The notes beneath the pieces were generated by a model, which saw only the letters and a list, made by a program, of their open reading frames with translations, made no database searches and was not told where the DNA came from. Below, in pieces: positions 1 to 64,000 of a stretch of 64,000 bases of DNA. The translations under genes were made by a program, and so were the position numbers. The stretch covers positions 1-64,000 of IMG/VR virus record IMGVR_UViG_3300035633_000651, one strand, 5' to 3'. This stretch comes from a virus. The first letter of the stretch is position 1, and every line of letters starts with the position of its first letter.

Positions 1-1
1 C

Positions 2-229
2 GCCGGGGCCGCGGGTGCCGCCAGGAACGCCGCCTGGGCCGCCAGGAACGCCGCCTGCGCCGCCGGGGCCGCCGGGGGCCCCGCCTGGACCGCCGCCAGG
101 GCCGCCGGGAACGCGGCCCGGGCCGTAGGGAACGCCGCCAAGGACGCCGCCGAAGCCGCCCAAGCGGCCGAGCTAGAGCGCATGGTGCTGGGCGCGATGC
201 ACGCGCAGCACTGGAACCCAGTCCCATGA
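2..229 (+). CDS. Ala-rich repeat protein, C-terminal part (partial)
   Basis: An open frame enters from the left edge and ends at TGA 227-229, overlapping the next start codon (ATGA). About 60 of its 75 visible residues form an alanine-rich repeat with Ala-Ala pairs every third or fourth position separated by Arg, Gly, Asn, Trp or Lys (AARNAAWAARNAACAAGAA). It then ends in a normal-looking tail. The pattern suggests an amphipathic helical or filamentous region. The function is not recognised and the N-terminus lies outside the window. Confidence 0.6.
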   Translation, partial: AGAAGAARNAAWAARNAACAAGAAGGPAWTAARAAGNAARAVGNAAKDAAEAAQAAELERMVLGAMHAQHWNPVP

Positions 230-834
230 ACCTGCAGGAGTATCTAAGCAGCCTGAAGGAGGGCGACGTGGTCTACATCGACCCAGGCTACGCAACGAAC
301 CTGAGCTGCCCTTTCCAGGTCCACAAGGTCGTTCGGGCGACCAAGACTATGGTCCGCATCGACCGAGGTGAATCCTACCGGAGGACCGACGGCAGGGAGC
401 GCGGTTGGGACGGCGGGCACACCTTCAGCGTCTGTCCACGGGTCGTCGTCCCAACCCGTGAGGTCGTCAATGCCGTCCGCCGCTACAACCTGTCCGAGGA
501 GGTGGACGACCTGTACCAGGACCTCAACCGCCGCAAGCTCGACCTGGACGGCCTGCAGGCGCTGCAGCGACTCCTGAAGGACTTGCTCAACCCGATCCGT
601 CAGCAATTCCTGTGCATGGACTGTGGCTGCGACACGAGCGGGGGCTGCTCGTCCGTGCGCACGGGCAACGGGGACTACTACATGGTCCACGACGAGCTGT
701 GGGACAGCGTCGTGCCCGAAACCCGCGGGATGCTCTGTCTGGCCTGCTTGGGCAAGCGACTCGGCCGGCCGGTGATCAGGGCCGACCTGAAGAACCTGCC
801 CATCAACGACAAAATTAGGGAGAGACTACCATGA
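226..834 (+). CDS. Hypothetical protein with C-terminal CxxC motifs
   Basis: 202 residues, starting at an ATG that overlaps the upstream stop. A middle helical stretch precedes a Cys-rich region (CMDCGC, then CLAC about 40 residues later) that could bind zinc. I recognise no family. The stop overlaps the next ATG, so it is translationally coupled with its neighbours. Confidence 0.75.
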   Translation: MNLQEYLSSLKEGDVVYIDPGYATNLSCPFQVHKVVRATKTMVRIDRGESYRRTDGRERGWDGGHTFSVCPRVVVPTREVVNAVRRYNLSEEVDDLYQDLNRRKLDLDGLQALQRLLKDLLNPIRQQFLCMDCGCDTSGGCSSVRTGNGDYYMVHDELWDSVVPETRGMLCLACLGKRLGRPVIRADLKNLPINDKIRERLP

Positions 835-1382
835 TGACGAACACGAAACTGCAGAGGGTCATGCGACCCGGTCGACCTCACTTCGAGGTGGTCCACAACA
901 TCGGCTACCACGGAGCAGTGGTGGCCCAGGCCGAGGGGTTGTGGGTGCCCTACTTCGCGGAGCCCGAGGAGCTGACGGAGCTGCAGACCGACCTGTGCCC
1001 GGCGGGTCTTCTCGACCTGAACTGGAAGGACGTGTCGAGCCATCCCTGCGTCGCGATCATCATGAGCTGGCTCGGGCTGAACAGCGTGCGCCTGACGGAA
1101 GACGCAGCTCGGTTCACCAGCACCCAGCTCGACACGCTCCTCTATCTCGGGATGAAGGACCTGCTCGATTCCGTCCCGGTGATGAGTGCGCTCATCTGCA
1201 TGGCCGCGCCGCAGAGCGACGACGTCATGACGATGGCCAAGGACTGGGCGCGCTGGAAGCGCTTTGGGTTCGAGTCGATGTCCGACTACGCGCACCTCAC
1301 CCTCATGTCCGACATGACCCCGCCGGCCCACACGTGGCTTGGGGCCCAACGAAAGAAAGAAACGGAAACACACCGATGCTGA
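831..1382 (+). CDS. Hypothetical protein
   Basis: 183 residues. The ATG at 831 overlaps the preceding TGA, and a second ATG at 834 could also serve. No recognised domain; the C-terminal tail is basic (AQRKKETETHR). It is part of a chain of coupled genes from 226 to 2789. Confidence 0.7.
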   Translation: MMTNTKLQRVMRPGRPHFEVVHNIGYHGAVVAQAEGLWVPYFAEPEELTELQTDLCPAGLLDLNWKDVSSHPCVAIIMSWLGLNSVRLTEDAARFTSTQLDTLLYLGMKDLLDSVPVMSALICMAAPQSDDVMTMAKDWARWKRFGFESMSDYAHLTLMSDMTPPAHTWLGAQRKKETETHRC

Positions 1383-1732
1383 AATACACACTGACCCTAC
1401 GAATTGCTCTGGTCGACAAGACGCCTTTGCAAGAGCTGTTGCGCCACTACGAGCGGACGTTCGACTTCTTCACGGTCCCCCGTGTGGGAGACCGCGTGCT
1501 CGTGTCCGAGGACCTCGTCGTTCCGGTGCAGGACGTCTTTCATACGCCCAAAGCCGTCATCGTCCAACTAAGGGACGAAGTCGTGTCCGACGACACCGCA
1601 ACGGACGCGGTCATCGACCGTCTGGTCGAGCAGGGCTTCGCGGAGACGGGGCGCTTCGGGACGGGCTACCCGGAGAAGGACCCTGTCTACACGCAGCCCA
1701 CCTCGGACATCGAGACGAGGGCGTCGGCATGA
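1376..1732 (+). CDS. Hypothetical protein
   Basis: 118 residues. The ATG at 1376 overlaps the end of the upstream gene. The N-terminal half has a beta-rich pattern (RVGDRVLVSEDLVVPVQDVFHT) typical of small phage proteins of unknown role. It ends in TGA overlapping the next ATG. Confidence 0.7.
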   Translation: MLKYTLTLRIALVDKTPLQELLRHYERTFDFFTVPRVGDRVLVSEDLVVPVQDVFHTPKAVIVQLRDEVVSDDTATDAVIDRLVEQGFAETGRFGTGYPEKDPVYTQPTSDIETRASA

Positions 1733-2148
1733 CACTGTACGAGACCACCGGCTTCGTCCGGATCCGAGACCGCATGTTCCGCCCAAGTGAAATCTTCACG
1801 ATGGAGCAAAGGAACGAGGACCTGCTTTGTCGGATGAGCGACGAGTTGATTGCCAAGGCGCCTTTCGTTTCGGTCACTCTGAAGGCCGACGATCCCCGGT
1901 CGCTCGGGGGACGCTACGACAGGCGAAGCATGGTCATCCGCATCGACAACTGCACGATCGAGGAGGTCGAGCAGGAGCTGGCCAAGCAGATGACGCGGGG
2001 GCGCCCAGTGAGCCCAGCGAGTCCTGGGGACCCTTCGCTGACGACGGGCCTCAGTTCGCAAGAGCAGACCGCCGCACAGACCAGGAGCGCCGCACCTCAA
2101 ACCGTCGCCGAGCGTCAGTTCTCGAAGGCCTACGCGGAGGGGAAATGA
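1729..2148 (+). CDS. Hypothetical protein
   Basis: 139 residues starting at ATG 1729 in an ATGA overlap. The first ~90 residues look folded. The tail is rich in Ser, Thr, Pro and Gln and probably disordered. No family recognised. Confidence 0.7.
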   Translation: MTLYETTGFVRIRDRMFRPSEIFTMEQRNEDLLCRMSDELIAKAPFVSVTLKADDPRSLGGRYDRRSMVIRIDNCTIEEVEQELAKQMTRGRPVSPASPGDPSLTTGLSSQEQTAAQTRSAAPQTVAERQFSKAYAEGK

Positions 2149-2789
2149 ACCAGACCTGCAAGATCATGTTCAGTGACTCCGAGGGCGGCTGGGCCGAAGC
2201 CCTCGGAGACGGAACCTACAAGCTGCTCAACTCGCCGCTCGAACCTGGGTTGTGTTGGGGCGACATCGTGACCGCGTTTGAGCGTTCGGACGGACGGATG
2301 CAGGTCAAGGACGTCGTGCGGAAGCACTTCGCCCTGCAGACCGGCGTCAAGTACACGGGAGGCAAGGGCACCTTTGGCCGTCTGGTCGACGCCGCCCGAA
2401 AGCTGGAGTGGCAGCTCGAAGGTATGGTCTCGGGGGCAGCGGTCCTGAACCATCCTGAAGGGACGGACCCGGCAAAGCTCGCCGAGCTGTCCGGTGTCGG
2501 AGTCACGTTCGAACCGTACGAGTCGATGCCTCCGGGAGCGGACGACCCGACCGTGGACGCCTTTCCTGCGCTGCCCGACGACCCGCCGACCGAGGTGCCC
2601 GAGGGCCGTGTCGTGTCCTCGTTGACCATCGACCCGCACGAGTACCGCATGCTCGTCGACGCTTTGACCGTGGTGATGGAGCTGACCCCGGAGAAAGCGC
2701 CCACCTACGCCAAGCTCCGCGAGAAGATCATCAACACGCTCTCGGACCCGTTCGAGAATTTCCTGACCACCCGTCCGGGTGTCCGCTGA
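2145..2789 (+). CDS. Hypothetical protein
   Basis: 214 residues beginning at ATG 2145 (ATGA overlap). Pro/Asp-rich linker at about residues 130-155, then a helical C-terminus. It is the last member of the coupled series that starts at 226. The inverted repeat 2826-2866 follows it. Confidence 0.7.
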   Translation: MNQTCKIMFSDSEGGWAEALGDGTYKLLNSPLEPGLCWGDIVTAFERSDGRMQVKDVVRKHFALQTGVKYTGGKGTFGRLVDAARKLEWQLEGMVSGAAVLNHPEGTDPAKLAELSGVGVTFEPYESMPPGADDPTVDAFPALPDDPPTEVPEGRVVSSLTIDPHEYRMLVDALTVVMELTPEKAPTYAKLREKIINTLSDPFENFLTTRPGVR

Positions 2790-2825
2790 AAGCGCTCGCT
2801 CCGCTCCTCGGGTAACCACCACGCG

Positions 2826-2866
2826 CGCAACCGTAGCGCGCTCCGGGGGAGTCCGCTACGGTTGCG
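2826..2866 (+). terminator. 13-bp perfect inverted repeat, terminator or operator
   Basis: Arms CGCAACCGTAGCG (2826-2838) and CGCTACGGTTGCG (2854-2866) are perfectly complementary around a 15-base loop. It lies between the stop at 2789 and a GTG start at 2869. There is no T-run, so it may be a transcription-factor site or an RNA hairpin at the next start codon rather than a classical terminator. Confidence 0.55.
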
Positions 2867-2868
2867 TC

Positions 2869-3186
2869 GTGGACTACGTCCAACGACACGCCTCCCTCCG
2901 ACACCGTGCTGAGACGCGCCTGGACGCGATGTCATGGGCTGTCGTCCACGCCGCGGCCCTCGGGCTCGACTGGGCACCGACCACGCAGATGGTGGACCTG
3001 GTGGCCTGGAACGGCCCCGGCAAGTCCGGCGTCGTGTTCTCGGTCGAGACCGCCAGCTTCCGCGTCGTGCTGCTGGACCACCAAGGCGCGACCCAGGAAA
3101 TCCTGGAGGTCCTCCTGACGGACCGAGACCGCATCTACACCACAGTTGAACAAGGGGTTGACTACCTGCTGACGCTGCACGTCTAG
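2869..3186 (+). CDS. Hypothetical protein
   Basis: About 105 residues from GTG 2869 (MDYVQRHASLRHRAETRLDA). An upstream ATG at 2779 is also open, but it would overlap the previous gene and read through the inverted repeat, so I prefer the GTG right after the hairpin. No family recognised. Confidence 0.55.
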   Translation: MDYVQRHASLRHRAETRLDAMSWAVVHAAALGLDWAPTTQMVDLVAWNGPGKSGVVFSVETASFRVVLLDHQGATQEILEVLLTDRDRIYTTVEQGVDYLLTLHV

Positions 3187-3195
3187 TGTCGGCCT

Positions 3196-3438
3196 ATGCG
3201 CGTTTGGGTCTGGCACTCCGACACACGAACCTTCCGCGACGTCGAAGCCGAGATTACCAACGGCCGTGCCGTGGTCCGTGGACAGAACGCCGCGGACACG
3301 GGCGTCTACCAGTTCTGGGGGACTGAGCTGCAGGCGGCCAAGGACGCGACGCAGACCGGCATCCGACGTCGTCTGGCGGTCCTCCGCAAGGAAGTCCAAG
3401 AGCTGACCGCCATCGCGGCCGAGATCGACCGCGCATGA
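3196..3438 (+). CDS. Small hypothetical protein
   Basis: 80 residues, N-terminal beta part and C-terminal helix (RRRLAVLRKEVQELTAIAAEI). A TTGACT box 18 bases before TCTAGT upstream suggests its own promoter with almost no leader. Its TGA overlaps the start of the Dam gene. Confidence 0.65.
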   Translation: MRVWVWHSDTRTFRDVEAEITNGRAVVRGQNAADTGVYQFWGTELQAAKDATQTGIRRRLAVLRKEVQELTAIAAEIDRA

Positions 3439-4253
3439 TTCCGGCACCGTTCAAATGCGCAGGCGGCAAGACGAAGCTCGTTGAGGCGCTGCGAGAGCAC
3501 GCCCCTGCGAACTGGACCGGCTACGCGGAGCCCTTCCTCGGGGGCGGGGCGCTGTTCCGCTCTCTTGCGTCCACAGGTGACCTCGACGGGCGTCCCGTTT
3601 GGCTGTCCGACGCTTCGGCAGGAACACACTGCGCCTGGAAGCAGATCCAGGTCGCACCCGACTTCGTCGAGGAGCAGCTCATGCGTTATGAGGACGTCTA
3701 CGCCAAGGCGGACGAAGAGGCGCGGCTGGCGCTCTTTTTGAAGGAGCGCGCGGTCTGGAACTCCGGCGGGCACACCGCGGCGCGGCACATCTTCCTCCGG
3801 AACACGGGCTTCAACGGCCTCTGGCGGGTCAACAAGCTCGGGCGCTACAACGTGCCCTGGGGGAAGTACAAGTCCTTCCGCGCGCCGGACATTCAGGCGC
3901 TCTCCAAGGCGTTGCAGGGCAACGTAGTCATCTCCCACACGCCCTACGCGCGTGTCCTGGAGAAGGTCGAGCCCGGCTGGTGGGTCTACCTCGACCCGCC
4001 CTACCTGCACGAATTCGACCAGTACACCCAACATCGCTTCCCCCTAGCCGCGCAGGTTGACCTGCTCAAAGCTTGCCAATCTGCGTCGGCACGCGGCGTG
4101 CATGTGCTCTACTCCAACCGCTGGTCCAGCGACACGCTGGCCCTGTTGGAGGAGCACTGGCCCAGCGCGACGGCCGACCGTCTCGTGCGTCCACAGACCG
4201 TGGCGGCCAGCTCTTCCAGCCGAGGTGCGGTGGAAGAGCTGGTGGCTTGGTGA
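3435..4253 (+). CDS. DNA adenine N6-methyltransferase, Dam/D12 class
   Basis: 272 residues. It transfers a methyl group from S-adenosylmethionine to adenine N6 in DNA, probably protecting phage DNA from restriction or marking it. The SAM-binding start is FKCAGGKTKL (residues 6-15), followed by EPFLGGGA (32-39). The catalytic motif IV is DPPY at 187-190. Length matches Dam (about 270). It is translationally coupled to the genes on both sides (ATGA and GTGA overlaps). Target specificity cannot be read from the sequence; GATC is the family default. Confidence 0.92.
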   Translation: MIPAPFKCAGGKTKLVEALREHAPANWTGYAEPFLGGGALFRSLASTGDLDGRPVWLSDASAGTHCAWKQIQVAPDFVEEQLMRYEDVYAKADEEARLALFLKERAVWNSGGHTAARHIFLRNTGFNGLWRVNKLGRYNVPWGKYKSFRAPDIQALSKALQGNVVISHTPYARVLEKVEPGWWVYLDPPYLHEFDQYTQHRFPLAAQVDLLKACQSASARGVHVLYSNRWSSDTLALLEEHWPSATADRLVRPQTVAASSSSRGAVEELVAW

Positions 4254-4786
4254 CGCAACGAACGAAGTGGACCAAAACGAACGTCGAACATCTCTGGCAG
4301 GCCATGGGCGCCTTGGCCGACCAAAAGGACCGAGGCAACATGCAGGCCTGGTGGGCCCTGGTCGCGGCGCACGTCAACGACACGGCCGGGATCGGAGTGA
4401 CCGGACGCGCCTGCGCCAATAAGGCGTCTGAGGTCCGCCACCGCGGCCGGCCGTACCCCTGGGAGCTGGAAGAGCCGGCTCGCCCGCCAGCGCAGCCTGC
4501 GAACGTCACGGCCGTCCTGGGTGCGGTCCTCGACCGACTCGAACGCATCGAAGGACTGCTCGTCGACCGCCTGCCCTCGACGACCGGGGTGCAGCTGCAG
4601 GTCGGGCAGCTTTGGGTCACTCGCCGGCGTATGTCAGAGGACAAGCACCAACGTGTGCACTTCCGTGTGTCTCAGGTCGACGAAGACGGACAGGTCACCC
4701 TTGACGAACTTGGCGGGGACATGCAGTACTCTCTGCCGGTGCGTGTCGTGTACCGCGACTTCGCCCACGTGGGAGAGAGCGTATGA
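4250..4786 (+). CDS. Hypothetical protein, possible DNA-binding N-terminus
   Basis: 178 residues from GTG 4250 (GTGA overlap with the Dam stop). The first ~70 residues are helical and basic (TKWTKTNVEHLWQAMG). A leucine-rich coiled segment (VLGAVLDRLERIEGLLVDRL) and a small beta domain follow. No family recognised. Its position directly after Dam suggests co-expression. Confidence 0.65.
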   Translation: MTQRTKWTKTNVEHLWQAMGALADQKDRGNMQAWWALVAAHVNDTAGIGVTGRACANKASEVRHRGRPYPWELEEPARPPAQPANVTAVLGAVLDRLERIEGLLVDRLPSTTGVQLQVGQLWVTRRRMSEDKHQRVHFRVSQVDEDGQVTLDELGGDMQYSLPVRVVYRDFAHVGESV

Positions 4787-5631
4787 CAGCAATCCAAGAG
4801 TTTCTGGGACGACCCATCCTCCATCAGGAGGTCGATTATGACGTCGCGAACAACGCGCTCAAATTGACGCTTCATTTGAAGGGAGAGCCACCCGAGGAGC
4901 TTGGCAAGCCACACTGGAACCCTCGCTACTACGAGTCGCACTTGAAGGAACGACTCATGGGGCTGCAAGTCCGCTCGGCGGATTACAGCTCCACGGCAGA
5001 CGAGACCCGTGTGGTGCTCGAAGGTGACTACCAGGAGTTCATGGAGCACGGGAACCGTGAGCTGTTGAAGGACACGAAGACTCCCAACGTGGCCAAAACC
5101 ATCGAGGACGAGATCGCGCAACTAGACGAAGCCATGAAGAAGGAAACACTACCGATGAACAAAGACAACACGTTGGGACCTGCCAAGGACTCGACGCTCG
5201 CGACCGTACAAGACAACGCAGCGCTGGCGGCGCAGATCGCCGGATCGAACATCGCCCTGGAGAAGATGACCACCATCCTCCAGCAGCAGCTCGGGAAGCT
5301 CGACATCGACACGTCGTTCATGTCGACGCCGGCCGGGCGTGCCATGGTCAAGATGGCCCTGCCCACCCTGATCATGACGCTCCTCGACCTGCCGCCGGTA
5401 CAGAACCAGATGCCGGTCGGGGCGCGGAAGACCCTGAGGGACGTTGCGGACGCCGCACAGCTGGCCGCCATGTCGGAGGGCATGCAGACCCTGATGGTCC
5501 TCTGCTTGCCTCTCCTGGCCGAGTTCGCCAAGGTCCGCGGGTCTTTGACCGAAGGGACCGGGATCAACGTCGAGGAGCTGTTCAAGGACATCGCCGACAC
5601 GCCTGAACCTGTCCCGGCCGAAAACCGCTGA
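4783..5631 (+). CDS. Hypothetical protein
   Basis: 282 residues. The N-terminal ~100 residues form a beta-rich domain. The remainder is helical with a hydrophobic stretch near residues 190-205 (MVKMALPTLIMTLLDLPPV). It starts at the ATG overlapping the previous stop. Function unknown. Confidence 0.7.
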   Translation: MTAIQEFLGRPILHQEVDYDVANNALKLTLHLKGEPPEELGKPHWNPRYYESHLKERLMGLQVRSADYSSTADETRVVLEGDYQEFMEHGNRELLKDTKTPNVAKTIEDEIAQLDEAMKKETLPMNKDNTLGPAKDSTLATVQDNAALAAQIAGSNIALEKMTTILQQQLGKLDIDTSFMSTPAGRAMVKMALPTLIMTLLDLPPVQNQMPVGARKTLRDVADAAQLAAMSEGMQTLMVLCLPLLAEFAKVRGSLTEGTGINVEELFKDIADTPEPVPAENR

Positions 5632-5681
5632 CCTCGCACACCCTCAGTGACGTCGCCCTCTGGGAGGCGTAGGCTGAAGGT

Positions 5682-5990
5682 GTGCCTACTGACATCCTCG
5701 TGAGAGCGGCGGAGCTGTTGCGCTTGGGTCACTCGCGGGGGTGGCCCTTGGCGCGCACAGCCTCTGGTACGCCCTGTGACCCCAATGACGCTGACGCTGT
5801 CGCCTGGTCGCTGCACGGCGCCCTCCTCCGCGCCGCGACCGACCTCGACCTCCTGACCATGCTCTACACGGCCCGAGCCCACGCCGGGGACCGACTGTGG
5901 GGCAAGCTCCGCGTGCCCTTGGCGTGGGCAGAGTTGGACCCCCGCATGAACCAGAGCATCGCTCTGGCATGCTGCATGCACGCCCTGTGA
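5682..5990 (+). CDS. Small hypothetical protein
   Basis: 102 residues from GTG 5682. TAGGCT ends 6 bases before the GTG, with GTGACG 17 bases upstream of it. This is the same leaderless promoter geometry seen elsewhere in the window. The product is helical (ALLRAATDLDLLTMLYTAR) and no family is recognised. Confidence 0.6.
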   Translation: MPTDILVRAAELLRLGHSRGWPLARTASGTPCDPNDADAVAWSLHGALLRAATDLDLLTMLYTARAHAGDRLWGKLRVPLAWAELDPRMNQSIALACCMHAL

Positions 5991-5993
5991 CCC

Positions 5994-6218
5994 GTGGCCG
6001 AGGTTGACGAGCACGACATCCGGTTCGGACAGCAGGTCCTGGACGAGATCAACGTCTACGCCCAGGGCGACTGGAAGCGCATCGGGACAGCTCTCTGCAT
6101 CGTCATCCAGCTCGGGATCCGCCGCATGGTCCCAATGCTCGGTCCGACCAAGACCCGTGAGGTGGTTGGTCAGTTCCTGGACGAGGCCGAGAAAGAATTC
6201 CAGCAGAATCAGAACTGA
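5994..6218 (+). CDS. Small hypothetical protein
   Basis: 74 residues, GTG start 3 bases after the upstream stop. Predicted helical with a Gln/Asn-rich end. No recognised domain. Confidence 0.55.
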   Translation: MAEVDEHDIRFGQQVLDEINVYAQGDWKRIGTALCIVIQLGIRRMVPMLGPTKTREVVGQFLDEAEKEFQQNQN

Positions 6219-6232
6219 GCTAAGGTCTGAAG

Positions 6233-6775
6233 GTGCGGATCCTTGGCGTCGACCCTGGCCTGGCCCACATGGGCGTGTGCCTCTTGGAGGACCGCATCAG
6301 CGGCCCACCGATGCTGCTCGACGCCTACGTCGTGGCGACTAAGAAGACCTCGAACAAGTCGCGCCGGGTGACCGATGACGACGTGGACCGCATGAACCTA
6401 CTCTGGCTGAACATCCACGGAACCGTCGAAGAGTTCAAGCCGGACGCCGTGGGCGTCGAGACCTACACCGTCTTCAAGGCGGGGCAGGGCGGCCACGGCA
6501 TGGGGGCGGGCTGGAAAGCGGTCTTCGCTTACGCCATGACCTGCGCGGTTGCCTTTGAGCGCGGGCTGCCTGTGTATGCCTTCCGCCCGACCGACATGAA
6601 GCGGAAGGTCGCAGCGAACACCAGCGCAAGCAAAGTTGACGTCGAGCAGGCCGTTCGACGACAGGTTGGAAACCTAGATGAGTTCCTCGCACGAACCCCC
6701 GAAAACGCACATGAACACCTGGCGGACGCTGTGGGACACGCTCTTTGCGCGTGGGAAAAGCATCGAGCCCGCTGA
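6233..6775 (+). CDS. RuvC-type Holliday junction resolvase
   Basis: 180 residues, the usual size for RuvC. It should cleave four-way DNA junctions and so help resolve phage replication or recombination intermediates. The acidic catalytic set is visible: D7 in ILGVDPG, E76 in VGVETY, and the C-terminal HLADAVGHAL with H162 and D165. The GTG start is preceded by TAAGGT six bases upstream, again a leaderless arrangement. The next gene starts inside its 3' end in another frame. Confidence 0.88.
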   Translation: MRILGVDPGLAHMGVCLLEDRISGPPMLLDAYVVATKKTSNKSRRVTDDDVDRMNLLWLNIHGTVEEFKPDAVGVETYTVFKAGQGGHGMGAGWKAVFAYAMTCAVAFERGLPVYAFRPTDMKRKVAANTSASKVDVEQAVRRQVGNLDEFLARTPENAHEHLADAVGHALCAWEKHRAR

Positions 6776-7865
6776 GCTGCCCTGGTACGAGCGCGGCAAG
6801 GAGCGCACGAAGCTCGACGACTTCACGAGCTACATTGAAGCAGCTCAGCGCCTCTTCTTGTCGAACCCCAACCGCCCTGTCCTGCGCGGTGAGTGGAGCG
6901 GTACCTGCGACCTCCCCTGGAGCGTCCTGCAGACGGAGCTGAGTGACATGGTGGGACGGGGCGCGGCGATCATCGACCACGAGAACGACCCGAACGACTT
7001 CGACTGCGTCTACCTGACGCAGGACGGTCTGTTCCGACTCATCTACGACATCGACGGCAAGGACGCGACGCTGGCGGTGGTCACACAGAACGAGGACCTC
7101 TACTGGCAGGTCGAGTCGTGGTCCCGCGGACGATTTGCGGACGCGCCGCCTCAGGACGCCGTTTACACGATTGTGTCGGCCCGTAGCGGGTTCACCGCGA
7201 CCATGCTCGACTTTGCTGGGGCGCCCTTGGTCCGCGAAAACTACAACGAGGGCGTGCTGCAGAGGTACGACCGAGCCATCGCTGAACTGAACGCCGAAAC
7301 ACCGGCCGGGCGCATCGTCATCCTCGACGGTGTCCCGGGGGTCGGTAAGACCTATATGGTCCGTGCGATGGTCCACGACATCGAGAACGCGATGTTCATC
7401 GTGATGCCGCAGGGCATGGTCGAGTCGTTGGTCGGACCAGCGATGATCCCCGTGCTGATGAGGTTGAGGGACGACTTGAAGAAGACACGCGTCATCTTTG
7501 TGTTGGAGGACGCCGACGACGCGCTGGTGCCCCGAGACGGCGGTAATGTCCACCTCATCTCAGCGCTCCTGAACTTCGGCGATGGATTCCTCGGTGCCGC
7601 CTTGAACATCCGCGTCATCGCGACCACGAACCAACCGGCAGATAAGATCGACCCGGCGATGCGCCGTCCTGGACGTCTCATCGAGCACATTCACGTGGGC
7701 GCCTTCAGCGCAGAAGAAGCGCAACAGGTGTTGCACAACCTGAACCCGGACGCTACCTTGCCCAAGAAGCAGGTCCGCTCGATGGGATTCGACAACCAGA
7801 AGGCCGCCACCTACACCCTGGCGGAACTCTACGAGGCGGCGCGTGCCGACACCCGGCGCGACTGA
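6678..7865 (+). CDS. AAA+ ATPase
   Basis: 395 residues from ATG 6678; an ATG at 6711 is an alternative giving a shorter overlap with the resolvase gene. Walker A GVPGVGKT (K224), Walker B VIFVLEDADD, sensor-1 VIATTN and an arginine-finger-like RRPGR box are all present in order. The N-terminal ~200 residues are not recognised and could be a substrate-recruiting domain. Members of this group unfold or remodel proteins or complexes; the substrate here is unknown. Confidence 0.8.
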   Translation: MSSSHEPPKTHMNTWRTLWDTLFARGKSIEPAELPWYERGKERTKLDDFTSYIEAAQRLFLSNPNRPVLRGEWSGTCDLPWSVLQTELSDMVGRGAAIIDHENDPNDFDCVYLTQDGLFRLIYDIDGKDATLAVVTQNEDLYWQVESWSRGRFADAPPQDAVYTIVSARSGFTATMLDFAGAPLVRENYNEGVLQRYDRAIAELNAETPAGRIVILDGVPGVGKTYMVRAMVHDIENAMFIVMPQGMVESLVGPAMIPVLMRLRDDLKKTRVIFVLEDADDALVPRDGGNVHLISALLNFGDGFLGAALNIRVIATTNQPADKIDPAMRRPGRLIEHIHVGAFSAEEAQQVLHNLNPDATLPKKQVRSMGFDNQKAATYTLAELYEAARADTRRD

Positions 7866-8214
7866 CTGGGCGTACGTCGGCGGCCTCATCGACGGTGAGG
7901 GATCGATCTGCCTAGTGAACACCGGGGCGAAGAAGCGCTACCCTCGGGTCTACGTCAGCTCCACCAGCTACGAGCTGATCCAGTACATGCTCGACAACTT
8001 CGGTGGGCACTTCGTCGAGCAATCCCGACAGGGGCGTCAGGGCCAAAAGCACAAGCAGGCCTACTCTTGGCGCCTGAACGGAAAGGCCGCTTTGGAGTTC
8101 CTGCGGCAGGTCCTGCCTTTTCTCCGCGAAGCTCGCAAGAGGGAACGTGCACGGATGCTCTTGTTCGAGTACCCTGGAGATGACATGTTCGTGCAGAGGT
8201 TCCACGATGTCTGA
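7843..8214 (+). CDS. LAGLIDADG-type homing endonuclease
   Basis: 123 residues with a single LAGLIDADG-like motif near the N-terminus (YVGGLIDGEGSICL), so it probably acts as a homodimer. A compact alpha/beta domain follows. The frame overlaps the C-terminus of the AAA+ gene, so it is not inside an obvious intron; it looks free-standing. Such proteins cut specific DNA sites to spread themselves. Confidence 0.78.
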   Translation: MPTPGATDWAYVGGLIDGEGSICLVNTGAKKRYPRVYVSSTSYELIQYMLDNFGGHFVEQSRQGRQGQKHKQAYSWRLNGKAALEFLRQVLPFLREARKRERARMLLFEYPGDDMFVQRFHDV

Positions 8215-8650
8215 GTGGCACATGGTCCAGCGGCAATTGCAGGGACCGACCGCTCCCTACTTCTCGAAGGAGCCTGGGACCGAGTTCGCCTTCATCGGAC
8301 AGCCCCTCCTGACCGAAGGCCGCTTCCTGGTGAACGTGTTCAACTTCATCTCGGGCCAGGTTGAGGTGCTCCGGGGCGACACGACCCTGGCCGTCCGGTG
8401 CGTCGGGGCTCGACTCCGCTACGGACCTTTGGCCGTGTTCTTGCTAGATAAGACCGGAGACTTGACTTTCCAGGACCACCTGAAGGCACCATTGATGGTC
8501 GCCGAGTGTGACCTGTCGGAGATTCCCCATGATGACCGCATTCTTGCTCCTACGAGCACGCCAGCTGATCGCAAAGCTCCAAAAGCGCCTCGCACGAGCC
8601 GAGGACGAGCGCGACAAGGCACAGCACGCCCTGAAGACGCGATTGGCTGA
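8207..8650 (+). CDS. Hypothetical protein
   Basis: 147 residues from ATG 8207. The first ~105 residues have a plausible beta-rich composition. The last 40 are basic and Ser/Pro-rich and overlap the next gene (start 8529) in another frame, so that tail may be noise after loss of a stop codon. Confidence 0.55.
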   Translation: MSEWHMVQRQLQGPTAPYFSKEPGTEFAFIGQPLLTEGRFLVNVFNFISGQVEVLRGDTTLAVRCVGARLRYGPLAVFLLDKTGDLTFQDHLKAPLMVAECDLSEIPHDDRILAPTSTPADRKAPKAPRTSRGRARQGTARPEDAIG

Positions 8651-8957
8651 ACTCGAAGAGGCCAAGCGCAAACTGTCTGAGACCGAAGCAGAGCGCGCCA
8701 TGATGCCGTACCTGTACCCGTACCCGGACCCGGTCGGTCTGGTGGATGCCCCGAACACGGTCGACCCGTACTGGGTGCCGCACTCGCCACAGCCCTGTAA
8801 GACCGTCGGAGTGCCGAACGGCCACGGCACCGGCGGGTTCACGCCTCCGGCGCAGACGGCCGACCCGTCGCCCATCACCTGGATCTCGGACCGCGTCAGC
8901 CTCAACGGTGGCGACTTCGAGACGCGGACTGGCGTGTTTCCTGCACGCAAGGACTGA
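8529..8957 (+). CDS. Coiled-coil protein with N-terminal hydrophobic segment
   Basis: 142 residues from ATG 8529 (a second ATG follows directly). Short hydrophobic start (MMTAFLLLRARQLIAKLQ), then a clear heptad-rich coiled coil to about residue 55 (KRLARAEDERDKAQHALKTR), then a Pro/Tyr/Gly-rich disordered region. The organisation resembles small membrane-anchored phage accessory proteins; no family assigned. Confidence 0.6.
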   Translation: MMTAFLLLRARQLIAKLQKRLARAEDERDKAQHALKTRLAELEEAKRKLSETEAERAMMPYLYPYPDPVGLVDAPNTVDPYWVPHSPQPCKTVGVPNGHGTGGFTPPAQTADPSPITWISDRVSLNGGDFETRTGVFPARKD

Positions 8958-9347
8958 GTGTCGACCGAAAAGGCCTCCGAGGTCGCCGAGCGCGCAACGT
9001 GCCCTACCCGACGCGCCGGCGCTGTCCTCCTGACCGCCCAAGGCGTCGAGTTTCACGGCTATGAGGGCGCGCCTCACGGCGTCATGCACTGTGACGTCCT
9101 GGGTTGCCATCTTGCCAACGGCAGTTGCCAACACGCCGTCCGGGCCGAGCTGAATGCCATCCTCCGCTGCGCACGTCGCGCAGAATCCTCTGTCCACGCG
9201 ACGCTTTTCGTCTCAGTGCCCCTTGACCCTTCCGCGGTAGGCGCTGTAATCAACGCCGGAATCAGTCGTGTCGTGTGCCCGGGACCCGTGGCACGCGCCG
9301 TGCAGGCCAACCTGGCCCTAGCCAACGTGGCCCTGGAGGAAACATGA
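8958..9347 (+). CDS. Degenerate cytidine/deoxycytidylate deaminase-like protein
   Basis: 129 residues from GTG 8958. The fold signature of dCMP deaminases is recognisable (AGAVLLTAQGVEFHGYEGAP, then AELNAIL, then INAGISRVV). The zinc site is not intact: the expected HAExNAI reads RAELNAI, and the PCxxC box is replaced by VPLDPSAV with no cysteine. It is therefore probably catalytically dead, perhaps regulatory or decaying. An intact paralogue is encoded at 22380-22943. Confidence 0.6.
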   Translation: MSTEKASEVAERATCPTRRAGAVLLTAQGVEFHGYEGAPHGVMHCDVLGCHLANGSCQHAVRAELNAILRCARRAESSVHATLFVSVPLDPSAVGAVINAGISRVVCPGPVARAVQANLALANVALEET

Positions 9348-9649
9348 GCAACGAAGAATACAACTTGCCCCCCTGTCCCGAAGCCCTCGACCCCAAGCAG
9401 TGGGCGAAGCTGATCAGCCTGGTCGGTCCGGAGATCGTCGAAGAGATGGCGAAGATGGACCCCAACGGACTACAGCGTGTCACTGCGCAGTCTGAGCTGA
9501 ACATCCGCGAGCAAGAAGCCGCCATGCGCGCCGACGGCGAGCTGACGCAGGCGAAGATGCGCGTAAAAGACCTCGCCGACCCGTACAGAGACGCGATCAA
9601 GGCGCAGCGCTCCAAGCAGCGCATCGCGTCCTACCTCCTCGGAGAGTGA
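9344..9649 (+). CDS. Small helical hypothetical protein
   Basis: 101 residues from ATG 9344, which overlaps the preceding stop. Mostly helical and charged (MRADGELTQAKMRVKDLADP). No family recognised. Confidence 0.65.
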   Translation: MSNEEYNLPPCPEALDPKQWAKLISLVGPEIVEEMAKMDPNGLQRVTAQSELNIREQEAAMRADGELTQAKMRVKDLADPYRDAIKAQRSKQRIASYLLGE

Positions 9650-9652
9650 CCT

Positions 9653-11014
9653 GTGGGGCACTTCAAAGACGAGAAACTCATGATCGCCCTGCGCGACGAC
9701 CGTAACGTCGCGCAGTTCCTCTCGTTCGCCCCTGACATGTCGTTTCGGCACTCGGCGGTGCGAGGCTTTGAGCTGGACAGCTATCTGCCGCCCACGTTCT
9801 CAGACCTGCTGAAGGTCTGCGGTTCGGTGAACGTGCGCTCCTTCGACCCCGAGGACCCCAAGTCCCGCGAGTTCGTCTACGGCCTCACGAACGCCGACGA
9901 GGTAGCCCAGCACGTTCGACGGCTGACCTCAGAGGGATTGCACGTCATCGTCAACGAGACCGTCGACGTCAACGACGGCGGCGTCTCGGGCGTTGTGTTC
10001 GCAGGTGTCGTCGAGTTCGCTCCTGGGGACACGCCTCGCTGTGTCGAAAAGCCTGGAGCTTGCCGCCTGCCTGTCTGGGCAGCCGTCGATATCTTGGGCA
10101 AGGTCTACGGCCGCGGACTCGGGCTTTGGCTCGAAGACCGTCCCACCTACGAGCGCACCGAGTTCTCGTTCCATCCGAATCGCGTGGGCTACTACCACGA
10201 CCGGGTGGTCATCTGGGAGACTGAGCGGTTCGCAGACGTCCCCGAGTCGGATGACACGATCGGCCCGTGGCCAAACCGCTTCAGCCAGCTGGTCGGCGAC
10301 AAGGCCTACGGGCTGCTCGTCGCAGACGCCATCGGCTGTCGTGTCCCGTCCACCGTCGCGCTGCCTCGGGCCGCGCAGGCATTCATCATCGGTGACCCGG
10401 GGGACGTCATCTCGGGCGAAGAGCTGTGGCTTCGCACGGCACCGAGCATCGCGCGTCCGGGACTCTACGAGACCGTCCGTGGATGGCAAGACCCCTTCAA
10501 GATGATGGAGCGCGCCGGCGACGAGGTCGCCTCGCTGCTTCTGCAGAACGGCGTCGATGCCGAATGCGCAGGCGCGGCCATGTCAGACGGCGACCAGATC
10601 CTCATCGAAGGTGTCTGGGGAGTCGGTGACGACTTCATGCTTGGCGAGACGCCAAACGAGCTGCCGCCACACGTTCGACGGGTCGTCACGGACCGGATGC
10701 TGTATCTGACGCAGCGCTTCGGTGCCGTCCGCATGGAGTGGGCGGTCGACTACTCGCACAAGCTGTGGACGCTGCAGCTGCACCCGAACGCGCCGAAGGT
10801 CAGCTCGACCGTCATCGTGGAAGGGGACCCGACCACCTGGGTCGATTTCGACGTGAACGAGGGGCTCGACGCCCTTCGTAAGCTCATTGGGGACGTTGGG
10901 CAGAACGAGCACGGAACGGTAGGCATCGCGCTCGTCGGACGGCAGGTCGGTGTCACGTCTCACTTCGGCGACGTGCTCCGCAAGGCGCGCATCCCCTCCC
11001 GCATCGGAGGCTGA
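9653..11014 (+). CDS. Large protein, possible ATP-grasp/PEP-synthase-like
   Basis: 453 residues from GTG 9653. The segment FGAVRMEWAVDYSHKLWTLQ near residue 360 resembles the IEWA...LYILQARP end of the PEP-synthase/pyruvate phosphate dikinase ATP-binding domain. The rest is consistent with a single alpha/beta protein, but no other motif is secure. The enzymatic assignment is tentative. Confidence 0.5.
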   Translation: MGHFKDEKLMIALRDDRNVAQFLSFAPDMSFRHSAVRGFELDSYLPPTFSDLLKVCGSVNVRSFDPEDPKSREFVYGLTNADEVAQHVRRLTSEGLHVIVNETVDVNDGGVSGVVFAGVVEFAPGDTPRCVEKPGACRLPVWAAVDILGKVYGRGLGLWLEDRPTYERTEFSFHPNRVGYYHDRVVIWETERFADVPESDDTIGPWPNRFSQLVGDKAYGLLVADAIGCRVPSTVALPRAAQAFIIGDPGDVISGEELWLRTAPSIARPGLYETVRGWQDPFKMMERAGDEVASLLLQNGVDAECAGAAMSDGDQILIEGVWGVGDDFMLGETPNELPPHVRRVVTDRMLYLTQRFGAVRMEWAVDYSHKLWTLQLHPNAPKVSSTVIVEGDPTTWVDFDVNEGLDALRKLIGDVGQNEHGTVGIALVGRQVGVTSHFGDVLRKARIPSRIGG

Positions 11015-11017
11015 GCT

Positions 11018-11104
11018 GTGGGCTGGTGCTACGCCTGCCTGGCGTGGGTGTGGCCCACAGCCCTTCACACATGCCCGCGCTGCGGGAAGGAGATGAGAGA
11101 ATGA
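11018..11104 (+). CDS. Tiny zinc-ribbon protein
   Basis: 28 residues from GTG 11018, four bases after the upstream stop and ending in an ATGA overlap with the next gene. The sequence carries two CxxC pairs (WCYAC and CPRCGK), enough for a zinc ribbon. Coupling on both sides argues for real translation. Confidence 0.5.
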   Translation: MGWCYACLAWVWPTALHTCPRCGKEMRE

Positions 11105-11316
11105 AGATCACAAGCGGCGCACAGCGCACGATCAAACATGGTGACTTGACAATCGTCGCCTCCCGCCTACAGGGTACGGTGACTGTCGGCAGCACGCCCT
11201 ACTCGACGTCGGACGTGCGGAAGCTGGCAGCTGAGCTGCCTCCGGACCTCGCCCACAAGGGCATGGCCGAGAAGCTCATCGAGCAGGCCGAGTGGGCCGA
11301 AGGAAGAGACCTGTGA
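11101..11316 (+). CDS. Small hypothetical protein
   Basis: 71 residues from ATG 11101 in an ATGA overlap. Beta-rich first half, acidic helical end (KLIEQAEWAEGRDL). No family recognised. Confidence 0.65.
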   Translation: MKITSGAQRTIKHGDLTIVASRLQGTVTVGSTPYSTSDVRKLAAELPPDLAHKGMAEKLIEQAEWAEGRDL

Positions 11317-11729
11317 GCAGCGAAGACGAAATTCAGGGCTGGAACGCCCTCGCCGAAACCATCCACAAGGAGACCATCGCCAACGGCTTCTACGACGCCT
11401 ATGGGGAGATGCGTCGGGTCATAAACCGCGACGGGCAGACCTCGCCCGGCGGCAAGAACCTGCACCTGTCAGCGCTGCACCTGATGGTCATCGGACAGAA
11501 GGCAGCGCTGGTGGGCTCGGAGCTGGGCGAGATGATCGACGCCTTTCGCAAGCCGAAGCCTTCCGAGAAGATCCCCGACTACGCAGAAGCAGAAGAGGAG
11601 ATGGCCGACACCATCATCCGTCTGCTTGACTTGGCAGCCTTCGCCGGCATGGACCTCGAAGGAGCCATGCGCGCGAAGCTCGCCTACAACCGAGGCCGCG
11701 CCTACCAGCACGGCGGAAAGGCATTCTGA
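11313..11729 (+). CDS. MazG-like nucleotide pyrophosphohydrolase
   Basis: 138 residues from GTG 11313 (GTGA overlap). It has the MazG/dUTPase-2 helical core with acidic metal ligands: GSELGEMIDAFRK, then EAEEEMADTIIRLLDLAAF (ExxE...ExxD arrangement), followed by a closing helix ending NRGRAYQHGGKAF. This family hydrolyses (d)NTPs to NMP and pyrophosphate. Phage copies are thought to shape nucleotide pools or lower ppGpp-like signals. Substrate not readable here. Confidence 0.8.
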   Translation: MSSEDEIQGWNALAETIHKETIANGFYDAYGEMRRVINRDGQTSPGGKNLHLSALHLMVIGQKAALVGSELGEMIDAFRKPKPSEKIPDYAEAEEEMADTIIRLLDLAAFAGMDLEGAMRAKLAYNRGRAYQHGGKAF

Positions 11730-11732
11730 CCC

Positions 11733-12101
11733 ATGGAAAACTGGACCATTGTCCGCTGCGGAGAGCAGTGGCTCATCGGCATCAAAGGCGCGTCCTCGGA
11801 CGAGGACCTCGGGTACTTCAACCTGACCGACGTCTGGGGCATCTGGCACCAAGTCGGCGTGCAGCCCGGCCCGCAAGGACCTGGCTCCTTCAACATCATG
11901 CAGACCCCCGCGCTGGTCATTCCCCTGCTGAACTCGGGGAAGGGGGTCGAGTCGATGTGGGTCCGCCCCACCATCGAGTTCACGCCCGACGAGGCTGACC
12001 AAAAACAGTGGCGGGAGGGCATCGAGAACGCGCGGCGGGCGACCATCGAGCAGCGGACAGGTCTGAAGCTGGCCTCGTCCATGCCTCCGGGGAAGTCATG
12101 A
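11733..12101 (+). CDS. Hypothetical protein
   Basis: 122 residues, ATG 4 bases after the MazG-like gene. Beta-rich N-terminal half with several tryptophans, helical C-terminus. Function unknown. Confidence 0.65.
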   Translation: MENWTIVRCGEQWLIGIKGASSDEDLGYFNLTDVWGIWHQVGVQPGPQGPGSFNIMQTPALVIPLLNSGKGVESMWVRPTIEFTPDEADQKQWREGIENARRATIEQRTGLKLASSMPPGKS

Positions 12102-12514
12102 CCCGGGTCCTGACGCTCTCAGACCCGCTGTACTGCTTCGCGGCCGACTCTGCACCAGGAGAGGTGCTGCCTTCGACCATCCGCTCAGGCCACCGTCCAG
12201 TGCCTCTGAACGGCGTTTTCGAGTGCTGCCACGTCGACACGAAGGACAACCCAAACGGGGTCTGGGTGAAGGTCTGGAACGTGTACCACACGACGATCGA
12301 CCAGCTGACGGACATCATGGCCCAGGACATCGGCTACGAGGACCTGGCAGACCTCTACGGGGACCTAGGCGTCTCCAAGGACGAGCCTGTCACCGTCCTC
12401 GGGCTGGAGCGAGCGGCGGCGCTGCCCCTGACTCACACGACCGGCCAGGAGCCCACGCCCCCGAGTATGCGCGCTCTCGAAGGCGAAGTGCATCCGGCCG
12501 ACCGAATGCCCTGA
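12098..12514 (+). CDS. Hypothetical protein
   Basis: 138 residues from ATG 12098 (ATGA overlap). It carries an acidic central part (TDIMAQDIGYEDLADLYGDL). No family recognised. A strong hairpin begins inside its stop codon. Confidence 0.65.
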   Translation: MTRVLTLSDPLYCFAADSAPGEVLPSTIRSGHRPVPLNGVFECCHVDTKDNPNGVWVKVWNVYHTTIDQLTDIMAQDIGYEDLADLYGDLGVSKDEPVTVLGLERAAALPLTHTTGQEPTPPSMRALEGEVHPADRMP

Positions 12515-12546
12515 CAGAAATTACACCGAACTGTGTAATTTCTGTC
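12513..12546 (+). terminator. 14-bp hairpin overlapping a stop codon
   Basis: GACAGAAATTACAC pairs perfectly with GTGTAATTTCTGTC across a 6-base loop and begins within the TGA of the upstream gene. It is unusually A/T-rich for this genome. It probably ends the operon that started upstream, although a terminal T-run is lacking. Confidence 0.6.
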
Positions 12547-12602
12547 CCCGTGAAGGGCAATCCTATCTGAAATTGGCCTAGCGGCTGCGCTACCCTCGTG
12601 AT

Positions 12603-13361
12603 ATGCGCGTCTTGGCCGCCTCCGTTCTCCTCCTCGCAGGTTGTCAGGACGAGACTATCCTGGTCCCCTACACCCCTCCGGACCTTGGCCCTCTTCCGGA
12701 CGCCGGCCCGCCCGACCTTGGCCCGCCTTCGGACGCCTGTGAGCAGGCAGGGCGTGACGGCTTCTGCTACCCCCATCCTGAGGAGACCGCTGGAATCGGT
12801 ATCTGCAACCCTGGAGTCTACCGCGACTTCGCCGGGCAGTGCGTGTGCACGGCTCAGGGGCCGGCGCAGGAAGTCTGCGACGGGGTCGATAACGACTGCG
12901 ATGGAGAGCGTGACGAGGGCTTCGTACGGACGCAGTGCCTCGACGTCCTGCTCATGATCGACGTCTCCTGCTCGATGGACACCAGCGGTCACCTGGAGCG
13001 AGTCCGAGACGAGATCGACGACTGGCTGACCAGTGGTGCGGTCGGGCTCGACGACAACGTCGTCGCCCGTGATCTACACCGAGAGGAGCACGCTTGGCGT
13101 TGGATCATGCAGGAGGTGCCCCTCGTCCCGTGGCGCCTCGCCTGTGCGCGCTGGGCAGTGCTCTTCATCGACGAGACCCAAGAGGGGCAGCGGAACCAGA
13201 CCGAGACGCCGGCCGAGGCCTTCCAGGTCCTGCTCGACCACGACGTGGACCTACTGACCTACGCCATCGACCAGGCCGAATACTCTGTGATCGGCGACAC
13301 GCGGAGCCTCCGGGACCTCGACCTGCACCGCGACGTCGTGGGGCGCTGCGTTAGCCGATGA
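12603..13361 (+). CDS. Secreted lipoprotein with MopE-like motif and VWA domain
   Basis: 252 residues. Signal peptide with lipobox LLLAGC (lipidation at C14), a Pro/Asp/Gly-rich stalk (residues ~22-48), then a Cys-rich segment with EVCDGVDNDCDGERDEG, the calcium-binding repeat common in myxobacterial surface proteins. A von Willebrand A domain follows, with MIDAS residues DVSCS. The product should sit on the cell surface. TACCCT six bases before ATG indicates a leaderless promoter. A phage could use it to alter host adhesion or block superinfection; that is inference. The VWA domain looks short. Confidence 0.8.
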   Translation: MRVLAASVLLLAGCQDETILVPYTPPDLGPLPDAGPPDLGPPSDACEQAGRDGFCYPHPEETAGIGICNPGVYRDFAGQCVCTAQGPAQEVCDGVDNDCDGERDEGFVRTQCLDVLLMIDVSCSMDTSGHLERVRDEIDDWLTSGAVGLDDNVVARDLHREEHAWRWIMQEVPLVPWRLACARWAVLFIDETQEGQRNQTETPAEAFQVLLDHDVDLLTYAIDQAEYSVIGDTRSLRDLDLHRDVVGRCVSR

Positions 13362-13743
13362 GGTAGTACCAGCGTCCGCCATCGCCCGGACCCAAGGCCG
13401 CGCTGACAGACCCCTCTCGCTGGGCAGCCTCGTACGCCTCGGGCGTTTCGAACATCTCCATCTCGCGGAGGTCGCCAGACACGAACTGCAGAAGGAGCGC
13501 GTTGACCTCCTTGTCCGACATGGCGTCGACTTCCTTCTGGTCCCAAGCGCCCCAGTCCAGAAGCCACCGCCGGACGTACTCCAGCTCTTCGTCCTTCGTG
13601 ACGAGCGGGTGGTCGTTGGCCTCGGCCAGGGCGTTTTCCCAGGTGAATTTCGCAGCGTTCTGCCCTGACTCGGCGACGCTGGACGAATAGTCCATCAAGT
13701 CGTGGTCGTCCCCCAGATACCGCGTGACGTCGATCTCCAGCAT
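13351..13743 (-). CDS. Hypothetical protein, convergent
   Basis: 130 residues on the - strand, ending inside the stop region of the lipoprotein gene (tail-to-tail overlap). Acidic and helical. A TTGACT box with a CGCCGGGCC spacer upstream matches the phage promoter style. Function unknown. Confidence 0.65.
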   Translation of the reverse strand: MLEIDVTRYLGDDHDLMDYSSSVAESGQNAAKFTWENALAEANDHPLVTKDEELEYVRRWLLDWGAWDQKEVDAMSDKEVNALLLQFVSGDLREMEMFETPEAYEAAQREGSVSAALGPGDGGRWYYLIG

Positions 13744-13826
13744 GCCCTCAGGCTACTACAAGGCCCGGCGCCTGTCAGTCAACTTCCCACTTGCGCTTTC
13801 GCGGAACGTCGGTCAAGGTAGCCCGC

Positions 13827-14568
13827 ATGACCCTGCGAGTCCAACTCCGGGCCGCCGAGGGCGGCGCCGACGCACGCGACCTTGTCCGTCTCCAGGCGGA
13901 CATCTACCGGAAGTACTGCGAGCGGAGGGGGCTTTGAGTGGGTTGAAGACCCAGCTTCGAGTCAACGGGATACCGACCGGTGCCGTGAGTATCTGGTCCT
14001 CGGGGACCCGGCTCGCGCCGAATCCGCTTTCGCCAACGAAGCCGGAGGGCACCGTTTTCAGCGCGTTCCGCCTTCTGAAAAACGTGGCCGAGTCCACACG
14101 TCCACGATCACCATTGCCGTCCTGGCAGGTGGAGGTCACAGTCGACGAGGACGACCCGACGCGGTACCACTTCAAAATAAAGAACCAAGGAACCTTGCAG
14201 CGACACAAGAGCAGCTGAAGCTAGAACGCTACAAAGGTGGCAAGGGCGGGCAGCACCAGAACAAGCACGCCAACAACGTCCGGCTCACCCACACGCCGAC
14301 CGGCACCACCGTCCAGGTCGAGGGTCGGTACTTCCACAAGAACCGCGACAAGGCCTACAAGCTCATGGAGGACAAGCTCGCAGCGGCCCAAGCCGCCCGC
14401 GCGCAGGCAGCAGAGGCGGCGGTCGTCGCGGACCAGGTGGGCTCAGGCATGCGCGGCGACAAGGTTATGACGGCGGCACTGCAACGTGACACTGTAGTGC
14501 ATCATGTCACCGGTAAGACGACGACCGCGAAGCGCTACCTCCGCGGCTACGTCGACGATCTTCATTGA
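13827..14568 (+). CDS. PrfH-like peptide chain release factor, programmed +1 frameshift
   Basis: Frame A (13827-13934) encodes 36 residues matching the start of release-factor domain 2 (LRAAEGGADARDLVRLQADI). It meets TGA at 13935 in the context AGG GGG CTT TGA. This combines the two elements of the bacterial prfB frameshift site: a Shine-Dalgarno-like AGGGGG and the slippery CTT TGA. A +1 slip continues in an open frame to 14568, giving about 246 residues with AGGHRFQRVP, the RF1-like PxT position as PPS, RVHTSTITIAVL and the catalytic GGQ (KGGKGGQHQNK). Domain 1 is absent, as in PrfH. Codon bias between 14116 and 14215 favours a third frame, so two compensating indels are possible. TTGCGC-N17-CAAGGT precedes the ATG. 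Confidence 0.78.
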
Positions 14569-14586
14569 TTGGCTCGACGGCATCTT

Positions 14587-14718
14587 GTGTTCGTGAAGGT
14601 GTTTCGGAGCACTCCTCACGACAAGCGTCGCACGATCGCTCTACAGCGAGACTCGGCCGTAGACCACATTGACAACTGGTCGACCACCGCGAAATGCTAC
14701 CTGCGTGGCGACTGGTAA
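14587..14718 (+). CDS. Short copy of release-factor C-terminus
   Basis: 43 residues from GTG 14587. DKRRTIALQRDSAVDHI and AKCYLRGDW align with the end of the release factor just upstream (DKVMTAALQRDTVVHHV, AKRYLRGYV). It looks like a tandem duplication of the C-terminal 40 residues, either a remnant or a small separate product. Its stop overlaps the RNA ligase start. Confidence 0.5.
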   Translation: MFVKVFRSTPHDKRRTIALQRDSAVDHIDNWSTTAKCYLRGDW

Positions 14719-15715
14719 GCTCCTCACGCGCGAACAGTTTCGGGAGGCGGTCTTCGCGCGGGACAAGCGTCGCTGCCTAGTCTGCGGGGAGCGCGCACTC
14801 GACGCTCACCACATCTTGGAGCGCAGGCTCTGGCCAGACGGAGGCTACTACCTCGACAACGGCGCCTCGGTCTGCGGCATTCACCACCTCGAAGCCGAGC
14901 GCACCACCATCTCATGTGAGTTCCTCCGAGAGCGCGCAGGTATCGAGCGCGTCGTGCTTCCGCCCCACTTCTACCCGGACACCCGCTACGACAAGTGGGG
15001 CAACCCGTTCGTCGAAGGAACCGAGCGTCGGTACAAAGGCGAACTGTACTACGACGCGTCGGTGCAGAAGATTCTCGACCCAGGCGCAGGCTTCGTTGAT
15101 TACGTGAAGTACCCGCGCACCTATCATCTGCCCACGTCGCCCGGCCTCAACGCTGACGACCGACGCATGGAGCATCTCGACCACCTCCTTGGCCACGAAG
15201 TCGTCGTCACCGAGAAGATGGACGGCGAGAACTGCAGCATGTACCGCGACCACATCCACGCGCGCTCGCTCGACTCGCGAGGCAGCGTGGACCGCGACTG
15301 GGTCAAGAACCTCTGGTCCGGCATCCGCCACGAGATCCCGGACCGCTACCGCATCTGCGGCGAGAACCTCTGGGCAAAGCACACCGTCGCCTACGACGAC
15401 CTGCCGAGCTACTTCCTGATGTTCAGCCTCTGGGACCAGAACACCTGCATGTCCTGGGATGATACCGAGCTGTGGGCTGGCCTGTTGGGTCTGCATCTGG
15501 TGTCGGTGTGCTACCGCGGCGTGTTCGAGGGGCAATCCTTCGAGGACCACCTGCCTCCAGGCGCCGAGGGCTACATCGTGCGCCGGGCTGACGCCTTCTC
15601 GTTGGCCCAGTTCCGCACGCATGTGGGCAAGTGGGTCCGGGCGGGCTTCGTGCCCGAGCACGGGCGTCACTGGCGCCGCGGCCCCTACGAACAGAACGGC
15701 CTTCGAAAAAATTGA
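14705..15715 (+). CDS. HNH-like zinc domain fused to RNA ligase
   Basis: About 336 residues from GTG 14705 (a TTG at 14669 is also open). The N-terminal ~80 residues have an HNH/zinc pattern: C24 and C27, H35-H36, then CGIHH. The remainder is a nucleotidyltransferase RNA ligase with motif I EKMDGEN (adenylated K171), motif III YFLMFSLWD, motif IV EGYIVRRAD and motif V KWV. It would seal RNA 5'-phosphate/3'-OH nicks. It sits directly behind the release factor, recalling bacterial prfH-RNA ligase pairs that repair damaged ribosomal RNA. Fusion of HNH to this ligase is unusual. Confidence 0.8.
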   Translation: MATGKLLTREQFREAVFARDKRRCLVCGERALDAHHILERRLWPDGGYYLDNGASVCGIHHLEAERTTISCEFLRERAGIERVVLPPHFYPDTRYDKWGNPFVEGTERRYKGELYYDASVQKILDPGAGFVDYVKYPRTYHLPTSPGLNADDRRMEHLDHLLGHEVVVTEKMDGENCSMYRDHIHARSLDSRGSVDRDWVKNLWSGIRHEIPDRYRICGENLWAKHTVAYDDLPSYFLMFSLWDQNTCMSWDDTELWAGLLGLHLVSVCYRGVFEGQSFEDHLPPGAEGYIVRRADAFSLAQFRTHVGKWVRAGFVPEHGRHWRRGPYEQNGLRKN

Positions 15716-15725
15716 CCTGAGGGGC

Positions 15726-15754
15726 TTGACAGCCTCGTTAGGCGCGCCTAGGCT
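15726..15754 (+). promoter_or_regulatory. Promoter ahead of the tRNA region
   Basis: TTGACA (15726-15731), a 17-base spacer and TAGGCT (15749-15754). It could transcribe the 53-codon gene at 15765 and the first tRNAs. Confidence 0.6.
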
Positions 15755-15764
15755 TCACAGCACG

Positions 15765-15926
15765 ATGTTCGTTCGATCAGCCAGCTTGCGCCTACGCGGC
15801 GTTGACACCGAAACGGTGTCTGGGCACAGCAAATCGCTCCTGTCCAAAGCGGGTCCGGACCAGGTCATCTGTGACAAGAATCCGTATCAGGTGCAGCCCC
15901 TTTGGAAGAGCAAGGAGCTGGTCTGA
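15765..15926 (+). CDS. Small hypothetical protein
   Basis: 53 residues from ATG 15765, ten bases after the -10 box. Basic, no recognised family. A GACACC-GAAAC-GGTGTC hairpin lies inside the frame. Could alternatively be a non-coding leader. Confidence 0.4.
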   Translation: MFVRSASLRLRGVDTETVSGHSKSLLSKAGPDQVICDKNPYQVQPLWKSKELV

Positions 15927-15959
15927 GGTAGCACCACGAATACAAGTGGAGAGCTGCTG

Positions 15960-15991
15960 AAGGCCGGGTCGACGAGAGTCCACCCGGCCTT
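15960..15991 (+). terminator. Rho-independent terminator
   Basis: AAGGCCGGGT pairs with ACCCGGCCTT over a 12-base loop, followed by a T-rich tail (TGTCGTTTC). Confidence 0.65.
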
Positions 15992-16001
15992 TGTCGTTTC
16001 C

Positions 16002-16073
16002 GGAGCGTTAGTGTTAACGGTAGCACGCTGAGCTGTAACCTCACAGGTGGTGGTTCGAATCCATCACGCTCCA
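16002..16073 (+). tRNA. tRNA-Tyr (GTA)
   Basis: Acceptor GGAGCGT/ACGCTCC perfect, T-loop TTCGAAT, anticodon loop CTGTAAC. One C-C mismatch in the anticodon stem. Variable loop of 4 bases, whereas bacterial Tyr tRNAs normally have a long arm. No encoded CCA. Confidence 0.75.
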
Positions 16074-16076
16074 TAC

Positions 16077-16172
16077 GCCGCGTTTGGTGGCGGAGCCGGA
16101 AGTGGTGTTGGCAACACGTTGCCAACGAGGTGGCCGGTCTTTGACAATCGAATACGATAAGCCAAACGCGGC
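16077..16172 (+). ncRNA. Structured RNA closed by an 11-bp stem
   Basis: GCCGCGTTTGG (16077-16087) pairs perfectly with CCAAACGCGGC (16162-16172). Inside are a CCGG/CCGG pairing and a hairpin GTTGGCAA-CACG-TTGCCAAC (16107-16126). It sits between two tRNAs but has no recognisable anticodon or T-loop. Confidence 0.45.
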
Positions 16173-16202
16173 CAGGCGTCGAGACGACGCTTGTGCCGCT
16201 CT

Positions 16203-16278
16203 AGGGTGAGCGCTCAGGCCGAGGGACGGCCACCGGATTCCAAACCCGGCGCAAGGGGTTCAACTCCTCCTCACCCTG
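16203..16278 (+). tRNA. tRNA-Trp (CCA)
   Basis: Acceptor AGGGTGA/TCACCCT, anticodon loop TTCCAAA, T-loop TTCAACT. Its last 8 bases overlap the 3' end of the deformylase gene on the other strand. Confidence 0.85.
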
Positions 16279-16750
16279 TCTTGGCGCGCTTGCGGAGCTT
16301 CCTCTTCGCCATGTCCTGCTTCAGACGGGACAACCGGTCGATGAAGAGGACCCCTTCCAGGTGGTCGATCTCGTGCTGCAGGCAGACGCCGAGCAGCCCT
16401 TCGGCTTCCAGACGAAGCGGACGACCGTCCCGGTCGAGCCCGGTCACCACGACCTGTGCAGCGCGCATGACCTTGGCCTGGTAGCCCGGCACGGACAGGC
16501 AGCCTTCGAGCGACTCGATGGCGCCAAGCGCCTCCTCGATGACCGGGTTCACGACCGCCACGGGGTCCGCTCCGGTCACGTCTGCAACGATGACCCTGTC
16601 CAGCACGCCAACCTGCGGAGCGGCCAGGCCGACGCCATGACCGGCGTACATCGCTTCGAACATGTCGTCGATGAGCTGAGCATTGACGGTCTCGACTGCG
16701 GTCGAGGTTTCGGACAACACGGGATTCGGGTAGGTGAGGATCTCGCGCAT
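16271..16750 (-). CDS. def: Peptide deformylase
   Basis: 159 residues. It removes the formyl group from N-terminal Met of new proteins at the ribosome exit. All three signatures are intact: GVGLAAPQ (39-46), EGCLS (82-86, metal ligand C84) and QHEIDH (125-130, metal ligands H126 and H130, catalytic E127). Short C-terminus, as in other phage deformylases. It is on the - strand inside an otherwise + strand tRNA cluster, and its stop codon lies within the tRNA-Trp gene. It fits the translation theme of the region. Confidence 0.95.
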   Translation of the reverse strand: MREILTYPNPVLSETSTAVETVNAQLIDDMFEAMYAGHGVGLAAPQVGVLDRVIVADVTGADPVAVVNPVIEEALGAIESLEGCLSVPGYQAKVMRAAQVVVTGLDRDGRPLRLEAEGLLGVCLQHEIDHLEGVLFIDRLSRLKQDMAKRKLRKRAKTG

Positions 16751-16764
16751 CTCAGCACCATAAC

Positions 16765-16838
16765 GGGTTCGTAGCTAAATGGCGACAGCAGCTGGCTCTT
16801 AACCAGAAGATATGGAGGTTCGAGTCCTCCCGGACCCA
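16765..16838 (+). tRNA. tRNA-Lys (CTT)
   Basis: Acceptor GGGTTCG/CGGACCC with one T-G pair, anticodon loop CTCTTAA, T-loop TTCGAGT. Confidence 0.88.
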
Positions 16839-16840
16839 AC

Positions 16841-16912
16841 GCGAAGTTGGTGCAACAGGTAGCATCTCAGGTTTCCACCCTGAAGACGTCGGTTCGAACC
16901 CGTCACTTCGCT
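16841..16912 (+). tRNA. tRNA-Gly (TCC)
   Basis: Acceptor GCGAAGT/ACTTCGC, anticodon loop TTTCCAC, T-loop TTCGAAC; two bases after the previous tRNA. Confidence 0.88.
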
Positions 16913-16913
16913 C

Positions 16914-16942
16914 TTGACACGCACCGGCACACAAAACAGCAT
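16914..16942 (+). promoter_or_regulatory. Promoter with CCGG spacer
   Basis: TTGACA (16914-16919) begins two bases after a tRNA; spacer of 17 bases carrying CCGG; weak -10 CAGCAT six bases before ATG 16949. Confidence 0.6.
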
Positions 16943-16948
16943 GTGGGC

Positions 16949-17134
16949 ATGGCCCCAGAAACACGCTTCGCCATCTGCTCCAAAGACGGTCTGCACTTCG
17001 TCGTCGAGAATGTGGGGAGCGGGGAGTTCGACTTCCGTTCGGACCACATCCCAGACAACGAGCCCACGCCTGACATCAACACGGCGTGCGCTCGGTGCCG
17101 CCAGCTGATCGAGGCCGCACGTGGCACGCACTAA
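16949..17134 (+). CDS. Small CxxC protein
   Basis: 61 residues, ATG 6 bases after the -10 box so the mRNA should be leaderless. It ends with TACARCRQLIE, a CxxC that could pair with an earlier Cys. Function unknown. Confidence 0.55.
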   Translation: MAPETRFAICSKDGLHFVVENVGSGEFDFRSDHIPDNEPTPDINTACARCRQLIEAARGTH

Positions 17135-17429
17135 GATCCTCGGCACGGACGCCGAGATGAAAGAAGTGCGTCGGCGGTACGAAGCGGGCGCAACTGTTCG
17201 TGAGGTCGCAGACGGGTTAGGCGTTTCCGTCACGCCAGTGCGAAGAGCGTTGCAACAAGCTGGAGCGAAGATACGCAAGCGCGGACGGCGCTCAGGCCCG
17301 GTCGATCCGGCCCGTGTGAAGACCTTTCAAGGTCTCCGAAACCGCGGCTGGACCTTCAACGAGATCGCCGAAGAGTACGGCCTTTCGCGGCAGGCTGTGC
17401 AGCAGTATTTGGCACAGCACGTGCAGTAG
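17121..17429 (+). CDS. Small protein with two helix-turn-helix motifs
   Basis: 102 residues from GTG 17121. Two HTH units of the resolvase/homeodomain-like type: REVADGLGVSVTPVRRALQQ near residue 28 and FNEIAEEYGLSRQAVQQYLA near residue 80, joined by a basic linker (KIRKRGRRSG). Likely DNA-binding regulator or a stray recombinase HTH; no catalytic domain is present. Confidence 0.75.
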   Translation: MARTKILGTDAEMKEVRRRYEAGATVREVADGLGVSVTPVRRALQQAGAKIRKRGRRSGPVDPARVKTFQGLRNRGWTFNEIAEEYGLSRQAVQQYLAQHVQ

Positions 17430-17437
17430 CCTGCTGC

Positions 17438-17536
17438 ATGTCAAGCAGCGGCCTTGCCAAGACCATGCGCGAGCAACGCGCGGCAGTCCTTGGCCAAGAA
17501 CGACAGCACGCCGAGCCTCTCCGAGGTGAAGCGTGA
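17438..17536 (+). CDS. Tiny hypothetical protein
   Basis: 32 residues from ATG 17438, five bases after TAGCCT. The stop overlaps the next GTG (GTGA). Coupling is the main support. Confidence 0.4.
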   Translation: MSSSGLAKTMREQRAAVLGQERQHAEPLRGEA

Positions 17537-18099
17537 GGCGCCTTGTCATCGTCGAGTCCCCGTTCTCGGCCGACACGCCCGAGCTGTTCGCTCGGAACCT
17601 CCAGTACCTGAAGGCGTGCGTCCTGGACTGCCTCCAGCGAGGTGAGTCGCCCTACGCGAGCCACGGCTTCTTCCCGAACTTCCTGCACGACGCCAACGCG
17701 GAGGAGCGAGAGCTGGGCATGGACTGCGGCTTCGACGTCGGACACGCTTTCGCTGCGGCGGCGCGTGCGCGGCTGGAGGACAAGTGGCTGGCGGACGACG
17801 AGGCCTACGCGGAACAAAACCTGTCCACGCGTGCTGCTCAGGTCGTCTACACAGACCTCGGCATCAGCAGCGGCATGCAGCGAGGCGTCGAGGCGCTCGA
17901 CGGCATCTTGCCGCGCGAAGACCGTCAGCTCGGTGAAGACTGGGCGCGCTTGATCGAGGGCCGCGAGACCATCCAGCACATCAAGCTGGAGGAGCCTCAG
18001 GTCGACGGCGAGCTGCTCGAAGAGCTTCGCCGCACCGAGCGGCACGTCGGCAACGACGCCGCACTCGGTGCGGCCGTTCGCAAGCTCCTGAACACGTGA
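17533..18099 (+). CDS. DUF7768-like protein
   Basis: 188 residues. It has the conserved order of this phage/bacterial family: VIVESPF at the start, RGESPYASHGFFPN, then ELGMDCGFDVGHAF, VVYTDLGISSGMQRGVEAL and RQLGEDWARL. It is related to the nucleoside deoxyribosyltransferase/TIR-like Rossmann group, but no activity is established for the family. A second protein of similar type is at 35426. Confidence 0.75.
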   Translation: MRRLVIVESPFSADTPELFARNLQYLKACVLDCLQRGESPYASHGFFPNFLHDANAEERELGMDCGFDVGHAFAAAARARLEDKWLADDEAYAEQNLSTRAAQVVYTDLGISSGMQRGVEALDGILPREDRQLGEDWARLIEGRETIQHIKLEEPQVDGELLEELRRTERHVGNDAALGAAVRKLLNT

Positions 18100-18128
18100 A
18101 CCTGTCGGCCTAGGCTGGGCCGACCACT

Positions 18129-18200
18129 GGGACTGTAGCTCTGTGGAGAGCAGCGGGCTTTTAACCCGAACGGAGATGGGTTCGACTCCCTCCGGTCCCA
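18129..18200 (+). tRNA. tRNA-Lys (TTT)
   Basis: Acceptor GGGACTG/CGGTCCC, anticodon loop CTTTTAA, T-loop TTCGACT. Confidence 0.88.
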
Positions 18201-18202
18201 TT

Positions 18203-18286
18203 GGATGGTGCCAGCGGATAGGTCCGCGACCGGTGTCGAATACCGGGGGACGCCGAGAGGCGGGGGTTCGAATCCTACACCATCCG
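18203..18286 (+). tRNA. tRNA-Ser (CGA)
   Basis: Acceptor GGATGGT/ACCATCC, anticodon loop GTCGAAT, long variable arm with GCC-GAGA-GGC hairpin as expected for Ser. It is the only tRNA in the set with a normal long variable arm. Confidence 0.85.
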
Positions 18287-18289
18287 AGC

Positions 18290-18363
18290 TGGGGCGTAGC
18301 TCAACAGGTAGCAGCGCCGGGCTTTGAACCCGGAGGTTGAGGGTTCGAGCCCCTCCGCCCCAT
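18290..18363 (+). tRNA. tRNA-Gln (TTG)
   Basis: Acceptor TGGGGCG/CGCCCCA, anticodon loop CTTTGAA, T-loop TTCGAGC. Confidence 0.88.
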
Positions 18364-18397
18364 CAGTCCTCGTCTTCGTGCATTTCCACCGATCCAC

Positions 18398-18469
18398 AGA
18401 GGTGTAGCACAACGGTGGTGCTCCCGGCTCTGAACCGGGCGGTTGCAGGTTCGAATCCTGCCACCTCTT
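18398..18469 (+). tRNA. tRNA-Gln (CTG)
   Basis: Acceptor AGAGGTG/CACCTCT, anticodon loop CTCTGAA, T-loop TTCGAAT. Confidence 0.88.
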
Positions 18470-18513
18470 AGCTTGACTCCGTCCTGCGCGTCGGCGTTGA
18501 TGCGACTCGTCCT

Positions 18514-18585
18514 GCCGGCTTCAGCTAGCGGCTAAGCTGCGTGCCTTGTAAGCACGTCACGCCGGTTCGAGTCCGGCAGTCGGCT
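18514..18585 (+). tRNA. tRNA-Thr (TGT)
   Basis: Acceptor GCCGGCT/AGTCGGC, anticodon loop CTTGTAA, T-loop TTCGAGT. Confidence 0.88.
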
Positions 18586-18588
18586 GTC

Positions 18589-18864
18589 ATGGGAAGAGAC
18601 AAGATACCCTCGGCACCAACCATCTACTCGTCGCAAGACCTCACATCTCAGGACCTGCCCACGGCAGTGGACACCGTGAAGCTGCAGGAAGACCAAGTGC
18701 TGATCACGATCAGTCGCCCGCTCACGCCACGTGGCGTGCAGCTCAACGCCGTCGCGAAGCCCAGCAAGGTGGGCGCGACCACGGCGGCGCTCATCAAGCT
18801 GGCACGCGAGCTGAAAGCCAACTCGCTCATCCAGCATTATATTGAAGATGCACTGAACACCTGA
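18589..18864 (+). CDS. Small hypothetical protein
   Basis: 91 residues from ATG 18589, three bases after a tRNA. Helical C-terminus (AALIKLARELKANSLIQHYI). It may be translated from the processed tRNA transcript. No family recognised. Confidence 0.55.
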   Translation: MGRDKIPSAPTIYSSQDLTSQDLPTAVDTVKLQEDQVLITISRPLTPRGVQLNAVAKPSKVGATTAALIKLARELKANSLIQHYIEDALNT

Positions 18865-18872
18865 CACTCCTT

Positions 18873-18945
18873 GGCCTCATCGTCTAATGGTTAGGATGAC
18901 GGATTTTCACCCCGTCGATGCTGGGTTCAATTCCCGCTGAGGCCA
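18873..18945 (+). tRNA. tRNA-Glu (TTC)
   Basis: Acceptor GGCCTCA/TGAGGCC, anticodon loop TTTTCAC, T-loop TTCAATT. Confidence 0.88.
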
Positions 18946-18973
18946 GGGTCCTCGTCTCGACGAGGGCACCAAC

Positions 18974-19047
18974 GGCGCTGTAGTATAATGGTCTAGTACG
19001 CCGGATTCTCAATCCGGAAATCGTGAGTTCGATCCTCCGCAGCGTCA
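18974..19047 (+). tRNA. tRNA-Glu (CTC)
   Basis: Acceptor GGCGCTG/CAGCGTC, anticodon loop TTCTCAA. T-stem has two mismatches, so stability is reduced. Confidence 0.78.
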
Positions 19048-19119
19048 TCCTCTCTAGCTATTCTGGGAAAGCAATCGGCTGTTAACCGACGAAGCAGGGT
19101 TCGATTCCCTGGGGAGGAG
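19048..19119 (+). tRNA. tRNA-Asn (GTT)
   Basis: Acceptor TCCTCTC/GGGAGGA, anticodon loop CTGTTAA, T-loop TTCGATT. It starts at the base after the previous tRNA, and CCA follows the discriminator base, the only clear encoded CCA in the cluster. Confidence 0.88.
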
Positions 19120-19124
19120 CCAAC

Positions 19125-19197
19125 GACTCTGTGGCAGAATGGCAAATGCGCGCGGCTGCAACCCGCGTTTACGTCGGTTCGATTCCGACCGGAGTCT
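19125..19197 (+). tRNA. tRNA-Cys (GCA)
   Basis: Acceptor GACTCTG/CGGAGTC, anticodon loop CTGCAAC, T-loop TTCGATT. Confidence 0.88.
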
Positions 19198-19201
19198 TTC
19201 A

Positions 19202-19276
19202 CGGGATGTGGCTCAGTCTGGCTAGAGCGCTCGTCTGGGGGGCGAGAGACCGTCGGTTCGAATCCGGCCATCCCGA
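19202..19276 (+). tRNA. tRNA-Pro (GGG)
   Basis: Acceptor CGGGATG/CATCCCG (the C1-G72 pair typical of Pro), anticodon loop CTGGGGG, T-loop TTCGAAT. Confidence 0.88.
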
Positions 19277-19280
19277 TTTC

Positions 19281-19354
19281 ACCTCGGTAGACCAACTGGT
19301 AGAGTCAGCAGGTTGAGGGCCTGTCCAGTGTCGGTTCGAATCCGACCCGAGGTA
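19281..19354 (+). tRNA. tRNA-Leu (GAG), short variable loop
   Basis: Acceptor ACCTCGG/CCGAGGT, anticodon loop TTGAGGG, T-loop TTCGAAT. The variable loop is about 5 bases; bacterial Leu tRNAs normally carry a long arm. Confidence 0.78.
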
Positions 19355-19366
19355 TGCAGCATTGAC

Positions 19367-19442
19367 GTCCCTGTGGGCAATTTGGTAAAGCCGCTCGTCT
19401 CAGAAGCGAGAGATTTTGTGGGTTCGACTCCCTCCAGGGACA
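19367..19442 (+). tRNA. tRNA-Leu (CAG), short variable loop
   Basis: Acceptor GTCCCTG/CAGGGAC, anticodon loop CTCAGAA, T-loop TTCGACT; variable region about 7 bases, no long arm. Confidence 0.8.
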
Positions 19443-19542
19443 TGGAAACGAGACCTTGACGGTGATGCTGATGTGGTTCAAAACGCGAGCGGGCGATGAC
19501 GCCCCACCAACGTTGGCCTGCACGGCCGAAGGAACGTACCAC

Positions 19543-19854
19543 ATGCCTGCACCTGCACTGGTCCTCACCCGAGGCAACATCACCTACACCGCCGACCCCG
19601 TCGAGAAGGACGGCTTCCGCATCAACGCGAGCCTCTCCAGCCCCGCCGAGGGCGCGAACTGGGCCCTCTCGGTCTCGACGCAGCTCGTGGACGCAGCGGT
19701 CGTCGACGACAACGATGAGGCCGCTCGCTTCACCGCTTCGTCGCTGACGGTTCCCTTCAACGAGGCTCCGGACCTGGCTTCGGCCACGGCCAAGCTTCAG
19801 GCGCTCGTGGATCTGGTCTTCGACCAGTTCATCCCGGCTCAGGCGTCGATCTGA
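19543..19854 (+). CDS. Hypothetical protein within tRNA cluster
   Basis: 103 residues from ATG 19543, preceded by AAGGAA at a Shine-Dalgarno distance and by a TTGACG box upstream. Beta-rich, acidic. An earlier ATG at 19462 is open but lies over the promoter. Resembles a small secreted or virion-type protein in composition; no family recognised. Confidence 0.55.
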   Translation: MPAPALVLTRGNITYTADPVEKDGFRINASLSSPAEGANWALSVSTQLVDAAVVDDNDEAARFTASSLTVPFNEAPDLASATAKLQALVDLVFDQFIPAQASI

Positions 19855-19889
19855 CGCCCACGCGTCGCCCCGTCCTGGGGTGACGCCCT

Positions 19890-19956
19890 GCCCGCACCGA
19901 TGGACGGCAGACGCCCTGGTATGGCGTCGACGGCAGTTCGATTCTGCCTGTGGGCT
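19890..19956 (+). tRNA. tRNA-Thr (GGT), reduced D arm
   Basis: Acceptor GCCCGCA/TGTGGGC, anticodon loop CTGGTAT, T-arm GGCAG-TTCGATT-CTGCC. The D arm is shortened (3-bp stem), giving a 67-base tRNA. Confidence 0.7.
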
Positions 19957-20048
19957 GCGAGTAGCACCGCATCCTCTGGACACACGCGACGAAGGAGGCG
20001 CTGCGGGGTCAAACTGAGGCGCTCGCGAGCCTTGGGCGCTCACCCAAT

Positions 20049-20116
20049 GGAGCGTACAACAGGGTTGAGACCTGGTTGCTAGTCAGGTTGACTGAGTTCG
20101 AATCTCAGGCGCTCCG
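20049..20116 (+). tRNA. tRNA-Ser-like (GCT), reduced D arm
   Basis: Acceptor GGAGCGT/GCGCTCC, anticodon loop TTGCTAG, T-arm CTGAG-TTCGAAT-CTCAG. It has a minimal D arm and no long variable arm, so Ser identity is inferred from the anticodon only. Confidence 0.62.
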
Positions 20117-20121
20117 ACCTC

Positions 20122-20150
20122 TTGACATTTGCCGGGCGAGCCGCGCACGC
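20122..20150 (+). promoter_or_regulatory. Promoter with CCGG spacer
   Basis: TTGACA at 20122-20127 followed by TTTGCCGGG; weak -10 (CACGCT) six bases before ATG 20158. Confidence 0.55.
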
Positions 20151-20157
20151 TGTCTGT

Positions 20158-20760
20158 ATGACCGAGTACGGCACCGACGCTTGGTGGGACGAGTACCGCG
20201 AGTTCGCCTGGGAGTCTCTTCAGCGTCACCGTGACGCGTTCGAGCGGCTCATGTACATGGCGCCCTGGCATCTGTGCACCTACAACACGACCTTCGACCT
20301 AGGCGCAGGGCGTGCGGGTATCGGCTTCAATGTGGTACGGGCGAGTCATACAGTCCACTACGTCTCCTACGACGCCGACCCGAATGCCAAAGCTGACCAC
20401 TGCGTAGACTATCGGACGCTGTCTCGGCTCGAACCGCTTGACTCGCAGCCGTCCCCGATCACGATGGTGACGTCGTTCTTCTCGACCGAACTCACGGCAG
20501 GGCCGCACGCGAACCAGTCCTTCTACAGGCACCTGTTCAAGTGCAACCCCGAGCTGCAGACGATCGTCGTGGCAGGCATGTACTACGCCGACAAGGCCGA
20601 CCATCCCTCCGTGACGGAGACCGGCGGCATCGTCTCGTGGCAGTCCATCGGTCCGGTGCGCACCAACGAGACGCGTCTGCTCATCCCGGCGCCGTCGAAG
20701 ATGTTCGGCGAGACCGTCGTCGAGGTCTGGCGCCGCCTGGACCGCCCGGAGGACTTGTGA
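20158..20760 (+). CDS. Hypothetical protein
   Basis: 200 residues, leaderless start at ATG 20158. Alpha/beta pattern; the stretch TYNTTFDLGAGRAGIGFNVV carries a Gly-rich loop. No confident family. Coupled to the next tiny membrane protein (GTGA overlap). Confidence 0.6.
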   Translation: MTEYGTDAWWDEYREFAWESLQRHRDAFERLMYMAPWHLCTYNTTFDLGAGRAGIGFNVVRASHTVHYVSYDADPNAKADHCVDYRTLSRLEPLDSQPSPITMVTSFFSTELTAGPHANQSFYRHLFKCNPELQTIVVAGMYYADKADHPSVTETGGIVSWQSIGPVRTNETRLLIPAPSKMFGETVVEVWRRLDRPEDL

Positions 20761-20858
20761 ATCCTTGGCTGATCACGTTCGGGGTTGTCTTCGGAGTGCT
20801 GAGCACGTGCGCGGTCGTCGCATATCTGGCGGTCTGGCTTGATGAGGACGGCGATTGA
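20757..20858 (+). CDS. Tiny single-pass membrane protein
   Basis: 33 residues from GTG 20757. One transmembrane helix (LITFGVVFGVLSTCAVVAYL) and an acidic C-terminus. Confidence 0.55.
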   Translation: MNPWLITFGVVFGVLSTCAVVAYLAVWLDEDGD

Positions 20859-20944
20859 CCTGGTTCGGCGAGTACTGGACGGACTGCGACAGTCCGCTGA
20901 ACAACGTCCGACACGGCGGACTCTGCAAGGTATGTGATCCGTGA
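20855..20944 (+). CDS. Possible tiny Cys-containing protein
   Basis: 29 residues from TTG 20855 overlapping the upstream stop; contains WTDCDSPLNN and GLCKVCDP, a possible half zinc site. Low support. Confidence 0.3.
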   Translation: MTWFGEYWTDCDSPLNNVRHGGLCKVCDP

Positions 20945-20951
20945 TCAATCA

Positions 20952-21024
20952 CGAGGTGAAGGCCCGGGGTGGGCCGCCTGGTTTGGGACCAGGACATCGG
21001 CAGGTTCGACTCCTGTCACCTCGA
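20952..21024 (+). tRNA. tRNA-Pro (TGG)
   Basis: Acceptor CGAGGTG/CACCTCG, anticodon loop TTTGGGA, T-loop TTCGACT. Confidence 0.88.
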
Positions 21025-21028
21025 TTCC

Positions 21029-21102
21029 CTGGGTGTGGTTCAATTTGGTAGAGCGCCTGGTTCGGGGCCAGGAGACTGTCGGTTCGAATCCGGCCACCCA
21101 GA
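21029..21102 (+). tRNA. tRNA-Pro (CGG)
   Basis: Acceptor CTGGGTG/CACCCAG, anticodon loop TTCGGGG, T-loop TTCGAAT. Confidence 0.88.
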
Positions 21103-21187
21103 TTTCAGACACTTGCGCGGAGCGCGCAGGGAGGTGCGGGTAGCTCGCCTGGTGCACCGTAGGTGGGGACCAAGCCGTCTGAATTCT

Positions 21188-21263
21188 GCGCGCGTAGCCC
21201 AATTTGGTAGGAGGCAGCGGCTTCAAATCCCGTCCAGTGCCAGTTCGAATCTGGCCGTGCGCA
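21188..21263 (+). tRNA. tRNA-Leu (CAA), short variable loop
   Basis: Acceptor GCGCGCG/CGTGCGC, T-arm GCCAG-TTCGAAT-CTGGC. Anticodon loop best read TTCAAAT with a C-C mismatch closing it; reading one base earlier would give TCA. Variable loop 5 bases, same as the Leu (GAG) tRNA. Confidence 0.65.
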
Positions 21264-21291
21264 TCCTGACAGACCCTGCTAGACTCCGGAG

Positions 21292-21651
21292 GTGCCGAAC
21301 CAGCCTCCCAAGAACCGTCCGTTCTGGCAGACGGTCGTGCTTACGCTGGCCACCGGCCTGGGCGGTGCGACGGCGGCCTACTTCGGCGCCACTCAGAACC
21401 AACCCTCAGCGCAGACTGTGGCCGCTGTGGACGCCAAGCAGGACAAGACCTGGGAGGTGACCCACCTGCTCCTCCAGAACATCCTGAGCGACCAGGAGCG
21501 CCTCCAACGGCAGGTGACACGCCTGAACGAACTCTGTACTGAGGGCGCGCAGGAGACGCCCTTCGACGAGGTGGAGGTCCCTCACCGTGACGTGCCGGAC
21601 CACATCGAGGTCGAGCCCGAGGCGGTCCAACGCAAGCTGGAGTCCTACTGA
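21292..21651 (+). CDS. Membrane-anchored coiled-coil protein
   Basis: 119 residues from GTG 21292, six bases after TAGACT. A helix at residues ~12-32 (TVVLTLATGLGGATAAYFGA) should span the membrane. A coiled-coil region (LLLQNILSDQERLQRQVTRL) and an acidic tail follow. Reminiscent of small holin/spanin-like or inner-membrane phage proteins; no assignment. Confidence 0.6.
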   Translation: MPNQPPKNRPFWQTVVLTLATGLGGATAAYFGATQNQPSAQTVAAVDAKQDKTWEVTHLLLQNILSDQERLQRQVTRLNELCTEGAQETPFDEVEVPHRDVPDHIEVEPEAVQRKLESY

Positions 21652-21884
21652 TGGCCTTCTCGGTCGGCGACGAGGTGCTCCTCGACGTCACGGTGACCGC
21701 CGGGACCGAGATCCTCACGGACGGCGACACCCGCACCTGGGCCTTGCGGAACCACCGCACGCGTCCAGTGCGCATTCTCAGTTTCTCAGGGGATACGGTT
21801 GAGGTAGAGTTCCTCGACGCTTTGGGGCCAGCGTTCGGCCCGGACGGTTTCTACCCGACGCGGTTTTTGAGACCTCCCGTCTAA
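21651..21884 (+). CDS. Small beta-rich hypothetical protein
   Basis: 77 residues from ATG 21651 overlapping the previous stop. SH3-like strand pattern (FSVGDEVLLDVTVTAGTEIL). The next tRNA starts at the first base after its stop codon. Confidence 0.6.
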   Translation: MAFSVGDEVLLDVTVTAGTEILTDGDTRTWALRNHRTRPVRILSFSGDTVEVEFLDALGPAFGPDGFYPTRFLRPPV

Positions 21885-21955
21885 GCGGGTGCGGTGTGAT
21901 GGTCGCATCTCAGCTTGCCATGCTGAAGGTGAGGGTTCGATTCCCTTCACCCGCT
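21885..21955 (+). tRNA. tRNA-Gly (GCC)
   Basis: Acceptor GCGGGTG/CACCCGC, anticodon loop TTGCCAT, T-loop TTCGATT; abuts a stop codon on its 5' side. Confidence 0.88.
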
Positions 21956-21978
21956 CACTGCCTGCTCTCATTCGGTCA

Positions 21979-22043
21979 GCCTCGGCTGGTCGCATGACCA
22001 GGACCCCGACGACCGGTCGGGTGTGGAGTTTGACTCCGAGGCG
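21979..22043 (+). ncRNA. tRNA-like cloverleaf without normal T arm
   Basis: GCCTCGG/CCGAGGC closes a 7-bp stem. Hairpins CTGGTC-GCAT-GACCAG and CCCGA-CGACCGG-TCGGG follow in D and anticodon positions. The anticodon loop lacks U33 and no T arm fits. Probably a decayed tRNA. Confidence 0.35.
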
Positions 22044-22117
22044 CCACGCGTACGGGGCGCTAGGCGAGACGAAGTGTTGGGGACGCCCGCACGGAGAATC
22101 TCACCACCGGTCCACAT

Positions 22118-22189
22118 GCTGGTCTAGCCGTCTGGGACGGCAGTGGTCTCATAAGCCACTAGAGCTGAGTTCGATTCTCAGGTCCAGCA
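22118..22189 (+). tRNA. tRNA-Met (CAT)
   Basis: Acceptor GCTGGTC/GTCCAGC with one T-T mismatch, D arm GCCG/CGGC, anticodon loop CTCATAA, T-loop TTCGATT. Elongator Met or Ile2 cannot be told apart by anticodon. Confidence 0.82.
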
Positions 22190-22191
22190 AC

Positions 22192-22264
22192 GCAGGAGTG
22201 GCTCAGCGGCTAGAGCAGCGCTTTCACACGGCGACGACCGAGGGTTCGAGTCCCTCCTTCTGCA
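22192..22264 (+). tRNA. tRNA-Val (CAC)
   Basis: Acceptor GCAGGAG/CTTCTGC, anticodon loop TTCACAC, T-loop TTCGAGT. Confidence 0.85.
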
Positions 22265-22266
22265 AC

Positions 22267-22339
22267 CCACCGCGACGGCCTGGTCGGCCTGCGGCGCCTG
22301 ATAAGCGCGGTGTTCGAGGTTCGATTCCTCGGCGGTGGA
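22267..22339 (+). tRNA. tRNA-Ile (GAT)
   Basis: Acceptor CCACCGC/GCGGTGG, anticodon loop CTGATAA, T-arm CGAGG-TTCGATT-CCTCG. Confidence 0.85.
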
Positions 22340-22343
22340 CCAC

Positions 22344-22372
22344 TTGACACATGCCGGAGCTAGCTCCACTGT
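22344..22372 (+). promoter_or_regulatory. Promoter for deaminase gene
   Basis: TTGACA at 22344-22349 with CATGCCGG at the start of the spacer; weak -10 (CACTGT) seven bases before ATG 22380. Confidence 0.55.
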
Positions 22373-22379
22373 CGGCGGG

Positions 22380-22943
22380 ATGAACCCGACGCACCTGCAG
22401 ATTCGCATCGAGCAGTGCTTGGCATTGGCCAAGGCGAGTCACTGCCCTCGCCGGAAGTTCGCAGCGCTCCTGCTTGACCCGGAGCGTAACGTCGTCCTGA
22501 TGGACGGCTACAACGGCCCGCCCCGCGGCAAACAGAAGCTCTGCGCGCGACTCTCGAACGGGGTCGAGTTCTGCGAGCGCGACGGCCTCGACCCACTGGC
22601 GTTCGAAGTCGAAGACACGACCGCGTATCGGTACGAGCTGCTGGAGCGGTACCCAGGTGTGCCGTCAGGGACGCACTACGAGCTGGGCTGCCACCACGCA
22701 GAGCAGAACGTCATCTGCAACGCGGCGGCGAACGGCGTCCGGACCCGAGGCGCCTGGATGATTATCAACGGCGAGCCGTGCATCATCTGTGCGAAGCTCA
22801 TTCACCACGCCGGCATCACCAAAGTCATCTGTGTGGGCGGCGGCTTCCGCGGACCCAACGGACTCGACTACCTCGAAGGTCACGACGTCGAGGTCGAGCT
22901 GGTGGACGGTCCGAAAGACCCCAGGTCAAGCCAGCTCGGCTAG
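22380..22943 (+). CDS. dCMP deaminase
   Basis: 187 residues. It converts dCMP to dUMP, feeding thymidylate synthesis. Zinc ligands are intact: H106 with catalytic E108 in HHAEQNVI, then C134 and C137 in GEPCIICAKL. RRKFAALLLD and the closing AGITKVICVGGG match the ComE/dCMP deaminase family, with the usual insertion between the substrate loop and HAE. The start follows a phage-type promoter with 7 bases between -10 and ATG. Confidence 0.9.
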   Translation: MNPTHLQIRIEQCLALAKASHCPRRKFAALLLDPERNVVLMDGYNGPPRGKQKLCARLSNGVEFCERDGLDPLAFEVEDTTAYRYELLERYPGVPSGTHYELGCHHAEQNVICNAAANGVRTRGAWMIINGEPCIICAKLIHHAGITKVICVGGGFRGPNGLDYLEGHDVEVELVDGPKDPRSSQLG

Positions 22944-23672
22944 CGGCTTGACGTACTTGCCGTTCTTCGGGGGTGGAGGTAGCGCAGCCTCGGCCGTTGC
23001 AGCGAACCTCAGGCAGACCCACTCACCGACCCGTCCGGTCCCGCGCTGCCACCACAAATCGACCACAGAGCCGTCGCGAGCGACGAAGCGCGTGTCGGAA
23101 GGAACGAGCCCCTCAGGCTGTACGCCGTTCACGACTTGCGAGAAGCGGCGCGTGGCGCTGGGCACGTCCTCGACGAAGACGAAGTCGGTGAACAGGCGCC
23201 CCTCGATGCGCTCTGGCGTCGTGCGAAGCCAGTCCGCGAAGCACTGGTTGGCTTCTACTACGCGGCCTTGCCAGTCCACGTAGAGCATCCCGGTCGGAGC
23301 GCCCTGGAAGGTGTGGTGGTCACGCGCTGCGATGGCGCGCTCCGCATCAGCCCTGCGCAGCTCGCGCAAGACTTGGAAGGCCTCGACGATGCCGTCGTGC
23401 AGATGAAACAGGAAGTAGAAGGCGGTCCCTGCAGCCCAAGCCGCGGTCACCGTCTTGGCGGTCACGTGCACGAGCATCAAGTCGGGCCAGACCTGACGTC
23501 CCGCTGCGACGAGCTGGGTGACGCCGAAGAGCAGGACCAAGACCGAGAAGGCGGACCATGCGTGTTGAACGCTTCGACTGCCTTCGGGCAGGTAGCTTCG
23601 GATCGAGAGCAGTGCCGGCCCCATCAGGAGGCAAGACACAGCGAGCAGTAGGTGGCTGTAGAACAAGATCAT
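22926..23672 (-). CDS. Membrane protein with PAS domain
   Basis: 248 residues on the - strand. Three hydrophobic helices fill residues ~1-95 (FYSHLLLAVSCLLMGPALLS and following). A PAS fold from ~115 to 225 follows (TFQGAPTGMLYVDWQGRVVE, NQCFADWLRTT, SDTRFVARDGSVVDLWW). No kinase, cyclase or HTH output is attached, so it may sense a ligand and act on a partner at the membrane. Its start overlaps the stop of the gene at 23669 (ATGA), forming a two-gene - strand unit; its 3' end overlaps the deaminase tail to tail. Confidence 0.78.
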   Translation of the reverse strand: MILFYSHLLLAVSCLLMGPALLSIRSYLPEGSRSVQHAWSAFSVLVLLFGVTQLVAAGRQVWPDLMLVHVTAKTVTAAWAAGTAFYFLFHLHDGIVEAFQVLRELRRADAERAIAARDHHTFQGAPTGMLYVDWQGRVVEANQCFADWLRTTPERIEGRLFTDFVFVEDVPSATRRFSQVVNGVQPEGLVPSDTRFVARDGSVVDLWWQRGTGRVGEWVCLRFAATAEAALPPPPKNGKYVKPLAELA

Positions 23673-23989
23673 CTTTCGCGGCGGTTGACGCGGTCGGCCA
23701 GTCGACGACGCGCAACCCTCTCCTCTTTCAGTCCCTCTTCGAGCCCGCGGATGTCGCGCTCGACCACATCGAGACGGCGGTCGGCGTGCACTTCCTTCAG
23801 CTCTTGGAACTGACCTTTCAGTTCTCCAACCTCTAGCGTCAAAACCTGAATCTCGCCGCGCAGCGTGAACACGATCGCAGCGGCGCCCACGACCATGCTA
23901 GCGAACCAGCCCAGCCCCTGGGCGTACTCCAGGTACGTCTTGAAGACGGCCCCCGCTGAGGGAGGTGTAGGGGCGCCGGTAGAGGTCAC
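23669..23989 (-). CDS. Membrane-anchored coiled-coil protein
   Basis: About 106 residues from GTG 23989; TACGCT lies 7 bases upstream, matching the leaderless pattern (an ATG-type start at 24046 is longer but upstream of that box). One transmembrane helix (LGWFASMVVGAAAIVFTL) then a long coiled coil to the end. Co-transcribed with the PAS protein, possibly its partner. Confidence 0.62.
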   Translation of the reverse strand: MTSTGAPTPPSAGAVFKTYLEYAQGLGWFASMVVGAAAIVFTLRGEIQVLTLEVGELKGQFQELKEVHADRRLDVVERDIRGLEEGLKEERVARRRLADRVNRRER

Positions 23990-24039
23990 GTCCCGTAGCG
24001 TATCACCGCGGCACGGGGTGTGCATAGGTCGATTCGGGG

Positions 24040-24068
24040 TTGACACGACCCTGCTTTCTGGGCATCCT
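24040..24068 (+). promoter_or_regulatory. Promoter upstream of tRNA-His
   Basis: TTGACA at 24040-24045, 17-base spacer, CATCCT at the -10 position. TSS would fall just upstream of the tRNA. Confidence 0.5.
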
Positions 24069-24079
24069 GCCCAAACTTT

Positions 24080-24151
24080 GGTGCCTGGTGCTCCGTGGTG
24101 GAGCAGCCGGTTGTGGGCCGGCCAGGGCGAGTTCGATTCTCGTCAGGTACC
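24080..24151 (+). tRNA. tRNA-His (GTG)
   Basis: Acceptor GTGCCTG/CAGGTAC extended by an encoded G-1 opposite C73, the His-specific feature. Anticodon loop TTGTGGG, T-arm GCGAG-TTCGATT-CTCGT. Confidence 0.9.
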
Positions 24152-24226
24152 CTCGCTGGACCGAAGCACGACGGTTATCGCTCATGCCGACTCCCCCGTC
24201 ACTGCATCACCTTGTTCGGCAATTTT

Positions 24227-24299
24227 GGGACTGAAGTCTACTGGGTGGACGCTCCACTGTCTCTGGAGAATGAGGCGAGTTCGATTCTCGTCGGTCCCG
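24227..24299 (+). tRNA. tRNA-Asp (GTC)
   Basis: Acceptor GGGACTG/CGGTCCC, anticodon loop CTGTCTC, discriminator G, T-loop TTCGATT. Confidence 0.88.
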
Positions 24300-24302
24300 T
24301 GT

Positions 24303-24377
24303 CGCGGAGTAGACTGGACGGGATCCAGCACCGGTCTCATAAGCCGGCCTATGCAGGTTCGAATCCTGCCTCCGCTA
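24303..24377 (+). tRNA. tRNA-Met (CAT), possible initiator
   Basis: Acceptor CGCGGAG/CTCCGCT with an unpaired C1-T72, reminiscent of the unpaired first position of bacterial initiator tRNA. Anticodon loop CTCATAA. The anticodon stem lacks the three G-C pairs typical of initiators, so identity is open. Confidence 0.78.
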
Positions 24378-24379
24378 AC

Positions 24380-24453
24380 GGCTGAGTAGCTCAGATGGTA
24401 GAAGCGGCGGTCTGAAGAATCGCGCGTCGGGGGTTCGAGTCCCTCCTCAGCCA
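24380..24453 (+). tRNA. tRNA-Phe (GAA)
   Basis: Acceptor GGCTGAG/CTCAGCC, anticodon loop CTGAAGA, T-loop TTCGAGT. Confidence 0.87.
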
Positions 24454-24466
24454 ACCTCCTCACGTC

Positions 24467-24691
24467 ATGGACGACCTACAAGTCACGGCGCAGGCCAAAC
24501 ACAGCACCTCCTCAACGAAACGAGAAGAAGCGCCCGAGGTCGACGAGGGTGCCGCCAATGGGGTGCTTGACATGATGGCTGCAGCCGGCGCACGGGTAGA
24601 TGAAGAGCTTCGGACCGACGAGCGACTCGCCTGGGACAAGCTCGGCATCAAGCCGAAGAGGAGACGAAAGAATGCCCGCACATCTCGGTGA
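24467..24691 (+). CDS. Small charged hypothetical protein
   Basis: 74 residues, ATG 24467 thirteen bases after tRNA-Phe. Acidic middle, basic end (KPKRRRKNARTSR). Overlaps the next gene by 20 bases. Confidence 0.5.
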   Translation: MDDLQVTAQAKHSTSSTKREEAPEVDEGAANGVLDMMAAAGARVDEELRTDERLAWDKLGIKPKRRRKNARTSR

Positions 24692-24890
24692 TGGAACCTG
24701 CCTCGAAGAGACCCGCGATGCCATCCACGTTCACGTGTGGCCGAACGGGCGCACGCAGGCTGGCGACTACAAGACCTGGATCCCGAAGTCGGTCATCGCT
24801 GACGACTCGGACGTGGCAGCGAAGAACGACGTCGGCGACATCTTCGTCCGAACGTGGTTTGCTGAAAAAGAGGGCTTGCCACACACCTGA
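24672..24890 (+). CDS. Small hypothetical protein
   Basis: 72 residues from ATG 24672, compact beta-rich composition (DAIHVHVWPNGRTQAGDYKT). No family recognised. Confidence 0.5.
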   Translation: MPAHLGDGTCLEETRDAIHVHVWPNGRTQAGDYKTWIPKSVIADDSDVAAKNDVGDIFVRTWFAEKEGLPHT

Positions 24891-24917
24891 GCCTGTGCCA
24901 GGCTCACGACGCACGAC

Positions 24918-24990
24918 GCGCGACTGGCTGTACTGGAGTGCACGCTGTCTTGACACGGCAGAGGTCGAGGTTCGATTCCTCGGTTGCGCA
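24918..24990 (+). tRNA. tRNA-Val (GAC)
   Basis: Acceptor GCGCGAC/GTTGCGC, anticodon stem CTGTC/GGCAG around TTGACAC, T-arm CGAGG-TTCGATT-CCTCG. Confidence 0.82.
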
Positions 24991-24997
24991 TGGGGAA

Positions 24998-25063
24998 CCG
25001 AAGAGTACTTGGTTATCGCTTTTTTGGAACAAAAGGCCGGGCGGTTCGATTCCGTCATTCGTC
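24998..25063 (+). tRNA. tRNA-Ser-like (GGA), degenerate
   Basis: The anticodon arm is perfect (CTTTT-TTGGAAC-AAAAG, 25019-25035) and the T arm is present (GGCGG-TTCGATT-CCGTC). The acceptor pairs at only about four positions and the D arm is short. Probably decayed or unusually folded. Confidence 0.42.
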
Positions 25064-25131
25064 GCACCCGAAAGGGTAAAGATGGTTCTGGTCGCGACAA
25101 TCTCCGAGTCTCATAACTTGTTCTTCACTTT

Positions 25132-25203
25132 GGGCTGATGGTGAAACTGGGATCACACCTGCCTTGCAAGCAGGAATCCGGGGTTCGAATCCCCGTCGGT
25201 CCA
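25132..25203 (+). tRNA. tRNA-Ala (TGC)
   Basis: Acceptor GGGCTGA/TCGGTCC (with G3-T70, the Ala identity pair), anticodon loop CTTGCAA, T-loop TTCGAAT. Confidence 0.88.
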
Positions 25204-25237
25204 ACGCGAACCGAAGAAGATGGGTTACCGATGAACA

Positions 25238-25307
25238 TCCGGGTGTCGCGAGGTGGAACTCCTCGCCAGCAGCTCAGGCTGCTGTAGCTCAGCACGAGAG
25301 CACCGGA
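25238..25307 (+). ncRNA. Candidate circularly permuted tRNA
   Basis: Elements occur in the order 3' half then 5' half: TCCGG (25238), 5-base variable loop, T-like arm GCGAGG-TGGAACT-CCTCGC, acceptor 3' strand CAGCAGC, a 4-base linker TCAG, acceptor 5' strand GCTGCTG, TA, D arm GCTC-AGCACGA-GAGC, A, then CCGGA (25303-25307), which pairs with TCCGG as the anticodon stem. All four stems form only in the permuted order. The T-loop is non-canonical. It could also be fused remnants of two tRNAs. Confidence 0.4.
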
Positions 25308-25361
25308 CCTGTGTTCCACTTCGTTCACTTGTTCGCTACTAATTCCCTGAACCGAAGACTT

Positions 25362-25433
25362 GCTCGGTTGGTGCAGTGGCTAGCATTCGCCTTTCGTAAG
25401 GGTGCGACGAGGGTTCGAGTCCCTCACCGAGCT
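25362..25433 (+). tRNA. tRNA-Thr (CGT)
   Basis: Acceptor GCTCGGT/ACCGAGC, anticodon loop TTCGTAA, T-loop TTCGAGT. Confidence 0.87.
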
Positions 25434-25477
25434 TCGAGGCTGCGCGCATCTTGTCTCGACCCGCGCGCAGCCTCGAA
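25433..25477 (+). terminator. 15-bp hairpin between tRNAs
   Basis: TTCGAGGCTGCGCGC and GCGCGCAGCCTCGAA pair perfectly over a 15-base loop. It begins at the discriminator base of tRNA-Thr and could end transcription or guide RNA processing. No T-run. Confidence 0.5.
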
Positions 25478-25480
25478 TCT

Positions 25481-25553
25481 GCCCCTGTAGCATAATTGGA
25501 AGTGCACAGAGCTACGAACTCTGGTTGTGTCCGTTCGAGTCGGGCCGGGGGTG
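25481..25553 (+). tRNA. tRNA-Arg (ACG)
   Basis: Acceptor GCCCCTG/CGGGGGT, anticodon loop CTACGAA, T-loop TTCGAGT. Confidence 0.86.
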
Positions 25554-25606
25554 CAGGCTCGAACGCCCGAGCGTGGTAGGCGTGACAGTCGGAGAGACGA
25601 CACTTT

Positions 25607-25679
25607 GCCCGTGTAGCTCAGTGGAAGAGAGCGCAGGCCTCCGAAGCCTGGAGCGCTGGTTCGAGTCCAGCCACGGGTG
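25607..25679 (+). tRNA. tRNA-Arg (CCG)
   Basis: Acceptor GCCCGTG/CACGGGT, anticodon loop CTCCGAA, T-loop TTCGAGT. Confidence 0.87.
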
Positions 25680-25683
25680 CTCT

Positions 25684-25755
25684 GCCCCTGGGGCGCACCG
25701 GAGCGCAGCCGGACTTCTAATCCGGTCCTAGCAGGTTCGAATCCTGTCGGGGGTG
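25684..25755 (+). tRNA. tRNA-Arg (TCT)
   Basis: Acceptor GCCCCTG/CGGGGGT, anticodon loop CTTCTAA, T-loop TTCGAAT. Confidence 0.87.
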
Positions 25756-25756
25756 C

Positions 25757-25785
25757 TTGACAAATTCCGTGGCTTGTCGTATTCG
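25757..25785 (+). promoter_or_regulatory. Promoter with dyad spacer
   Basis: TTGACA (25757-25762), spacer AATTCCGTGGCTTGTCG of 17 bases with the GACA-N4-CCGT-N4-TGTC dyad, -10 TATTCG, ATG 8 bases later. Confidence 0.7.
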
Positions 25786-25793
25786 TCCCGCTC

Positions 25794-26153
25794 ATGGGAA
25801 ATCGCGCCAACGTCGAGCTGGTCTTCAACGACAACCAGTCCATCTTCATCTACGCCCACTGGGAAGGAAGTCGCATGGTGAACGTCCTGCACGACTCGCT
25901 GTCCAAGCGAGCCCGCTGGACGGACGACGAGTACCTGGCCCGCATCATCACGGGCGACATGATCAACAAGCTCGGCTACGCTGACGAGACCTCAGGCATG
26001 GGGTTGTCGCCGTCCCCGGTCGACGGTCGCATCGTCGCGCGGGTGCTGCTCGAAGAGCAACGCCTCACCGACGTCGAACTAGACGAGCACGGCATTTGGA
26101 GTGGCTCCTTCGAGGAGTTCGTATCTCGCCCCCGGCCGGAGAACGAGGGCTGA
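25794..26153 (+). CDS. Hypothetical protein
   Basis: 119 residues, effectively leaderless. N-terminal beta hairpin (VELVFNDNQSIFIYAHWEGS) followed by helices; phage-conserved style of protein but no name. First gene of an operon with 26155 and 26403. Confidence 0.65.
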   Translation: MGNRANVELVFNDNQSIFIYAHWEGSRMVNVLHDSLSKRARWTDDEYLARIITGDMINKLGYADETSGMGLSPSPVDGRIVARVLLEEQRLTDVELDEHGIWSGSFEEFVSRPRPENEG

Positions 26154-26154
26154 C

Positions 26155-26406
26155 ATGACCAAGCAACGATCCCCCGCCGAAGTCCGCTTCTTGCAGCTCG
26201 CGACCGCCGTCGTGGAGACGCTCCACGAGGTAGGCGAGCCTGTTCCGAACGGGCACATCTACATGGCCCTGCAGCACAAGGGCGTCCAGCTGGACGAGCA
26301 CAATCAGCTGATGTCGACGCTCCAGCGCGCAGGGCTCGTCACGATCCAGTACGACTTCGTCCGCCTCACCGAGCGTGGGCAGGCGACCGCAGTGGCCGCT
26401 GGATGA
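26155..26406 (+). CDS. Winged-helix-like small protein
   Basis: 83 residues from ATG 26155. Helix-rich start then HIYMALQHKGVQLDEHNQLM and LQRAGLVTIQYDFVRLTERG, the layout of a winged helix-turn-helix. Likely a DNA-binding regulator, possibly of the dyad promoters, but that is a guess. Confidence 0.55.
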   Translation: MTKQRSPAEVRFLQLATAVVETLHEVGEPVPNGHIYMALQHKGVQLDEHNQLMSTLQRAGLVTIQYDFVRLTERGQATAVAAG

Positions 26407-26918
26407 TCCGGCTCCTCTTCCTCGACATCGACGGGCCGCTCACGACCGAGGAGTCGCGGACCGAGGCCGGCTATGAGGCGTTCGACTACCGTGCTGTCGA
26501 GGCGTTCAACTACCTGCTCTCGGCTGGCGACCCGCACCTGTGCGTCGTGCACAGCTCGTGGCGGAAGCTTCCCGAGCCGGGGCCAGGTGCCTGGGCCGAG
26601 GGTGGAGGCTACTTCTGGAGCCATCAACTCTGGCGGGAACTCTGCGCCAAGCAGGGGCTGAAGTGGAACCTCGCGCTAGAAGATGCGCCGTTCAAGTTCA
26701 GCTCGGACCGCGGTCATGAGATCGGCTTCTGGCTGGAAGCCAACCCGTGGGCCGAAGAGGGTGCGCGTCTCGTCATCGTGGACGACGACATGCACCTCAT
26801 CCGGCCGCACCCCTACGCGAGCTGGACGAACACGCTGCTCTTGGAGTGCGACGACGCGGGGGCCGGGTTCACGATGAGCCAAGCGCGGCAGGCGGTTGAC
26901 TTCTGGGAATCGCCCTAG
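26403..26918 (+). CDS. HAD-type phosphatase, RNA-repair-like
   Basis: 171 residues. HAD motif I LFLDIDGPL at residues 5-13 with nucleophile and acid aspartates, motif II VVHSSWR, and motif IV VIVDDD. HSSWR is typical of the HAD domain of 'Swiss Army Knife' RNA-repair proteins, which remove terminal RNA phosphates. This fits with the kinase and RNA ligases elsewhere in the window. Substrate not proven. Confidence 0.72.
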   Translation: MIRLLFLDIDGPLTTEESRTEAGYEAFDYRAVEAFNYLLSAGDPHLCVVHSSWRKLPEPGPGAWAEGGGYFWSHQLWRELCAKQGLKWNLALEDAPFKFSSDRGHEIGFWLEANPWAEEGARLVIVDDDMHLIRPHPYASWTNTLLLECDDAGAGFTMSQARQAVDFWESP

Positions 26919-26920
26919 GC

Positions 26921-27079
26921 ATGTTAAAAGAGCCTGAACACCGCGCAGAGAATCAAGAGCACTACGGGACCCGCATCTCCCGCCTGTCCCCCTTCCGGGT
27001 GGGAGCCCGGACAGCCAGCGTCAGATGGCTTCGTGTTGCTTGGGACCGAGCACCAACGGTGAAGTGCCACCTGGGTTAG
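26921..27079 (+). CDS. Possible small protein in a 200-base gap
   Basis: 52 residues from ATG 26921. Basic (RISRLSPFRVGARTASVRWL). The gap 26919-27116 also holds weak hairpins and a TTGACT box at 26896, so it may instead be a structured leader of the HNH gene. Confidence 0.3.
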   Translation: MLKEPEHRAENQEHYGTRISRLSPFRVGARTASVRWLRVAWDRAPTVKCHLG

Positions 27080-27116
27080 GCCGCCCCCAGCAGGTGAAAT
27101 GCGGCCAGCTGCGACC

Positions 27117-27365
27117 ATGAAGATGTCGAGACGCCGCCGGTTCCTCTACGCCAAGCACGGCGGCATCTGCCCTGCGTGCAACCGCTCGACCGTCCTGTTC
27201 GACACGAAACCCAGCGACCGAAAACGACTCGCCACCATCGACCACATCATCCCGCGGTCGAAGGGCGGCACCGACGCCTGGTCGAACCTTCAGTTCATGT
27301 GTCGCAAATGCAACTCGAAGAAGGGTGCTAGCCTACAACCGCCTGCACGACGCGCTTCTTCGTAA
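27117..27365 (+). CDS. HNH endonuclease
   Basis: 82 residues, a minimal HNH nuclease. CPAC and CRKC zinc knuckles flank IDHIIPRSKGGTDAWSNLQF, in which DH and N are the catalytic set. Free-standing; probably a homing-type nuclease or packaging-associated nicking enzyme. Confidence 0.88.
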   Translation: MKMSRRRRFLYAKHGGICPACNRSTVLFDTKPSDRKRLATIDHIIPRSKGGTDAWSNLQFMCRKCNSKKGASLQPPARRASS

Positions 27366-27558
27366 CGTACAGCTGGATTCGGCAGGGGTCGTCCCCGTCG
27401 GGGGCTGGCCAGGTTTCGCGGTCGACCTGCCGAACGACGCAGTCACAACCGGCGGCGAAGATGGTGTACATCGCGGTCTCGTAGTCCTTCCCCACCACCT
27501 CAGCACCGAGCTGCTCCGTTGTGAAGTCGTCAGGCCACCAGGCCGGCCGAAGTCTCAC
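27328..27558 (-). CDS. I78-type peptidase inhibitor-like protein
   Basis: 76 residues from GTG 27558 on the - strand, seven bases after TAGACT (leaderless). CVVRQVDRETWPAPDGDDPC and RIQLYVTKKRVVQAVVG match the end of the I78/potato-inhibitor fold (VRVV...PDRINV...V...VG). No secretion signal is visible. It overlaps the HNH gene tail to tail. Possibly inhibits a host protease. Confidence 0.5.
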   Translation of the reverse strand: MRLRPAWWPDDFTTEQLGAEVVGKDYETAMYTIFAAGCDCVVRQVDRETWPAPDGDDPCRIQLYVTKKRVVQAVVG

Positions 27559-27613
27559 GATTCTGAGTCTAGCACCCCTTGACCTCCCGTGTGCAGGTGT
27601 TGTCCCTTGGGGC

Positions 27614-28363
27614 GTGCGAATTCGGATCCTGTCTGACCTCCACTTTGAGTTCGAGCCGCCCGAGGTAACGGCCGACTTCAACGCGGCGCTCGCGTTGGAG
27701 GACACACCGGTCTGCATCTTGGCCGGCGATATCGCGACGGTGTCTTGCTTCGACCGCGTGGGTTGGCTCGCGCAGCGGTGGCCAGACACCGAGTTCCTGT
27801 GGACCTTCGGCAACCATGAGCTGTACGGCTCCTCCTTCGCCTCCGCGACGACAGCTGCCGAGGAGGTCATGGAGGACCTTCCGAACCTCCAGCTGTTCAA
27901 CCGCGCCGAGTTCGACCACCCGGAGGGCCCCGGTGCGATCATCGGGGCGACGCTCTGGTACCCGCCCGATGACATCCGAGGCTGGGTGAACTGGGCGGAC
28001 CGCCACCACATCCACAATCCCATTGAGCTGTTCTACGAGGCGGGGCGTGACTACGAGTACCTGAAGAGCAAGGTGCACGGGGACCATGTCGTCGTGACCC
28101 ACATGCTCCCGCACGAGCAGTGCGTCCAGCCGCCTTGGAAGGGCGAACGGTCCAACGCCTTCTTCGTCCACGATTGCTCAGACCTGCTCCTCCAGACCAA
28201 CTCTCACAATCGACCACCGCTGTGGATCCACGGGCACACGCACGAGTCAGTGAACGAGCGCGTCGGTGACACCTGGATCGTGTGCAACCCGCGCGGCTAC
28301 TACCCGGACAAGCGCAACCCCAACTTCGACCCGCTCTTCGAGATCGACACCGATGAACTGTAA
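27614..28363 (+). CDS. Calcineurin-like metallophosphoesterase
   Basis: 249 residues from GTG 27614. The metal-binding motifs are in order: ILSDLHFEF (D and H), AGDIATV, TFGNHELYG, VVTHMLPH and WIHGHTHES. Acts on phosphomonoesters, diesters or nucleotides; family members are diverse. TTGACC-N17-GTCCCT with 6 bases to the GTG gives another near-leaderless promoter, divergent from the - strand gene at 27558. Confidence 0.85.
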   Translation: MRIRILSDLHFEFEPPEVTADFNAALALEDTPVCILAGDIATVSCFDRVGWLAQRWPDTEFLWTFGNHELYGSSFASATTAAEEVMEDLPNLQLFNRAEFDHPEGPGAIIGATLWYPPDDIRGWVNWADRHHIHNPIELFYEAGRDYEYLKSKVHGDHVVVTHMLPHEQCVQPPWKGERSNAFFVHDCSDLLLQTNSHNRPPLWIHGHTHESVNERVGDTWIVCNPRGYYPDKRNPNFDPLFEIDTDEL

Positions 28364-28469
28364 GGCCTGCGCCCATCCACGGTGCGGGTGCCCGAACGAC
28401 CACAAGGACCCGCTCGGGGTCTGGGTCACCCGCCGCGAGACCAAACTGGCATCCTACTTGCTTCCATGA
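28353..28469 (+). CDS. Tiny zinc-finger protein
   Basis: 38 residues from ATG 28353, overlapping the phosphoesterase 3' end. MNCKACAHPRCGCPNDHKDP gives four closely spaced cysteines plus His. Ends in ATGA overlap with the next gene. Confidence 0.5.
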   Translation: MNCKACAHPRCGCPNDHKDPLGVWVTRRETKLASYLLP

Positions 28470-28642
28470 AGGCCATGCCAAAGCTGACCCTTGCGGACGA
28501 CACGCAGTGCGGCAATCCAGAGCACCCTCTGGGGGCTTGGCACCGAGCGTCACCCTTGCCGGGTCCGGGGCTCCGAGGGCTCCTGGAGAGCTTCAGGCAG
28601 CGTCTCCGGCGATGGGCGTGGGGCTGTGGGTGCGCACCGTGA
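28466..28642 (+). CDS. Small hypothetical protein
   Basis: 58 residues from ATG 28466; Pro/Leu-rich with a basic end (ESFRQRLRRWAWGCGCAP). Coupled on both sides. Confidence 0.45.
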   Translation: MKAMPKLTLADDTQCGNPEHPLGAWHRASPLPGPGLRGLLESFRQRLRRWAWGCGCAP

Positions 28643-28818
28643 CCTGCAAGCCGCCCCTCGCCCCGCCCGAGCGAGACCCGGACGCCGAACCGGACGACTG
28701 CGAAGGCTGCCAGTACCACAGTTGGGGTGCGGGTTTCGACTCGTGGTGCGAGTACTACGAAGCCTACCTCGACGAGTACGAGCGACTCCCAAAGTGCATC
28801 AAGGAGCACGGACCGTGA
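28639..28818 (+). CDS. Small Cys-containing protein
   Basis: 59 residues from GTG 28639. CEGCQYHSWGAGFDSWCEYY and a later Cys suggest a metal site; acidic. Coupled to 28815. Confidence 0.5.
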   Translation: MTCKPPLAPPERDPDAEPDDCEGCQYHSWGAGFDSWCEYYEAYLDEYERLPKCIKEHGP

Positions 28819-29168
28819 GCTGGGTGGAGTGGCGCAACCCGCGCTCGGAGACGGACGACCTGCGCATGCTCACCCTCGAAGACGAGGACCTGGGATGCAT
28901 CACCGCAGAACTGGCGCGCATGCCAAACGGCGCCTGGCGACTCGAAGTCGTGCTCTACAGCGACGACGTCAAATTTCACCTGAACCAGATGAAGCTGGTC
29001 GGCGAACGCGTGTCCAAGGTCATGGTCGAGGAGACCAACCGTCTCGCGAGCGAGACGCCGGCCGTGCAGGTGGCCCGTAAGCTGGGCTTTGACCCTGCAG
29101 CCGCGCGACACACGCTCAGCGAGGGAGACATGCTGAAGGAGGAACTAGACCATGCCGACCCCGAATAG
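28815..29168 (+). CDS. Hypothetical protein
   Basis: 117 residues from GTG 28815. Beta-rich start, helical C-terminus (KLVGERVSKVMVEETNRLAS). No family recognised. Confidence 0.62.
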   Translation: MSWVEWRNPRSETDDLRMLTLEDEDLGCITAELARMPNGAWRLEVVLYSDDVKFHLNQMKLVGERVSKVMVEETNRLASETPAVQVARKLGFDPAAARHTLSEGDMLKEELDHADPE

Positions 29169-29355
29169 AGGCGTCCAAGTTGGCGCAGGTGTGGCTTGGG
29201 CGGGCGGCATGATCGGAACGTGGGTGAGGTCTGCGGTCTGGAGCGCCGTGGGTTTCGTCGTCGCCTTTCTCGGGCTCGGTCTCTTGTGGTACTCCGCTCG
29301 GCGAGGTCTAAGCGCGCTGGAGGATGACAAGTTCCCGACGCCGGAGGACCGATGA
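29152..29355 (+). CDS. Small membrane protein
   Basis: 67 residues with one strong transmembrane helix (VWSAVGFVVAFLGLGLLWYS) after a Gly/Ala-rich hydrophobic lead. Short C-terminal acidic tail. Confidence 0.6.
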   Translation: MPTPNRGVQVGAGVAWAGGMIGTWVRSAVWSAVGFVVAFLGLGLLWYSARRGLSALEDDKFPTPEDR

Positions 29356-30002
29356 CACCCTGGCTACAGAACCACGCGCTGGCCGAGGCCGAGTGCCGGC
29401 TCGGCTGGACCTTCGAAGACTACGTGGCTGAAGTGCTGCGGGCTCGCGGGCTCGACGTCGAGCAGCCGCCGAAGTCATGGCGGGCCACGGTGAGTGACCG
29501 GCACAAGTATGCCAACGAGCTGGACCTCCTCGTCAACGGGCTGCGCTTCAGCGTGAAGTCTCGGCGGGTCGAGTTCACCGGGGACCCGGCCTCGATCCCG
29601 GACAACCGAAACCCACTCTTCGTCGACACGGTCCGAAAGTGGGACCAGCGGACGCCCGAGCCGGCGGCTGTGGTCTGCATCAGTCAGTTCACGAAGGGCA
29701 TCATCTGGACGCCGGTCGCGGACAAGCAGTATTGGCGGACCCGCTTCCGGTTCGACAACGTGCGGGGATTCTCCCAGGACTTCCTCGTGGCTGACCGCCA
29801 GCTCTGGCGGCCTCTGGACGACCTCGTGCACCAGACGCACCACGTCTGGGACGGGCACTGGAAGGTCAAAACAGGCGTTTTGGGGGTTGCCAGGAACCGC
29901 GTCGTGAGGGAAGATACAGACCCGAAGCTGCGGCATCTGGTGGGCACTCCGTTCCACCTGGTGATTCGTCACGCTTCGGCGAAACCGGAGAGGGCAGCAT
30001 GA
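29352..30002 (+). CDS. Possible PD-(D/E)xK nuclease
   Basis: 216 residues from ATG 29352. The order FEDYVAEVLRARGLDV, NELDLLVNGLRFSVKSRRVE resembles the core E...D-x(n)-VK of restriction-type nucleases (D in ELDLL, K in SVKS). Mismatch in details keeps this tentative. Coupled to its neighbours. Confidence 0.5.
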   Translation: MTPWLQNHALAEAECRLGWTFEDYVAEVLRARGLDVEQPPKSWRATVSDRHKYANELDLLVNGLRFSVKSRRVEFTGDPASIPDNRNPLFVDTVRKWDQRTPEPAAVVCISQFTKGIIWTPVADKQYWRTRFRFDNVRGFSQDFLVADRQLWRPLDDLVHQTHHVWDGHWKVKTGVLGVARNRVVREDTDPKLRHLVGTPFHLVIRHASAKPERAA

Positions 30003-30412
30003 CGCTGTACTACATGATCGGCACGCAGCTCGACGAGCAGGAGTATTGCACCTCCTTCGCCGAGCCGCTGAATTCATCCTCTCTGGAAGACGCCATCAGC
30101 GAAGGCCACCACGCACTCGTCGAGGCGGCCTTTGATGACGAGTCGCCGTTCCCCTCGTTCCAGGACGTCGACGAGGCGCAGGTTGTCGCCATTGGCGAGC
30201 GCGCCGAACTCAACCTCGACCAGTGTCGGTCGATGTATGAGGTCCACAAGGCGCGACGCGCCGACTCTCAGGGAGAGTGGGAGCAGCGCTACGAGGAGCT
30301 TCGGGACGAAGTGGGGCACTGGCGGACCCTTCACCGCCGAGGCCAGGCACCGGCCGCTCAGGTGTCGTTGCTGGAGGACCGCCTTCACGCACACATCGCA
30401 GCGAAGCCTTGA
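29999..30412 (+). CDS. Hypothetical acidic protein
   Basis: 137 residues from ATG 29999. Beta start, then acidic and helical. Its stop overlaps the operator/promoter 30409-30443 of the next gene. Confidence 0.6.
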   Translation: MTLYYMIGTQLDEQEYCTSFAEPLNSSSLEDAISEGHHALVEAAFDDESPFPSFQDVDEAQVVAIGERAELNLDQCRSMYEVHKARRADSQGEWEQRYEELRDEVGHWRTLHRRGQAPAAQVSLLEDRLHAHIAAKP

Positions 30413-30443
30413 CACTCGTCTGAGTGTCAGGCTTTCTGACACT
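30409..30443 (+). promoter_or_regulatory. Promoter with TGACACT operator repeats
   Basis: TTGACA at 30409-30414 is part of a perfect 8-bp inverted repeat TGACACTC-GTCT-GAGTGTCA (30410-30429). A third direct copy TGACACT lies at 30437-30443. This is a classical repressor-site arrangement over the -35 and -10. Confidence 0.6.
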
Positions 30444-30457
30444 GCACGGGAGATGTC

Positions 30458-31015
30458 ATGGAAACGCTAGTTCTCGACCATTCCTACCTGCCTATCGACC
30501 GTGTTCGGTGGCAAGACGCCATGGTGAACTGGGCCTGCGAGAAGGTCGAGATCCTCGCGTCCTACTCGGACAGGATAATCCACCACGGGCTGGAGCTGTA
30601 CATGCCAGCCGTCGTGCGCTTTTTGAAGCCGACGCGGAAGCGCAAGAGAGTGATTCGGTTCAGCCGGGACAACATCTACCTGCGCGACAAGGGCCAGTGC
30701 CAGTACTGCGCTGTGAAGGTTCCGCGGTCCGAGTTCCAGTACGACCACGTGATCCCGCGAGCGCAGGGCGGCAAGACCTGGTGGACCAACATCGTCGTGG
30801 CCTGCCACGGCTGCAACCAGAAGAAGGGCCGCCGGACTCCCGCAGAGGCACGCATGCGCCTCATCCAGGAGCCGGTCGTGCCGAAGTCCCTGCCGGAACG
30901 GCGCAACCCGAAGCTCGTCTGGAGCCACGGTCTGCCTGAGGAGTGGAAGTTCTGGATGCCGACCCGTGACCAGGCAGCCTCGAAGCTGTACTGGGAGCAG
31001 GAGCTGGAGTCATGA
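30458..31015 (+). CDS. HNH endonuclease with N-terminal specificity domain
   Basis: 185 residues. The N-terminal ~70 residues (LVLDHSYLPIDRVRWQDAMV) match the domain that precedes HNH in a bacterial/phage family. The nuclease core is CQYC...YDHVIPRAQGGKTWWTNIVV...CHGCN. GGGAG six bases upstream of ATG 30458 gives a real ribosome binding site, unlike the leaderless genes. Confidence 0.85.
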   Translation: METLVLDHSYLPIDRVRWQDAMVNWACEKVEILASYSDRIIHHGLELYMPAVVRFLKPTRKRKRVIRFSRDNIYLRDKGQCQYCAVKVPRSEFQYDHVIPRAQGGKTWWTNIVVACHGCNQKKGRRTPAEARMRLIQEPVVPKSLPERRNPKLVWSHGLPEEWKFWMPTRDQAASKLYWEQELES

Positions 31016-31074
31016 TCGTCGCCTACCGCCGCTTCCAACGCATGCACCCCTCGACGGAGGCGCTCGGGCTGTGA
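31012..31074 (+). CDS. Possible 20-residue coupling peptide
   Basis: Opens in an ATGA overlap with the HNH stop and closes in a GTGA overlap with 31071. Basic start (MIVAYRRFQRM). The overlaps support translation at least for coupling. Confidence 0.35.
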   Translation: MIVAYRRFQRMHPSTEALGL

Positions 31075-31469
31075 GAGAGCGACTCGTCCGGTACCGGCGC
31101 TACGAGCAGGGCTCGCTGACAGGCAAGCCTGCGGCCCCGTCCATCTTCGTGTTGACGGTCAAGTCGTGGAACACGGGGATGGCGTCGAGGCTCGCCGTGG
31201 TCGTTCCGCGCGCGGACGCGACGCTTCACCACCACGAGTGCCCTTGGCGCCGTGAAGCTTGGCTGGACGCGAACAACTACGTCTGCTGCGTCTGGTACGA
31301 GCGCGTGCCAGACGAGTCCGGAGAAGGCACGGGCTTCCTGCTGACGGACGCGGACGGCAAGCCTTTCGGGCCAGGCCACACGCGTCAGCTCGTAAAGGCA
31401 TTGCGGCGTCAGGGCTTCATCGAAGGGCCCAAGATCAAGGTGGCCCGCAAAAAGGACCTGCGCAAATGA
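31071..31469 (+). CDS. Hypothetical protein
   Basis: 132 residues from GTG 31071. Contains HHHECPWRREAWLDANNYVC and a basic tail (KIKVARKKDLRK). No family recognised. Confidence 0.6.
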   Translation: MRERLVRYRRYEQGSLTGKPAAPSIFVLTVKSWNTGMASRLAVVVPRADATLHHHECPWRREAWLDANNYVCCVWYERVPDESGEGTGFLLTDADGKPFGPGHTRQLVKALRRQGFIEGPKIKVARKKDLRK

Positions 31470-31873
31470 GTGACATTCGGCCCGAGAACCAGCCTGACAT
31501 CCGTCCGGTCCCCGCGCCCCTGTACAAGCCCACGTGCTACCGGCTGCACAAGGACTACACTTTCGACCTGAAGACACCCAAGGCGAATCAGGTCCGCCGC
31601 ATCACCATTCCGGCCGGCTTCACTTACGACGGCAGCTCGGAATGGGTGATGAGCATCTTCCCAGGCTTCTTGCTCTGGATCTTCGCCATCGGACAGGACG
31701 GACCGCACCGGGCCGCTGCGCTCGTGCACGACTATCTCTACGTGGAGCAGCTCGTGCCGCGAAAGCGCGCCGACGACATCTTCTACGAGATGATGGTCGC
31801 GGCGAAGGTGCCGAAGTGGCGGGCGGGTGTGCGTTGGCTCGCCGTGCGTGCGTTGGGCTGGGTCGTCTACTGA
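31466..31873 (+). CDS. DUF1353 phage protein
   Basis: 135 residues. The signature of DUF1353 is clear: ITIPAGFTYDGSSEW, then GPHRAAALVHDYLYVEQLVP with the ADDIFYEMM segment. Widespread in phages near lysis or tail genes; function unknown. Confidence 0.82.
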   Translation: MSDIRPENQPDIRPVPAPLYKPTCYRLHKDYTFDLKTPKANQVRRITIPAGFTYDGSSEWVMSIFPGFLLWIFAIGQDGPHRAAALVHDYLYVEQLVPRKRADDIFYEMMVAAKVPKWRAGVRWLAVRALGWVVY

Positions 31874-32484
31874 TCCCGCTTTGCCCAGTCGGCGCCGTAC
31901 TTCTTCTCGAAGTGCTTCACGGTCCAGCTGGGTGGGACGGTGAAGAAGTAGTCTCGCCACAGCGCCTGGGCCACGCGCTCAGCGCGCAGGCGGCCCCACA
32001 GCGCCACAGACTCTCCGAAGGCATCCCACTCGTCCAGAGCGCGGAAGATGGCCAGACCGACCGTCAGAGGCGCCAGGACGACCGTAGCGACGCCTGCCCA
32101 GAGGAGGGGCCACCAGCTCACGCCGGCGATGCCGAGGACCAGGGTGACGAGCAGGGCCGGAAGACCCAGCGTGACGCTCGGTCCGAGGTAGCCCGTGGCG
32201 TACAGGGGCAGGGTGTACTTCTGGGCACGACGCGCGTGCCGCGCCTCGTGACGCATTGTGATGATCCGGCGCTGGACCCACGACGGCTCGCCGAAGTCTT
32301 CCTCGGAAGCCGCGCTCGTGGGCACGCCGATGGTCGAGCCGATGGTCGTGTAGTAGCCGGTCAGATAGCTGCGGGCGACGACGGGAAGCTTCGCGATGGT
32401 GCGGTGGAGCCAGGACTCATCCTTCGGGATGAGGTGCAGCTTCATCTTCGTGCCGTCGAGGCTCAGGGTGATCGTCTTCTTCAT
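31867..32484 (-). CDS. Membrane protein with HExxH motif
   Basis: 205 residues from ATG 32484. IITMRHEARHARRAQK contains HExxH, the zinc-metallopeptidase motif, ahead of two or three transmembrane helices (LGPSVTLGLPALLVTLVLGI, LWAGVATVVLAPLTVGLAIF). An M48/M56-like membrane peptidase is possible, but the third ligand is not obvious. Confidence 0.6.
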   Translation of the reverse strand: MKKTITLSLDGTKMKLHLIPKDESWLHRTIAKLPVVARSYLTGYYTTIGSTIGVPTSAASEEDFGEPSWVQRRIITMRHEARHARRAQKYTLPLYATGYLGPSVTLGLPALLVTLVLGIAGVSWWPLLWAGVATVVLAPLTVGLAIFRALDEWDAFGESVALWGRLRAERVAQALWRDYFFTVPPSWTVKHFEKKYGADWAKRDQ

Positions 32485-33025
32485 GGCGTAGCGACTCCTC
32501 CAGCTGGCGCTGAACGAGTGCAGCATACGCCTCATGCTCATCGGTTGCTTGGATTTCGGCCTCCAGAAAAGCCTTTAGCCGGAGCAGCTCTTGGCCCATC
32601 CGGGCTCGCCACTCCGCGGGCGTCTCCATCTTCGGCTCGGACAAGTCATGGGGGTTGACCATGTTCAGCGTCTTGGCGTGGGCAGACCTGAAGCCGGAGA
32701 GCGCCACGAAGCGGATCTCCTGAAGCTCGTCCGCGTCGGCCGCGATCTGCCACGCCTCGGCCCGCTGGATGAGCGTCTCGATGACCTGGAGCTTTTCGGC
32801 CCGGGCGTCCTCGAACTGACTGAAGTCGCGCAGGCGGTCCGCGTGCTCGTGCCGGATACGCTTCTCGCACTCCTCGTCGCTCATCTGAGGCAGCTTCGCC
32901 AGCTGGACGAAGACCTCCCGCAGCTGCTGGGCGGTCTCCGCCTTTGAGGGCGGAGCGACATTCGAGAGGGCGTCGAGCACGATGGAGCGGGCCACCTTCT
33001 CGGTGGTCAGGTCAGAGTCGGTCAC
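32417..33025 (-). CDS. Helical hypothetical protein
   Basis: 202 residues, strongly charged and helical with coiled-coil stretches (DARAEKLQVIETLIQRAEAW). It overlaps the start of the HExxH gene by 68 bases. The tail is His/Glu-rich. No family recognised. Confidence 0.6.
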   Translation of the reverse strand: MTDSDLTTEKVARSIVLDALSNVAPPSKAETAQQLREVFVQLAKLPQMSDEECEKRIRHEHADRLRDFSQFEDARAEKLQVIETLIQRAEAWQIAADADELQEIRFVALSGFRSAHAKTLNMVNPHDLSEPKMETPAEWRARMGQELLRLKAFLEAEIQATDEHEAYAALVQRQLEESLRHEEDDHPEPRRHEDEAAPHPEG

Positions 33026-33039
33026 TCGGGTTTCCTACC

Positions 33040-33068
33040 TTGACATGCCGGCATGTGTCAAGTAGAGT
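33040..33068 (+). promoter_or_regulatory. Promoter inside a near palindrome
   Basis: TTGACA (33040-33045), 17-base spacer TGCCGGCATGTGTCAAG, TAGAGT (33063-33068). The whole -35/spacer forms an imperfect palindrome CTTGACATGCC/GGCATGTGTCAAG. Confidence 0.72.
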
Positions 33069-33075
33069 GCGAGAC

Positions 33076-33222
33076 ATGGGAAGTGCGCAGCGGCTCGCGA
33101 CGGGTCAGGACATGGCGAAGTTCTTCGCGCGACGGGCGAACAAGCACGCCCACCGCTCGATGAAGCGGACGAAGACCCGAGCTGCCCAGAAGCGGCAGGC
33201 CCTGAAGCACCAGGAGTCGTGA
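33076..33222 (+). CDS. Small basic protein
   Basis: 48 residues, leaderless ATG seven bases after TAGAGT. Very basic (KFFARRANKHAHRSMKRTKT), likely nucleic-acid binding. Confidence 0.55.
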   Translation: MGSAQRLATGQDMAKFFARRANKHAHRSMKRTKTRAAQKRQALKHQES

Positions 33223-33223
33223 C

Positions 33224-34000
33224 GTGGGCACCTGCAAGGACTGCGAAAAGCCTGCCCCTCGGCGCTGCCCCCTATGCACGGGTCGCCTCGAAGAGGTCGG
33301 CTACAACATCGACAACCAGCAATTCCTCGACCCGCGGGACCAGTGCACCCCGTTCATGGGCGACCCGCCCTGCGGAAGTTGTGGTTCGTGTCTACTTCAG
33401 CAGGCGATCTACGCGGGGGTGCCGTTCTGGCCTGAGCCTGTGGGTGAGGTCTTCTGGCAGTGCCGAGACTGCCACGCGCCGATGACGATCGACGAGGCCG
33501 CCGCGCGGTTCGCGGCCTGGTGGCACTACGGGCAGAAGTACGGCGAACGTCCCTACATGTACCACGTCCGCATGGTCGTCTCGATGCTGCGCTTCCACTA
33601 CCCCTCCGCCCGCGAGCACGTGGTCGCCGCGGCCTGGCTGCACGACACGGTGGAAGACACACCGCTGACGCTGACCCACGTCCACAACAGCTTCGGACCC
33701 TCGGTCGCGCAGATGGTCGAGCTGGTCTCGAACGGCGCTAAGGGAACGCGCCGCGAAAAGCATGACGGGCTCCTCGCCCGTCTGGCCGACCCGCGACACC
33801 CGTGGCGCAAGGCGGCAACCTCTGTGAAGCTTGCCGACCGACTGGCCAACATGACGGCTTGTAAGGCGGGGCGCAAGACCAAGCTCTTTCAGATGTATGC
33901 GGACGAGTGGCCGAGTCTGCGAGAGGTCGCCATCGCCAACGGCGCCTACGCCCAGTCAAGTCTGGGCCGAACCCTCGACGAACTGGTGGCGGACGCATGA
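33224..34000 (+). CDS. Zinc-ribbon fused to HD (p)ppGpp-hydrolase-like domain
   Basis: 258 residues from GTG 33224. N-terminal ~85 residues hold at least four CxxC-type pairs (CKDC, CPLC, CGSC, CRDC). The rest is an HD domain of the SpoT/MESH1 type: YMYHVRMVVSML, AAAWLHDTVEDTPLTLTHVH, FGPSVAQMVELVSNG and SVKLADRLANM, which contain the metal-binding H...HD...D set. Expected activity: removal of pyrophosphate from (p)ppGpp or a related alarmone, which would blunt the host stringent response. The zinc fusion is unusual. Confidence 0.75.
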   Translation: MGTCKDCEKPAPRRCPLCTGRLEEVGYNIDNQQFLDPRDQCTPFMGDPPCGSCGSCLLQQAIYAGVPFWPEPVGEVFWQCRDCHAPMTIDEAAARFAAWWHYGQKYGERPYMYHVRMVVSMLRFHYPSAREHVVAAAWLHDTVEDTPLTLTHVHNSFGPSVAQMVELVSNGAKGTRREKHDGLLARLADPRHPWRKAATSVKLADRLANMTACKAGRKTKLFQMYADEWPSLREVAIANGAYAQSSLGRTLDELVADA

Positions 34001-34413
34001 CGCCTTTCCTCTGGTTTGGGGTGCTCCTGTGGGCCAGTGGCTACTGCTGGCCTGCCTACCCAGCCCTGGTGCTGCTCTACCTAGGCTGGCGAAAGACTTC
34101 ATTGGTTTACACCTTGGGACTCTCCGCGCTGTTGCTGGCCCCCAACGTGTGGCAGGATCCGAGCAGTGGCCCACCGGACCCACAACTTGCAAGCGCTCCT
34201 GGAAGCGCTGTTTCAGCTGGAATTCCTGCCGAACGAGCTATGGGCGGTGAAGGTGGTGGTGCGTGCCTTGCGACACCCGGACCCGGAGCTGAGGGAGCTG
34301 GCGGTGGCCGTGGCTGCGACCGGGGAGCACCGCGTCTGGGCCCAGGTCCTGTTTGCCTTCGTTCACCGGGAGACGGAACCCTACCTCAGCCGATTCGCCC
34401 GGTTGGTCCTTGA
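33997..34413 (+). CDS. Membrane protein with doubtful C-terminus
   Basis: Two transmembrane helices in residues 1-50 (FLWFGVLLWASGYCWPAYPA, YTLGLSALLLAPNVW). From 34166 on, codon bias switches to the overlapping gene in another frame, so the last ~80 residues are probably not under selection. Confidence 0.5.
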   Translation: MTPFLWFGVLLWASGYCWPAYPALVLLYLGWRKTSLVYTLGLSALLLAPNVWQDPSSGPPDPQLASAPGSAVSAGIPAERAMGGEGGGACLATPGPGAEGAGGGRGCDRGAPRLGPGPVCLRSPGDGTLPQPIRPVGP

Positions 34414-34444
34414 CGAACACCGGACACTGTCTGTAGCCTTGTGA
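34166..34444 (+). CDS. HEAT-like helical protein
   Basis: 92 residues from GTG 34166. Helical repeats (LWAVKVVVRALRHPDPELRE, LAVAVAATGEHRVWAQVLFA). G/C-rich third positions show this frame is coding despite the overlap with the upstream frame. Confidence 0.58.
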   Translation: MAHRTHNLQALLEALFQLEFLPNELWAVKVVVRALRHPDPELRELAVAVAATGEHRVWAQVLFAFVHRETEPYLSRFARLVLDEHRTLSVAL

Positions 34445-34445
34445 C

Positions 34446-34643
34446 ATGGACGGACTCATAGGCTTTCTGGCAGTCTTCTTCTTCATGTGCGTCTCTGGGC
34501 TCACGGCCCACCACTGGTTCGACGTGCCTCCGATGGTAGCAGGCGGTATCAGCTGCGGGATGTGGCCGGTCGTCGAGCGCCAGGAGTGGGGGCTGGGTGC
34601 TCTTTGGTACATCATGATGGTCGTCGTCTTCTCGGGGTGGTGA
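34446..34643 (+). CDS. Small membrane protein
   Basis: 65 residues with two hydrophobic segments (LIGFLAVFFFMCVSGLTAHH and LWYIMMVVVFSGW). Confidence 0.6.
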   Translation: MDGLIGFLAVFFFMCVSGLTAHHWFDVPPMVAGGISCGMWPVVERQEWGLGALWYIMMVVVFSGW

Positions 34644-34646
34644 GCG

Positions 34647-35429
34647 ATGATCCACAACCACGACGAGTTTCGCCGGTTCGTCCAGTTCCTGCCCACACTC
34701 AAAGACGACGAGGTGTGGTTCCTGAGCCTGAGCGCCCGGAACAAGTACCTGACCGAGAAGGAGCGGGCGCACTACGGCCTTGGACGTACGGAGATGTTCT
34801 CCCGCTTCACGGCACGAGACACTGATCCAGGCATCGAGTACGTCTGCCAGAAGCTGCAAGCCACGCTGGCCTATCGGCGAACCAAGGGCGGCAAAGAGAT
34901 CCCTGAGAAGGCGCTCGTCACCTACATGAACGTGAACCCGTCGTCGACGGTGAACGGCTACTACCTCTTCAAGCAGGAGATGGACAGCGGGATCCGCGAG
35001 AACTTGCAGGCGTACATGAACGGCAACCAGCCGCGCATGGACGCCTTCCGGACGATGGAGCGCAAGCTCATGAACGCGATCCAGCGCTCGACGTCCCGCA
35101 AAGAGCTGGTCGACATCGACGTGGACACGAAGAGTCCCGAGGTCATGGAGTACGTCCACCGTCGGCTGGCGAAGTGCCAGCGGGCCACGGTCGAGACGGT
35201 GGGCGGCTACCACGTGCTCGTCCGTCGCGAGGACCTGCGAGCGCACAGCGTCAACCTGGGAGAGGTCGTGGGACACGCTCAGGCGCTGGCGGGGACCGAG
35301 GTTGCGATCAACAAGAACGGCATGGTGCCGCTTCCAGGGACGCTCCAGGCGGGACACCTGGTTCAGTTCCAGGTGCACGTCCGCGTGGTTGACATACGCC
35401 GGACAGACCCGCCAACGTCTCAGGCATGA
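34647..35429 (+). CDS. Hypothetical protein, DxD motif
   Basis: 260 residues. LVDIDVDTKSPEVMEYVHRR followed by ETVGGYHVLVRREDL recalls the acidic-pair and His-containing strands of archaeo-eukaryotic primase folds, but this is not enough to assign it. Its end overlaps the promoter at 35389. Confidence 0.6.
   Translation: MIHNHDEFRRFVQFLPTLKDDEVWFLSLSARNKYLTEKERAHYGLGRTEMFSRFTARDTDPGIEYVCQKLQATLAYRRTKGGKEIPEKALVTYMNVNPSSTVNGYYLFKQEMDSGIRENLQAYMNGNQPRMDAFRTMERKLMNAIQRSTSRKELVDIDVDTKSPEVMEYVHRRLAKCQRATVETVGGYHVLVRREDLRAHSVNLGEVVGHAQALAGTEVAINKNGMVPLPGTLQAGHLVQFQVHVRVVDIRRTDPPTSQA
35389..35417 (+). promoter_or_regulatory. Promoter with CCGG spacer
   Basis: TTGACA (35389-35394), TACGCCGGACAGACCCG spacer of 17, weak -10 CCAACG, ATG 8 bases later. 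Confidence 0.55.
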
Positions 35430-35863
35430 TCTACGTGGCGTCGTCCTGGCGCAATACCCTGCAACAGGGACTGGTCAAGTCCCTCCGTGACCTTGGCTGT
35501 TGGGTCTACGACTTCAAGAACCCAGCCCCGGGCGTGGGCGGCTTTCAGTGGTCCGCGATCGACCCGGACTGGGAGAACTGGGGTCCGGACCAGCTCATCG
35601 AGGCGCTCGACCATCCTCTGTCTGAGCAGGGATTCGGCCTCGACTTCGACGCGATGCACCGGGCCAACCGCTGCGCGCTCCTGCTCCCCTGCGGACGCTC
35701 GGCCCACATCGAGGGTGGTTGGATGAAGGGCGCCGGCAAGCAGCTCGACGTCATCCTGGCCGAAGGCTGCGAGCCCGAACTCATGATCAAGATGGCGGAC
35801 ACCATCCACCCGAACCCCGAGGCGTACCTGGCCTACATCGAGAGGCTGAAGATCCTACGTTGA
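35426..35863 (+). CDS. Nucleoside deoxyribosyltransferase-like protein
   Basis: 145 residues. IYVASSWRNTLQQGLVKSLR, GCWVYDFKNP, the AMHRANRCALLLPCGRSAHI segment with E in EGGW, and CEPELM are in the order seen in a bacterial/phage family related to nucleoside 2-deoxyribosyltransferases. Substrate unknown. Overlaps the preceding stop (ATGA). Confidence 0.72.
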   Translation: MIYVASSWRNTLQQGLVKSLRDLGCWVYDFKNPAPGVGGFQWSAIDPDWENWGPDQLIEALDHPLSEQGFGLDFDAMHRANRCALLLPCGRSAHIEGGWMKGAGKQLDVILAEGCEPELMIKMADTIHPNPEAYLAYIERLKILR

Positions 35864-35895
35864 CTTCCGCTGTCCGCCTCTAGCAGGGTCAAACC

Positions 35896-36432
35896 ATGGA
35901 AATCGGGGGCATCATCACGCTCACTGCCGTGGGACTGAGCATCCTCGGCACTGCCATCTGGGCCCTCGTCGATTGGTTCAAGAAGGCGCCGGACTTCAAG
36001 GTCGGTGCTGTCGGCGTGAAGTACGTCGACGGCGCATCCGAAGTGCCCGGCATCCGAGAGTACATTCAAGCGATGACCGACGTTCACATCGCCGAAGGGA
36101 CCGACCCCGGCGACTACCACGTTTGGGTCTTTCCACTGGACGCCGAAAACGGCGACCTCAACGCTCGACTCGCCAATGACTCCCGCACCATCACTGGGAC
36201 GGTAGTCCAACTCAGCCTCATTGGAGGCCTCACCTCGCGTCGCACCGTGCGCATTCGAAACCTCGAACGACCGAGTGGTGTACTGGGCACTGCTCTCGGC
36301 CATGAACTGGCTTGGCACGTCGTGCCGTTCGAGACCGGGAAGGGATGGAACCAAGACCATTCCTTGGACGGCGACCCTCTGGAGAACAAGTACGATGCAC
36401 GCTATCGCGAACTCATTGGAGCAAGCGGCTGA
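35896..36432 (+). CDS. Single-pass membrane protein with HE...H motif
   Basis: 178 residues. Transmembrane helix at ~5-27 (IITLTAVGLSILGTAIWALV). Near the C-terminus GTALGHELAWHVVPFETGKG with a later DHS gives a possible metal site (HExxxH, not the standard HExxH). It may be a degenerate peptidase. Confidence 0.6.
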   Translation: MEIGGIITLTAVGLSILGTAIWALVDWFKKAPDFKVGAVGVKYVDGASEVPGIREYIQAMTDVHIAEGTDPGDYHVWVFPLDAENGDLNARLANDSRTITGTVVQLSLIGGLTSRRTVRIRNLERPSGVLGTALGHELAWHVVPFETGKGWNQDHSLDGDPLENKYDARYRELIGASG

Positions 36433-36790
36433 TTGGCTGGAGAACCACAAATGGCACCAACACGGCTACGCTCCGAAGGACTGGTACCCCGGTTCCCGCC
36501 CCCAACCCACCGCGTGCTGCGTGGTGGGAGCACTGGCGACGGCCAACAGTCTGACGCTCGAAGACGACGGTCTGGTTTGGGCGACCCGTGCTCTGGCCGC
36601 CCATCTGGGGATCGCGCCCGAGGAGGACCCAGACCTGCCTTTCGATACCCTCGAACTCTGGGAGCGAGTGCTGGTGAACGTTGCGAGCTGGAACGATGCC
36701 AGCGACCGAACCAAAGAGGAGGTCATCCTGGAGCTGAGAGCTGCGGCACGTGGATTGCATACCCAAGCCGCATGCCAGACGACGCGCTGA
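36395..36790 (+). CDS. DUF6197-like protein
   Basis: 131 residues from ATG 36395. The pattern SLEQAADWLENHKWHQHGY, then TACCVVGALATAN and a long helical end fits DUF6197, small bacterial/phage proteins of unknown role. Confidence 0.58.
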   Translation: MHAIANSLEQAADWLENHKWHQHGYAPKDWYPGSRPQPTACCVVGALATANSLTLEDDGLVWATRALAAHLGIAPEEDPDLPFDTLELWERVLVNVASWNDASDRTKEEVILELRAAARGLHTQAACQTTR

Positions 36791-36993
36791 AGGCCCAGGT
36801 CGTCGCGGTTCCCGGCGGCTTCCGTGCCCGAATTATCGGGTCCCGCTACTTCTTCGAGTCCATGACCATGTCACGCGATGGAGCATTCTTGATGCGTGAC
36901 CAGTTCGTGGACGCCATTCAGCGCCTCCGACACAAGGACCAACCATGCCCCGATACAGCTACACCTGCCCTTGCGGCGAGCAGCTCGAACTGA
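36772..36993 (+). CDS. Small hypothetical protein
   Basis: 73 residues from ATG 36772. Beta-rich first 50 residues; the end overlaps the zinc-ribbon gene at 36945 in another frame. Confidence 0.5.
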   Translation: MPDDALKAQVVAVPGGFRARIIGSRYFFESMTMSRDGAFLMRDQFVDAIQRLRHKDQPCPDTATPALAASSSN

Positions 36994-37154
36994 GCGTTCC
37001 GATCGCGGACCGCGACAACCAGCACTGCGGAGGGCAGCACGACAAGTGCCCCCGCGCCCGGGAGGCCGGTGCCTTCGCCGAGAAGCTGACCCGCGAAGAG
37101 ATCCCCCTCCAAGGGGCGCCCGCTTCCTACTCCTGGAGCAAGTGGCAGCGATGA
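36945..37154 (+). CDS. FmdB-type zinc-ribbon protein
   Basis: 69 residues starting MPRYSYTCPCGEQLE, the FmdB zinc-ribbon start. A later CGGQHDKC may supply the second Cys pair. Possible transcription-related regulator. Confidence 0.65.
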   Translation: MPRYSYTCPCGEQLELSVPIADRDNQHCGGQHDKCPRAREAGAFAEKLTREEIPLQGAPASYSWSKWQR

Positions 37155-37468
37155 TTCACGAAAGGGTGTCACTCGGCGCGGTTTTCGATTCGGACAAGGC
37201 GCGCACACTTCTCCGGGTCGCCCTCCTTCCAGAGGACAAGCGTTCCATTCTGCGACAGCTCGTGCATACGGTCGAGCTGCCAGACGGACCCTACATCGCC
37301 GTGAACGTGGTGAACGTGTTGTCCTGGACCGCGGAGCAGTGGCAAGCTTGCGACGCCTGGCTGAACGCTCTTACAGAGAACGGGGACTCGCCACCGCCTG
37401 ACGTCTGTTTCCAGGAGCGCGACTATCATCCCCGCGTAACGCGTCGGGCCCTTGACAAGACCCGGTGA
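37151..37468 (+). CDS. Hypothetical protein
   Basis: 105 residues from ATG 37151 (overlaps preceding TGA). Alpha/beta, no family. Its 3' end overlaps the promoter at 37452. Confidence 0.6.
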   Translation: MIHERVSLGAVFDSDKARTLLRVALLPEDKRSILRQLVHTVELPDGPYIAVNVVNVLSWTAEQWQACDAWLNALTENGDSPPPDVCFQERDYHPRVTRRALDKTR

Positions 37469-37480
37469 CTGTCATATAGT
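37452..37480 (+). promoter_or_regulatory. Consensus phage promoter with dyad
   Basis: TTGACA (37452-37457), spacer AGACCCGGTGACTGTCA with GACA-N4-CCGG-N4-TGTC, TATAGT (37475-37480), ATG 6 bases later. Confidence 0.82.
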
Positions 37481-37486
37481 CGCTGC

Positions 37487-37879
37487 ATGACGACGACTGA
37501 CCTCATCCGCACCAAGCACGCCCGCCTGCTCGACCTGAGCACGAGCTTCCGGACCAACGTCTGGTCGACCAAGCTCGACGAGCTGCGTAAGGCGCCCGAA
37601 GACGCCCGCCGCGCCGAGATCGCCCAGCTCCTCCCCGAGTTGGCCAAGCTCGTGAACGACCAGGGCGGTGTCGAGGCGACCCAGCACATTGGGTCTGACA
37701 GCTACGCCGTGCGCGTGAACCGCATGACGCCCTCGGGCAAGACGGTCTTCGTGACCGCGCGGGGCGAGCGCGAGCAGAAGTACACCTGGCGCGAGAAGGG
37801 CGGCTTCCGCTCCGTGGGCGGCGGTTCCTCGTCACTCGGCCTCGGGTACGCCGAGGACTACCTCGACCCCTCCTTCTGA
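37487..37879 (+). CDS. Hypothetical protein, leaderless
   Basis: 130 residues. Begins MTTTDLIRTKHARLL, a start similar to other dyad-promoter genes (MTTT...). Helical N-terminal half, beta C-terminal half with KTVFVTARGEREQKYTW. Function unknown. Confidence 0.68.
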   Translation: MTTTDLIRTKHARLLDLSTSFRTNVWSTKLDELRKAPEDARRAEIAQLLPELAKLVNDQGGVEATQHIGSDSYAVRVNRMTPSGKTVFVTARGEREQKYTWREKGGFRSVGGGSSSLGLGYAEDYLDPSF

Positions 37880-37908
37880 GCCCCGCGGCCCCTTTTCGCC
37901 TTCAGGGC

Positions 37909-37936
37909 TTGACGGCTCCCTCAGCGTGAGTAGACT
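37909..37936 (+). promoter_or_regulatory. Promoter upstream of Pth2-like gene
   Basis: TTGACG (37909-37914), 16-base spacer, TAGACT (37931-37936). ATG at 37946 lies where a short-leader start is expected. Confidence 0.6.
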
Positions 37937-38297
37937 GGGGGAGTCATGCAGCGACCTTGCCCTTGCGCCTGAACCTGACCCCGTCACGCACTACTGCGTA
38001 GTCGACGGCACCCTGCCTCACGGAGTGCAGGCCGCGCAGCTCATCCACGCCGCCGGCGAGTCCGGCCCTGCTGAACCCGGTACCTACGCCGTCGCGCTCG
38101 CTGCGACCCCACGACAACTCGACGCCCTGCGCGCCCGTCTCTTCGAGGAGGAGGTGCCCTGCGTCTGTATCTGCGAAGCGGACCCTCCCTGGGACGGCGC
38201 CCTGATGGCCATCGGCCTGAAGCCCGCTCCAAAGAGCCAGGTGCGCCGTTTCGTGTCCCAGCTTCCTCTGGTAGGCAAGGAGGTGGCCCCAACCTAG
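37935..38297 (+). CDS. Peptidyl-tRNA hydrolase 2-like protein, start unclear
   Basis: About 110 residues. THYCVVDGTLPHGVQAAQLI HAAGES and YAVALAATPRQLDALRARLF, then ALMAIGLKPA follow the Pth2 fold, which frees tRNA from stalled peptidyl-tRNA. No ATG, GTG or TTG lies in frame between the promoter and the domain. ATG 37946 is in another frame, opens MQRPCPCA and meets TGA at 37970, after which a +1 shift would enter the Pth2 frame. The start is therefore CTG 37935, or a frameshift, or the gene is damaged. Confidence 0.55.
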   Translation: MGESCSDLALAPEPDPVTHYCVVDGTLPHGVQAAQLIHAAGESGPAEPGTYAVALAATPRQLDALRARLFEEEVPCVCICEADPPWDGALMAIGLKPAPKSQVRRFVSQLPLVGKEVAPT

Positions 38298-38306
38298 TTC
38301 GTCCAC

Positions 38307-38355
38307 GTGGCGGGCTGTTGGGGCCGTCAGGGAGGTTCGACTCCTCCCCGCCGCA
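38307..38355 (+). ncRNA. Armless tRNA-like element
   Basis: Acceptor GTGGCGG/CCGCCGC and T arm GGAGG-TTCGACT-CCTCC are perfect, but only 16 bases (with a GGC-TGTTGGG-GCC hairpin) separate them. It lacks a D arm and a usable anticodon: a deleted tRNA or a tRNA mimic of 49 bases. Confidence 0.45.
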
Positions 38356-38406
38356 TTCGGGATCCGGTCAGCCCGGTCAGAGAGCTGCAGACTCTCCCCG
38401 AAACCA

Positions 38407-38481
38407 AGCGTCGGTAGCTCAGTGGTAGAGCGCCGTGGACTAAGGCCCCCGGAGGTCGCAGGTTCAAACCCTGCCCGACGC
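38407..38481 (+). tRNA. tRNA with expanded anticodon loop
   Basis: Acceptor GCGTCGG/CCGACGC, D arm GCTC-AGTGGTA-GAGC, variable AGGTC and T arm GCAGG-TTCAAAC-CCTGC are canonical. The anticodon arm CCGTGG...CCCCGG leaves a loop of 8 bases (or 10 with a 5-bp stem) containing CTAAGG, so the anticodon (possibly Leu) is uncertain. Confidence 0.65.
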
Positions 38482-38491
38482 AAACCAACCC

Positions 38492-38520
38492 CTTGACGGT
38501 CGGCCGACATCTGCCGAACG
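38492..38520 (+). promoter_or_regulatory. Promoter upstream of helicase fragment
   Basis: TTGACG (38492-38497), 17-base spacer GTCGGCCGACATCTGCC, weak -10 GAACGC eight bases before GTG 38530. Confidence 0.5.
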
Positions 38521-38529
38521 CTGTCGGGC

Positions 38530-38709
38530 GTGGCTCCCAAGCTCTGGCCTCACCAGCAGGCCGCCGTTGACGCGGTCAAGAAGACCCTTCGCCGTGCCGA
38601 CAGGTGCTGCGTGTTCTCTGCAACCGGCACCGGCAAGACCCGCACTGAACTCGAAGTCATGTCGCCGCGCAATCGGCGCAAGGTCATCGTCTTGGATGCC
38701 CAGCAATAA
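38530..38709 (+). pseudogene. Truncated superfamily 2 helicase fragment
   Basis: 59 residues from GTG 38530. LWPHQQAAVDAVKKTL matches the Q/N-terminal region and CCVFSATGTGKTRTELEV the Walker A motif of SF2 helicases. KVIVLDAQQ then stops at TAA, where roughly 400 or more further residues would be expected. The CRISPR locus begins immediately downstream, so the helicase was probably cut by insertion or deletion there. It could also be a retained mini-protein. Confidence 0.65.
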
Positions 38710-38735
38710 ATTCTGAAAGTTCTGAGTTCTGACAC

Positions 38736-38764
38736 TTGACAACCACCCAACGTTGTCAGGATGA
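38736..38764 (+). promoter_or_regulatory. Promoter of CRISPR tracrRNA/effector
   Basis: TTGACA (38736-38741) followed by ACCACCCAACGTTGTCA, which keeps the phage dyad in the form GACA-N4-CCCA-N4-TGTC. The -10 (GGATGA) is weak. Predicted start of RNA near 38771. Confidence 0.5.
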
Positions 38765-38770
38765 TACTCG

Positions 38771-38915
38771 AAGTCGGGTGGGAACCCGGCGCGTGGAGCT
38801 GCTGCGTAGGCAGGGAGCGGAAGCGCAAGGTCTACGGACCGAAGCAGATGGATATGATTGAATGCGTTTCGAGTGCGGCTGACCCGGCGTCTGAGGACGG
38901 ACGCCGGGTCAGCTA
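38771..38915 (+). ncRNA. Candidate tracrRNA with CRISPR anti-repeat
   Basis: Bases 38845-38873 are complementary to 26 of 29 consecutive positions (1-29) of the CRISPR repeat located 2 kb downstream. They are in the orientation needed for a + strand tracrRNA to pair with a + strand crRNA. The segment is flanked by a small hairpin CGGGT-GGGA-ACCCG (38775-38788) and by a perfect 14-bp hairpin (38878-38891 with 38900-38913, arm GCTGACCCGGCGTC). The only good start codons of the effector, ATG 38848 and 38854, lie inside the anti-repeat, so guide RNA and mRNA overlap. Confidence 0.72.
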
Positions 38916-40770
38916 CCTACCTTGCACTGCCTGCGGCACGAAGCAGCACCCCAAGCGACTGCGTAACGACGTGTGCCAGCAGTGCCGGACCCGTACAGGA
39001 GGACAGGTCGTCCGGGCCTACCGATACCGACTGTATCCGACACCCGCACAAGCCGCGCAGCTCGCTCGGGCGGGCGAGATGTCACGCCAGCTCTGGAATT
39101 ACCTCGTGCGAGATGCGGTCGACGTCGCGCGCACGGAGTCGCGCGTGGCGCGCAAGCACTACGCCCGATGGCACGCACGTCACCCCGACGTGGAAAAGAT
39201 GCCGAAAAAGGTCAAGTCTTCGATCTCTGAGCGGGCGAAGAAGGTATGCATCCGTGTGCATGGGCACGACTGGCGGGAGCCTCTGCGGAACCTGCCGCCT
39301 ATGGGCGAGATCACCTCGGCGCTGAGGGCACAGCGTCCCTGGTGGGGGCTGCCTGGCAACATGTCCAACGCGGTGCTTCAAACTGCCCAAGACGCGGTCA
39401 AGAAGAGCCGCCCACCGCGCATGAAGCGTCGAGGTCGGTTCGGGGAGCTGACTCTGCCTGGTCCTACGAACGGTGCGAAGGACTTGGTGCTCGACGAGCG
39501 CGACCCGCGGACTGCCTGGCTCACGGTGCCGAACGCACACCTCAAACTCAAAAAAGGTAAGCGTGTAGAGGACCAGGCGGTCACTGGGAACGTGCGGGCG
39601 AAGCGGCATCGTCCGCGCGTAGAGGACCAGGCGGTCGCCGGGAACGTGCGAGTGCTGCTGCATCGTCCGCTACCGCCTGATATCATTCACGACGAGGGCA
39701 AGCCGGCGGTGCGTCGTGTGGCGTTGGTGCACGAGGCGGGGGCTTGGTACGTCAGCGTGACGTACGAGTATGTCGCGCCTGGACGCGATGTCGCGCCCGA
39801 CCGCGCGTTGATTTGCGGCGTCGACCGCAACATGGCCACTAATCTGTGCACCTTCAGCTGTCCCGTCGGGCCTGTCGTGTACCAGGACGGTACACAGCCG
39901 GAGTCGCTCAGCGCCCCCTGGACGGACCCCTATATGGTGCCGTACCTTGTCTACACCGCAGAAGAGCGGAAGGCGGCGGCGCGCCGTGACGCGCACGCTC
40001 GCCGCATCGCGCGTCTTGTTGCGCGCACGCACCTGGACAAGGCGGCACGCGCGAGCGCGATCAACACCCACAAGTGGGGCCGCCGGTCGCGCGGCGAAGA
40101 CGACCCCGGGCAGCCGAAGTCGAAGCGTTGGGCCGCATCCGACAAAGCTGCAACCAAAGCTGCCGACCGTGGCGCGCGCAACCGCAAAGAAGTTCGGCGC
40201 CTGGTGGCCGACCGGTTGACGTACCACTGCCGCATCGTAGTCTTCGAGGCGCTCGACGCGCGGCAAATGATGGCGCGGACTCCAGGTGCGGGCGCAGGCG
40301 GGCGTGGACGGAACCGGAAGCAGGCGACCCAAGGCTGGGGTGACCTGCGCCTGCAGACGGAGTCTTCTGCCCAATTGCGTGACACGTTGGTCATCGAGGT
40401 GCCGTCTGCTTACACGTCGCAGACGTGCGCTGAGTGCGGGCACCCCGACTCGGCGTCGCGGCAGGACCAAGCCACATACGTGTGCACCGCCTGCGGACAC
40501 ACCGACAACGCGGACCGCAACGCCGCTCGGAACATCGAGCACCGCGGAGCGGCACTGCTCTCTGCGCCTATCGAGCTGGTGCGCGCCGCGCAAAGCCCGA
40601 AGAAAACCAAGACGGGGGCGGCCAAGGACCTGCAGACGCTGCTGTACGCTTGCGAGCGGCTCAGTGCCGCCGAAAAGGCCGACCTCGCTCGCGCCCCAAA
40701 GTGGGCGCAATCCTGGGCACTTAGCTACTTGAAGCGCGTCGCAGCTGACCACAAGGCCCGCAGCAACTAG
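38848..40770 (+). CDS. Compact Cas12f/TnpB-like CRISPR effector nuclease
   Basis: About 640 residues from ATG 38848 (ATG 38854 also possible). Order: N-terminal zinc ribbon C26/C29...C43/C46; TnpB/Cas12-type start VVRAYRYRLYPTPAQAAQLA; long helical region; RuvC-I GVDRN (D326); RuvC-II VVFEAL (E467); zinc ribbon C527/C530/C546/C549 (TSQTCAECGH, YVCTACGH); RuvC-III NADRNAARNI (D556); and an 80-residue tail. All three RuvC acids are present, so it should cut DNA. Larger than TnpB (about 400) and in the size range of Cas12f, whose N-terminal zinc finger and need for tracrRNA it shares. A 54-base in-frame tandem duplication lies at 39562-39669. Followed at once by a CRISPR array. Confidence 0.85.
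   Translation: MDMIECVSSAADPASEDGRRVSYLPCTACGTKQHPKRLRNDVCQQCRTRTGGQVVRAYRYRLYPTPAQAAQLARAGEMSRQLWNYLVRDAVDVARTESRVARKHYARWHARHPDVEKMPKKVKSSISERAKKVCIRVHGHDWREPLRNLPPMGEITSALRAQRPWWGLPGNMSNAVLQTAQDAVKKSRPPRMKRRGRFGELTLPGPTNGAKDLVLDERDPRTAWLTVPNAHLKLKKGKRVEDQAVTGNVRAKRHRPRVEDQAVAGNVRVLLHRPLPPDIIHDEGKPAVRRVALVHEAGAWYVSVTYEYVAPGRDVAPDRALICGVDRNMATNLCTFSCPVGPVVYQDGTQPESLSAPWTDPYMVPYLVYTAEERKAAARRDAHARRIARLVARTHLDKAARASAINTHKWGRRSRGEDDPGQPKSKRWAASDKAATKAADRGARNRKEVRRLVADRLTYHCRIVVFEALDARQMMARTPGAGAGGRGRNRKQATQGWGDLRLQTESSAQLRDTLVIEVPSAYTSQTCAECGHPDSASRQDQATYVCTACGHTDNADRNAARNIEHRGAALLSAPIELVRAAQSPKKTKTGAAKDLQTLLYACERLSAAEKADLARAPKWAQSWALSYLKRVAADHKARSN
39562..39669 (+). repeat. 54-base tandem duplication inside the effector gene
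   Basis: Two adjacent copies (39562-39615, 39616-39669) encode 18-residue units VEDQAVTGNVR... and VEDQAVAGNVR.... The copies differ mainly near their 3' ends. The duplication is in frame and sits between the helical region and RuvC-I. Confidence 0.8.
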
Positions 40771-40827
40771 GCCCGCGCGCAATCGAAGAAAAAAGACCCA
40801 TGACATCCAACACTTACACCCCCGCCT
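40771..40827 (+). promoter_or_regulatory. CRISPR leader region
   Basis: 57 bases between the effector stop and repeat 1, with an A-rich stretch (GAAGAAAAAAGA), A/T-richer than its surroundings. Leader side is inferred because the most diverged repeat is at the opposite end. Confidence 0.5.
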
Positions 40828-41309
40828 CCCGAAACGCACTCACTCATATCCATCTGTTGCCACATCGGAAGGATAGTACGGACAGCCTGCCCTCCGGGGC
40901 CGCCCGAAACGCACTCACTCATATCCATCTGTTGCCACAAACCGTCGCCAAAGAACTTCTTCATCCGGGGCGCGAAGACCCGAAACGCACTAACTCATGT
41001 CCATCTGTTGCCACCACCCTGCGAGCACCAGAGCCGCCCGGCGCGGGTCCGTCCCGAAACGCACTCGCTCATATCCATCTGTTGCCACAAGACAGCGCGG
41101 GCGACACGCTTTCACATACGACCCACCCCGAAACGCACTCACTCATATCCATCTGTTGCCACCCAATAGTGGAGCGCGCTCCACGTGAGGTCCTCGACCC
41201 CGAAACGCACTCACTCATGTCCATCTGTTGCCACCCCGTCCAGGCTAACGGAGCTGAGATGCTCCGAATCGCCCCCGAAACGCCCTCAGTCGGGTCTATC
41301 TGGAGCCAC
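40828..41309 (+). CRISPR. CRISPR array, 7 repeats of 36 bases, 6 spacers
   Basis: Repeats at 40828, 40903, 40979, 41053, 41127, 41199 and 41274 begin CCCGAAACGC and end TGTTGCCAC. Repeats 1, 2 and 5 are identical; 3, 4 and 6 differ at one or two bases; the last (41274-41309) matches at 28 of 36, as expected for a trailer-end repeat. Spacers are 39, 40, 38, 38, 36 and 39 bases and all different. The array starts 58 bases after the effector stop codon on the same strand. No cas1 or cas2 is near. Confidence 0.93.
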
Positions 41310-41314
41310 TCGTA

Positions 41315-41731
41315 GTGCGCCGGCGGGACTTCATCGCCCTCGGGCTGGAGTTCTGCCGGCCGCGAGAGGCTGTCCTGATGTGGGTCGGAGGGCTTCAGGG
41401 CTGGCGCCCTCGCAGGACCCTGACCGACGGCGACCTCATCCGGCCGGCCGGCGTCCTCCGCGCACGCGTCGTGACGGCCCACGGCTGGCACGGCTTCTTG
41501 AACGGCTGCTTGACCCACCATGAGGACTGGGGGCAATACTGCATGCGGACGTTTCGCGGGGACGGCTGGGTGATGCCGTCCACGTCGAAGGCGGGCCGCG
41601 CGACCATCGACGTGGTCGGGGACGTGCAGAACGCGCATCGGTTCCCTGGACGCGTTCGCTATCTGCGGGTGCCCAAGAAGGAGTGGACCTCCTTCCAGTG
41701 CGCTCCCTACGCCGTGAGGATTCTTCGATGA
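41315..41731 (+). CDS. Hypothetical protein
   Basis: 138 residues from GTG 41315, six bases after the last CRISPR repeat. Beta-rich with several Trp and His (VVTAHGWHGFLNGCLTHHED). No family recognised; not a known cas protein. Coupled to the phosphoesterase (ATGA). Confidence 0.6.
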   Translation: MRRRDFIALGLEFCRPREAVLMWVGGLQGWRPRRTLTDGDLIRPAGVLRARVVTAHGWHGFLNGCLTHHEDWGQYCMRTFRGDGWVMPSTSKAGRATIDVVGDVQNAHRFPGRVRYLRVPKKEWTSFQCAPYAVRILR

Positions 41732-42309
41732 CTGGCAACGTCTGGTTCACGTCCGACATCCACTTCGGACACAAGCGGATCCTGGAGCTGACCGACCGAG
41801 GCAAGCGGTGGAGCCACGTCGAGGACATGGACGAGGACCTCATCCGCACGTTCAACGAGCTGGTCCGTCCCGGCGACCGGGTCTACCACCTGGGCGACTT
41901 CAGCTTCGCCTCGAATGAGCGGACGAAGAAGATCAAGCGGCGTCTGATGGGCGAGTGGCACTGGGTGCTCGGGAACCACGACAACAGCAAGGACAGGGAC
42001 CTCTACGCCATGTTCCAGTGGGTGGGCGACTATCGTCGTGTCAAGCTCGACGCCCAGGCGATCGTCCTCTTCCACTACCCCATCATGAGCTGGCACGGGA
42101 TGCACAAAGGCGCCTGGCACCTGCACGGGCACTGCCACGGAAACCTCACCGAGGCCTGCCGTGCCTGCGGGACGCCGTTCAAGGCGCTGCGCCTCGACGT
42201 CGGCATCGACAATCATCCCTACGACTTCCGCCCCTTCAGCTACGAGGAAGTTCGCCAGCACATGCGAACGGTGGGCACGTCGACCACCACGGCGCCTAGG
42301 CTCGGGTGA
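41728..42309 (+). CDS. Metallophosphoesterase, phage type
   Basis: 193 residues from ATG 41728. Motifs: VWFTSDIHFGHKRIL, HLGDFSF, WVLGNHD, VLFHYPIMSWHG, and LHGHCHGN. This is the phage/bacterial phosphoesterase type found near nucleotide and RNA-repair genes. Substrate unknown. Confidence 0.87.
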   Translation: MTGNVWFTSDIHFGHKRILELTDRGKRWSHVEDMDEDLIRTFNELVRPGDRVYHLGDFSFASNERTKKIKRRLMGEWHWVLGNHDNSKDRDLYAMFQWVGDYRRVKLDAQAIVLFHYPIMSWHGMHKGAWHLHGHCHGNLTEACRACGTPFKALRLDVGIDNHPYDFRPFSYEEVRQHMRTVGTSTTTAPRLG

Positions 42310-42493
42310 GTAGGTAGGCATGGTACGCCGCTGAGACGAACAGCGGCCAGCCCTGCGGGTCGGTCTCGACCCGAAGGACGCGGTCGAAGATGAGCCACAG
42401 GACCGCGGTGACGATGGCGACGCTCAGCAGGATGAAGAGCGCGAAGCCCAGGTCAGCCAGTGAACCATCGGGTGACCGTCTGTTCGAGGTCAT
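42296..42493 (-). CDS. Small membrane protein
   Basis: 65 residues with one transmembrane helix (GFALFILLSVAIVTAVLWLI). Overlaps tail to tail with the phosphoesterase and head-on with the kinase gene end. Confidence 0.6.
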   Translation of the reverse strand: MTSNRRSPDGSLADLGFALFILLSVAIVTAVLWLIFDRVLRVETDPQGWPLFVSAAYHAYLLTRA

Positions 42494-43145
42494 CGAGGCT
42501 CCCGTCGTTCACGTAGTGGTGCGTCCGCAGCTCGCGGAGGACTGGTCCGTACATGTCCTGCTCCGACCGATGCTGGCCTGCCTCACCTTCTAGCCCGGCG
42601 CCAGGACGCTCCAGGTGCCACAGTTCCCAGTCGTAGCCACGGGCTGCCTGGAACTCGTTGTTGAACCGCCCATCGGTGATCGTGGCGATGGACCCGTCGA
42701 ACAGAGCGTTCGTGCGGGACCGGGCGGCCTTCACCCAGACGTTGAAGTCGAGGCGGTCTCGCGTGAACTCAGTGCCCAGCGTCTGCAGTGCGAGGCGCGG
42801 GCTCAGCTCATGTGAGCGGTCTGTCATGAACTGAAACCAGTCGTAGAGCGCGAGTGCGCACCGGTCGTAGCTCTTCTCCGTCCAGGCGGCCAGGTCGAGC
42901 GCGAAGCCCTCGACGGCGCCCCGGAAGCGGCGCACGGACTGAGAACTCCACGGGATGACGTGGTTTCGCATCTCGGTCGGGCCGTACAGCTGCTCCTGCG
43001 AGAACGCGAACACCTCCCCACAGAAGTGCTTCAGCGGGTCGGCGAACGCCCACTCGTTGACCTCCGGGTTCAGTCGCCGCAGAACCTGGGAGGCCGTGTT
43101 CTTACCGGACCCCGCTGCTCCTGCGATCACAATCACTCTGGTCAT
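42453..43145 (-). CDS. Deoxynucleoside monophosphate kinase
   Basis: 230 residues. P-loop GAAGSGKNT (9-17), ADPLKHFC, and LALQTLGTEFTRDRLDFNVW are the marks of the phage dNMP kinase family (T4 gene 1 type). It phosphorylates dNMPs to dNDPs for phage DNA synthesis. Complements the dCMP deaminase in this window. Confidence 0.83.
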   Translation of the reverse strand: MTRVIVIAGAAGSGKNTASQVLRRLNPEVNEWAFADPLKHFCGEVFAFSQEQLYGPTEMRNHVIPWSSQSVRRFRGAVEGFALDLAAWTEKSYDRCALALYDWFQFMTDRSHELSPRLALQTLGTEFTRDRLDFNVWVKAARSRTNALFDGSIATITDGRFNNEFQAARGYDWELWHLERPGAGLEGEAGQHRSEQDMYGPVLRELRTHHYVNDGSLDDLEQTVTRWFTG

Positions 43146-43665
43146 CTTCTTGTTCCTTCCTCCGAGCCTGCCGCCGCTCGCGTCGGTAGTCGGTGTTGGC
43201 CTTGCTGCACCAGCTGCAGCGGCATTGAAAGCGTGGCGAGTTGTAGCGGGACTGTGTCCCGTGGGACGGAGCGTCAGTGGGGTCTTCGAAGTCGATGCAG
43301 CCGGGCTGAGGGTTGTCGGGGTCGCACCGCCTGATGTCAGGCTCGACCGTCACCTCGTCCACGACGACCGCGTCCTGCGCCACTTCCACGCCGCCACGGA
43401 GCGTCTGGACCATCGCGGACCACTCCGCCGGCGTCTTGCGGTCAGCTTCCCGCATCAGAAGCAGGATGGCGTTCACGACGCGACGGTCGCTGTCTGGGAT
43501 GTGGAAGTCGAGTTCAACGTCGAGCTGTTGCCCGAGGGCGACACGCCAATGGGCGGGGTTGGTCTCGTCGAACTCTAGAAGGTCTCGCTCCTGAAAGGCG
43601 CGGTCCAACTGCTCGACCAGCTCCTGGACACTAGGGAATTTGCCCAGGGCGCGCGGCTCCTGCAT
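43102..43665 (-). CDS. Hypothetical protein
   Basis: 187 residues. Helical N-terminus, then a C-terminal Cys cluster (FQCRCSWCSKANTDYRRERR) and very basic/acidic tail. Overlaps the kinase start by 44 bases. No family recognised. Confidence 0.6.
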   Translation of the reverse strand: MQEPRALGKFPSVQELVEQLDRAFQERDLLEFDETNPAHWRVALGQQLDVELDFHIPDSDRRVVNAILLLMREADRKTPAEWSAMVQTLRGGVEVAQDAVVVDEVTVEPDIRRCDPDNPQPGCIDFEDPTDAPSHGTQSRYNSPRFQCRCSWCSKANTDYRRERRQARRKEQEDDQSDCDRRSSGVR

Positions 43666-43699
43666 TGCAGCTGGGTATAGATTCGCAGCACTTGGGCTG

Positions 43700-44533
43700 T
43701 CAAGCAGCCCTTTGGTCCTCGCTGTGAAGCATCAGGGCCACGAGGCCGGCCGGCACGGGAAGCGCATGTCGCTTCACCTCGATGCCCTCAGCGGTCTTGC
43801 TCGTGCCGGTGACCTCCACCTCCAACATGCCGGAGCCCGCTGCGACGGCGCGCACGCGGCCCAGCTCTCCGGCGTCGACGCGCGGCCAGCCTGGGCGCTC
43901 GAAGGCCGACAGGAACTTGACCCGGTCGCCCGCCTTTGCCTCCTCGACTTCGCACTCGCCCTGACGGTTCATGTCGGTGATGTAGGCCATGCGGACCGCC
44001 TTGCGACACGAGCCCGGCTCGTACGCTTTCGTTCCAGGGACGCGCTCGTACTCGTCCCAGCACTCGTCGTCGGACTCCTTGGTGAGCTTGTCCCACTGCT
44101 CCTGGTCTGGGTAGTCTTCATCGCCGGGCTTGGCGGGCGCCTCGCCGCGCTCCTTCTTCTTGTTGATGTTGTCCCATAGACCGTCTTCGGCCCGCTTCGG
44201 CATCAGGCTCACAGAGCCCTTCTTGTTCGAGCTGGCGCGCTCGGCTGCCCACGACTTGCCGGAGTCGCCGCCCCACAAAAGCCAGGCCACGTAGCCCGCG
44301 TCCTCGTGAGGCTTCTTGCCCTCCTTGACCTTCTGGTTGCCGTCGTGGCGTGAGAAGAACGAGTGCATCTTGTTGACTTCGGCCTGAGTCAGCTCGGTGC
44401 CGTTGATGAGCTTGGTAGCCATGCCCATCCCAACGGACGTGCCGCCCTTGCCGCCGTTCTTCTCGCGGTACTCCTTGCCGCGCTTGGCGTTGTTGCCCAT
44501 CGACTTGGTGGGCTTGTATCCTGATTCGCTCAT
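43700..44533 (-). CDS. Phage protein with DUF5872-like N-terminus
   Basis: 277 residues from ATG 44533. GMATKLINGTELTQAEVNKM, HSFFSRHDGN and GYVAWLLWGGDSGKSWA form a motif set common in large-phage proteins, often next to virion or protease genes. The C-terminus carries a separate small beta domain (AGDRVKFLSAFERPGWPRVD) of SH3/KOW type. Function unknown. Confidence 0.68.
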   Translation of the reverse strand: MSESGYKPTKSMGNNAKRGKEYREKNGGKGGTSVGMGMATKLINGTELTQAEVNKMHSFFSRHDGNQKVKEGKKPHEDAGYVAWLLWGGDSGKSWAAERASSNKKGSVSLMPKRAEDGLWDNINKKKERGEAPAKPGDEDYPDQEQWDKLTKESDDECWDEYERVPGTKAYEPGSCRKAVRMAYITDMNRQGECEVEEAKAGDRVKFLSAFERPGWPRVDAGELGRVRAVAAGSGMLEVEVTGTSKTAEGIEVKRHALPVPAGLVALMLHSEDQRAA

Positions 44534-45093
44534 CGTGAAAGGTGCTCCAAAAACAATTCTACCAAGAAGCGGTCCGGAATGGCGAACAGAATGTCGAGGT
44601 CGGTCTCCTTGGCGGCCTGGACCAGCTCCTCCGCGACGGTGCACGGGTCGTTACGAAAGTGTCCGCAACCCCAAGCTCCAAGAATGAGGGGGTTCTGTAA
44701 AGCCTCGGCAACCGCAATGATGTTTCGGATCCGCCGACTGAACGCAGCTCGGATGACAGACCGGTCAGGGTAGTAGTGCGCGGCCTGTGGGGCCGCACAC
44801 AGGAGTGCGTGGAAGATATGCCCTGTCCTGTGAAGACGAACGCCCGCCATGAGAAGGGCAAGGTCGGTGTTCAAAGGCCCTGCCCGCTCGCCCGCCTCAT
44901 AGAAGGCGGCAGACTCTGCGTCCGTCTCCAGTCGATGCCCTAGGTCAGAGGCGCGGCATAGGTCTTCTTCCTGACCTGCCACACCGCTGCGCCAACCGCC
45001 GCCAGGTACGCGGGCGGACGCGAAGACGTGGACCAAAGGGCTCTTGAAGCGGGTCACTGCGTCCTGCGCGGTGACATGCTCAATCCTCACCAT
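44530..45093 (-). CDS. PARG-like (TIGR02452/DUF2263) ADP-ribose glycohydrolase
   Basis: 187 residues from ATG 45093. VHVFASARVPGGGWRSGVAG with QEEDLCRAS is the catalytic loop of microbial PARG-type macrodomains (adjacent acidic pair), and LILGAWGCGHFRNDP is the second conserved loop. Expected to remove ADP-ribose from modified targets. In a phage this could reverse toxin-based ADP-ribosylation used in defence; that is inference. Overlaps the polyvalent gene at 45080 and 44533 at the other end. Confidence 0.78.
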   Translation of the reverse strand: MVRIEHVTAQDAVTRFKSPLVHVFASARVPGGGWRSGVAGQEEDLCRASDLGHRLETDAESAAFYEAGERAGPLNTDLALLMAGVRLHRTGHIFHALLCAAPQAAHYYPDRSVIRAAFSRRIRNIIAVAEALQNPLILGAWGCGHFRNDPCTVAEELVQAAKETDLDILFAIPDRFLVELFLEHLSR

Positions 45094-47539
45094 GCAGCGC
45101 CTCCTCGACGGGTCCGACGACGGCGTCCTCCATTTGGGACTCACTCAGAATGCGATCAGCAAGGATGGAGCGCCGCCACTTCAGCTTGGCCTGCACCTGA
45201 GGTGGCACTTCTTCGGGCTGAGGCTGAGGCGCGAATGGGTTGTCTTTCGACATAGATGTGGCCTCCACGTTCACGGGGTAGAAGACGAGCACGGCGTTCG
45301 GCAGGTCGGACTCCGAGTTGTAAAACCCGAAGTACCCCAGGTCTTTGATGGCCTGGTACATGCCTCCACGTCCGTCTCGTCGAAGACCCTCTCGTACTTC
45401 GTCCGGAAGATTCCGACCAATGTCAAGTAGTCGGTCTGGAATGGTGCCCTCGTAGCGCGCCTTCGCTGATTGGACGACCAGCTGCTCGGGCTCGGTTCCT
45501 GCCATGTAGAAGAACGTGACCGGGACCCGGGTGTCTTGCCGCTCCCGCCGGGACAGCGAACCGCCCCCGATGTAGCTCGGGTCGAGGCGCTTCAGGTCGG
45601 GTGCGCGGGAGTAGTGGACGACACGCATGGCCGTTCGACGTTGAAGTGTGACACGTCCGCGCCCAGCAGCCTTCTGGGCCGGCCGGCGCTTGCGTCCCTG
45701 GTTGTCCATGGCGGAGCGCCACACGACCCAAGCCACAGCGTGAGCTTGTTGGGGGGTGAGTCCGTACTCAGGGGCGACTTCGCGGAACCCATCCACGATG
45801 TCCTGTCGTTCGTTCTCGGTGACGGTCTTCAGCTTGCTGAGGACCTCACGTCCGTTGCGCCACAGGTTGGCCATGTGCCCGTCGACCGTTGGCGTGTCCG
45901 CCATCGAGTCCGGGTCGAGGATCGAGCGGTAGAACACGCCAACTTTTGGTCCAATGGCTTCGCGCTCGCCGTCGAGGATCTCCTTGGCCTTGTAGAAGTT
46001 GCTGCTGTAGAAGGCGCCGCCCGGAACCCGCATGTACTTGTAGGCCTGCTCGCGCAGGACGCCCTTCACGTACTTGGCTTCCGCCTGCAGCTCCTTCTTC
46101 TGTTCGGGGTCTTCGGCTTCCTTGGCTGCTGCGTTCAGGTCGGAGAGACGATCCCGCAGTGGGCGCATGATCCGGTCACGCTCGCGGTACAACTCTTCGT
46201 AGCGCTCAGGGTCGCCGATGATGCTGTCGGCTGCGCGCAGGTTCGACAGCCACGGCATGTTCGGACTGATGGCCGCAATGACGCCGACCACCGTCTCCAG
46301 CGGCACGCCGTGACGCTCGGCGATCTGCCGAGCGGCTGCGTTGGCGTCCTTGTACCAATCCTTGTAGTCGTTGATGACGTCTTCGCCCGCCACGTCGAGG
46401 ACCGCGCGGATGTTGTCGGCGCTGTTCGGCTGCAGCCGGTCCTCGAAGTCTGCGAAGGTGTGGTCCGACAGCTGAGACTTTGCCGTCAGGTCTGAGCCGA
46501 AGCCGACCTCCTCCTCGAAGATGGGCGCTGTGGCGCGCAGATTCTCTTCGAGGTCCTGCGCTTCAGGGATGAACACGCTCGGATTGAGCGCGAACTCGGG
46601 GTCGGGCGGAGACTGCTCGACACCGCCCAGCTCGTAGCTCGGGTCGAACGGCGCCTCTTCCTCCGAGAGGTCGAGGGCGGGGTCGATGTCGTCCGGCTCG
46701 GGGAGGGGCGTGTGGACGGTGTGCTCGTATTGGGCGTCCCGGATCAGTCTGATCCGGCCTCGCCGCTTCGGAGCCGGCGCAGCGCCTCCGCGATCGCCTT
46801 CTTCCGCCGATGGATGACTTCCATCGTGCGATGCCACGACCTGCGGGGCTTCCCGCGCCGGACCAGGTCCGCGTCCGGGCTCGGCGGCCGGGGCGGGCTT
46901 TTCCTGGAAGTGCTCACTCACCTCGACCTTAGACACTGGGCGGGCCATGTCAAGGGGGATGTTGCGCTTCGCGTCATCCCAGTCGTAGCGGAACTCGAAG
47001 GTGTTCGAGCGGGTGCCCGTGAACAGCTCCTCGGGCGGCTCCTTCGGCTGGTCGCGCTTCTTGTCCTTTGGCTTGCGAGGCTGGACCGTCAAGGCCTCTG
47101 AACCGAAGAGGGGCTCTCCGGCCTGGCTCGGGACCGTGACCGACGGCCCGCCCTCGTCCGACTCGCGATAGCCCTCGTACATGCCGATGACGCCGTCCTC
47201 GCCTTTGAAGATGAAGGCGTCCTGCTCGTACTTCTGGGCCAGGGCGAGTGCGCGTCCGAAGTCGAGCCCCTTGATCACCAGGCTGGGCTCGGGACGCATG
47301 CGGTTCTCGGAGTCCGACCACCACTGTCCTCGGGTCTGCCGGATGTCCGAGTCGGCAACGCCCATCTCTTGCAGGTCGCGCCGGAGCATCTGCATGCGTC
47401 GCTTGTCGTTCCTGCCCGAGATCCCGCGGGCCGCCGACATGACGACGGCGGTCTCGTTGCCGGACAGGAGCTTGTTCAGCTCCTTGGGTCCAAGGGGGTC
47501 GCGTTTGGCTGCGCTTCGCGTGGGGGTGTAGGTAGTCAT
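45080..47539 (-). CDS. Multidomain polyvalent-type protein
   Basis: 819 residues. N-terminal ~130 residues resemble DUF3293 (VVMSAARGISGRNDKRRMQM, EPSLVIKGLDFGRALALAQKYEQDAF). A long acidic, Pro-rich linker follows. A helical domain around 390-610 (AARQIAERHGVPLETVVGVI, AAISPNMPWLSNLRAADSII) resembles DUF7178. The C-terminal domain (VVHYSRAPDLKRLDPSYIGG, VTFFYMAGTEPEQLVVQSAK) looks like the ART-like domain of phage polyvalent proteins. Such proteins are packaged and injected with DNA to protect it. Assignments are by pattern only. Confidence 0.65.
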   Translation of the reverse strand: MTTYTPTRSAAKRDPLGPKELNKLLSGNETAVVMSAARGISGRNDKRRMQMLRRDLQEMGVADSDIRQTRGQWWSDSENRMRPEPSLVIKGLDFGRALALAQKYEQDAFIFKGEDGVIGMYEGYRESDEGGPSVTVPSQAGEPLFGSEALTVQPRKPKDKKRDQPKEPPEELFTGTRSNTFEFRYDWDDAKRNIPLDMARPVSKVEVSEHFQEKPAPAAEPGRGPGPAREAPQVVASHDGSHPSAEEGDRGGAAPAPKRRGRIRLIRDAQYEHTVHTPLPEPDDIDPALDLSEEEAPFDPSYELGGVEQSPPDPEFALNPSVFIPEAQDLEENLRATAPIFEEEVGFGSDLTAKSQLSDHTFADFEDRLQPNSADNIRAVLDVAGEDVINDYKDWYKDANAAARQIAERHGVPLETVVGVIAAISPNMPWLSNLRAADSIIGDPERYEELYRERDRIMRPLRDRLSDLNAAAKEAEDPEQKKELQAEAKYVKGVLREQAYKYMRVPGGAFYSSNFYKAKEILDGEREAIGPKVGVFYRSILDPDSMADTPTVDGHMANLWRNGREVLSKLKTVTENERQDIVDGFREVAPEYGLTPQQAHAVAWVVWRSAMDNQGRKRRPAQKAAGRGRVTLQRRTAMRVVHYSRAPDLKRLDPSYIGGGSLSRRERQDTRVPVTFFYMAGTEPEQLVVQSAKARYEGTIPDRLLDIGRNLPDEVREGLRRDGRGGMYQAIKDLGYFGFYNSESDLPNAVLVFYPVNVEATSMSKDNPFAPQPQPEEVPPQVQAKLKWRRSILADRILSESQMEDAVVGPVEEALHGED

Positions 47540-47549
47540 TGCATTCGGC

Positions 47550-48824
47550 TCACGGCACGTCGCTGACGAAGTTGGCCACGGACATGTTGTTCATTGTGAA
47601 GTCTTCCGACCCAACATTGTCGCTGATCGTGGGGAAGGTGTCGCCGTCGCCCATGCGGTACCAGGAGTAGGGACTGGGCGTGAACCCGCTCAGGTCGTCA
47701 GGGGTACCCGAGTTGTAGAGGTTGGTCACTTGGGTCTGGTTCAGCTCGCTCGCGTAGTAGCTCAGCTCGTCCACGCGACAGTCTTCACGCATGTAGCGTC
47801 CGCCATTGTCTCGGCCCACGCGGTGAAGAACTGCGGGCAGGTCTTCTGTACTGCCGCCTCCGCCAGACGACTGCGAGCTGAACGCAGTGGCTACACCGTC
47901 GATGTAGAACGTGAAGGCGTCAAAGCCGTTGGCCGCTGTCGTCGTTGCGGTGCCGTCGTAGGTGACGACGATATGCGTCCACGAGCCTGGCGTGACGACG
48001 GAGCCCACTGAGTTCATGCGGAGGAAGTTCGTGTTCCGACGGCCGTACTGGAAGGAAAGGCCGCTGCCGTTGTACCACAGACGCGCGGCTGCCTGGCCGC
48101 TTCCGTCTCCGAAGAAGGTGATGGTTTGCTCGCCGTGGTTGCTCGTCCCCGGCTTGAACCAAAGGGACATGGACCAAGCGTCAGCGGCACCTGCACCGCC
48201 GCCCGTACGCACCATCGGGTGTCCGGAGGTAGCTGTGGCTTCCAGGAACTCGAAGCGGTCGAAGTTGGTCGACAGAGCATTCGTGAAGCCGACGCCGTCC
48301 ACGGTGATGACCAGCGTGTCTGTCACCGACCCTGCCAAGTTGGCGACCGTCACCGGAATGTTCGCAGTCGCAGAGAGCGTTCCGATGATCCGGTTGACCT
48401 GGCCTGCGCTTAGCGCCAGGGTGGCGGGAAGGCTGTCGAAGCGGAAGGCAGTGGCGGTATCTGCTTCGAGCACGTAGTTGATGACGTCCGTCGGGGCTAC
48501 AGTGAGAGCGAGCGCCGAGGTGATCGTCGGGACGGTGTCCTGTTCTAGGACACCGTCCACGAAGAGTGAGTTCAAACGTGTGATTGTCTCCAGTTCGGTC
48601 GACCCGACCTGCTGGTGGTTGCCGTTGACGAACTCGGCGAACGGGACGTTCTGAACTTCGAAGAAGGCGTCTCCGTTGGTGTACTCTCGCCCCACGTCGC
48701 GGACGCCGAGGGTGCCGTCGCCGTTGCCAACCGCCTGAAGCGACCGCACCGGAAACACGCCGGTCGCGCCTGCGTCGAGGAAGATGTTGCGGAGGTTGTT
48801 GCTTCTGAAAACTCGGACAGTCAT
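47550..48824 (-). CDS. Virion protein with C-terminal LamG domain
   Basis: 424 residues. The C-terminal ~200 residues form a concanavalin-A-like/LamG domain (WSMSLWFKPGTSNHGEQTIT, GSWTHIVVTYDGT, DAFTFYIDGV, CRVDELSYYASELNQTQV). The N-terminal half is beta-rich with Gly and Thr, as in tail or head decoration proteins. Likely binds a surface carbohydrate or decorates the particle. Precedes two other - strand structural-type genes. Confidence 0.75.
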   Translation of the reverse strand: MTVRVFRSNNLRNIFLDAGATGVFPVRSLQAVGNGDGTLGVRDVGREYTNGDAFFEVQNVPFAEFVNGNHQQVGSTELETITRLNSLFVDGVLEQDTVPTITSALALTVAPTDVINYVLEADTATAFRFDSLPATLALSAGQVNRIIGTLSATANIPVTVANLAGSVTDTLVITVDGVGFTNALSTNFDRFEFLEATATSGHPMVRTGGGAGAADAWSMSLWFKPGTSNHGEQTITFFGDGSGQAAARLWYNGSGLSFQYGRRNTNFLRMNSVGSVVTPGSWTHIVVTYDGTATTTAANGFDAFTFYIDGVATAFSSQSSGGGGSTEDLPAVLHRVGRDNGGRYMREDCRVDELSYYASELNQTQVTNLYNSGTPDDLSGFTPSPYSWYRMGDGDTFPTISDNVGSEDFTMNNMSVANFVSDVP

Positions 48825-48827
48825 GAC

Positions 48828-49520
48828 TTATCTCCGCTGGATGTCGAACACGACGCCTGCGGAGCGCAGCGTCCCCGCACGACTCAGGAGAATCTGCGGG
48901 ATGACAGGATTTTCTCGCGTGGCGTCGCCTTCAATGAACAGAAGGTCTGTGAACTGGATTCGGTACTCGATGCCCGCTCCGTTGTTCAAGACACCGATGG
49001 AACGCTGCAGAGCAAACTGCGAGCCAGGCTCACCGACGAGAAACCGGAACGTAGCCAAGGACTGATTGACCTGCGGCGTGATGAAAAAGTCGTAGCGGTA
49101 AATGACTGTGTCACCGACGCCAAGCGAGCTGAAATCGTAAGACCCTCCAGCAAGCAAAAAGGTGGTCGACCCTGGCGGCGCGTACGTGTCGCCCAGCAAC
49201 GACGCTGAACCGTCGTTCGGGATCGCAGTCCAGGTCTCCTCCGGAACGTTGACGACCGTTCCCGAGTCCGCGTACTGCGACATACCTTGCGACGAACTTC
49301 CGGCCACGTCACCGACCTGACCGACGATGTCGACGCGCAGCTGACCAGCGTTCACCGCACTGCGCAGCTCGGGGTCGGTCCCCAACTGGTACGGGTCGAT
49401 GTCGTCGACCGTGACCGGGACGTTCGGCTGCAGTGTCAGGCGGACCTGCTCGATCCCGTCGCGGTTGACGTCGAGGGCGTACTGCTGGCCTGTTCCCAGG
49501 TATGTGAATCTAGCGTGCAT
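48828..49520 (-). CDS. Putative virion structural protein
   Basis: 230 residues, beta-rich with few charged patches (FRFLVGEPGSQFALQRSIGV). Starts just upstream of the LamG protein gene (4-base gap), suggesting a shared structural operon. No named family. Confidence 0.58.
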   Translation of the reverse strand: MHARFTYLGTGQQYALDVNRDGIEQVRLTLQPNVPVTVDDIDPYQLGTDPELRSAVNAGQLRVDIVGQVGDVAGSSSQGMSQYADSGTVVNVPEETWTAIPNDGSASLLGDTYAPPGSTTFLLAGGSYDFSSLGVGDTVIYRYDFFITPQVNQSLATFRFLVGEPGSQFALQRSIGVLNNGAGIEYRIQFTDLLFIEGDATRENPVIPQILLSRAGTLRSAGVVFDIQRR

Positions 49521-50727
49521 CGTCGCCCTCTCGCACTTCGGGAATCTCGTTTAGCTCAGGAAGCCAGGCGTCTCGGAACTCGGACGCGTTGCAGGACTCC
49601 ATCTCCCCGAGCATGCGCTCAGGCCACAGCTCCAGGAAGGCCTCGCGGGCTGCGTCTTCGTCGTCCCATCCGATGAGCGTCTTGTACTGGTGGACGGTCT
49701 CGTTGCCTTCAGGGTCGAGTTGCTCGATGACCCAGACGCTGGGGTCCTTGTCCTTCCAGTTCGGTCCGAGCATGACGTCGATGGAGTCGCCGTCGACAGC
49801 GCGTGTGTCGTCGAAGTAGCCGTAGTGTCCAGGGCAGGTGCGTCCGTAGTGGGGCCGCTCTTCGCCGGAGAAGAACTCGATGGAGACCGGAAGGCCGAGC
49901 ACGTCCAAGCTGGCGCGTGCCGGGTCGTCGCCAGGGTTTCGGTCGGCTTGTCGGTTGGCCTGAATCCAGCGCTTGCGTGCAGGCATCTCGTCCTCGACCG
50001 CGTTCATGTTCAGAACGACCAGCTGGCTGCCGAGGTTGATGGCATCGACTTCCATGTTCGCGAGACGTTGGTTTCCACTGATCGTCATGGCGGACGACTT
50101 CAGAACGACAGGCCGTCCGGGTGGACGGTTGTTGGCGACCTGGGAGTTGTCGGGCAGGTACCAGACCTGTCGCGCGATACGGCGACGCTTCTTCTTGCGG
50201 TGGCGTGCCTCCTTGCCCCAGCGACGCAGGTCCGGCTCACGCCGGTTCCACCAGTCCTCTTTGGGAAACTGTAGCATGAGTTGGACGCGCAGCGTGTCGC
50301 CGAGGTCGTCGAGGACGTTCACGACGTGTCCGTGCGGGATGGTGCCCCAGGCCGTGTCGACGTCGCCTACCGCCTTCAAACGGTCGCCGGTTTGAAAGTC
50401 TGGCCCCTCGTCTGCGCGACTGTGACGCCACGGCGAGCGAGGAACTTCAATAGGGAAGGCCACGAAGATGTTGTCGAGGTCGACGCCCTTGACCGTTCCG
50501 TAGGTGCCGTCGGGTACGGTGAACCCGCCAGGCAGCGGTCGGCGGATGCCGTCAGCTACGGCCACAGCCCCTGACTGTGCGGTGCCGCGCGCCTCGACGG
50601 TGTCGCGCACGTTGAACTGCGAAGGGTCAGGGTCCTGTGCTCCGCGCTCCGGCGGCGAGTACAGACCCTCCGGCTCAGTCTCCGGCTCGCGCTTTTGGCG
50701 CCACAACTTATCCCACAGACCCGGCAC
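49510..50727 (-). CDS. Polyvalent-type protein with InPase domain
   Basis: 405 residues. C-terminal ~140 residues match the inorganic-pyrophosphatase-like domain of phage polyvalent proteins: GLPVSIEFFSGEERPHYGRT, GHYGYFDDTRAVDGDSIDVM and LGP, then VHQYKTLIGWDDEDAAREAF. N-terminal ~200 residues hold KOW/SH3-like strands (GTYGTVKGVDLDNIFVAFPI) and a basic stretch (RHRKKKRRRIAR). Likely a packaged or injected protein. Confidence 0.66.
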   Translation of the reverse strand: MPGLWDKLWRQKREPETEPEGLYSPPERGAQDPDPSQFNVRDTVEARGTAQSGAVAVADGIRRPLPGGFTVPDGTYGTVKGVDLDNIFVAFPIEVPRSPWRHSRADEGPDFQTGDRLKAVGDVDTAWGTIPHGHVVNVLDDLGDTLRVQLMLQFPKEDWWNRREPDLRRWGKEARHRKKKRRRIARQVWYLPDNSQVANNRPPGRPVVLKSSAMTISGNQRLANMEVDAINLGSQLVVLNMNAVEDEMPARKRWIQANRQADRNPGDDPARASLDVLGLPVSIEFFSGEERPHYGRTCPGHYGYFDDTRAVDGDSIDVMLGPNWKDKDPSVWVIEQLDPEGNETVHQYKTLIGWDDEDAAREAFLELWPERMLGEMESCNASEFRDAWLPELNEIPEVREGDDAR

Positions 50728-50741
50728 GCGCAGTCCTCACT

Positions 50742-51758
50742 TCAGACCGCTTGTGGGCGCACCGGCACGGTGTCGTCGCGGTTGGGCGGCGCCTGTCCCA
50801 CATCCATGGTGGGCATGGTGCCGATGTCGGGAACGTCAGAGTCAGGTCCGATACTGGGCTTGGGCTGCTTGGGCTTGCTTCGGTGCGGCACCGGCTCGCG
50901 GGGGAAGCTGCCGTGGGCGTCGAAGAAGCGCTCGAACTCCAGCGGCAGGACGGAGATGATGACGCCAGACTCGTCGTCTTGCAGCCGGATGCGGACGTAG
51001 TCGCCGGGGTTGTCACCCTCGGAGGGGTCGGGGTAGAGCGGGTTGGAGATCCCCGGGTCGCCGATGGCGTCGGCTTCCGGCGACGGAGGGTGCTGACCTT
51101 CGAGGGTGAACGAGCGGTCCGCTGGGATGACCAGCTCTCCGCCGTAGAGGAAGGGCGAGAAGGACTGCTTGGTCTCGACCCAGGTACCGAGGTCGGTCTC
51201 GTGCTTCATCTGCGTGGGCACGTTGGCGTAGTCCTGTGCCTCCCCGCCGCCGTCGGGGGCGTACTGTCCAGGGCCGACGTCCGGGCCGCGCTGGGCGACG
51301 ACCACAACCTCGGCGTCGTCCCGGGGCAGCGGGGCTTGCCCACCCGGTCCCAGGTCAGCCGTGTCGGGCAGCTCCAGCTCGGGGAGCGGTGCCAGGATAA
51401 GCATCTCCTCGGGCTCGGGTTCCGGCTCCACGGTCACCGTGACGGACACGGACTGCCCGGTGCGGCCCCCGGCCCGCCGGGCAGTCCGGGGCTCGATGCC
51501 CGGAGCTGGCTCGGCGCGGAGGCGGACGATCACGTAGCCGTTGCCGTCCTCCGCGGTCTTGATGGCCCAGATGGCGTGCGCCTTCCGATAGAGCCCTGGC
51601 TGGTCGGGGACCGGGTCGAAGCCCTGCGCCATGGCCTGGCTCAGGCTGGCCACGCGCGGGAGTCGCGCCTCCTGCATCCGGCGGGCCAATCGGTCGCTGT
51701 TGACGCGTGACGGAAGACCTGCTCCGTGGAGTCGGTCGCGCTCGAACCAGTCAGTCAT
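50742..51758 (-). CDS. Pro/Gly-rich protein of the virion cluster
   Basis: 338 residues from ATG 51758 (a start three codons earlier is open, but TACTAT lies 7 bases upstream of 51758). Low-complexity Pro, Glu, Gly segments (VTVEPEPEPEEMLILAPLPE). Beginning of the 51.7 to 44.5 kb - strand operon. Function unknown. Confidence 0.58.
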   Translation of the reverse strand: MTDWFERDRLHGAGLPSRVNSDRLARRMQEARLPRVASLSQAMAQGFDPVPDQPGLYRKAHAIWAIKTAEDGNGYVIVRLRAEPAPGIEPRTARRAGGRTGQSVSVTVTVEPEPEPEEMLILAPLPELELPDTADLGPGGQAPLPRDDAEVVVVAQRGPDVGPGQYAPDGGGEAQDYANVPTQMKHETDLGTWVETKQSFSPFLYGGELVIPADRSFTLEGQHPPSPEADAIGDPGISNPLYPDPSEGDNPGDYVRIRLQDDESGVIISVLPLEFERFFDAHGSFPREPVPHRSKPKQPKPSIGPDSDVPDIGTMPTMDVGQAPPNRDDTVPVRPQAV

Positions 51759-51839
51759 CGTCCCCATAGTACGGTTTGGCGCCTCTCCGGGGCACTACAA
51801 AAGTTTGACGATGTCAACGTGAGGATGTCAACAAGCTTC

Positions 51840-51868
51840 TTGACAGACACCGGACAATGTCGTAAGCT
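51840..51868 (+). promoter_or_regulatory. Consensus phage promoter with dyad
   Basis: TTGACA (51840-51845), spacer GACACCGGACAATGTCG, TAAGCT (51863-51868), 6 bases to ATG 51875. Two further GATGTCAA sites just upstream (about 51811 and 51825). Confidence 0.82.
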
Positions 51869-51874
51869 GCCTGC

Positions 51875-52642
51875 ATGTTGACGGACGACATCCGAGACAA
51901 ACTGCGCAAACTCAACGCCCTCGCGGAGGGCGCGGGCACGCCTGAGGAGGCCGCAGCCGCCCGAGGTCGGATGGCCCGACTCTGCTTCAAGTTCGGCGTC
52001 ACGATGGACGACGTCGAGCTGGAGGAGCCCCTCGTCGACGACGAGGAGATCGTCCACGAGGACGACCCCCTCTTCGTCCAGGCGAAGGTGATGAGCTGGA
52101 AATGGCGTCTGGCCGAGGGAATCGCGGTGGTCAATGGCGTCTTTCTCTATCAGCAGCAGGTCCCGTACAAGGTGTTCGACCCTAACCGAGGGTATTACCG
52201 GTACAAACGCAAGGGCGCCCTCATGATGGTCGGCAAGCCGACCGGCGTGCGCATGACGCGCTACCTCTTCCAGATGCTGCTCAACGACATCGAACGCCTG
52301 GCCAAGGTCTACTGCCGTGGGAAGTCGCGGAACTGGGGCGGCAACTGGCGCCACGGCTGCGTGGACACGGTCGCGAAGAAGGTCAAGGAAGCGTACGGGG
52401 AGGCCATCAAAGAGCTGCAGGCGGAGGGTGGCGGCAAGGCGCTGATCCGATTGCAGGACGCCATGGTCACTCTGAAGGACGCCGAGCGCTTCGCCCGGGC
52501 GCGCATGAACCTGACCAAGGGCACGTCGGGTGGCGTCTCGGCCGAGGCCGAGGCGCGAGCGGCAGGCCGCGCTGCGGGACACGGGATCAAGGTGTCAGGA
52601 GGGACGGCCATTTCTGCCGGTCGCCGGCAGTTGACGGGGTGA
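51875..52642 (+). CDS. DUF2786 protein
   Basis: 255 residues, leaderless. DKLRKLNALAEGAGTPEEAA at the start is the DUF2786 signature. The central part (LAEGIAVVNGVFLYQQQV, GKPTGVRMTRYLFQMLLNDI) resembles the associated DUF7168 region. The combination is frequent in myxobacteria and their mobile elements. Function unknown. Confidence 0.75.
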   Translation: MLTDDIRDKLRKLNALAEGAGTPEEAAAARGRMARLCFKFGVTMDDVELEEPLVDDEEIVHEDDPLFVQAKVMSWKWRLAEGIAVVNGVFLYQQQVPYKVFDPNRGYYRYKRKGALMMVGKPTGVRMTRYLFQMLLNDIERLAKVYCRGKSRNWGGNWRHGCVDTVAKKVKEAYGEAIKELQAEGGGKALIRLQDAMVTLKDAERFARARMNLTKGTSGGVSAEAEARAAGRAAGHGIKVSGGTAISAGRRQLTG

Positions 52643-52998
52643 CACAGCCCGACTATGGTCAGGTGATGCCTGATGATCACGCACGTGTAGAGGTACGATG
52701 CACCCCTGCAGAGAAGGAAACGATGAAGTCGCGCGCAGCTAAGGCCGGGTTTCCCGGACGCGGCTTCGCGACCTGGGCCCGAGCCGTGTTGCTCGGGCAA
52801 AAGCCCAAGACGGACCGACCACCGCCGAACACGAAGCTGCTCTCAGCAGCGGAAGCCGCAGACTACTGTGGCGTGTCCCGGCAGCAGATTTACGTCTGGG
52901 TCCAACAAGGAGAAGTGACGGGCTACGAACTGCCCGAGGGTCTTCGATTGGCGAAGACCGAACTGAAACACCGGCGAGCGGCAGCGCGCGCCAAGTAG
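52639..52998 (+). CDS. Excisionase-like HTH protein
   Basis: 119 residues from GTG 52639. N-terminal segment VEVRCTPAEKETMKSRAAKA resembles a ribbon-helix-helix-like mobilisation domain. The C-terminal half LLSAAEAADYCGVSRQQIYV and WVQQGEVTGYELPEGLRLAK is a MerR/excisionase HTH. Likely a transcription regulator. Confidence 0.68.
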   Translation: MTQPDYGQVMPDDHARVEVRCTPAEKETMKSRAAKAGFPGRGFATWARAVLLGQKPKTDRPPPNTKLLSAAEAADYCGVSRQQIYVWVQQGEVTGYELPEGLRLAKTELKHRRAAARAK

Positions 52999-53004
52999 GA
53001 GAAG

Positions 53005-53334
53005 ATGGCTATGACTGGGGAAGAAGGCACCAACACGACGAGAGTCTTCGCGCTCTTCGACACCGACGACGAAGTCGCTCCGCGAGAGCTACTGGACCGG
53101 AAGGATGTCGAAGACGCGAAGGCGCTCATCATGCGCTACATCGACAACGACGGTGTGACCAACATCGACACGGTCTACAGCGACCCAAGCAGTCCTGGAG
53201 ACCTGGACCTCTATCAGGCTGTCCAGGAGCTGCTCGACGAGGGGCTGATCGAAGGACCGGCGCTGGCGTCGTGCAGGACGCACGAGGAGATGGAGTACCG
53301 TGGCACGGACAAGACGACAGCCGGCGTGGGCTGA
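53005..53334 (+). CDS. Hypothetical acidic protein
   Basis: 109 residues, ATG 53005 (53011 also possible). Acidic; helix near the end (YQAVQELLDEGLIEGPAL). No family recognised. Confidence 0.58.
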   Translation: MAMTGEEGTNTTRVFALFDTDDEVAPRELLDRKDVEDAKALIMRYIDNDGVTNIDTVYSDPSSPGDLDLYQAVQELLDEGLIEGPALASCRTHEEMEYRGTDKTTAGVG

Positions 53335-53608
53335 GGGGCTCCGCAGCTTGATGGGTCCGCTCGACGACGCGGCCATCGAACGCATCCAGGCATTCCTCGA
53401 TGACCCGTCAGAGGAGACGTGGAACGGCTGCTACAGCCTCTGCGTCGGCGGCATGACCACCGTCTGGAAGGCGGTGTGCCGGGTCGACCCGGGCTTCCCG
53501 CGCTCGAAGAGCATCGGACCTGAGCCGTCGGGCTACGGCTGGCCACGCGTACCGGACCCGTTCACGGTCCGGCGAGCGCTGAAGGCGTGTCAGACCCAGG
53601 CCGCGTAG
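53300..53608 (+). CDS. Hypothetical protein
   Basis: 102 residues from GTG 53300, overlapping the previous gene by 35 bases. Trp- and Pro-rich. Function unknown. Confidence 0.55.
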   Translation: MARTRRQPAWAEGLRSLMGPLDDAAIERIQAFLDDPSEETWNGCYSLCVGGMTTVWKAVCRVDPGFPRSKSIGPEPSGYGWPRVPDPFTVRRALKACQTQAA

Positions 53609-53931
53609 CTCGGCGTGGACGACTCTGGCGCGAGGCAGACGGCACCCGGACGCCGGTCAAGGAGCTGCACGACCGGCACCTGAAGCACATCGTGTGGATG
53701 TTCAAGAGTCGTGCCAACGATGAGCTGCAACAGTCCCTTGACGGACTCCGTACGCTGTGGGGACAACCGGGCATCGAGGCGCGCTACAGGCAACTGGAGC
53801 GCACGCCGTGGACGGCGGTGGCGAACCTGCTCGGAAAGGCCGAGCACCCGTACGCCTCGTTCGAGGACATCTACACCGAGGCCGTAGAGCGAGGCCTCGT
53901 CGAGGAGAGACCACGGAAGAGTTCAGATTGA
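53587..53931 (+). CDS. Hypothetical helical protein
   Basis: 114 residues from GTG 53587. Basic N-terminus then helices (HLKHIVWMFKSRANDELQQS). Ends in TTGA overlap with the next gene. Confidence 0.55.
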   Translation: MSDPGRVARRGRLWREADGTRTPVKELHDRHLKHIVWMFKSRANDELQQSLDGLRTLWGQPGIEARYRQLERTPWTAVANLLGKAEHPYASFEDIYTEAVERGLVEERPRKSSD

Positions 53932-54272
53932 CTGAGGACCACATCAAGCTGCTTCGGCACATGTATGTTGGGTGGGACGAGTGCGAGTTCGGTGCACCTT
54001 GCATCGACCCCAAACGCCCCTACGGCAACGGCGACGGTGTACAAGATATCGCCGAGATCCTGGGCATCGAGACGCCGAAGAGCTTCGAGCAGATGGACGA
54101 GGACGGCACCCTCGACACCTGGTACGAAGAGATGCACCCCAAGCTGTACACGCTGCACCGCCAGACGCTGCAGGCGCTGCAGATCGTGCTGTGTACGGGG
54201 TCGTTCGAGCCGGGGCTCTACCGGAGAGCGCGTCGCTACGACGCCCGCTCGTGGGAGCGCGTCGATGCGTAG
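53928..54272 (+). CDS. Hypothetical protein, TTG start
   Basis: 114 residues from TTG 53928, coupled to the previous stop and preceded by GGAAGAG. Acidic first half, helical C-terminus (YTLHRQTLQALQIVLCTGSF). No family recognised. Confidence 0.55.
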   Translation: MTEDHIKLLRHMYVGWDECEFGAPCIDPKRPYGNGDGVQDIAEILGIETPKSFEQMDEDGTLDTWYEEMHPKLYTLHRQTLQALQIVLCTGSFEPGLYRRARRYDARSWERVDA

Positions 54273-55002
54273 CCTGCGCAGGAGCATCGACGGGATGCTG
54301 TCCGACTTGCGTCGGAAGTGGCTCCATGTGCATCATGGGGACGGAGCGCTCGATAACCTGAAGTCGCACCTGGCTTCATGGATCCAGCGCCTGGAGGAAC
54401 TCAATGCGGGAAAAGCTGATTCACCTGACCCTGACGCTGGCCTTGACGCCCGTGGTCCTGACGATGGTGACGGGACTGGCGGTGATCCTCTGGGTCGCGG
54501 AGACCCGCGAGCACGCGTCTTCCTAGTCCGCGAGAACACCAGTCGCGACATGCCGACGCACCCCTTTCTCATCCCGGCCGTGACGACCGAGGGCGCGTTC
54601 TGGAACTACGCCGAGCGTGTGGCGCGCAGCTGGACGGAGCTGGAGGAGACCACGGACCAGCTCGACGTCATGGCCTGGGACGGCGAGCGCTGGCACTTCG
54701 CCGAGGTCTACTTCGACGTAGACACGTGGGACCGTCAGCTCGACGTCTTGGTGGACGGCGTGAAGTACGACCCGTCCGAAGACGTGGACGACGCGAGGCC
54801 AGGTGTCAGCCTACAGCTCGCGTTCATCAACCGCGAGACCTCCGAAGAGCGGCACTGCGCCAAGTGCCGCTTCAACGCATGGAGCGGGAATTTCGCGAAC
54901 GACCATCACTACTGCCACCTCTACCGAGGCTTCATCCGCATGACGGACGACGGTAAGCACCTCCGCCTTCCCGCATGCAAAGAGAGCGAGCACACATCAT
55001 GA
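54265..55002 (+). CDS. Hypothetical protein, possibly two genes in one frame
   Basis: 245 residues from ATG 54265. Residues 1-46 are basic and helical; ~47-80 are Asp/Pro/Gly-rich with codons ending in T, unlike the rest; from ATG 54550 (MPTHPFLIPAVTTEG) the coding looks normal again and ends with CAKCRFNAWSGNFANDHHYC, a zinc-like site. Between 54404 and 54526 another frame encodes a 40-residue transmembrane peptide (LIHLTLTLALTPVVLTMVTG) with normal codon bias, so the true layout may be three genes. Confidence 0.5.
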   Translation: MRSLRRSIDGMLSDLRRKWLHVHHGDGALDNLKSHLASWIQRLEELNAGKADSPDPDAGLDARGPDDGDGTGGDPLGRGDPRARVFLVRENTSRDMPTHPFLIPAVTTEGAFWNYAERVARSWTELEETTDQLDVMAWDGERWHFAEVYFDVDTWDRQLDVLVDGVKYDPSEDVDDARPGVSLQLAFINRETSEERHCAKCRFNAWSGNFANDHHYCHLYRGFIRMTDDGKHLRLPACKESEHTS

Positions 55003-55106
55003 AAATCGGAGGCCGCGTCCGCTGGACGTCCCGAGCCGGACGCCATCTACTGGCCGCGTGTGTCTGCCCTGGAGGTCGTCTCGCATCTGACTTTTTTCGA
55101 AAATAG
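54999..55106 (+). CDS. Tiny basic protein
   Basis: 35 residues from ATG 54999 (ATGA overlap). MKIGGRVRWTSRAGRHLLAA; ends in DFFRK over an A/T-rich stretch just before the next promoter. Confidence 0.35.
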   Translation: MKIGGRVRWTSRAGRHLLAACVCPGGRLASDFFRK

Positions 55107-55119
55107 TTGACGTCTGCTC

Positions 55120-55148
55120 TTGACAGACGCCGGGCCCTGTTATATAGT
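55120..55148 (+). promoter_or_regulatory. Consensus phage promoter
   Basis: TTGACA (55120-55125), spacer GACGCCGGGCCCTGTTA, TATAGT (55143-55148), 6 bases to ATG 55155. Best -10 in the window. Confidence 0.85.
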
Positions 55149-55154
55149 AACAGC

Positions 55155-55682
55155 ATGACGACGACGCAGCAGGCTCCCCGGACTCAGACCAACCGCCTCA
55201 CCGCCCGCGCGGTGCACGACAACTTCGACCCCCGGATCGAGGCCATCGAGGCGGCCCTGTCCCGAGGCGCCCAGCCTAACTCCCTCTTCGCCAACGTGAT
55301 GACCGTCTCCCTCGGCGTGTTCATCCCCGCCATCTCGCTGACCATGTCATCGCAGGCGGCCAACATGTTTCAGGCCGGTAACGTGGTCCTCGGCGGCGCC
55401 TTCGCGGCCCTGGTTTTCGTGGTCTTGGCGGTGTCCCTGACGCACCTCGCCGAGGCCGTCGAGGACTTGACAGGCTCCACTCGGTTCATCAGCTGGGCGA
55501 CCGCCATCGCCTTCGACGCCTGCCTCGTGGCCTTCGAGGTCGCGCACAAGACGGTGGCCAAGGACGACTGGACCGTGACCCTGATGATCGCCGTCGTGGC
55601 TATCATCTCGGCTGCGCTCAACGTCCACGCTTTCCGCCTCGGGCAGGCGCACCGCGTCGCTGGCGTGGGCCAGGCCGACTGA
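55155..55682 (+). CDS. Four-helix membrane protein
   Basis: 175 residues, leaderless. Four transmembrane helices after a ~45-residue cytosolic start: VMTVSLGVFIPAISLTM, VVLGGAFAALVFVVLAVSLT, ISWATAIAFDACLVAFEVAH, WTVTLMIAVVAIISAALNVH. No family recognised. A strong promoter suggests early, abundant expression; may modify the host membrane. Confidence 0.72.
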   Translation: MTTTQQAPRTQTNRLTARAVHDNFDPRIEAIEAALSRGAQPNSLFANVMTVSLGVFIPAISLTMSSQAANMFQAGNVVLGGAFAALVFVVLAVSLTHLAEAVEDLTGSTRFISWATAIAFDACLVAFEVAHKTVAKDDWTVTLMIAVVAIISAALNVHAFRLGQAHRVAGVGQAD

Positions 55683-55710
55683 GCCCTGACCCCTGAGGGG
55701 CCCCTTGCCC

Positions 55711-55718
55711 AAGGAGGT
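55711..55718 (+). promoter_or_regulatory. Strong Shine-Dalgarno
   Basis: AAGGAGGT four bases before ATG 55723, an exception to the leaderless pattern and consistent with translation of an internal gene in a polycistronic mRNA. Confidence 0.75.
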
Positions 55719-55722
55719 GACC

Positions 55723-56079
55723 ATGACTCAGGCGATTGACATGTGCCGGGACGACACTCAGGGTGAGGCGGCGATGTACGAAGCAAGGCTTCACATGTCG
55801 AACGCGGACGGCACCGTGGCCTTCACGAAGGCGGTGGAGCTGGACGAACCGCCGCGCCCGGGTGCTCGTCTGCGGGGACACTTCGCGAACGCGACGCTGG
55901 AGGTGACGCGCGTCGTGCTCGATGGCTCTGGCTTCTACGAGGTCTTCGTCGCCGTGTGCGTCCTCGACTTCATCCCTGCGGCCGAGCTGGAGCCCTACTA
56001 CACGCGCTCGGGCTGGACCTCCGTCGACCCCTTCGACGAGGACACCGACGTCAACTTTACATTGGAGAGACTCGAATGA
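55723..56079 (+). CDS. Hypothetical acidic protein
   Basis: 118 residues from ATG 55723. Beta-rich and acidic (YEARLHMSNADGTVAFTKAV). Coupled to the kinase gene downstream (ATGA). Confidence 0.65.
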   Translation: MTQAIDMCRDDTQGEAAMYEARLHMSNADGTVAFTKAVELDEPPRPGARLRGHFANATLEVTRVVLDGSGFYEVFVAVCVLDFIPAAELEPYYTRSGWTSVDPFDEDTDVNFTLERLE

Positions 56080-56531
56080 CACACCCTCAGATTCACATCC
56101 TGCGCGGCCTTCCAGGCTCGGGCAAGTCCACCTGGGTCACGAACGGCGTGAGGTCCGGCGAGCTGTCCGGCATCGCGGTTGTGTGCTCCGCTGACGACTT
56201 CCGCTTCGACGACGAAGGCCGCTACGTCTTCAACCCCAAGGCGAACGCTGAGGTTCACGCGCGCTGCTTTGAGCGCTTCATCGACGCCCTGCGAGAGCGC
56301 CGCGCGAACCACATCGTCGTGGACAACACCAACGTCCGTCGCTTCGAGTACGCCAACTACGTGCGCGTTGCGCTCCTCGCAGGAGTGCCGCCCGCGAATA
56401 TTCACGAGATTTCAATGCACACGGACCCGCGCCAACTGCCGGTCCGGACTTTGATGAAGTGGGCCGAGCGCAACGTCCACAACGTTCCGCTTGACGCGAT
56501 CGAGCAGATGGCGATGCGGTGGGAGGTATGA
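56076..56531 (+). CDS. Polynucleotide-kinase-like P-loop protein
   Basis: 151 residues. P-loop LRGLPGSGKSTW at residues 9-20, VCSADDFRF with the catalytic-type Asp, VVDNTNVRRFEYANYV as the conserved second motif, and an arginine lid. It matches the kinase domain of T4 Pnkp-type enzymes (5'-OH phosphorylation of RNA or DNA). With two RNA ligases and an HAD protein it could complete an RNA-repair pathway. Confidence 0.8.
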   Translation: MTHPQIHILRGLPGSGKSTWVTNGVRSGELSGIAVVCSADDFRFDDEGRYVFNPKANAEVHARCFERFIDALRERRANHIVVDNTNVRRFEYANYVRVALLAGVPPANIHEISMHTDPRQLPVRTLMKWAERNVHNVPLDAIEQMAMRWEV

Positions 56532-56755
56532 CGGTGTACATCGAATCGACTGCGCCCATCTGCATCGAGGCAGAGCTGAGCGAAGACAGCGAGTCTTGGG
56601 ACGTGCGTGTCGGAGACGACCTACACGACGGCATCTGCCCTCCGGCGAGCCTGACCGAGGACGAAGTCAAGGCCGGCTTCGAGAAGGCGCTGGCGAAGGC
56701 GCGCGAGCGCAACGACCCCTACTGGGACAGCTACCTGCCAGGAGGATGGACATGA
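56528..56755 (+). CDS. Small hypothetical protein
   Basis: 75 residues from ATG 56528. Acidic; beta start and helical end. Overlaps 56752. Confidence 0.58.
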   Translation: MTVYIESTAPICIEAELSEDSESWDVRVGDDLHDGICPPASLTEDEVKAGFEKALAKARERNDPYWDSYLPGGWT

Positions 56756-57228
56756 CGAAGAAAGCACAAGTTCTCAAACCCGACCCAAACTTCAAGTGGC
56801 CCGAGAAGGCCTCGGCGCGCCTGCGCATGGCGGTCGATGACGCCATCGCTGCCAAGCGTGCTGGTCATGGCCTCGACATGCGCAGCTGGTTCGACATCGA
56901 CCCCAGAGGCATCCGCTGCACAGTGTGCTTGGCAGGAGCCGTCATGCTTCACGTGTTCGGCACGCCGCCACCGCCCGACCCACGCGCCAACGTGTACACG
57001 GAGCGTCGTGACAGTCTTGACCCGGCCGACCTGGACGACCGTGACCACGAGTACTTGATACAGATCGATGAGATCAGGCGCGGGCACTTCTACATGTACG
57101 AGGGCTGGCCGGGGCAACAGCTGACGGAGCTGTACGACGCGCTGGGTCTCGACGAGCACGCCACCACGATTCCGGCGCTGAAGAAGTTCTACAAGCTGGC
57201 GGACTACATGGAGGAGCTGGGACTGTGA
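56752..57228 (+). CDS. Hypothetical protein with VCLAGA motif
   Basis: 158 residues from ATG 56752, with GGAGG six bases upstream. RSWFDIDPRGIRCTVCLAGA resembles the core of a family of small phage/bacterial proteins of unknown function (compare DUF6197). Confidence 0.62.
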   Translation: MTKKAQVLKPDPNFKWPEKASARLRMAVDDAIAAKRAGHGLDMRSWFDIDPRGIRCTVCLAGAVMLHVFGTPPPPDPRANVYTERRDSLDPADLDDRDHEYLIQIDEIRRGHFYMYEGWPGQQLTELYDALGLDEHATTIPALKKFYKLADYMEELGL

Positions 57229-57578
57229 ACAACTGGTACCGAACCTGGGTTCACATCTACAGCAACGACGGGCTGGTGGCCAAGCCAGGCGACTACGTTT
57301 GGATCAAGGACCGCGAACTCGCTACCCTGGAGGACGTGCTCCAGCACGCCCTCAAAGCTGACGCGCAGGGACGCCCGCGGACTGTGACGTTCTCCCTGAA
57401 CACAGGTAGCCTGGTGGACCAGAGTCGATTGTCCCACGTCTCTGCCCTGGAGATGGTGGACAGGGCGCGCAACTATCATCCGGGGGCCGAAGCTCGCACC
57501 CTGGCCCACGCGCTGGGCATGGAGAACGAGCAGTTTTGGAGATGCCTGCGGTTGATGGTTGATGCGATTGATGCTTGA
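57225..57578 (+). CDS. Hypothetical protein
   Basis: 117 residues from GTG 57225. No family recognised; ends right at the next promoter. Confidence 0.6.
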   Translation: MNNWYRTWVHIYSNDGLVAKPGDYVWIKDRELATLEDVLQHALKADAQGRPRTVTFSLNTGSLVDQSRLSHVSALEMVDRARNYHPGAEARTLAHALGMENEQFWRCLRLMVDAIDA

Positions 57579-57603
57579 CAAGAGCCGGGGAGTGTCATAA
57601 GGT
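57575..57603 (+). promoter_or_regulatory. Consensus phage promoter with dyad
   Basis: TTGACA (57575-57580), spacer AGAGCCGGGGAGTGTCA, TAAGGT (57598-57603), 6 bases to ATG 57610. Confidence 0.82.
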
Positions 57604-57609
57604 CTGGGC

Positions 57610-58905
57610 ATGGCGACGATCGAACTCACCATCAACACCAACTACGTTCCGTCCTGGGGCACCTGGGAAGCCGTCCGCGAGATCCTGCAGAACGCGAAGG
57701 ACGCCGACGACCTGGGTCACAAGATGGAAGTCAAGTACCATCCCAAGACCGAGCGCCTCGTCATCAAGAGCGAGGGCGCAGACCTGACGCGCGAGACACT
57801 TCTCCTCGGCGCCACCAGCAAGGCCGGCCGGTCGGACCAGCGCGGGCAGTTCGGCGAGGGCTACAAGCTCGCTCTTCTCGTCCTGGCGCGTCAGGGCGCC
57901 GAAGTCACCATTCACACGCCGCGGGAGACCTGGGTCCCTACGCTCACGGACTCGACCACCTTCGACGGTGCCGAAGTCCTCACCATCCGCACGCGGCCTC
58001 GGAAGTCCCGAACCCAATCGGTGGAGTTCGTCGTCAAAGGGATCACCGAGGCCGCGTGGCGGTCTGTCCAGGCCAACTGCCTGTTCCTGCAGACCGCCAT
58101 GCCGCACATCAAGACGCACGCGGGCTCGGTCCTCACGGACCCCGAGCTGGCCAATAAGCTCTTCGTGGGCGGCCTGTTCGTTTCGGACCTGCCAGACCGC
58201 TACCGCTACGGCTACGACCTCCAGAACGTGCACCTGGACCGTGACCGCAAGATGGCCGAGCCCTGGTCCCTGCGCTGGGAGATCAGCAAGGTGCTCAATG
58301 AGGCGGTCGCCGATGACCAGCTCGACCTCGACAAGGTCCTACGCATGGACTCGGGCGAGATGAAGGCCATGGCGGAGAACACCGAGTACATCAAGCAGGT
58401 GGCCGCCAAGGTCGTGCAGGAGTTCGAGGCCGAGAACGGCGAGGACGCCGTGGCCGTCGACGACATGGCTCAGGCGCAGCGCGCGGGACAGCACGGTATG
58501 AAGGCCGTCGTCGTCAGCCGAGAGAAGCGCCTCGTCATCGAGGCCTGCAAGGGCAAGCTCGACGACCGGATCCAGGACCGCGACACCGACACCAAGGTGC
58601 TCGTTCAGCCGGACGACCTCGGCGCCGACGAGTGTGCCAACCTCGTCTGGGCCACCGAGCTGGTGGAAGTGTTCGCAGGACTCACGGAGGCGGTGCAGGT
58701 CGTCGAGTTCTACGGGGAGCGCATCGACGGCTGCACGGACGGCAAGACCATTCGCCTGGCCCGCCGCATCCTCACGAACCGGGCTCAGCTCATCGCGACC
58801 TTCGTCCATGAGGTGGCCCACCGTCACGGTCCGGACGGTTCTGCGGAGCATCGGGCGGCCATCGAAGACATCTTCGCGAAGATCGTGGTAGGACAGGCGG
58901 CATGA
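57610..58905 (+). CDS. GHKL ATPase fused to HExxH peptidase-like domain
   Basis: 431 residues, leaderless. N-terminal GHKL/HSP90-type ATP-binding fold: WEAVREILQNAKDADD (E24, N28), a short-loop GATSKAG, and GQFGEGYKLALLVL as the G2 box (79-90). The middle ~200 residues are not recognised. The C-terminus has IATFVHEVAHRHGPDGSAEH with HEVAH at 400-404, the zinc-metallopeptidase motif. The pairing of a MutL/Hsp90-like ATPase with a metalloprotease motif is uncommon and recalls some defence or counter-defence proteins. Confidence 0.75.
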   Translation: MATIELTINTNYVPSWGTWEAVREILQNAKDADDLGHKMEVKYHPKTERLVIKSEGADLTRETLLLGATSKAGRSDQRGQFGEGYKLALLVLARQGAEVTIHTPRETWVPTLTDSTTFDGAEVLTIRTRPRKSRTQSVEFVVKGITEAAWRSVQANCLFLQTAMPHIKTHAGSVLTDPELANKLFVGGLFVSDLPDRYRYGYDLQNVHLDRDRKMAEPWSLRWEISKVLNEAVADDQLDLDKVLRMDSGEMKAMAENTEYIKQVAAKVVQEFEAENGEDAVAVDDMAQAQRAGQHGMKAVVVSREKRLVIEACKGKLDDRIQDRDTDTKVLVQPDDLGADECANLVWATELVEVFAGLTEAVQVVEFYGERIDGCTDGKTIRLARRILTNRAQLIATFVHEVAHRHGPDGSAEHRAAIEDIFAKIVVGQAA

Positions 58906-59174
58906 AAGCTGTCGTCGTCATCGAGGTTCAAAACCCGGACACGCCGTTCGTGCCTGCCCTGAGCTACTACCGGGAAATGGACCTCGGGCTGCCCTTCCCC
59001 GGCGTCGGCTGGGAGCTGTACCTGCATGGGTTCTCGGCTCCGGCCGTCATCCGCAAGGCCATCCGGCTGGAGTCTGGCCGGACCTACCTGGTCTGCACGC
59101 TGCCAAGCACACGACCGAAGCCCCCCAAGGGCGACTGGAAGCCCGTCGACTTCGAGGCGCCGTGGCTCGTCTGA
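58902..59174 (+). CDS. Small hypothetical protein
   Basis: 90 residues from ATG 58902 overlapping the ATPase stop. Beta-rich (KAVVVIEVQNPDTPFVPALS). Possibly a partner of the ATPase by position. Confidence 0.58.
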   Translation: MKAVVVIEVQNPDTPFVPALSYYREMDLGLPFPGVGWELYLHGFSAPAVIRKAIRLESGRTYLVCTLPSTRPKPPKGDWKPVDFEAPWLV

Positions 59175-59181
59175 TTTCTCC

Positions 59182-59210
59182 TTGACAGACGCCGGGCTCT
59201 GTCGTATGGT
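59182..59210 (+). promoter_or_regulatory. Consensus phage promoter with dyad
   Basis: TTGACA (59182-59187), spacer GACGCCGGGCTCTGTCG, TATGGT (59205-59210), 6 bases to ATG 59217. Closest match to the motif consensus. Confidence 0.85.
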
Positions 59211-59216
59211 CTGAGC

Positions 59217-59567
59217 ATGACGACGACGGACATCGCCCCCACCAACACCGACGCCACCCGTATGGGCGGCAAGAAGGTCTTCTACAACAGCTGGGGCTAC
59301 GGCCAGACAAACATCGACTTCTACGTGGTCGAGCGGGAGAGCGCCTCGAACGTGTGGCTGCGCCGGATCACCTCGCGACACACTGAGAACGTCGGCTACA
59401 TGCAAGACCGCGTGGTGGCCGGCGACAGCTACAGCGACCTGGACACCAAGGTGTACCGCCGCAAGAAGTTCACCTGCGACGACCGTCAGTACTGCAACAG
59501 CCCCAGCGGCTTCGGCGCCTGCTGCCTTTGGGGTGGCGAGCCTCTCACGGAAACGAGCTACGCATGA
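59217..59567 (+). CDS. Hypothetical protein, Cys-rich end
   Basis: 116 residues, leaderless, beginning MTTTDIAPTNTDATRMGG. Beta-rich core and Cys-rich C-terminus (FTCDDRQYCNSPSGFGACCL). No family recognised. Confidence 0.65.
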   Translation: MTTTDIAPTNTDATRMGGKKVFYNSWGYGQTNIDFYVVERESASNVWLRRITSRHTENVGYMQDRVVAGDSYSDLDTKVYRRKKFTCDDRQYCNSPSGFGACCLWGGEPLTETSYA

Positions 59568-60034
59568 AGTTCGTCATCGAGTACCGATGTGCTCTGAGCC
59601 GTGACGCGTCGCCCGTCTTCCAGACGACGGTCACGGCGCCGAGCAAGGCAGCCGCACAGGAGCGCTTCTACGACACGGACGACCAGGACTGGGAGGTCCT
59701 CAGCATCAGGCGAGAAGCGAGCGCGTTGAGAGACTACATCCCGCTGCCCTTCTGGGACGACGGCCCTGGGATGATGCGCCTGTGGGGTGAGATGCGTCAG
59801 GGGCCGGTGAAGCTGGCGCGCAGGCTCTTCCCTGAGCGGCATTCGGGCTACGTGCGGGACACCGAGAACTTGGTGAACCTGGGTGTGAACCGAAGCTGCG
59901 AGCTGTCCTGTGCCGCCCGCGGCGAGAAGCGAGGCGCGGAGGTCTACCGCGAAGCGCAGATCATATGCGCAGCGCGCATAAGTAATGAGTGCCGCGCATT
60001 TCTGCAGGCCAAAGGCTGGGACTTTCCCACTTGA
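59564..60034 (+). CDS. Hypothetical protein
   Basis: 156 residues from ATG 59564 (ATGA overlap). Start MKFVIEYRCALSRDASPVFQ with an alpha/beta pattern; helical C-terminus with several Cys. Its end overlaps the next promoter. Confidence 0.58.
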   Translation: MKFVIEYRCALSRDASPVFQTTVTAPSKAAAQERFYDTDDQDWEVLSIRREASALRDYIPLPFWDDGPGMMRLWGEMRQGPVKLARRLFPERHSGYVRDTENLVNLGVNRSCELSCAARGEKRGAEVYREAQIICAARISNECRAFLQAKGWDFPT

Positions 60035-60059
60035 CAAACTCCGGAGACTGTACCAAGGT
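60031..60059 (+). promoter_or_regulatory. Phage promoter, weak -10
   Basis: TTGACA (60031-60036), spacer AACTCCGGAGACTGTAC, CAAGGT (60054-60059), 7 bases to ATG 60067. Confidence 0.72.
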
Positions 60060-60066
60060 GACCACC

Positions 60067-60555
60067 ATGACGACGACAGCCGATAAGATCCGCAAAGTCA
60101 TCGCCGAGGCCCGCGAGGACCTCGACTTCCCAGAAGAGGTCCGCGAGGCGGTCCGCTCCCTCGAAGGGCGCAAGATCGACAAGCGCTTCTACAACGCGGT
60201 CGTCCGCGCGCTGGGTGACCGTCTGGAGAGTCACATGTACAGCAACCTCGGCGGCGCGAAGCGCATGGAGTTGACCCCCGTGGACGGGACGTGCCACCGC
60301 TTCCTCATGGGCTGGGACAACGACCGTGACTTCAACCTCACCGAGTTCATCGACCAGAACAGTCCCTACTTCTCGGGCGCCCGCCAGCGTGAGGACCAGC
60401 GCGACGCCCGCACGGACGAGGACATCGAGGTGCTCGCCGCGAAGATCGATGCCTTCAAGGAGGCCAGGGCTGCCCTGAAGGCGGACCTGGAGAAGCACGG
60501 CCGCTGGGCCGACTACATCGACATTGAGGCTCAGGTCATCGGAGAGACGCTATGA
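60067..60555 (+). CDS. Helical hypothetical protein
   Basis: 162 residues, leaderless, starts MTTTADKIRKVIAEARED. Mostly helical with charged coiled coil near the end (EDIEVLAAKIDAFKEARAAL). Coupled with 60552. Confidence 0.62.
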   Translation: MTTTADKIRKVIAEAREDLDFPEEVREAVRSLEGRKIDKRFYNAVVRALGDRLESHMYSNLGGAKRMELTPVDGTCHRFLMGWDNDRDFNLTEFIDQNSPYFSGARQREDQRDARTDEDIEVLAAKIDAFKEARAALKADLEKHGRWADYIDIEAQVIGETL

Positions 60556-61181
60556 ACGCACGTCAGGAAGCACTGGCCGAACTGAAGGCCAAGCAGGACA
60601 AAGAGCGCGCCAAGTTGGAGCGCGAGTACAACATTCGGGAGCAGCTGCCCGAGGGCGCAGAGCCGCGCTTCGTGACGACGGTCAGCGGCCGGGTCTTCGT
60701 GACCTACGAGGTCGACACCTTCGAGGAGGCCTGGCAGGTCCTAGACCTCTACGAGCTGCTCGACTGCGAGGCACGCGAGTCTGGATGCCTGAGCATCGCA
60801 CCGCCCGAGGCGCAGGACCCGAGCTACCAGAACGGTCGCCTTCGCTGGAAGCTGCCTGAGATGGTCGAGCTGTGCTCCCACGGCGGCTCGGGCTACAGCC
60901 CGACCTTCGAGGTGGGCGGCTACGGCAAGCACGGCGACCTGGTGGTCAACCTCACGGTCAAGGTCGCGAAGGCGGCCTACGGGCTGCACGCGTACCAGCC
61001 GATGCGTCACACGCTGTGGGGTCCAGAGAACGACGGTCCGGTCCGTCACAGCCCGCTGAAAAGCACAACGACCTACCACGTCAAGTGGGGCGGAGGGACG
61101 CCAGGGTCGCACCGCTGCAGCTACTACGTCTCGGGGACGCAGCAGGCGCAGGAAGCCGTCGAGGCGGCCCTGAAGCTATGA
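60552..61181 (+). CDS. Hypothetical protein
   Basis: 209 residues. N-terminal coiled coil (ALAELKAKQDKERAKLEREY), then a beta-rich domain of ~170 residues. Its stop overlaps the RNA ligase start, so it is translated just before the ligase and may assist it. Confidence 0.6.
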   Translation: MNARQEALAELKAKQDKERAKLEREYNIREQLPEGAEPRFVTTVSGRVFVTYEVDTFEEAWQVLDLYELLDCEARESGCLSIAPPEAQDPSYQNGRLRWKLPEMVELCSHGGSGYSPTFEVGGYGKHGDLVVNLTVKVAKAAYGLHAYQPMRHTLWGPENDGPVRHSPLKSTTTYHVKWGGGTPGSHRCSYYVSGTQQAQEAVEAALKL

Positions 61182-62107
61182 ACAAGTGGCCAGGCATCGA
61201 GTCGTTGAAGCACGTCACCAAGTACGTGCGTAAGTGCACGCCCTACGCGCGGGTGCACTACTACGCGAAGGTGAAACTGCACGGCACCAACGCGGGTGTT
61301 GCCCGCCTGCAAGATGGCACGTTGCAGGCTCAGTCGCGGTCCCGCGTCATCACGCCCGAAGACGACAACCAGGGCTTCGCGGCCTGGCTTCGCGACAACA
61401 CCGGCCGCTTCTTGAAGTGCCCGAGCGGCGTTACTGTGTTCGGTGAGTGGTACGGTCAAGGGATCATGAAAGGCACTGCAGCGTCACAGGTCGAAGGTAG
61501 GCACTTCGCCCCCTTCGCGGTCATGGGCGCAGGTCGCATCGACCCAAGTCCGGCTTTGTGCCGTGCGTGGTCGGGCTGCGACAGCCTACCCTGGGCCGCT
61601 TCGCTAGCCGTCGACTTCAATGACGTCGAGGCGTCTCGTGGGACATTGGAGAGGCTGCTTCAAAAGGTCGAAGCAGAAGACCCGTTTATCCTGGCACTGC
61701 ACGGCGTCAAGGGCCTGGGCGAGGGGCTCGTGTTCTACCCGCAGCTTGCAGACTCGGGCGACGTGCCTGCGCCAGAACATTACGCGAACATGATCTTCAA
61801 GCTGAAGGGCGACAAGCACAAGGTGAAGGCGACCAAACAGAAGGTCGAGCTGGCACCCGAGGCGATTGCGAGTCGGAAGGCGTTCGCCGAGGCCTTCGTC
61901 ACCGACGCACGCCTCGACCAGTGCCTCGGTGAGCTGGGCGTGAGTCGTGACACGTTCGAGATGCACCAGACGGGTGATGTCATGCGCTGGATGTCGACGG
62001 ACATCCAGAAAGAGTCGGTGCAGGAGCTGGAAGAGTCCGGCATGACCTGGAAGGATGTGGTGTCCGAAACGCAACGCGCTGTGCGTGAGAAGTTGAGAGG
62101 ACTCTGA
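61178..62107 (+). CDS. RNA ligase, Rnl2-like
   Basis: 309 residues. Nucleotidyltransferase motifs in order: motif I AKVKLHGTNAGV (adenylated K33), motif IIIa VFGEWYG, motif IV GEGLVFYP, motif V MIFKLKGDKHK. A ~110-residue helical C-terminal domain follows, as in Rnl2. Seals nicked RNA such as cleaved tRNA. Together with the kinase at 56076 it could repair tRNAs cut by host anticodon nucleases. Second ligase in the window and not closely similar to the one at 14705. Confidence 0.87.
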   Translation: MNKWPGIESLKHVTKYVRKCTPYARVHYYAKVKLHGTNAGVARLQDGTLQAQSRSRVITPEDDNQGFAAWLRDNTGRFLKCPSGVTVFGEWYGQGIMKGTAASQVEGRHFAPFAVMGAGRIDPSPALCRAWSGCDSLPWAASLAVDFNDVEASRGTLERLLQKVEAEDPFILALHGVKGLGEGLVFYPQLADSGDVPAPEHYANMIFKLKGDKHKVKATKQKVELAPEAIASRKAFAEAFVTDARLDQCLGELGVSRDTFEMHQTGDVMRWMSTDIQKESVQELEESGMTWKDVVSETQRAVREKLRGL

Positions 62108-62322
62108 TGACCGCCGAGGACATCACTGGGTCGCGCCTGCAGACGCCCGAGCAGCGTTACAAGCAGGCGCTGGCCGAGGCTCAGATCGAGGGCGAGATGC
62201 GCGCGATGCGCATCATGTCCGACGTCCTCACTGAGGCGGGGGTGCCCTACACGGATATCTCGGCGATCATCCTGGAGACCGTTCGCCGCATCGGCGACGA
62301 GAAGGCAGCAGCTGCGAAGTGA
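62107..62322 (+). CDS. Small helical protein
   Basis: 71 residues, ATG shares a base with the ligase stop. Helical and acidic (KQALAEAQIEGEMRAMRIMS). Confidence 0.6.
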   Translation: MTAEDITGSRLQTPEQRYKQALAEAQIEGEMRAMRIMSDVLTEAGVPYTDISAIILETVRRIGDEKAAAAK

Positions 62323-62609
62323 AGCGCCGGTGGCTAGACGGAGACAAGTGGGCTCAGGTCCGAGCGATGGTCGAAGGCCTGCTCCGTGAGTACGAGGTGC
62401 CTCCGGAAGAGACGGGTGGATACGTTGTGTGGCTCAACCCTGAAGAGTGGCCGCCCAACGAGCTGAGCGCCCAACTTGGGATCTCCGTCTTCGGGAAGTA
62501 CCGCATCACGCTGCGTCACACACGACGTTGGAACGAGGCGGTAGGTGCGGCGCGCCACCAGATCCTCCGAGGACGGGAGAGCCTGCAGACACTGGGGGCG
62601 ATGGAGTGA
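62319..62609 (+). CDS. Small hypothetical protein
   Basis: 96 residues from GTG 62319 (GTGA overlap). Alpha/beta, Trp-rich. No family recognised. Confidence 0.58.
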   Translation: MKRRWLDGDKWAQVRAMVEGLLREYEVPPEETGGYVVWLNPEEWPPNELSAQLGISVFGKYRITLRHTRRWNEAVGAARHQILRGRESLQTLGAME

Positions 62610-62941
62610 AGCCGCCGTGCGCTAAGCCGTGTGCGGCGTGCCCGTTTCGGCGCGACTCGCTGCCCGGGTGGCTCGGAGAGTCGACTCCGTTGGAATTCAT
62701 GTGGGAGCAGACGATGCACGATGTGCCCATGCCTTGCCACCTGACCGTGAACTACAGCGACCCCGATTGGGAGTCGAAGCTCGACCGGGCCAAGTACTGC
62801 GCAGGCGCGTTGGTGTTCTTTCGGAACATCTCGAAGCTCAGTCGAGACCCCGACCGGCCGCGCATGGAGGCGGACAAGGAGACGGTGTTCGCGTCACCCG
62901 ACGAGTTCGTGCTGCACCACATGAAAGGGAAGAAGCCATGA
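62606..62941 (+). CDS. DUF6283-like zinc protein
   Basis: 111 residues from GTG 62606. The start PPCAKPCAACPFRRDSLPGW matches DUF6283, with later Cys/His (MPCHL, KYCAGALVFF) completing a metal site. Common in phages; role unknown. Confidence 0.72.
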   Translation: MKPPCAKPCAACPFRRDSLPGWLGESTPLEFMWEQTMHDVPMPCHLTVNYSDPDWESKLDRAKYCAGALVFFRNISKLSRDPDRPRMEADKETVFASPDEFVLHHMKGKKP

Positions 62942-63156
62942 ATGAGATACTATGGCCGGTGTTTTGGTTCGGCTGCAGTGGATTCACGCTGGCCATTCTA
63001 TACCACCGAAGCACGCCGGCTGACCGAAAGAGCAGTGGGATGGCCCCGTCCACGTACGAGGTAACGTCAATTGTGGCGCTTTTGGCTGGGCCGCTCGGGC
63101 TCGCCACAACCCTCTGCTTCGCCTCGGCCTCGTGGGTCTTCGGAAAGTTCAGGTGA
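62938..63156 (+). CDS. Small membrane protein
   Basis: 72 residues from ATG 62938; two hydrophobic helices (ILWPVFWFGCSGFTLAILYH and SIVALLAGPLGLATTLCFAS). Confidence 0.6.
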   Translation: MNEILWPVFWFGCSGFTLAILYHRSTPADRKSSGMAPSTYEVTSIVALLAGPLGLATTLCFASASWVFGKFR

Positions 63157-63164
63157 CGCCGTGC

Positions 63165-63193
63165 TTGACATCGTCCGGGTTCTGTCGTATGCT
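63165..63193 (+). promoter_or_regulatory. Consensus phage promoter with dyad
   Basis: TTGACA (63165-63170), spacer TCGTCCGGGTTCTGTCG, TATGCT (63188-63193), 6 bases to ATG 63200. Confidence 0.84.
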
Positions 63194-63199
63194 CAGCTC

Positions 63200-63649
63200 A
63201 TGACCGACGGACACCGCATCCAGAACCGGCGCGACGCCTTTTACTACATCTTCGGCGGCAAGGCGCTGTTCACGCTCGTGAGTCAGAAGTCGGGTCAGCG
63301 CTTCACCTACAGGGTGAACGTGGGGCGCGCAGGCTCCAAGTGGGAGGGCTGCTACTTCATCGACGTGCTGACCGGCTCGGACAACACCTCCGACTACGCC
63401 GCGCTCGGCATGATCAAGTCCAAGGGCGGCTTCATCAAGACCAGCCGCTCGCGCATCGACACCGACGCCCCGTCGCACCGGGCGTTCCGTTGGCTCGTCG
63501 AGCAGGCGCTCATGAGCGACGCGGGGTTCGAGCAGTGCGAGGTCTGGCACCATGGGCACTGCAGCGCGTGCGGCCGTCGGCTCACCGATCCGGACTCCAT
63601 CGCACGCGGCTTGGGTCCCGTTTGCGCCGAGAAGATGGTGCCGGTATGA
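63200..63649 (+). CDS. DUF6011-like zinc-binding protein
   Basis: 149 residues, leaderless. Beta-rich ~100-residue body (FTLVSQKSGQRFTYRVNVGR), then HCSACGRRLTDPDSIARGLG followed by PVCAEKM, the DUF6011 zinc motif. Function unknown; common in phages and actinobacteria/myxobacteria. Confidence 0.73.
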   Translation: MTDGHRIQNRRDAFYYIFGGKALFTLVSQKSGQRFTYRVNVGRAGSKWEGCYFIDVLTGSDNTSDYAALGMIKSKGGFIKTSRSRIDTDAPSHRAFRWLVEQALMSDAGFEQCEVWHHGHCSACGRRLTDPDSIARGLGPVCAEKMVPV

Positions 63650-63837
63650 GGACCTTCAACGTCTGGACGTTCGAGGACGTCGGCCGGATCATGTGCCGCG
63701 ACCATCTGGACGTGGTGGAGGCCTCGTCGCCCGAGGACGCGGCCCTGGAGTACACGCGACGTCGTCCGAAAGTTCTCGACGTGGTGGTCGAGGACATCGT
63801 GTCTGGCGACGTGAAGAGCTACGAGGTGCGTAGATGA
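63646..63837 (+). CDS. Small hypothetical protein
   Basis: 63 residues from ATG 63646. FNVWTFEDVGRIMCRDHLDV and the middle EDAALEYTRR suggest a small alpha/beta fold. Coupled on both sides. Confidence 0.55.
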   Translation: MRTFNVWTFEDVGRIMCRDHLDVVEASSPEDAALEYTRRRPKVLDVVVEDIVSGDVKSYEVRR

Positions 63838-64000
63838 CATTCGACCATCCAGTCTTCTTGGCACTCCCTATGGCTTCGCCGGTCATCCTCTTGTTTGTCG
63901 TTTGGGTTGTGCATAGGGTCAAAGAGGACCCAGAAGACTTTCTGACCACATGCATGGCGATGGCGATGGCAGCGACTGCTGGTCTCAGCCTCATTCTTTT
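63834..64000 (+). CDS. Membrane protein, N-terminal part (partial)
   Basis: Starts at ATG 63834 (ATGA overlap) and runs off the right edge. Two hydrophobic stretches (FLALPMASPVILLFVVWVVH and CMAMAMAATAGLSLIL) flank an acidic loop. Confidence 0.55.
   Translation, partial: MTFDHPVFLALPMASPVILLFVVWVVHRVKEDPEDFLTTCMAMAMAATAGLSLIL

What the first reader, a model, noticed from the sequence alone, without database searches (positions are those of the whole stretch)
13827..14568. Release factor gene with an RF2-style programmed +1 frameshift site in a new position
AGG GGG CTT TGA occurs exactly where frame A ends (TGA 13935), and +1 reading restores release-factor homology through GGQ. Known: bacterial prfB uses AGGGGG plus CTT TGA for RF2 autoregulation near codon 26. 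Here the site is in a PrfH-like, domain-1-less protein, the AGGGGG directly abuts CTT (three bases apart in E. coli), and the codon-recognition position looks RF1-like (PPS). The protein would then be made when host RF2 is scarce: a sensor of termination capacity rather than self-feedback.
Basis: partly seen in the sequence, partly recalled or inferred. Interest (0 to 1): 0.8.

Follow-up and report, generated by a model that had tools for sequence, protein, structure and literature searches.

The report
Phage release-factor gene behind recoded stop
A large virus of bacteria carries a gene for a translation-ending protein that can only be made if the ribosome slips one base at a built-in stop signal, and over a hundred related viruses keep a stop signal in the same stretch of the gene (slipped past in about half, apparently read straight through in the rest), so these viruses seem to tie production of the protein to how poorly stop signals are being obeyed.

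Summary
Confirmed, and bigger than reported. At 13924-13937 the window reads GGAGG-GGG-CTT-TGA; a +1 shift on CTT joins a 36-aa start to a 210-aa GGQ protein, an RF1-like factor without domain 1. In 62 non-redundant family members the same residue carries CTT (62/62) followed by UGA (45), UAG (14) or UAA (3), with an SD-like stretch in 52; stop identity changes at least 15 times on the tree while CTT never changes. A sister clade (63 tree rows; 64 in-frame loci in all) has no shift but an in-frame stop in the same region, in 48 a UGA at a residue that is usually Trp in cellular RF1; these phages otherwise use the standard code. Cellular prfA genes (67/67) are uninterrupted. So it is a genuine programmed recoding site, of prfB type, in RF1-type phage factors, where neither UAG sites nor in-frame readthrough was known. 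Since the predicted specificity is UAA/UAG but the commonest gate is UGA, regulation by host RF2 is likelier than self-feedback. That logic is inferred, not shown. Not PrfH. No expression data exist here.

The parts
13827..13934 (+). zero-frame ORF, 36 codons: start of release-factor domain 2 (helix alpha5, LRAAEGGADARDLV...), ends at the recoding site
   Evidence: PCRF match; codon-usage log-odds positive in this frame only
13924..13928 (+). internal Shine-Dalgarno GGAGG (frameshift stimulator), 3-nt spacer 13929-13931
   Evidence: sequence; GGAGG with 3-nt spacer in 33 of 62 family members, any SD-like stretch in 52/62 versus 10.9% of other codons
13932..13934 (+). slip codon CTT (CUU -> UUU re-pairing, +1)
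   Evidence: CTT in 62/62 type A members versus 18% of other Leu codons in these genes
13935..13937 (+). regulatory stop codon TGA (followed by G)
   Evidence: stop at the same aligned residue in 61/62
13936..14568 (+). +1-frame ORF, 210 aa: rest of domain 2 and domain 3 of an RF1-like release factor
14068..14076 (+). PPS: the RF 'anticodon' position (PxT in RF1, SPF in RF2)
   Evidence: alignment; family counts
14245..14253 (+). GGQ catalytic motif
14115..14205 (+). linker with an insertion relative to the family, whose codon usage fits another frame (probable compensated indels)

Best explanation
The gene encodes a domain-1-less, RF1-like class-I release factor of a tRNA-rich phage. [quoted passage not shown] if the stop is read first, a 36-aa dead-end peptide results. 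Output is therefore set by the race between termination at that stop and slippage. Because the factor is predicted to read UAA/UAG while the gate here is UGA, the race is most likely run against the host's RF2: the phage makes its own RF1-type factor in proportion to how poorly UGA is being terminated. In relatives whose gate is UAG or UAA the product can in principle read its own gate, giving true feedback. In the sister clade the same control is apparently exerted by readthrough of an in-frame UGA in a context (UGA-A, at a Trp position) suited to misreading by tRNA-Trp. Shown: the site, its conservation, the protein family, the standard code. Inferred: that slippage and readthrough occur, and which factor is sensed.
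For: Site and spacing. 62 non-redundant +1-shift members: CTT 62/62, stop UGA 45/UAG 14/UAA 3, same residue in 61/62, next base C in 49; Leu codons elsewhere only 18% CTT, SD-like 52/62 versus 10.9%. Tree: frameshift clade of 67 rows (SH-aLRT 93) and in-frame-stop clade of 63 rows (88), cellular prfA outside; at least 15 stop-identity changes. In-frame clade: UGA at one aligned residue in 48, followed by A in 43; UGA-A is the context in which tRNA-Trp misreading is favoured in E. coli (PMC5289835). Standard code: portal, terminase and DnaB genes without internal stops, ORF coverage 0.81-0.94 and many TGA-ended ORFs. RF1-type tripeptide and Gln; profile hits RF1 structures first.
Against: No expression, profiling or proteomic data. 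The specificity of the phage factor is predicted from motifs only. UGA may predominate simply because it is the leakiest stop, not because RF2 is being sensed. 8 of 134 viral genes are uninterrupted at this place, so the control is dispensable for some phages. The window copy is divergent (end branch 1.93) with an odd linker. 10 of 62 sites lack an obvious SD.
Confidence: 0.8

Rival explanations
1. Self-feedback: despite its RF1-like motif the phage factor also terminates at UGA, so this is ordinary prfB-type autoregulation.
For: Same cassette as prfB; motif variants PPN, PPS and SPT occur.
Against: PxT-like motif and the Gln-181 equivalent (nearly all scored rows) predict UAA/UAG; UAG gates occur in 14/62, whereas 0 of 8,164 prfB sites have UAG (PMC12421855).
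Confidence: 0.15
2. Fixed damper: the recoded stop simply keeps the factor scarce (over-expressed release factors are harmful) without sensing anything.
For: Interchange of stop identity and recoding mode needs only inefficiency; two in-frame UGAs in some phages; RF over-expression toxicity in B. subtilis (PMC12421855).
Against: A weak ribosome-binding site would do the same more simply; invariant CTT and SD fit a regulated cassette; any stop-codon gate is inevitably sensitive to the cognate RF level.
Confidence: 0.25
3. Sequencing or assembly error, or a decaying gene.
For: The window copy has an odd linker and a long branch.
Against: The same interruption recurs in 62 non-redundant loci, many from different samples, with 62/62 identical slip codon; family-invariant residues intact.
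Confidence: 0.02
4. The in-frame-UGA relatives are merely phages that use UGA as Trp throughout (code 4), which are known to encode RF1; their UGA is then not regulatory.
For: Code-4 phages with RF1 are reported (PMC10746230); the site is a Trp position in cellular RF1.
Against: No internal stops in portal (14 genomes), terminase (20) or DnaB (18) genes; 20-kb samples of seven genomes are well covered under the standard code with TGA ending many ORFs; UAG replaces UGA in some.
Confidence: 0.05

Closest known systems
Bacterial prfB (RF2) programmed +1 frameshift
   Same: CUU slip codon, adjacent stop, +1 direction, GGAGG/AGGGGG-type SD 3 nt upstream of CUU, usually C after the stop; short zero-frame peptide (E. 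coli codon 26; here codon 37)
   Different: Product is RF1-like and lacks domain 1; site inside domain 2 at the helix alpha5-strand junction; UAG in 14 of 62 (0 of 8,164 in prfB, PMC12421855); the commonest gate UGA is not a predicted cognate codon of the product
Mimivirus/Megavirus eRF1-type factor with a frameshift plus a readthrough (PMC3521657)
   Same: Virus-encoded release factor whose synthesis passes recoded stops; both recoding modes used
   Different: Eukaryotic/archaeal family, no homology; both events in one gene; here two sister clades of phages each mostly use one mode
PrfH (RFH)
   Same: Class-I factor without domain 1, GGQ
   Different: PrfH has its own tip residues and an RtcB partner and acts on damaged ribosomes; the phage factor scores far higher with RF1, keeps a PxT-like motif, and no RtcB partner was found
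RF1 encoded by UGA-recoded (code 4) phages
   Same: Phage RF1
   Different: The phages tested here use the standard code

Membership tests
prfB-type programmed +1 frameshift cassette | CUU slip codon directly 5' of a stop codon, downstream coding in +1 | tested here: met
   62/62 family
prfB-type programmed +1 frameshift cassette | SD-like sequence 3 nt upstream of the slip codon | tested here: met
   GGAGG 13924-13928; 33/62 with GGAGG at 3 nt
prfB-type programmed +1 frameshift cassette | stop is UGA (or UAA), cognate to the product RF2 | tested here: not met
   UGA here but the product is RF1-like by motif; UAG in 14 relatives
prfB-type programmed +1 frameshift cassette | frameshift efficiency responds to release-factor level | not testable with these tools
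   needs reporter or profiling
RF1 (prfA) | GGQ and PxT-like motif with Gln-181 equivalent | tested here: met
   GGQ 14245-14253; PPS here, PPT mostly; Q in nearly all scored
RF1 (prfA) | full equivalog score (NCBIfam cut-off 400-423 bits) with domain 1 | tested here: not met
   123 and 116 bits, match begins at model position 108-116
PrfH | TIGR03072 above 166.65 bits | tested here: not met
   43 bits
PrfH | adjacent RtcB gene | tested here: inconclusive
   no neighbour gene family is shared by more than a few type A loci and no RtcB was recognised; neighbours were not all annotated. The window has an RNA ligase (PF09414) downstream, not RtcB
code-4 (UGA=Trp) phage | in-frame TGA in other genes | tested here: not met
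   (for the in-frame-UGA relatives)
selenoprotein (Sec at UGA) | conserved SECIS-like hairpin 3' of UGA | tested here: not met
   no consensus structure in 25 or 30 aligned sequences; one tRNA-SeC-like gene among all loci scanned

The most novel reading that the evidence does not exclude
A general rule for phage RF1-type factors: their synthesis is gated by a stop codon early in the gene, bypassed either by a CUU +1 slip or by in-frame readthrough, two interconvertible modes, so that the phage reads out the host's termination capacity (mostly RF2 at UGA). The readthrough version is the arrangement once imagined for RF2 but not found in any RF1/RF2 gene known in 2016, and the CUU-UAG version is the missing RF1 counterpart of prfB control.
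Probability: 0.55. Interest if true: 0.9.

Novelty: new variant of a known kind. Interest (0 to 1): 0.8.

Why it matters
prfB is the textbook case of autoregulatory frameshifting and was held to be confined to RF2: no UAG site in 8,164 prfB motifs and no programmed site in prfA (PMC12421855), and no known organism that replaces the shift by in-frame readthrough (PMC5009743, 2016). The phage family shows UAG, UAA and UGA gates and both recoding modes in homologous genes, an experiment of nature on how a termination sensor evolves, and it suggests that large phages monitor host release-factor activity. It also means that automatic annotation would split or miss these genes in huge phages.

Tried and rejected
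Chance or assembly error (rejected by the family). UGA=Trp genetic code in the in-frame relatives (rejected; the flank-only test was suggestive but not clean in GC-rich contigs). Selenocysteine/SECIS or other conserved RNA structure 3' of UGA (none). PrfH-RtcB system. Conserved neighbour genes giving a functional hint (none for type A). Link between gate codon and tripeptide motif (PPN 10 of 45 UGA and 2 of 14 UAG, SPT 3 of 14 UAG; too few to claim) or with stop usage of the flanking genes (weak). Named cultured phages: no clear member found among annotated phage records; only unannotated huge-phage assemblies.

Full report
Observation. The window lies in a 109,677-base virus record with a large tRNA array beginning 1.4 kb downstream of the finding (33 predictions in the window). 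An ATG at 13827 opens 36 codons that end ...GAG CGG AGG GGG CTT TGA at 13935. The +1 frame from 13936 runs 210 codons to 14568 and contains HRFQRVPPSEKRGRVHTST and KGGKGGQ. Scored apart, the first part matches PCRF weakly and the second RF-1 clearly; joined at the CTT they score 123 bits with the RF1 model against 104 for the second part alone. GGAGGNNNCTTTGA occurs once in 64 kb, 0.03 expected.

The spacing claim. The strong anti-SD complement is GGAGG at 13924-13928, followed by GGG and CTT: three bases, as in E. coli prfB. It is thus the canonical geometry, only at codon 37 instead of 26.

Family. A single-protein scan of IMG/VR gave 11 relatives at 36-47% identity, most with CTT-stop at the same place. 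Profile scans gave 80 best loci each out of 214 and 422, plus six published huge-phage assemblies and bacterial prfA genes as control. A frame-aware profile classification, made non-redundant, gave 134 viral genes: 62 with a shift (61 as +1; L157 reads as +2, with an upstream site identical to that of L008, so a further indel downstream is the likely cause), 64 with in-frame stop(s), 8 uninterrupted. Among 68 genes from bacterial assemblies 67 are uninterrupted prfA and the exception (L186) groups with the phage genes; L179, also from a bacterial assembly, is one of the 62. In the 62, the codon before the stop is CTT without exception although CTT is only 18% of other Leu codons in these genes; an SD-like stretch precedes in 52 versus 10.9% of other positions; the stop is UGA 45, UAG 14, UAA 3, with C next in 49.

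In-frame clade. 48 genes have UGA at the residue aligned with the CTT codon, after a Gly codon, followed by A in 43. In cellular RF1 that residue is most often Trp (28 of 67). UGA followed by A is the context in which E. coli tRNA-Trp is particularly prone to misread UGA (PMC5289835). Others have in-frame stops a little further on: two UGAs in L090, L093 (LR745206), L096 (LR756501, 735 kb), UGA plus UAG in L148, UAG alone in L011. TGG is still used elsewhere in such genes (e.g. HRWQR in L090 and L093). These phages use the standard code: no internal stops in terminase, DnaB or portal genes, and 20-kb samples of seven genomes are well covered with TGA as an ordinary terminator. No conserved RNA structure follows the UGA.

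Tree. With prfA as outgroup, the shift genes form one clade of 67 rows (SH-aLRT 93) and the in-frame genes another of 63 (88); five genes uninterrupted at this place branch near the base (L007 among them has its own CTT-TGA site at the N-terminus), three are nested in the shift clade. Two in-frame cases (L039, L110) lie within the shift clade, so one mode can turn into the other. Stop identity changes at least 15 times in the shift clade. What is kept is a stop and CTT, not a particular stop: the pattern expected of selection for the recoding event. Support values are from a quick search and many forks are open; the window row is long (1.93) and its exact place unsure.

Protein. The profile matches RF1 structures first (1.7e-71, over domains 2-4), RF2 next, PrfH far below. 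The tripeptide is PPT, PPN, PPS or SPT in most and the Gln-181 equivalent is nearly always kept, so UAA/UAG specificity is predicted. Domain 1 is absent. A model of an uninterrupted relative (L027, pLDDT 73) matches ribosome-bound RF1 (TM 0.84) and puts the site between helix 16-36 and strand 40-47. No partner gene is shared.

Mechanism. By the established prfB scheme (PMC5009743; PMC12421855) the ribosome pauses with CUU in the P site and the stop in the A site; termination and +1 slip compete. With a UGA gate and a UAA/UAG-reading product the competing factor would be host RF2, so full-length factor appears when UGA termination is slow. This step is inference. A fixed damper and true self-feedback remain possible.

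Known or new. The cassette is prfB's. New are: RF1-type product, phage setting, UAG gates (0 of 8,164 prfB sites; no programmed site in prfA, PMC12421855), and an in-frame-stop sister clade, an arrangement stated in 2016 to be unknown for RF1/RF2 genes and never to substitute for the shift (PMC5009743). The nearest concept is the mimivirus eRF1-type factor with a shift and a readthrough (PMC3521657), which is not homologous. I found no paper describing the phage case, but the library holds open-licence papers only.

Noticed in passing
L098 5900-5990 (LR756511, 595-kb huge phage): A basal phage RF gene appears to have two tandem CTT-stop-C +1 sites (CTT TAA C, then CTT TGA C) between its start (AAAGGAGG upstream of ATG) and the RF body: a possible two-input gate.
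   Followed up: partly
L007 3817-3845: Site moved to codon 8 of the gene: ATG ACA AAC ACA AGG AGG TCT CTT TGA C, with GGAGG at 3 nt, while the usual internal place is uninterrupted.
   Followed up: partly
L097 (LR745208, 485-kb huge phage): The frameshift is kept but the stop-recognition loop is shortened (HRVQRTSNGRIHSS instead of HRVQRVPPTEKRGRVHTS), so this factor may not read stop codons normally.
   Followed up: no
window 14569-14718: In the same frame directly after the RF stop lies a remnant of a second RF tail (HDKRRTIALQRDSAVDHIDNWSTTAKCYLRGDW), probably a partial tandem duplication.
   Followed up: no
window 14115-14205: Codon usage fits another frame (VEVTVDEDDPTRYHFKIKNQ) for about 70 bases inside the RF gene: compensated indels, natural or from assembly.
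   Followed up: partly
window 14708-15712: RNA ligase domain protein (PF09414) between the RF gene and the tRNA array; its DNA is 67-74% identical to Caulobacter jumbo-phage sequence.
   Followed up: no
window 38408-38482: tRNA-like gene with a 4-base anticodon call (taag) far from the array; could be a frameshifting tRNA or a false call.
   Followed up: no
L148, L149, L156: RF genes with an in-frame UGA and then an in-frame UAG eight codons apart, both followed by readable sequence.
   Followed up: no

What the first reader, a model, noticed from the sequence alone, without database searches (positions are those of the whole stretch)
38736..41309. Compact phage-encoded Type V CRISPR-Cas locus: tracrRNA, Cas12f/TnpB-like effector and array
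Seen directly: seven 36-base repeats with six unique 36-40-base spacers begin 58 bases after a ~640-residue protein with intact RuvC acids (D326, E467, D556) and two zinc ribbons. A sequence complementary to the repeat lies upstream on the same strand. Known: Cas12f-type effectors are this size, have an N-terminal zinc finger and use a tracrRNA; phage CRISPR systems commonly target rival phages or host genes. Inference: a complete interference unit lacking adaptation genes, possibly a new subtype because the tracrRNA lies in front of the effector and its anti-repeat contains the start codon.
Basis: partly seen in the sequence, partly recalled or inferred. Interest (0 to 1): 0.93.

Follow-up and report, generated by a model that had tools for sequence, protein, structure and literature searches.

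The report
Phage mini-CRISPR with start-codon tracrRNA
A large uncultivated phage carries a compact DNA-targeting CRISPR system of its own (one nuclease, one helper RNA and six target memories, but no genes for adding new memories); the helper RNA is written across the start codon of the nuclease gene, so making guides may also switch the nuclease off.

Summary
On a 109,677-bp IMG/VR phage contig, seven 36-nt repeats (40828-41309, last one degenerate) with six unique 36-40-nt spacers follow, 57 nt after its stop, a TnpB/Cas12-type gene with an intact RuvC triad (D326/E467/D556) and two zinc ribbons. A 25/27 anti-repeat (38845-38871) is the genome's only one; shuffles reach 17-19. It sits behind a TTGACA-18-GATGAT promoter candidate and a structured leader. 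No usable start codon exists between the anti-repeat and the N-terminal zinc ribbon, so translation starts in the anti-repeat (ATG 38848/38854) or upstream, at ATG 38761. Best reading: a tracrRNA-dependent type V interference module without adaptation genes, evolved separately from a TnpB. It is not shown to be Cas12f: ordinary transposon TnpBs score higher on Cas12f and Cas12n profiles than it does. No full-length relative was found. A related phage, Rctr197k, carries two different type V loci. Targets, PAM, RNA processing and activity are unknown. Phage-borne type V systems and TnpB-to-CRISPR captures are known, as is a tracrRNA inside an effector mRNA (Cas12n). The start-codon position, implying possible self-limiting control, is the unusual part. 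Verdict: a real new variant of a known kind.

The parts
38736..38765 (+). Promoter candidate TTGACA-18-GATGAT
   Evidence: Consensus scan, 1 found against 0.3 expected in 3.4 kb on both strands; not proof of function
38772..38844 (+). Predicted 5' body of the tracrRNA (stem-loops)
   Evidence: Fold z=-3.1, 2 of 300 shuffles as good; stem-loops persist in the cofold with the repeat. The 5' end is inferred from the promoter candidate.
38845..38871 (+). Anti-repeat of the tracrRNA; contains ATG 38848 and ATG 38854
   Evidence: 25/27 complementary to the repeat, unique in the contig, shuffles 17-19
38878..38913 (+). Hairpin with perfect 14-bp arms directly after the anti-repeat, inside the coding sequence; possible 3' boundary of the tracrRNA, no U-run
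   Evidence: One of two such hairpins in the genome
38848..40770 (+). TnpB/Cas12-type effector, 640 aa from ATG 38848 (669 aa from ATG 38761)
   Evidence: PF07282, PF12323, NF040570 above cut-off; catalytic triad D326/E467/D556 conserved
40771..40827 (+). 57-nt leader between effector and array
   Evidence: Sequence; 40600-40827 not unusually structured, z=-0.3
40828..41309 (+). CRISPR array: seven 36-nt repeats, six spacers; last repeat degenerate

Best explanation
A phage-encoded, self-contained interference module: a tracrRNA-dependent type V CRISPR-Cas locus whose effector descends from a TnpB separately from the named Cas12 families compared here. Proposed working: (1) a promoter at 38736 makes a transcript starting near 38772 that is both tracrRNA and effector mRNA (inferred from anatomy); (2) the array is read in the same direction, by read-through or from its leader (inferred from orientation and the degenerate far repeat); (3) each repeat pairs with the anti-repeat over 25 of 27 positions (shown as complementarity and predicted cofold) and host RNase III or the effector trims the duplex (inferred); (4) the effector with tracrRNA-crRNA cuts matching double-stranded DNA with its intact RuvC site (inferred from conserved residues), most likely that of rival phages or plasmids; (5) because the anti-repeat holds the start codon, pairing or trimming blocks or removes the effector's translation start and limits its own dose (inferred, untested). 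With no cas1/cas2 in the contig, spacers are fixed or acquired with host help.
For: Array and unique anti-repeat; structured tracrRNA body and cofold; promoter candidate; conserved RuvC triad and TNB ribbon; TnpB/Cas12 fold; no Cas1/Cas2 and no transposase in the contig; the related phage Rctr197k also carries array-linked TnpB/Cas12-type genes.
Against: No spacer target, PAM or expression data. No relative shares the layout, so nothing shows that the anti-repeat or hairpin is conserved. The short second repeat/anti-repeat stem of V-B/F/G guides was not better than chance. Orientation is inferred, since the reverse strand also folds well. No RNase III in the contig, so a host enzyme would be needed.
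Confidence: 0.78

Rival explanations
1. An ordinary transposon TnpB with an omega-RNA at its 3' end, next to an unrelated repeat satellite.
For: Passes the general guided_TnpB model; nearest matches are transposon-type TnpBs.
Against: Unique spacers, a 25/27 anti-repeat on the same strand, no Y1 or serine transposase in the contig, no structured 3' end.
Confidence: 0.05
2. The leader pairing is mainly regulatory: crRNAs act as antisense RNAs on the effector's start codon, and the leader is not a tracrRNA. The effector would use crRNA alone or another RNA.
For: The anti-repeat spans the start codon; the pseudoknot stem seen in several Cas12 guides was not found.
Against: Stem-loops directly before the anti-repeat persist in the cofold, as in known type V guides; tracrRNA use and regulation can coexist.
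Confidence: 0.1
3. A decaying remnant, no longer active.
For: A truncated helicase lies just upstream, an in-frame tandem duplication sits inside the effector (39561-39668), and no targets were found.
Against: Intact 640-codon frame with the catalytic triad, near-identical repeats apart from the terminal one, intact anti-repeat, phage-like codon use.
Confidence: 0.07

Closest known systems
Type V-U systems and other TnpB-derived variants (including TranC; LaTranC PDB 9jfo/9jfq)
   Same: TnpB-like effector linked to a CRISPR array, no adaptation genes
   Different: Effector is an orphan with its own N-terminal zinc ribbon and inserts; LaTranC matches it only weakly by sequence (0.088 E-value)
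Type V-F (Cas12f)
   Same: Small RuvC effector, TNB domain, tracrRNA use; Foldseek ranks Cas12f1 first
   Different: Scores below transposon TnpBs on Cas12f models; tracrRNA lies in front of the effector, and the effector-array gap is unstructured
Type V-N (Cas12n, formerly V-U4)
   Same: Close to TnpB, tracrRNA reported inside the effector mRNA (PMC11641405)
   Different: Cas12u4 score 76.6 against 168-265 for ordinary TnpBs; here the overlap is at the start codon
IS200/IS605 TnpB with omega-RNA
   Same: Same nuclease family; TnpB also makes its guide from its own mRNA (PMC10278001)
   Different: Omega-RNA is one molecule from the 3' end of the gene; here a 5' scaffold and a separate array, with no transposase found
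Type V-M (Cas12m) as in the related phage Rctr197k
   Same: Phage-borne effector beside an array, no adaptation genes seen beside it
   Different: The Rctr197k effector matches Cas12u1/Cas12m at 350 bits; the effector here does not match that model, keeps its RuvC triad and has an anti-repeat

Membership tests
Type V CRISPR-Cas (general) | RuvC-type single effector with catalytic residues | tested here: met
   D326/E467/D556 in invariant or nearly invariant columns
Type V CRISPR-Cas (general) | Adjacent CRISPR array with unique spacers | tested here: met
   Seven repeats, six spacers
Type V CRISPR-Cas (general) | Processed guides and RNA-guided interference | not testable with these tools
   No transcript or activity data; no target found
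Type V-F (Cas12f) | Match to Cas12f profiles above cut-off or above the TnpB background | tested here: not met
   38.7 bits against cut-off 450; 78 bits against 171 or more for TnpBs
Type V-F (Cas12f) | Guide with a short second repeat/anti-repeat stem | tested here: inconclusive
   One 6/7 candidate at 38778, but 920 of 2000 shuffled bodies pair as well
Type V-N (Cas12n) | Match to the Cas12u4 profile above the TnpB background | tested here: not met
   76.6 bits against 168-265 for ordinary TnpBs
Type V-M (Cas12m) | Match to the Cas12u1 profile | tested here: not met
   No Cas12u1 match at E up to 1; Rctr197k's effector as a positive gives 350 bits
Transposon TnpB (IS200/IS605, IS607) | Match to the guided_TnpB model | tested here: met
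   122.8 bits, cut-off 100
Transposon TnpB (IS200/IS605, IS607) | Linked Y1 or serine transposase; structured omega-RNA at the 3' end | tested here: not met
   No PF01797 or PF00239 in the contig; 40600-40827 z=-0.3. TnpBs without a transposase also exist.

The most novel reading that the evidence does not exclude
A new type V subtype with a built-in brake: the tracrRNA is cut out of the 5' end of the effector's own mRNA, so every guide made destroys or masks one start codon and the phage doses its nuclease by its crRNA supply.
Probability: 0.3. Interest if true: 0.8.

Novelty: new variant of a known kind. Interest (0 to 1): 0.58.

Why it matters
It is another, well-preserved case of a TnpB-type nuclease turned into a CRISPR effector, in a phage, with an unusual gene layout: the guide scaffold overlaps the effector's translation start. 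If the layout works as it looks, it is a simple self-limiting circuit and a testable model of how an RNA-guided nuclease moved from one omega-RNA at the 3' end of its gene to split tracrRNA and crRNA. The related phage Rctr197k carries two different type V loci, which suggests this phage group gathers such systems repeatedly.

Tried and rejected
Close relatives: IMG/VR scans with the whole protein, its N-terminal part and the repeat pattern gave nothing. The C-terminal part gave TnpB-type proteins in viruses and genomes, none full-length like this one; one short repeat cluster near a Latescibacterota TnpB (L036) was not examined. About 600 Actinomycetota and Pseudomonadota genomes searched with the N-terminal half gave only short weak matches. 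Spacer targets: array against phage and plasmid records, three of six 20-nt spacer seeds in IMG/VR, own contig and Rctr197k; nothing beyond what chance would give (part of the output was cut). Sister phages by the 819-aa gene nearby: one weak hit. Rfam: no tracrRNA match. The reverse-strand reading was considered: it also folds well, so fold energy does not decide orientation. PADLOC Cas12f and Cas12u4 hits were dropped as evidence of subtype after the TnpB control. Foldseek's Cas12f ranking was not used for membership because whole-chain TM-scores are about 0.2-0.4.

Full report
WHAT IS THERE. The window is bases 1-64000 of a 109,677-bp IMG/VR phage contig. Seven 36-nt repeats run from 40828 to 41309 with six unique spacers of 36-40 nt. 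Three repeats are identical, three differ by 1-2 bases and the last differs by 8, as is usual at the far end of an array. The array starts 57 nt after the stop of a gene on the same strand.

THE EFFECTOR. It matches Pfam's Cas12f1-like_TNB (65 bits) and HTH_OrfB_IS605 (41 bits) domains and passes NCBIfam's general guided_TnpB model (122.8 bits, cut-off 100). Numbered from ATG 38848 it has 640 residues. D326, E467 and D556 and the TNB cysteines (C527, C530, C546, C549) sit in invariant or nearly invariant columns of alignments with TnpBs. It differs from the roughly 400-aa TnpBs by an N-terminal zinc ribbon (C26/C29/C43/C46), extra sequence in the N-terminal half including an in-frame 54-nt tandem duplication (39561-39668), an insert in the RuvC half and a C-terminal tail. 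Its codon use is ordinary for this phage.

WHICH FAMILY. PADLOC's best matches are Cas12f (78 bits) and Cas12u4, the V-U4/Cas12n model (76.6). As a control I scanned five ordinary TnpBs: they score 171-267 on their best Cas12f model and 168-265 on Cas12u4, so these hits do not show membership. The NCBIfam Cas12f2 score is 38.7 against a cut-off of 450. In a tree with TnpBs and two Rctr197k effectors it is a long orphan branch with 31% identity at best. No Cas12 reference set was available for a fuller tree. Two AlphaFold2 models have low or modest confidence (pLDDT 56 and 63). Foldseek puts them in the TnpB/Cas12 superfamily with Cas12f1 entries first, but whole-chain TM-scores are about 0.2-0.4, so I do not use that ranking for membership.

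THE TRACRRNA. The site 38845-38871 is complementary to the repeat at 25 of 27 positions; shuffled genomes reach 17-19, and it is the only such site in the contig. It is preceded by a structured stretch, 38772-38844 (z=-3.1, 2 of 300 shuffles as good), and by a TTGACA-18-GATGAT promoter candidate. In the predicted cofold the stem-loops persist and the repeat forms a long stem with the anti-repeat. A hairpin with perfect 14-bp arms follows at 38878-38913, one of only two in the genome. It has no U-run, so it is not a textbook terminator. The stretch between effector and array is not structured (z=-0.3). A second short repeat/anti-repeat stem, which V-B, V-F and V-G guides have (PMC11246509), was not better than chance. 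The reverse strand folds well too, so orientation is inferred from gene direction, the promoter candidate and the degenerate last repeat.

THE START CODON. Read directly from the sequence, the only in-frame ATG/GTG/TTG codons before the first zinc-ribbon cysteine are ATG 38761, 38848 and 38854. The last two are inside the anti-repeat; the first lies inside the -10 of the promoter candidate. The anti-repeat and the coding sequence therefore overlap in every reading. Pairing with crRNA, or trimming of the duplex, would block or remove the start of translation if 38848 or 38854 is used. This is an inference and has not been tested.

SURROUNDINGS. No Cas1, Cas2 or RNase III was found in the contig, with controls that ring in known genomes, and no Y1 or serine transposase. 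The contig may be incomplete. A 59-aa remnant matching ResIII (helicase) ends 26 nt before the promoter candidate, possibly a scar of insertion. Virus Rctr197k (KX853510) shares about 30 genes, many in conserved order. It carries a Cas12m-like effector (350 bits on Cas12u1) next to an annotated array, and a 467-aa Cas12f/u3-like effector (117 bits on Cas12u3) next to a second annotated array. These differ in effector family and repeat sequence from the locus here.

TARGETS. None found: phage and plasmid records, own contig, Rctr197k, and three of six 20-nt spacer seeds in IMG/VR. Rival-phage targeting is therefore an inference from other phage systems (PMC11656645).

KNOWN AND NEW. Phage-borne type V loci are reported in numbers (PMC12607003; PMC11656645), about 50 captures of TnpB by CRISPR arrays or adaptation modules are inferred (PMC12669027), TnpB makes its guide from its own mRNA (PMC10278001), and the Cas12n tracrRNA is said to lie inside its mRNA (PMC11641405). 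What I did not find described, in an open-access library only, is a tracrRNA whose anti-repeat holds the effector's start codon. I rate it a new variant of a known kind.

Noticed in passing
L075-L078 (KX853510.1), 110803-114219 and 119281-121176 of the record: Virus Rctr197k carries two array-linked TnpB/Cas12-type genes: a Cas12m-like one with about 20 repeats and a Cas12f/u3-like one with four repeats. The record names them only 'similar to transposase' and 'transposase-like protein'.
   Followed up: partly
L002:3075-4709 (G000 67075-68709) and window 38331-38482: A Ro60-type protein (TROVE and Ro60 vWA domains) in the same phage; a sub-threshold Y RNA-like (YrlA) hit at 38331-38431 (E=0.13) overlaps a tRNA-like gene called with a four-base anticodon. 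Possibly a phage Ro-Y RNA pair.
   Followed up: no
window 38530-38709: A 59-aa remnant matching ResIII (E=6e-7) ending 26 nt before the promoter candidate; no second copy in the contig. Possibly the scar of the locus's insertion.
   Followed up: partly
window 16002-25756: 32 tRNA genes in about 10 kb, an unusually large set.
   Followed up: no
window 39561-39668: In-frame 54-nt tandem duplication inside the effector, 85% identical copies.
   Followed up: no
L036:6235-6421: A 12-mer repeated three times at 87-nt spacing at a contig end about 1 kb downstream of a Latescibacterota TnpB; might be the start of an array.
   Followed up: no
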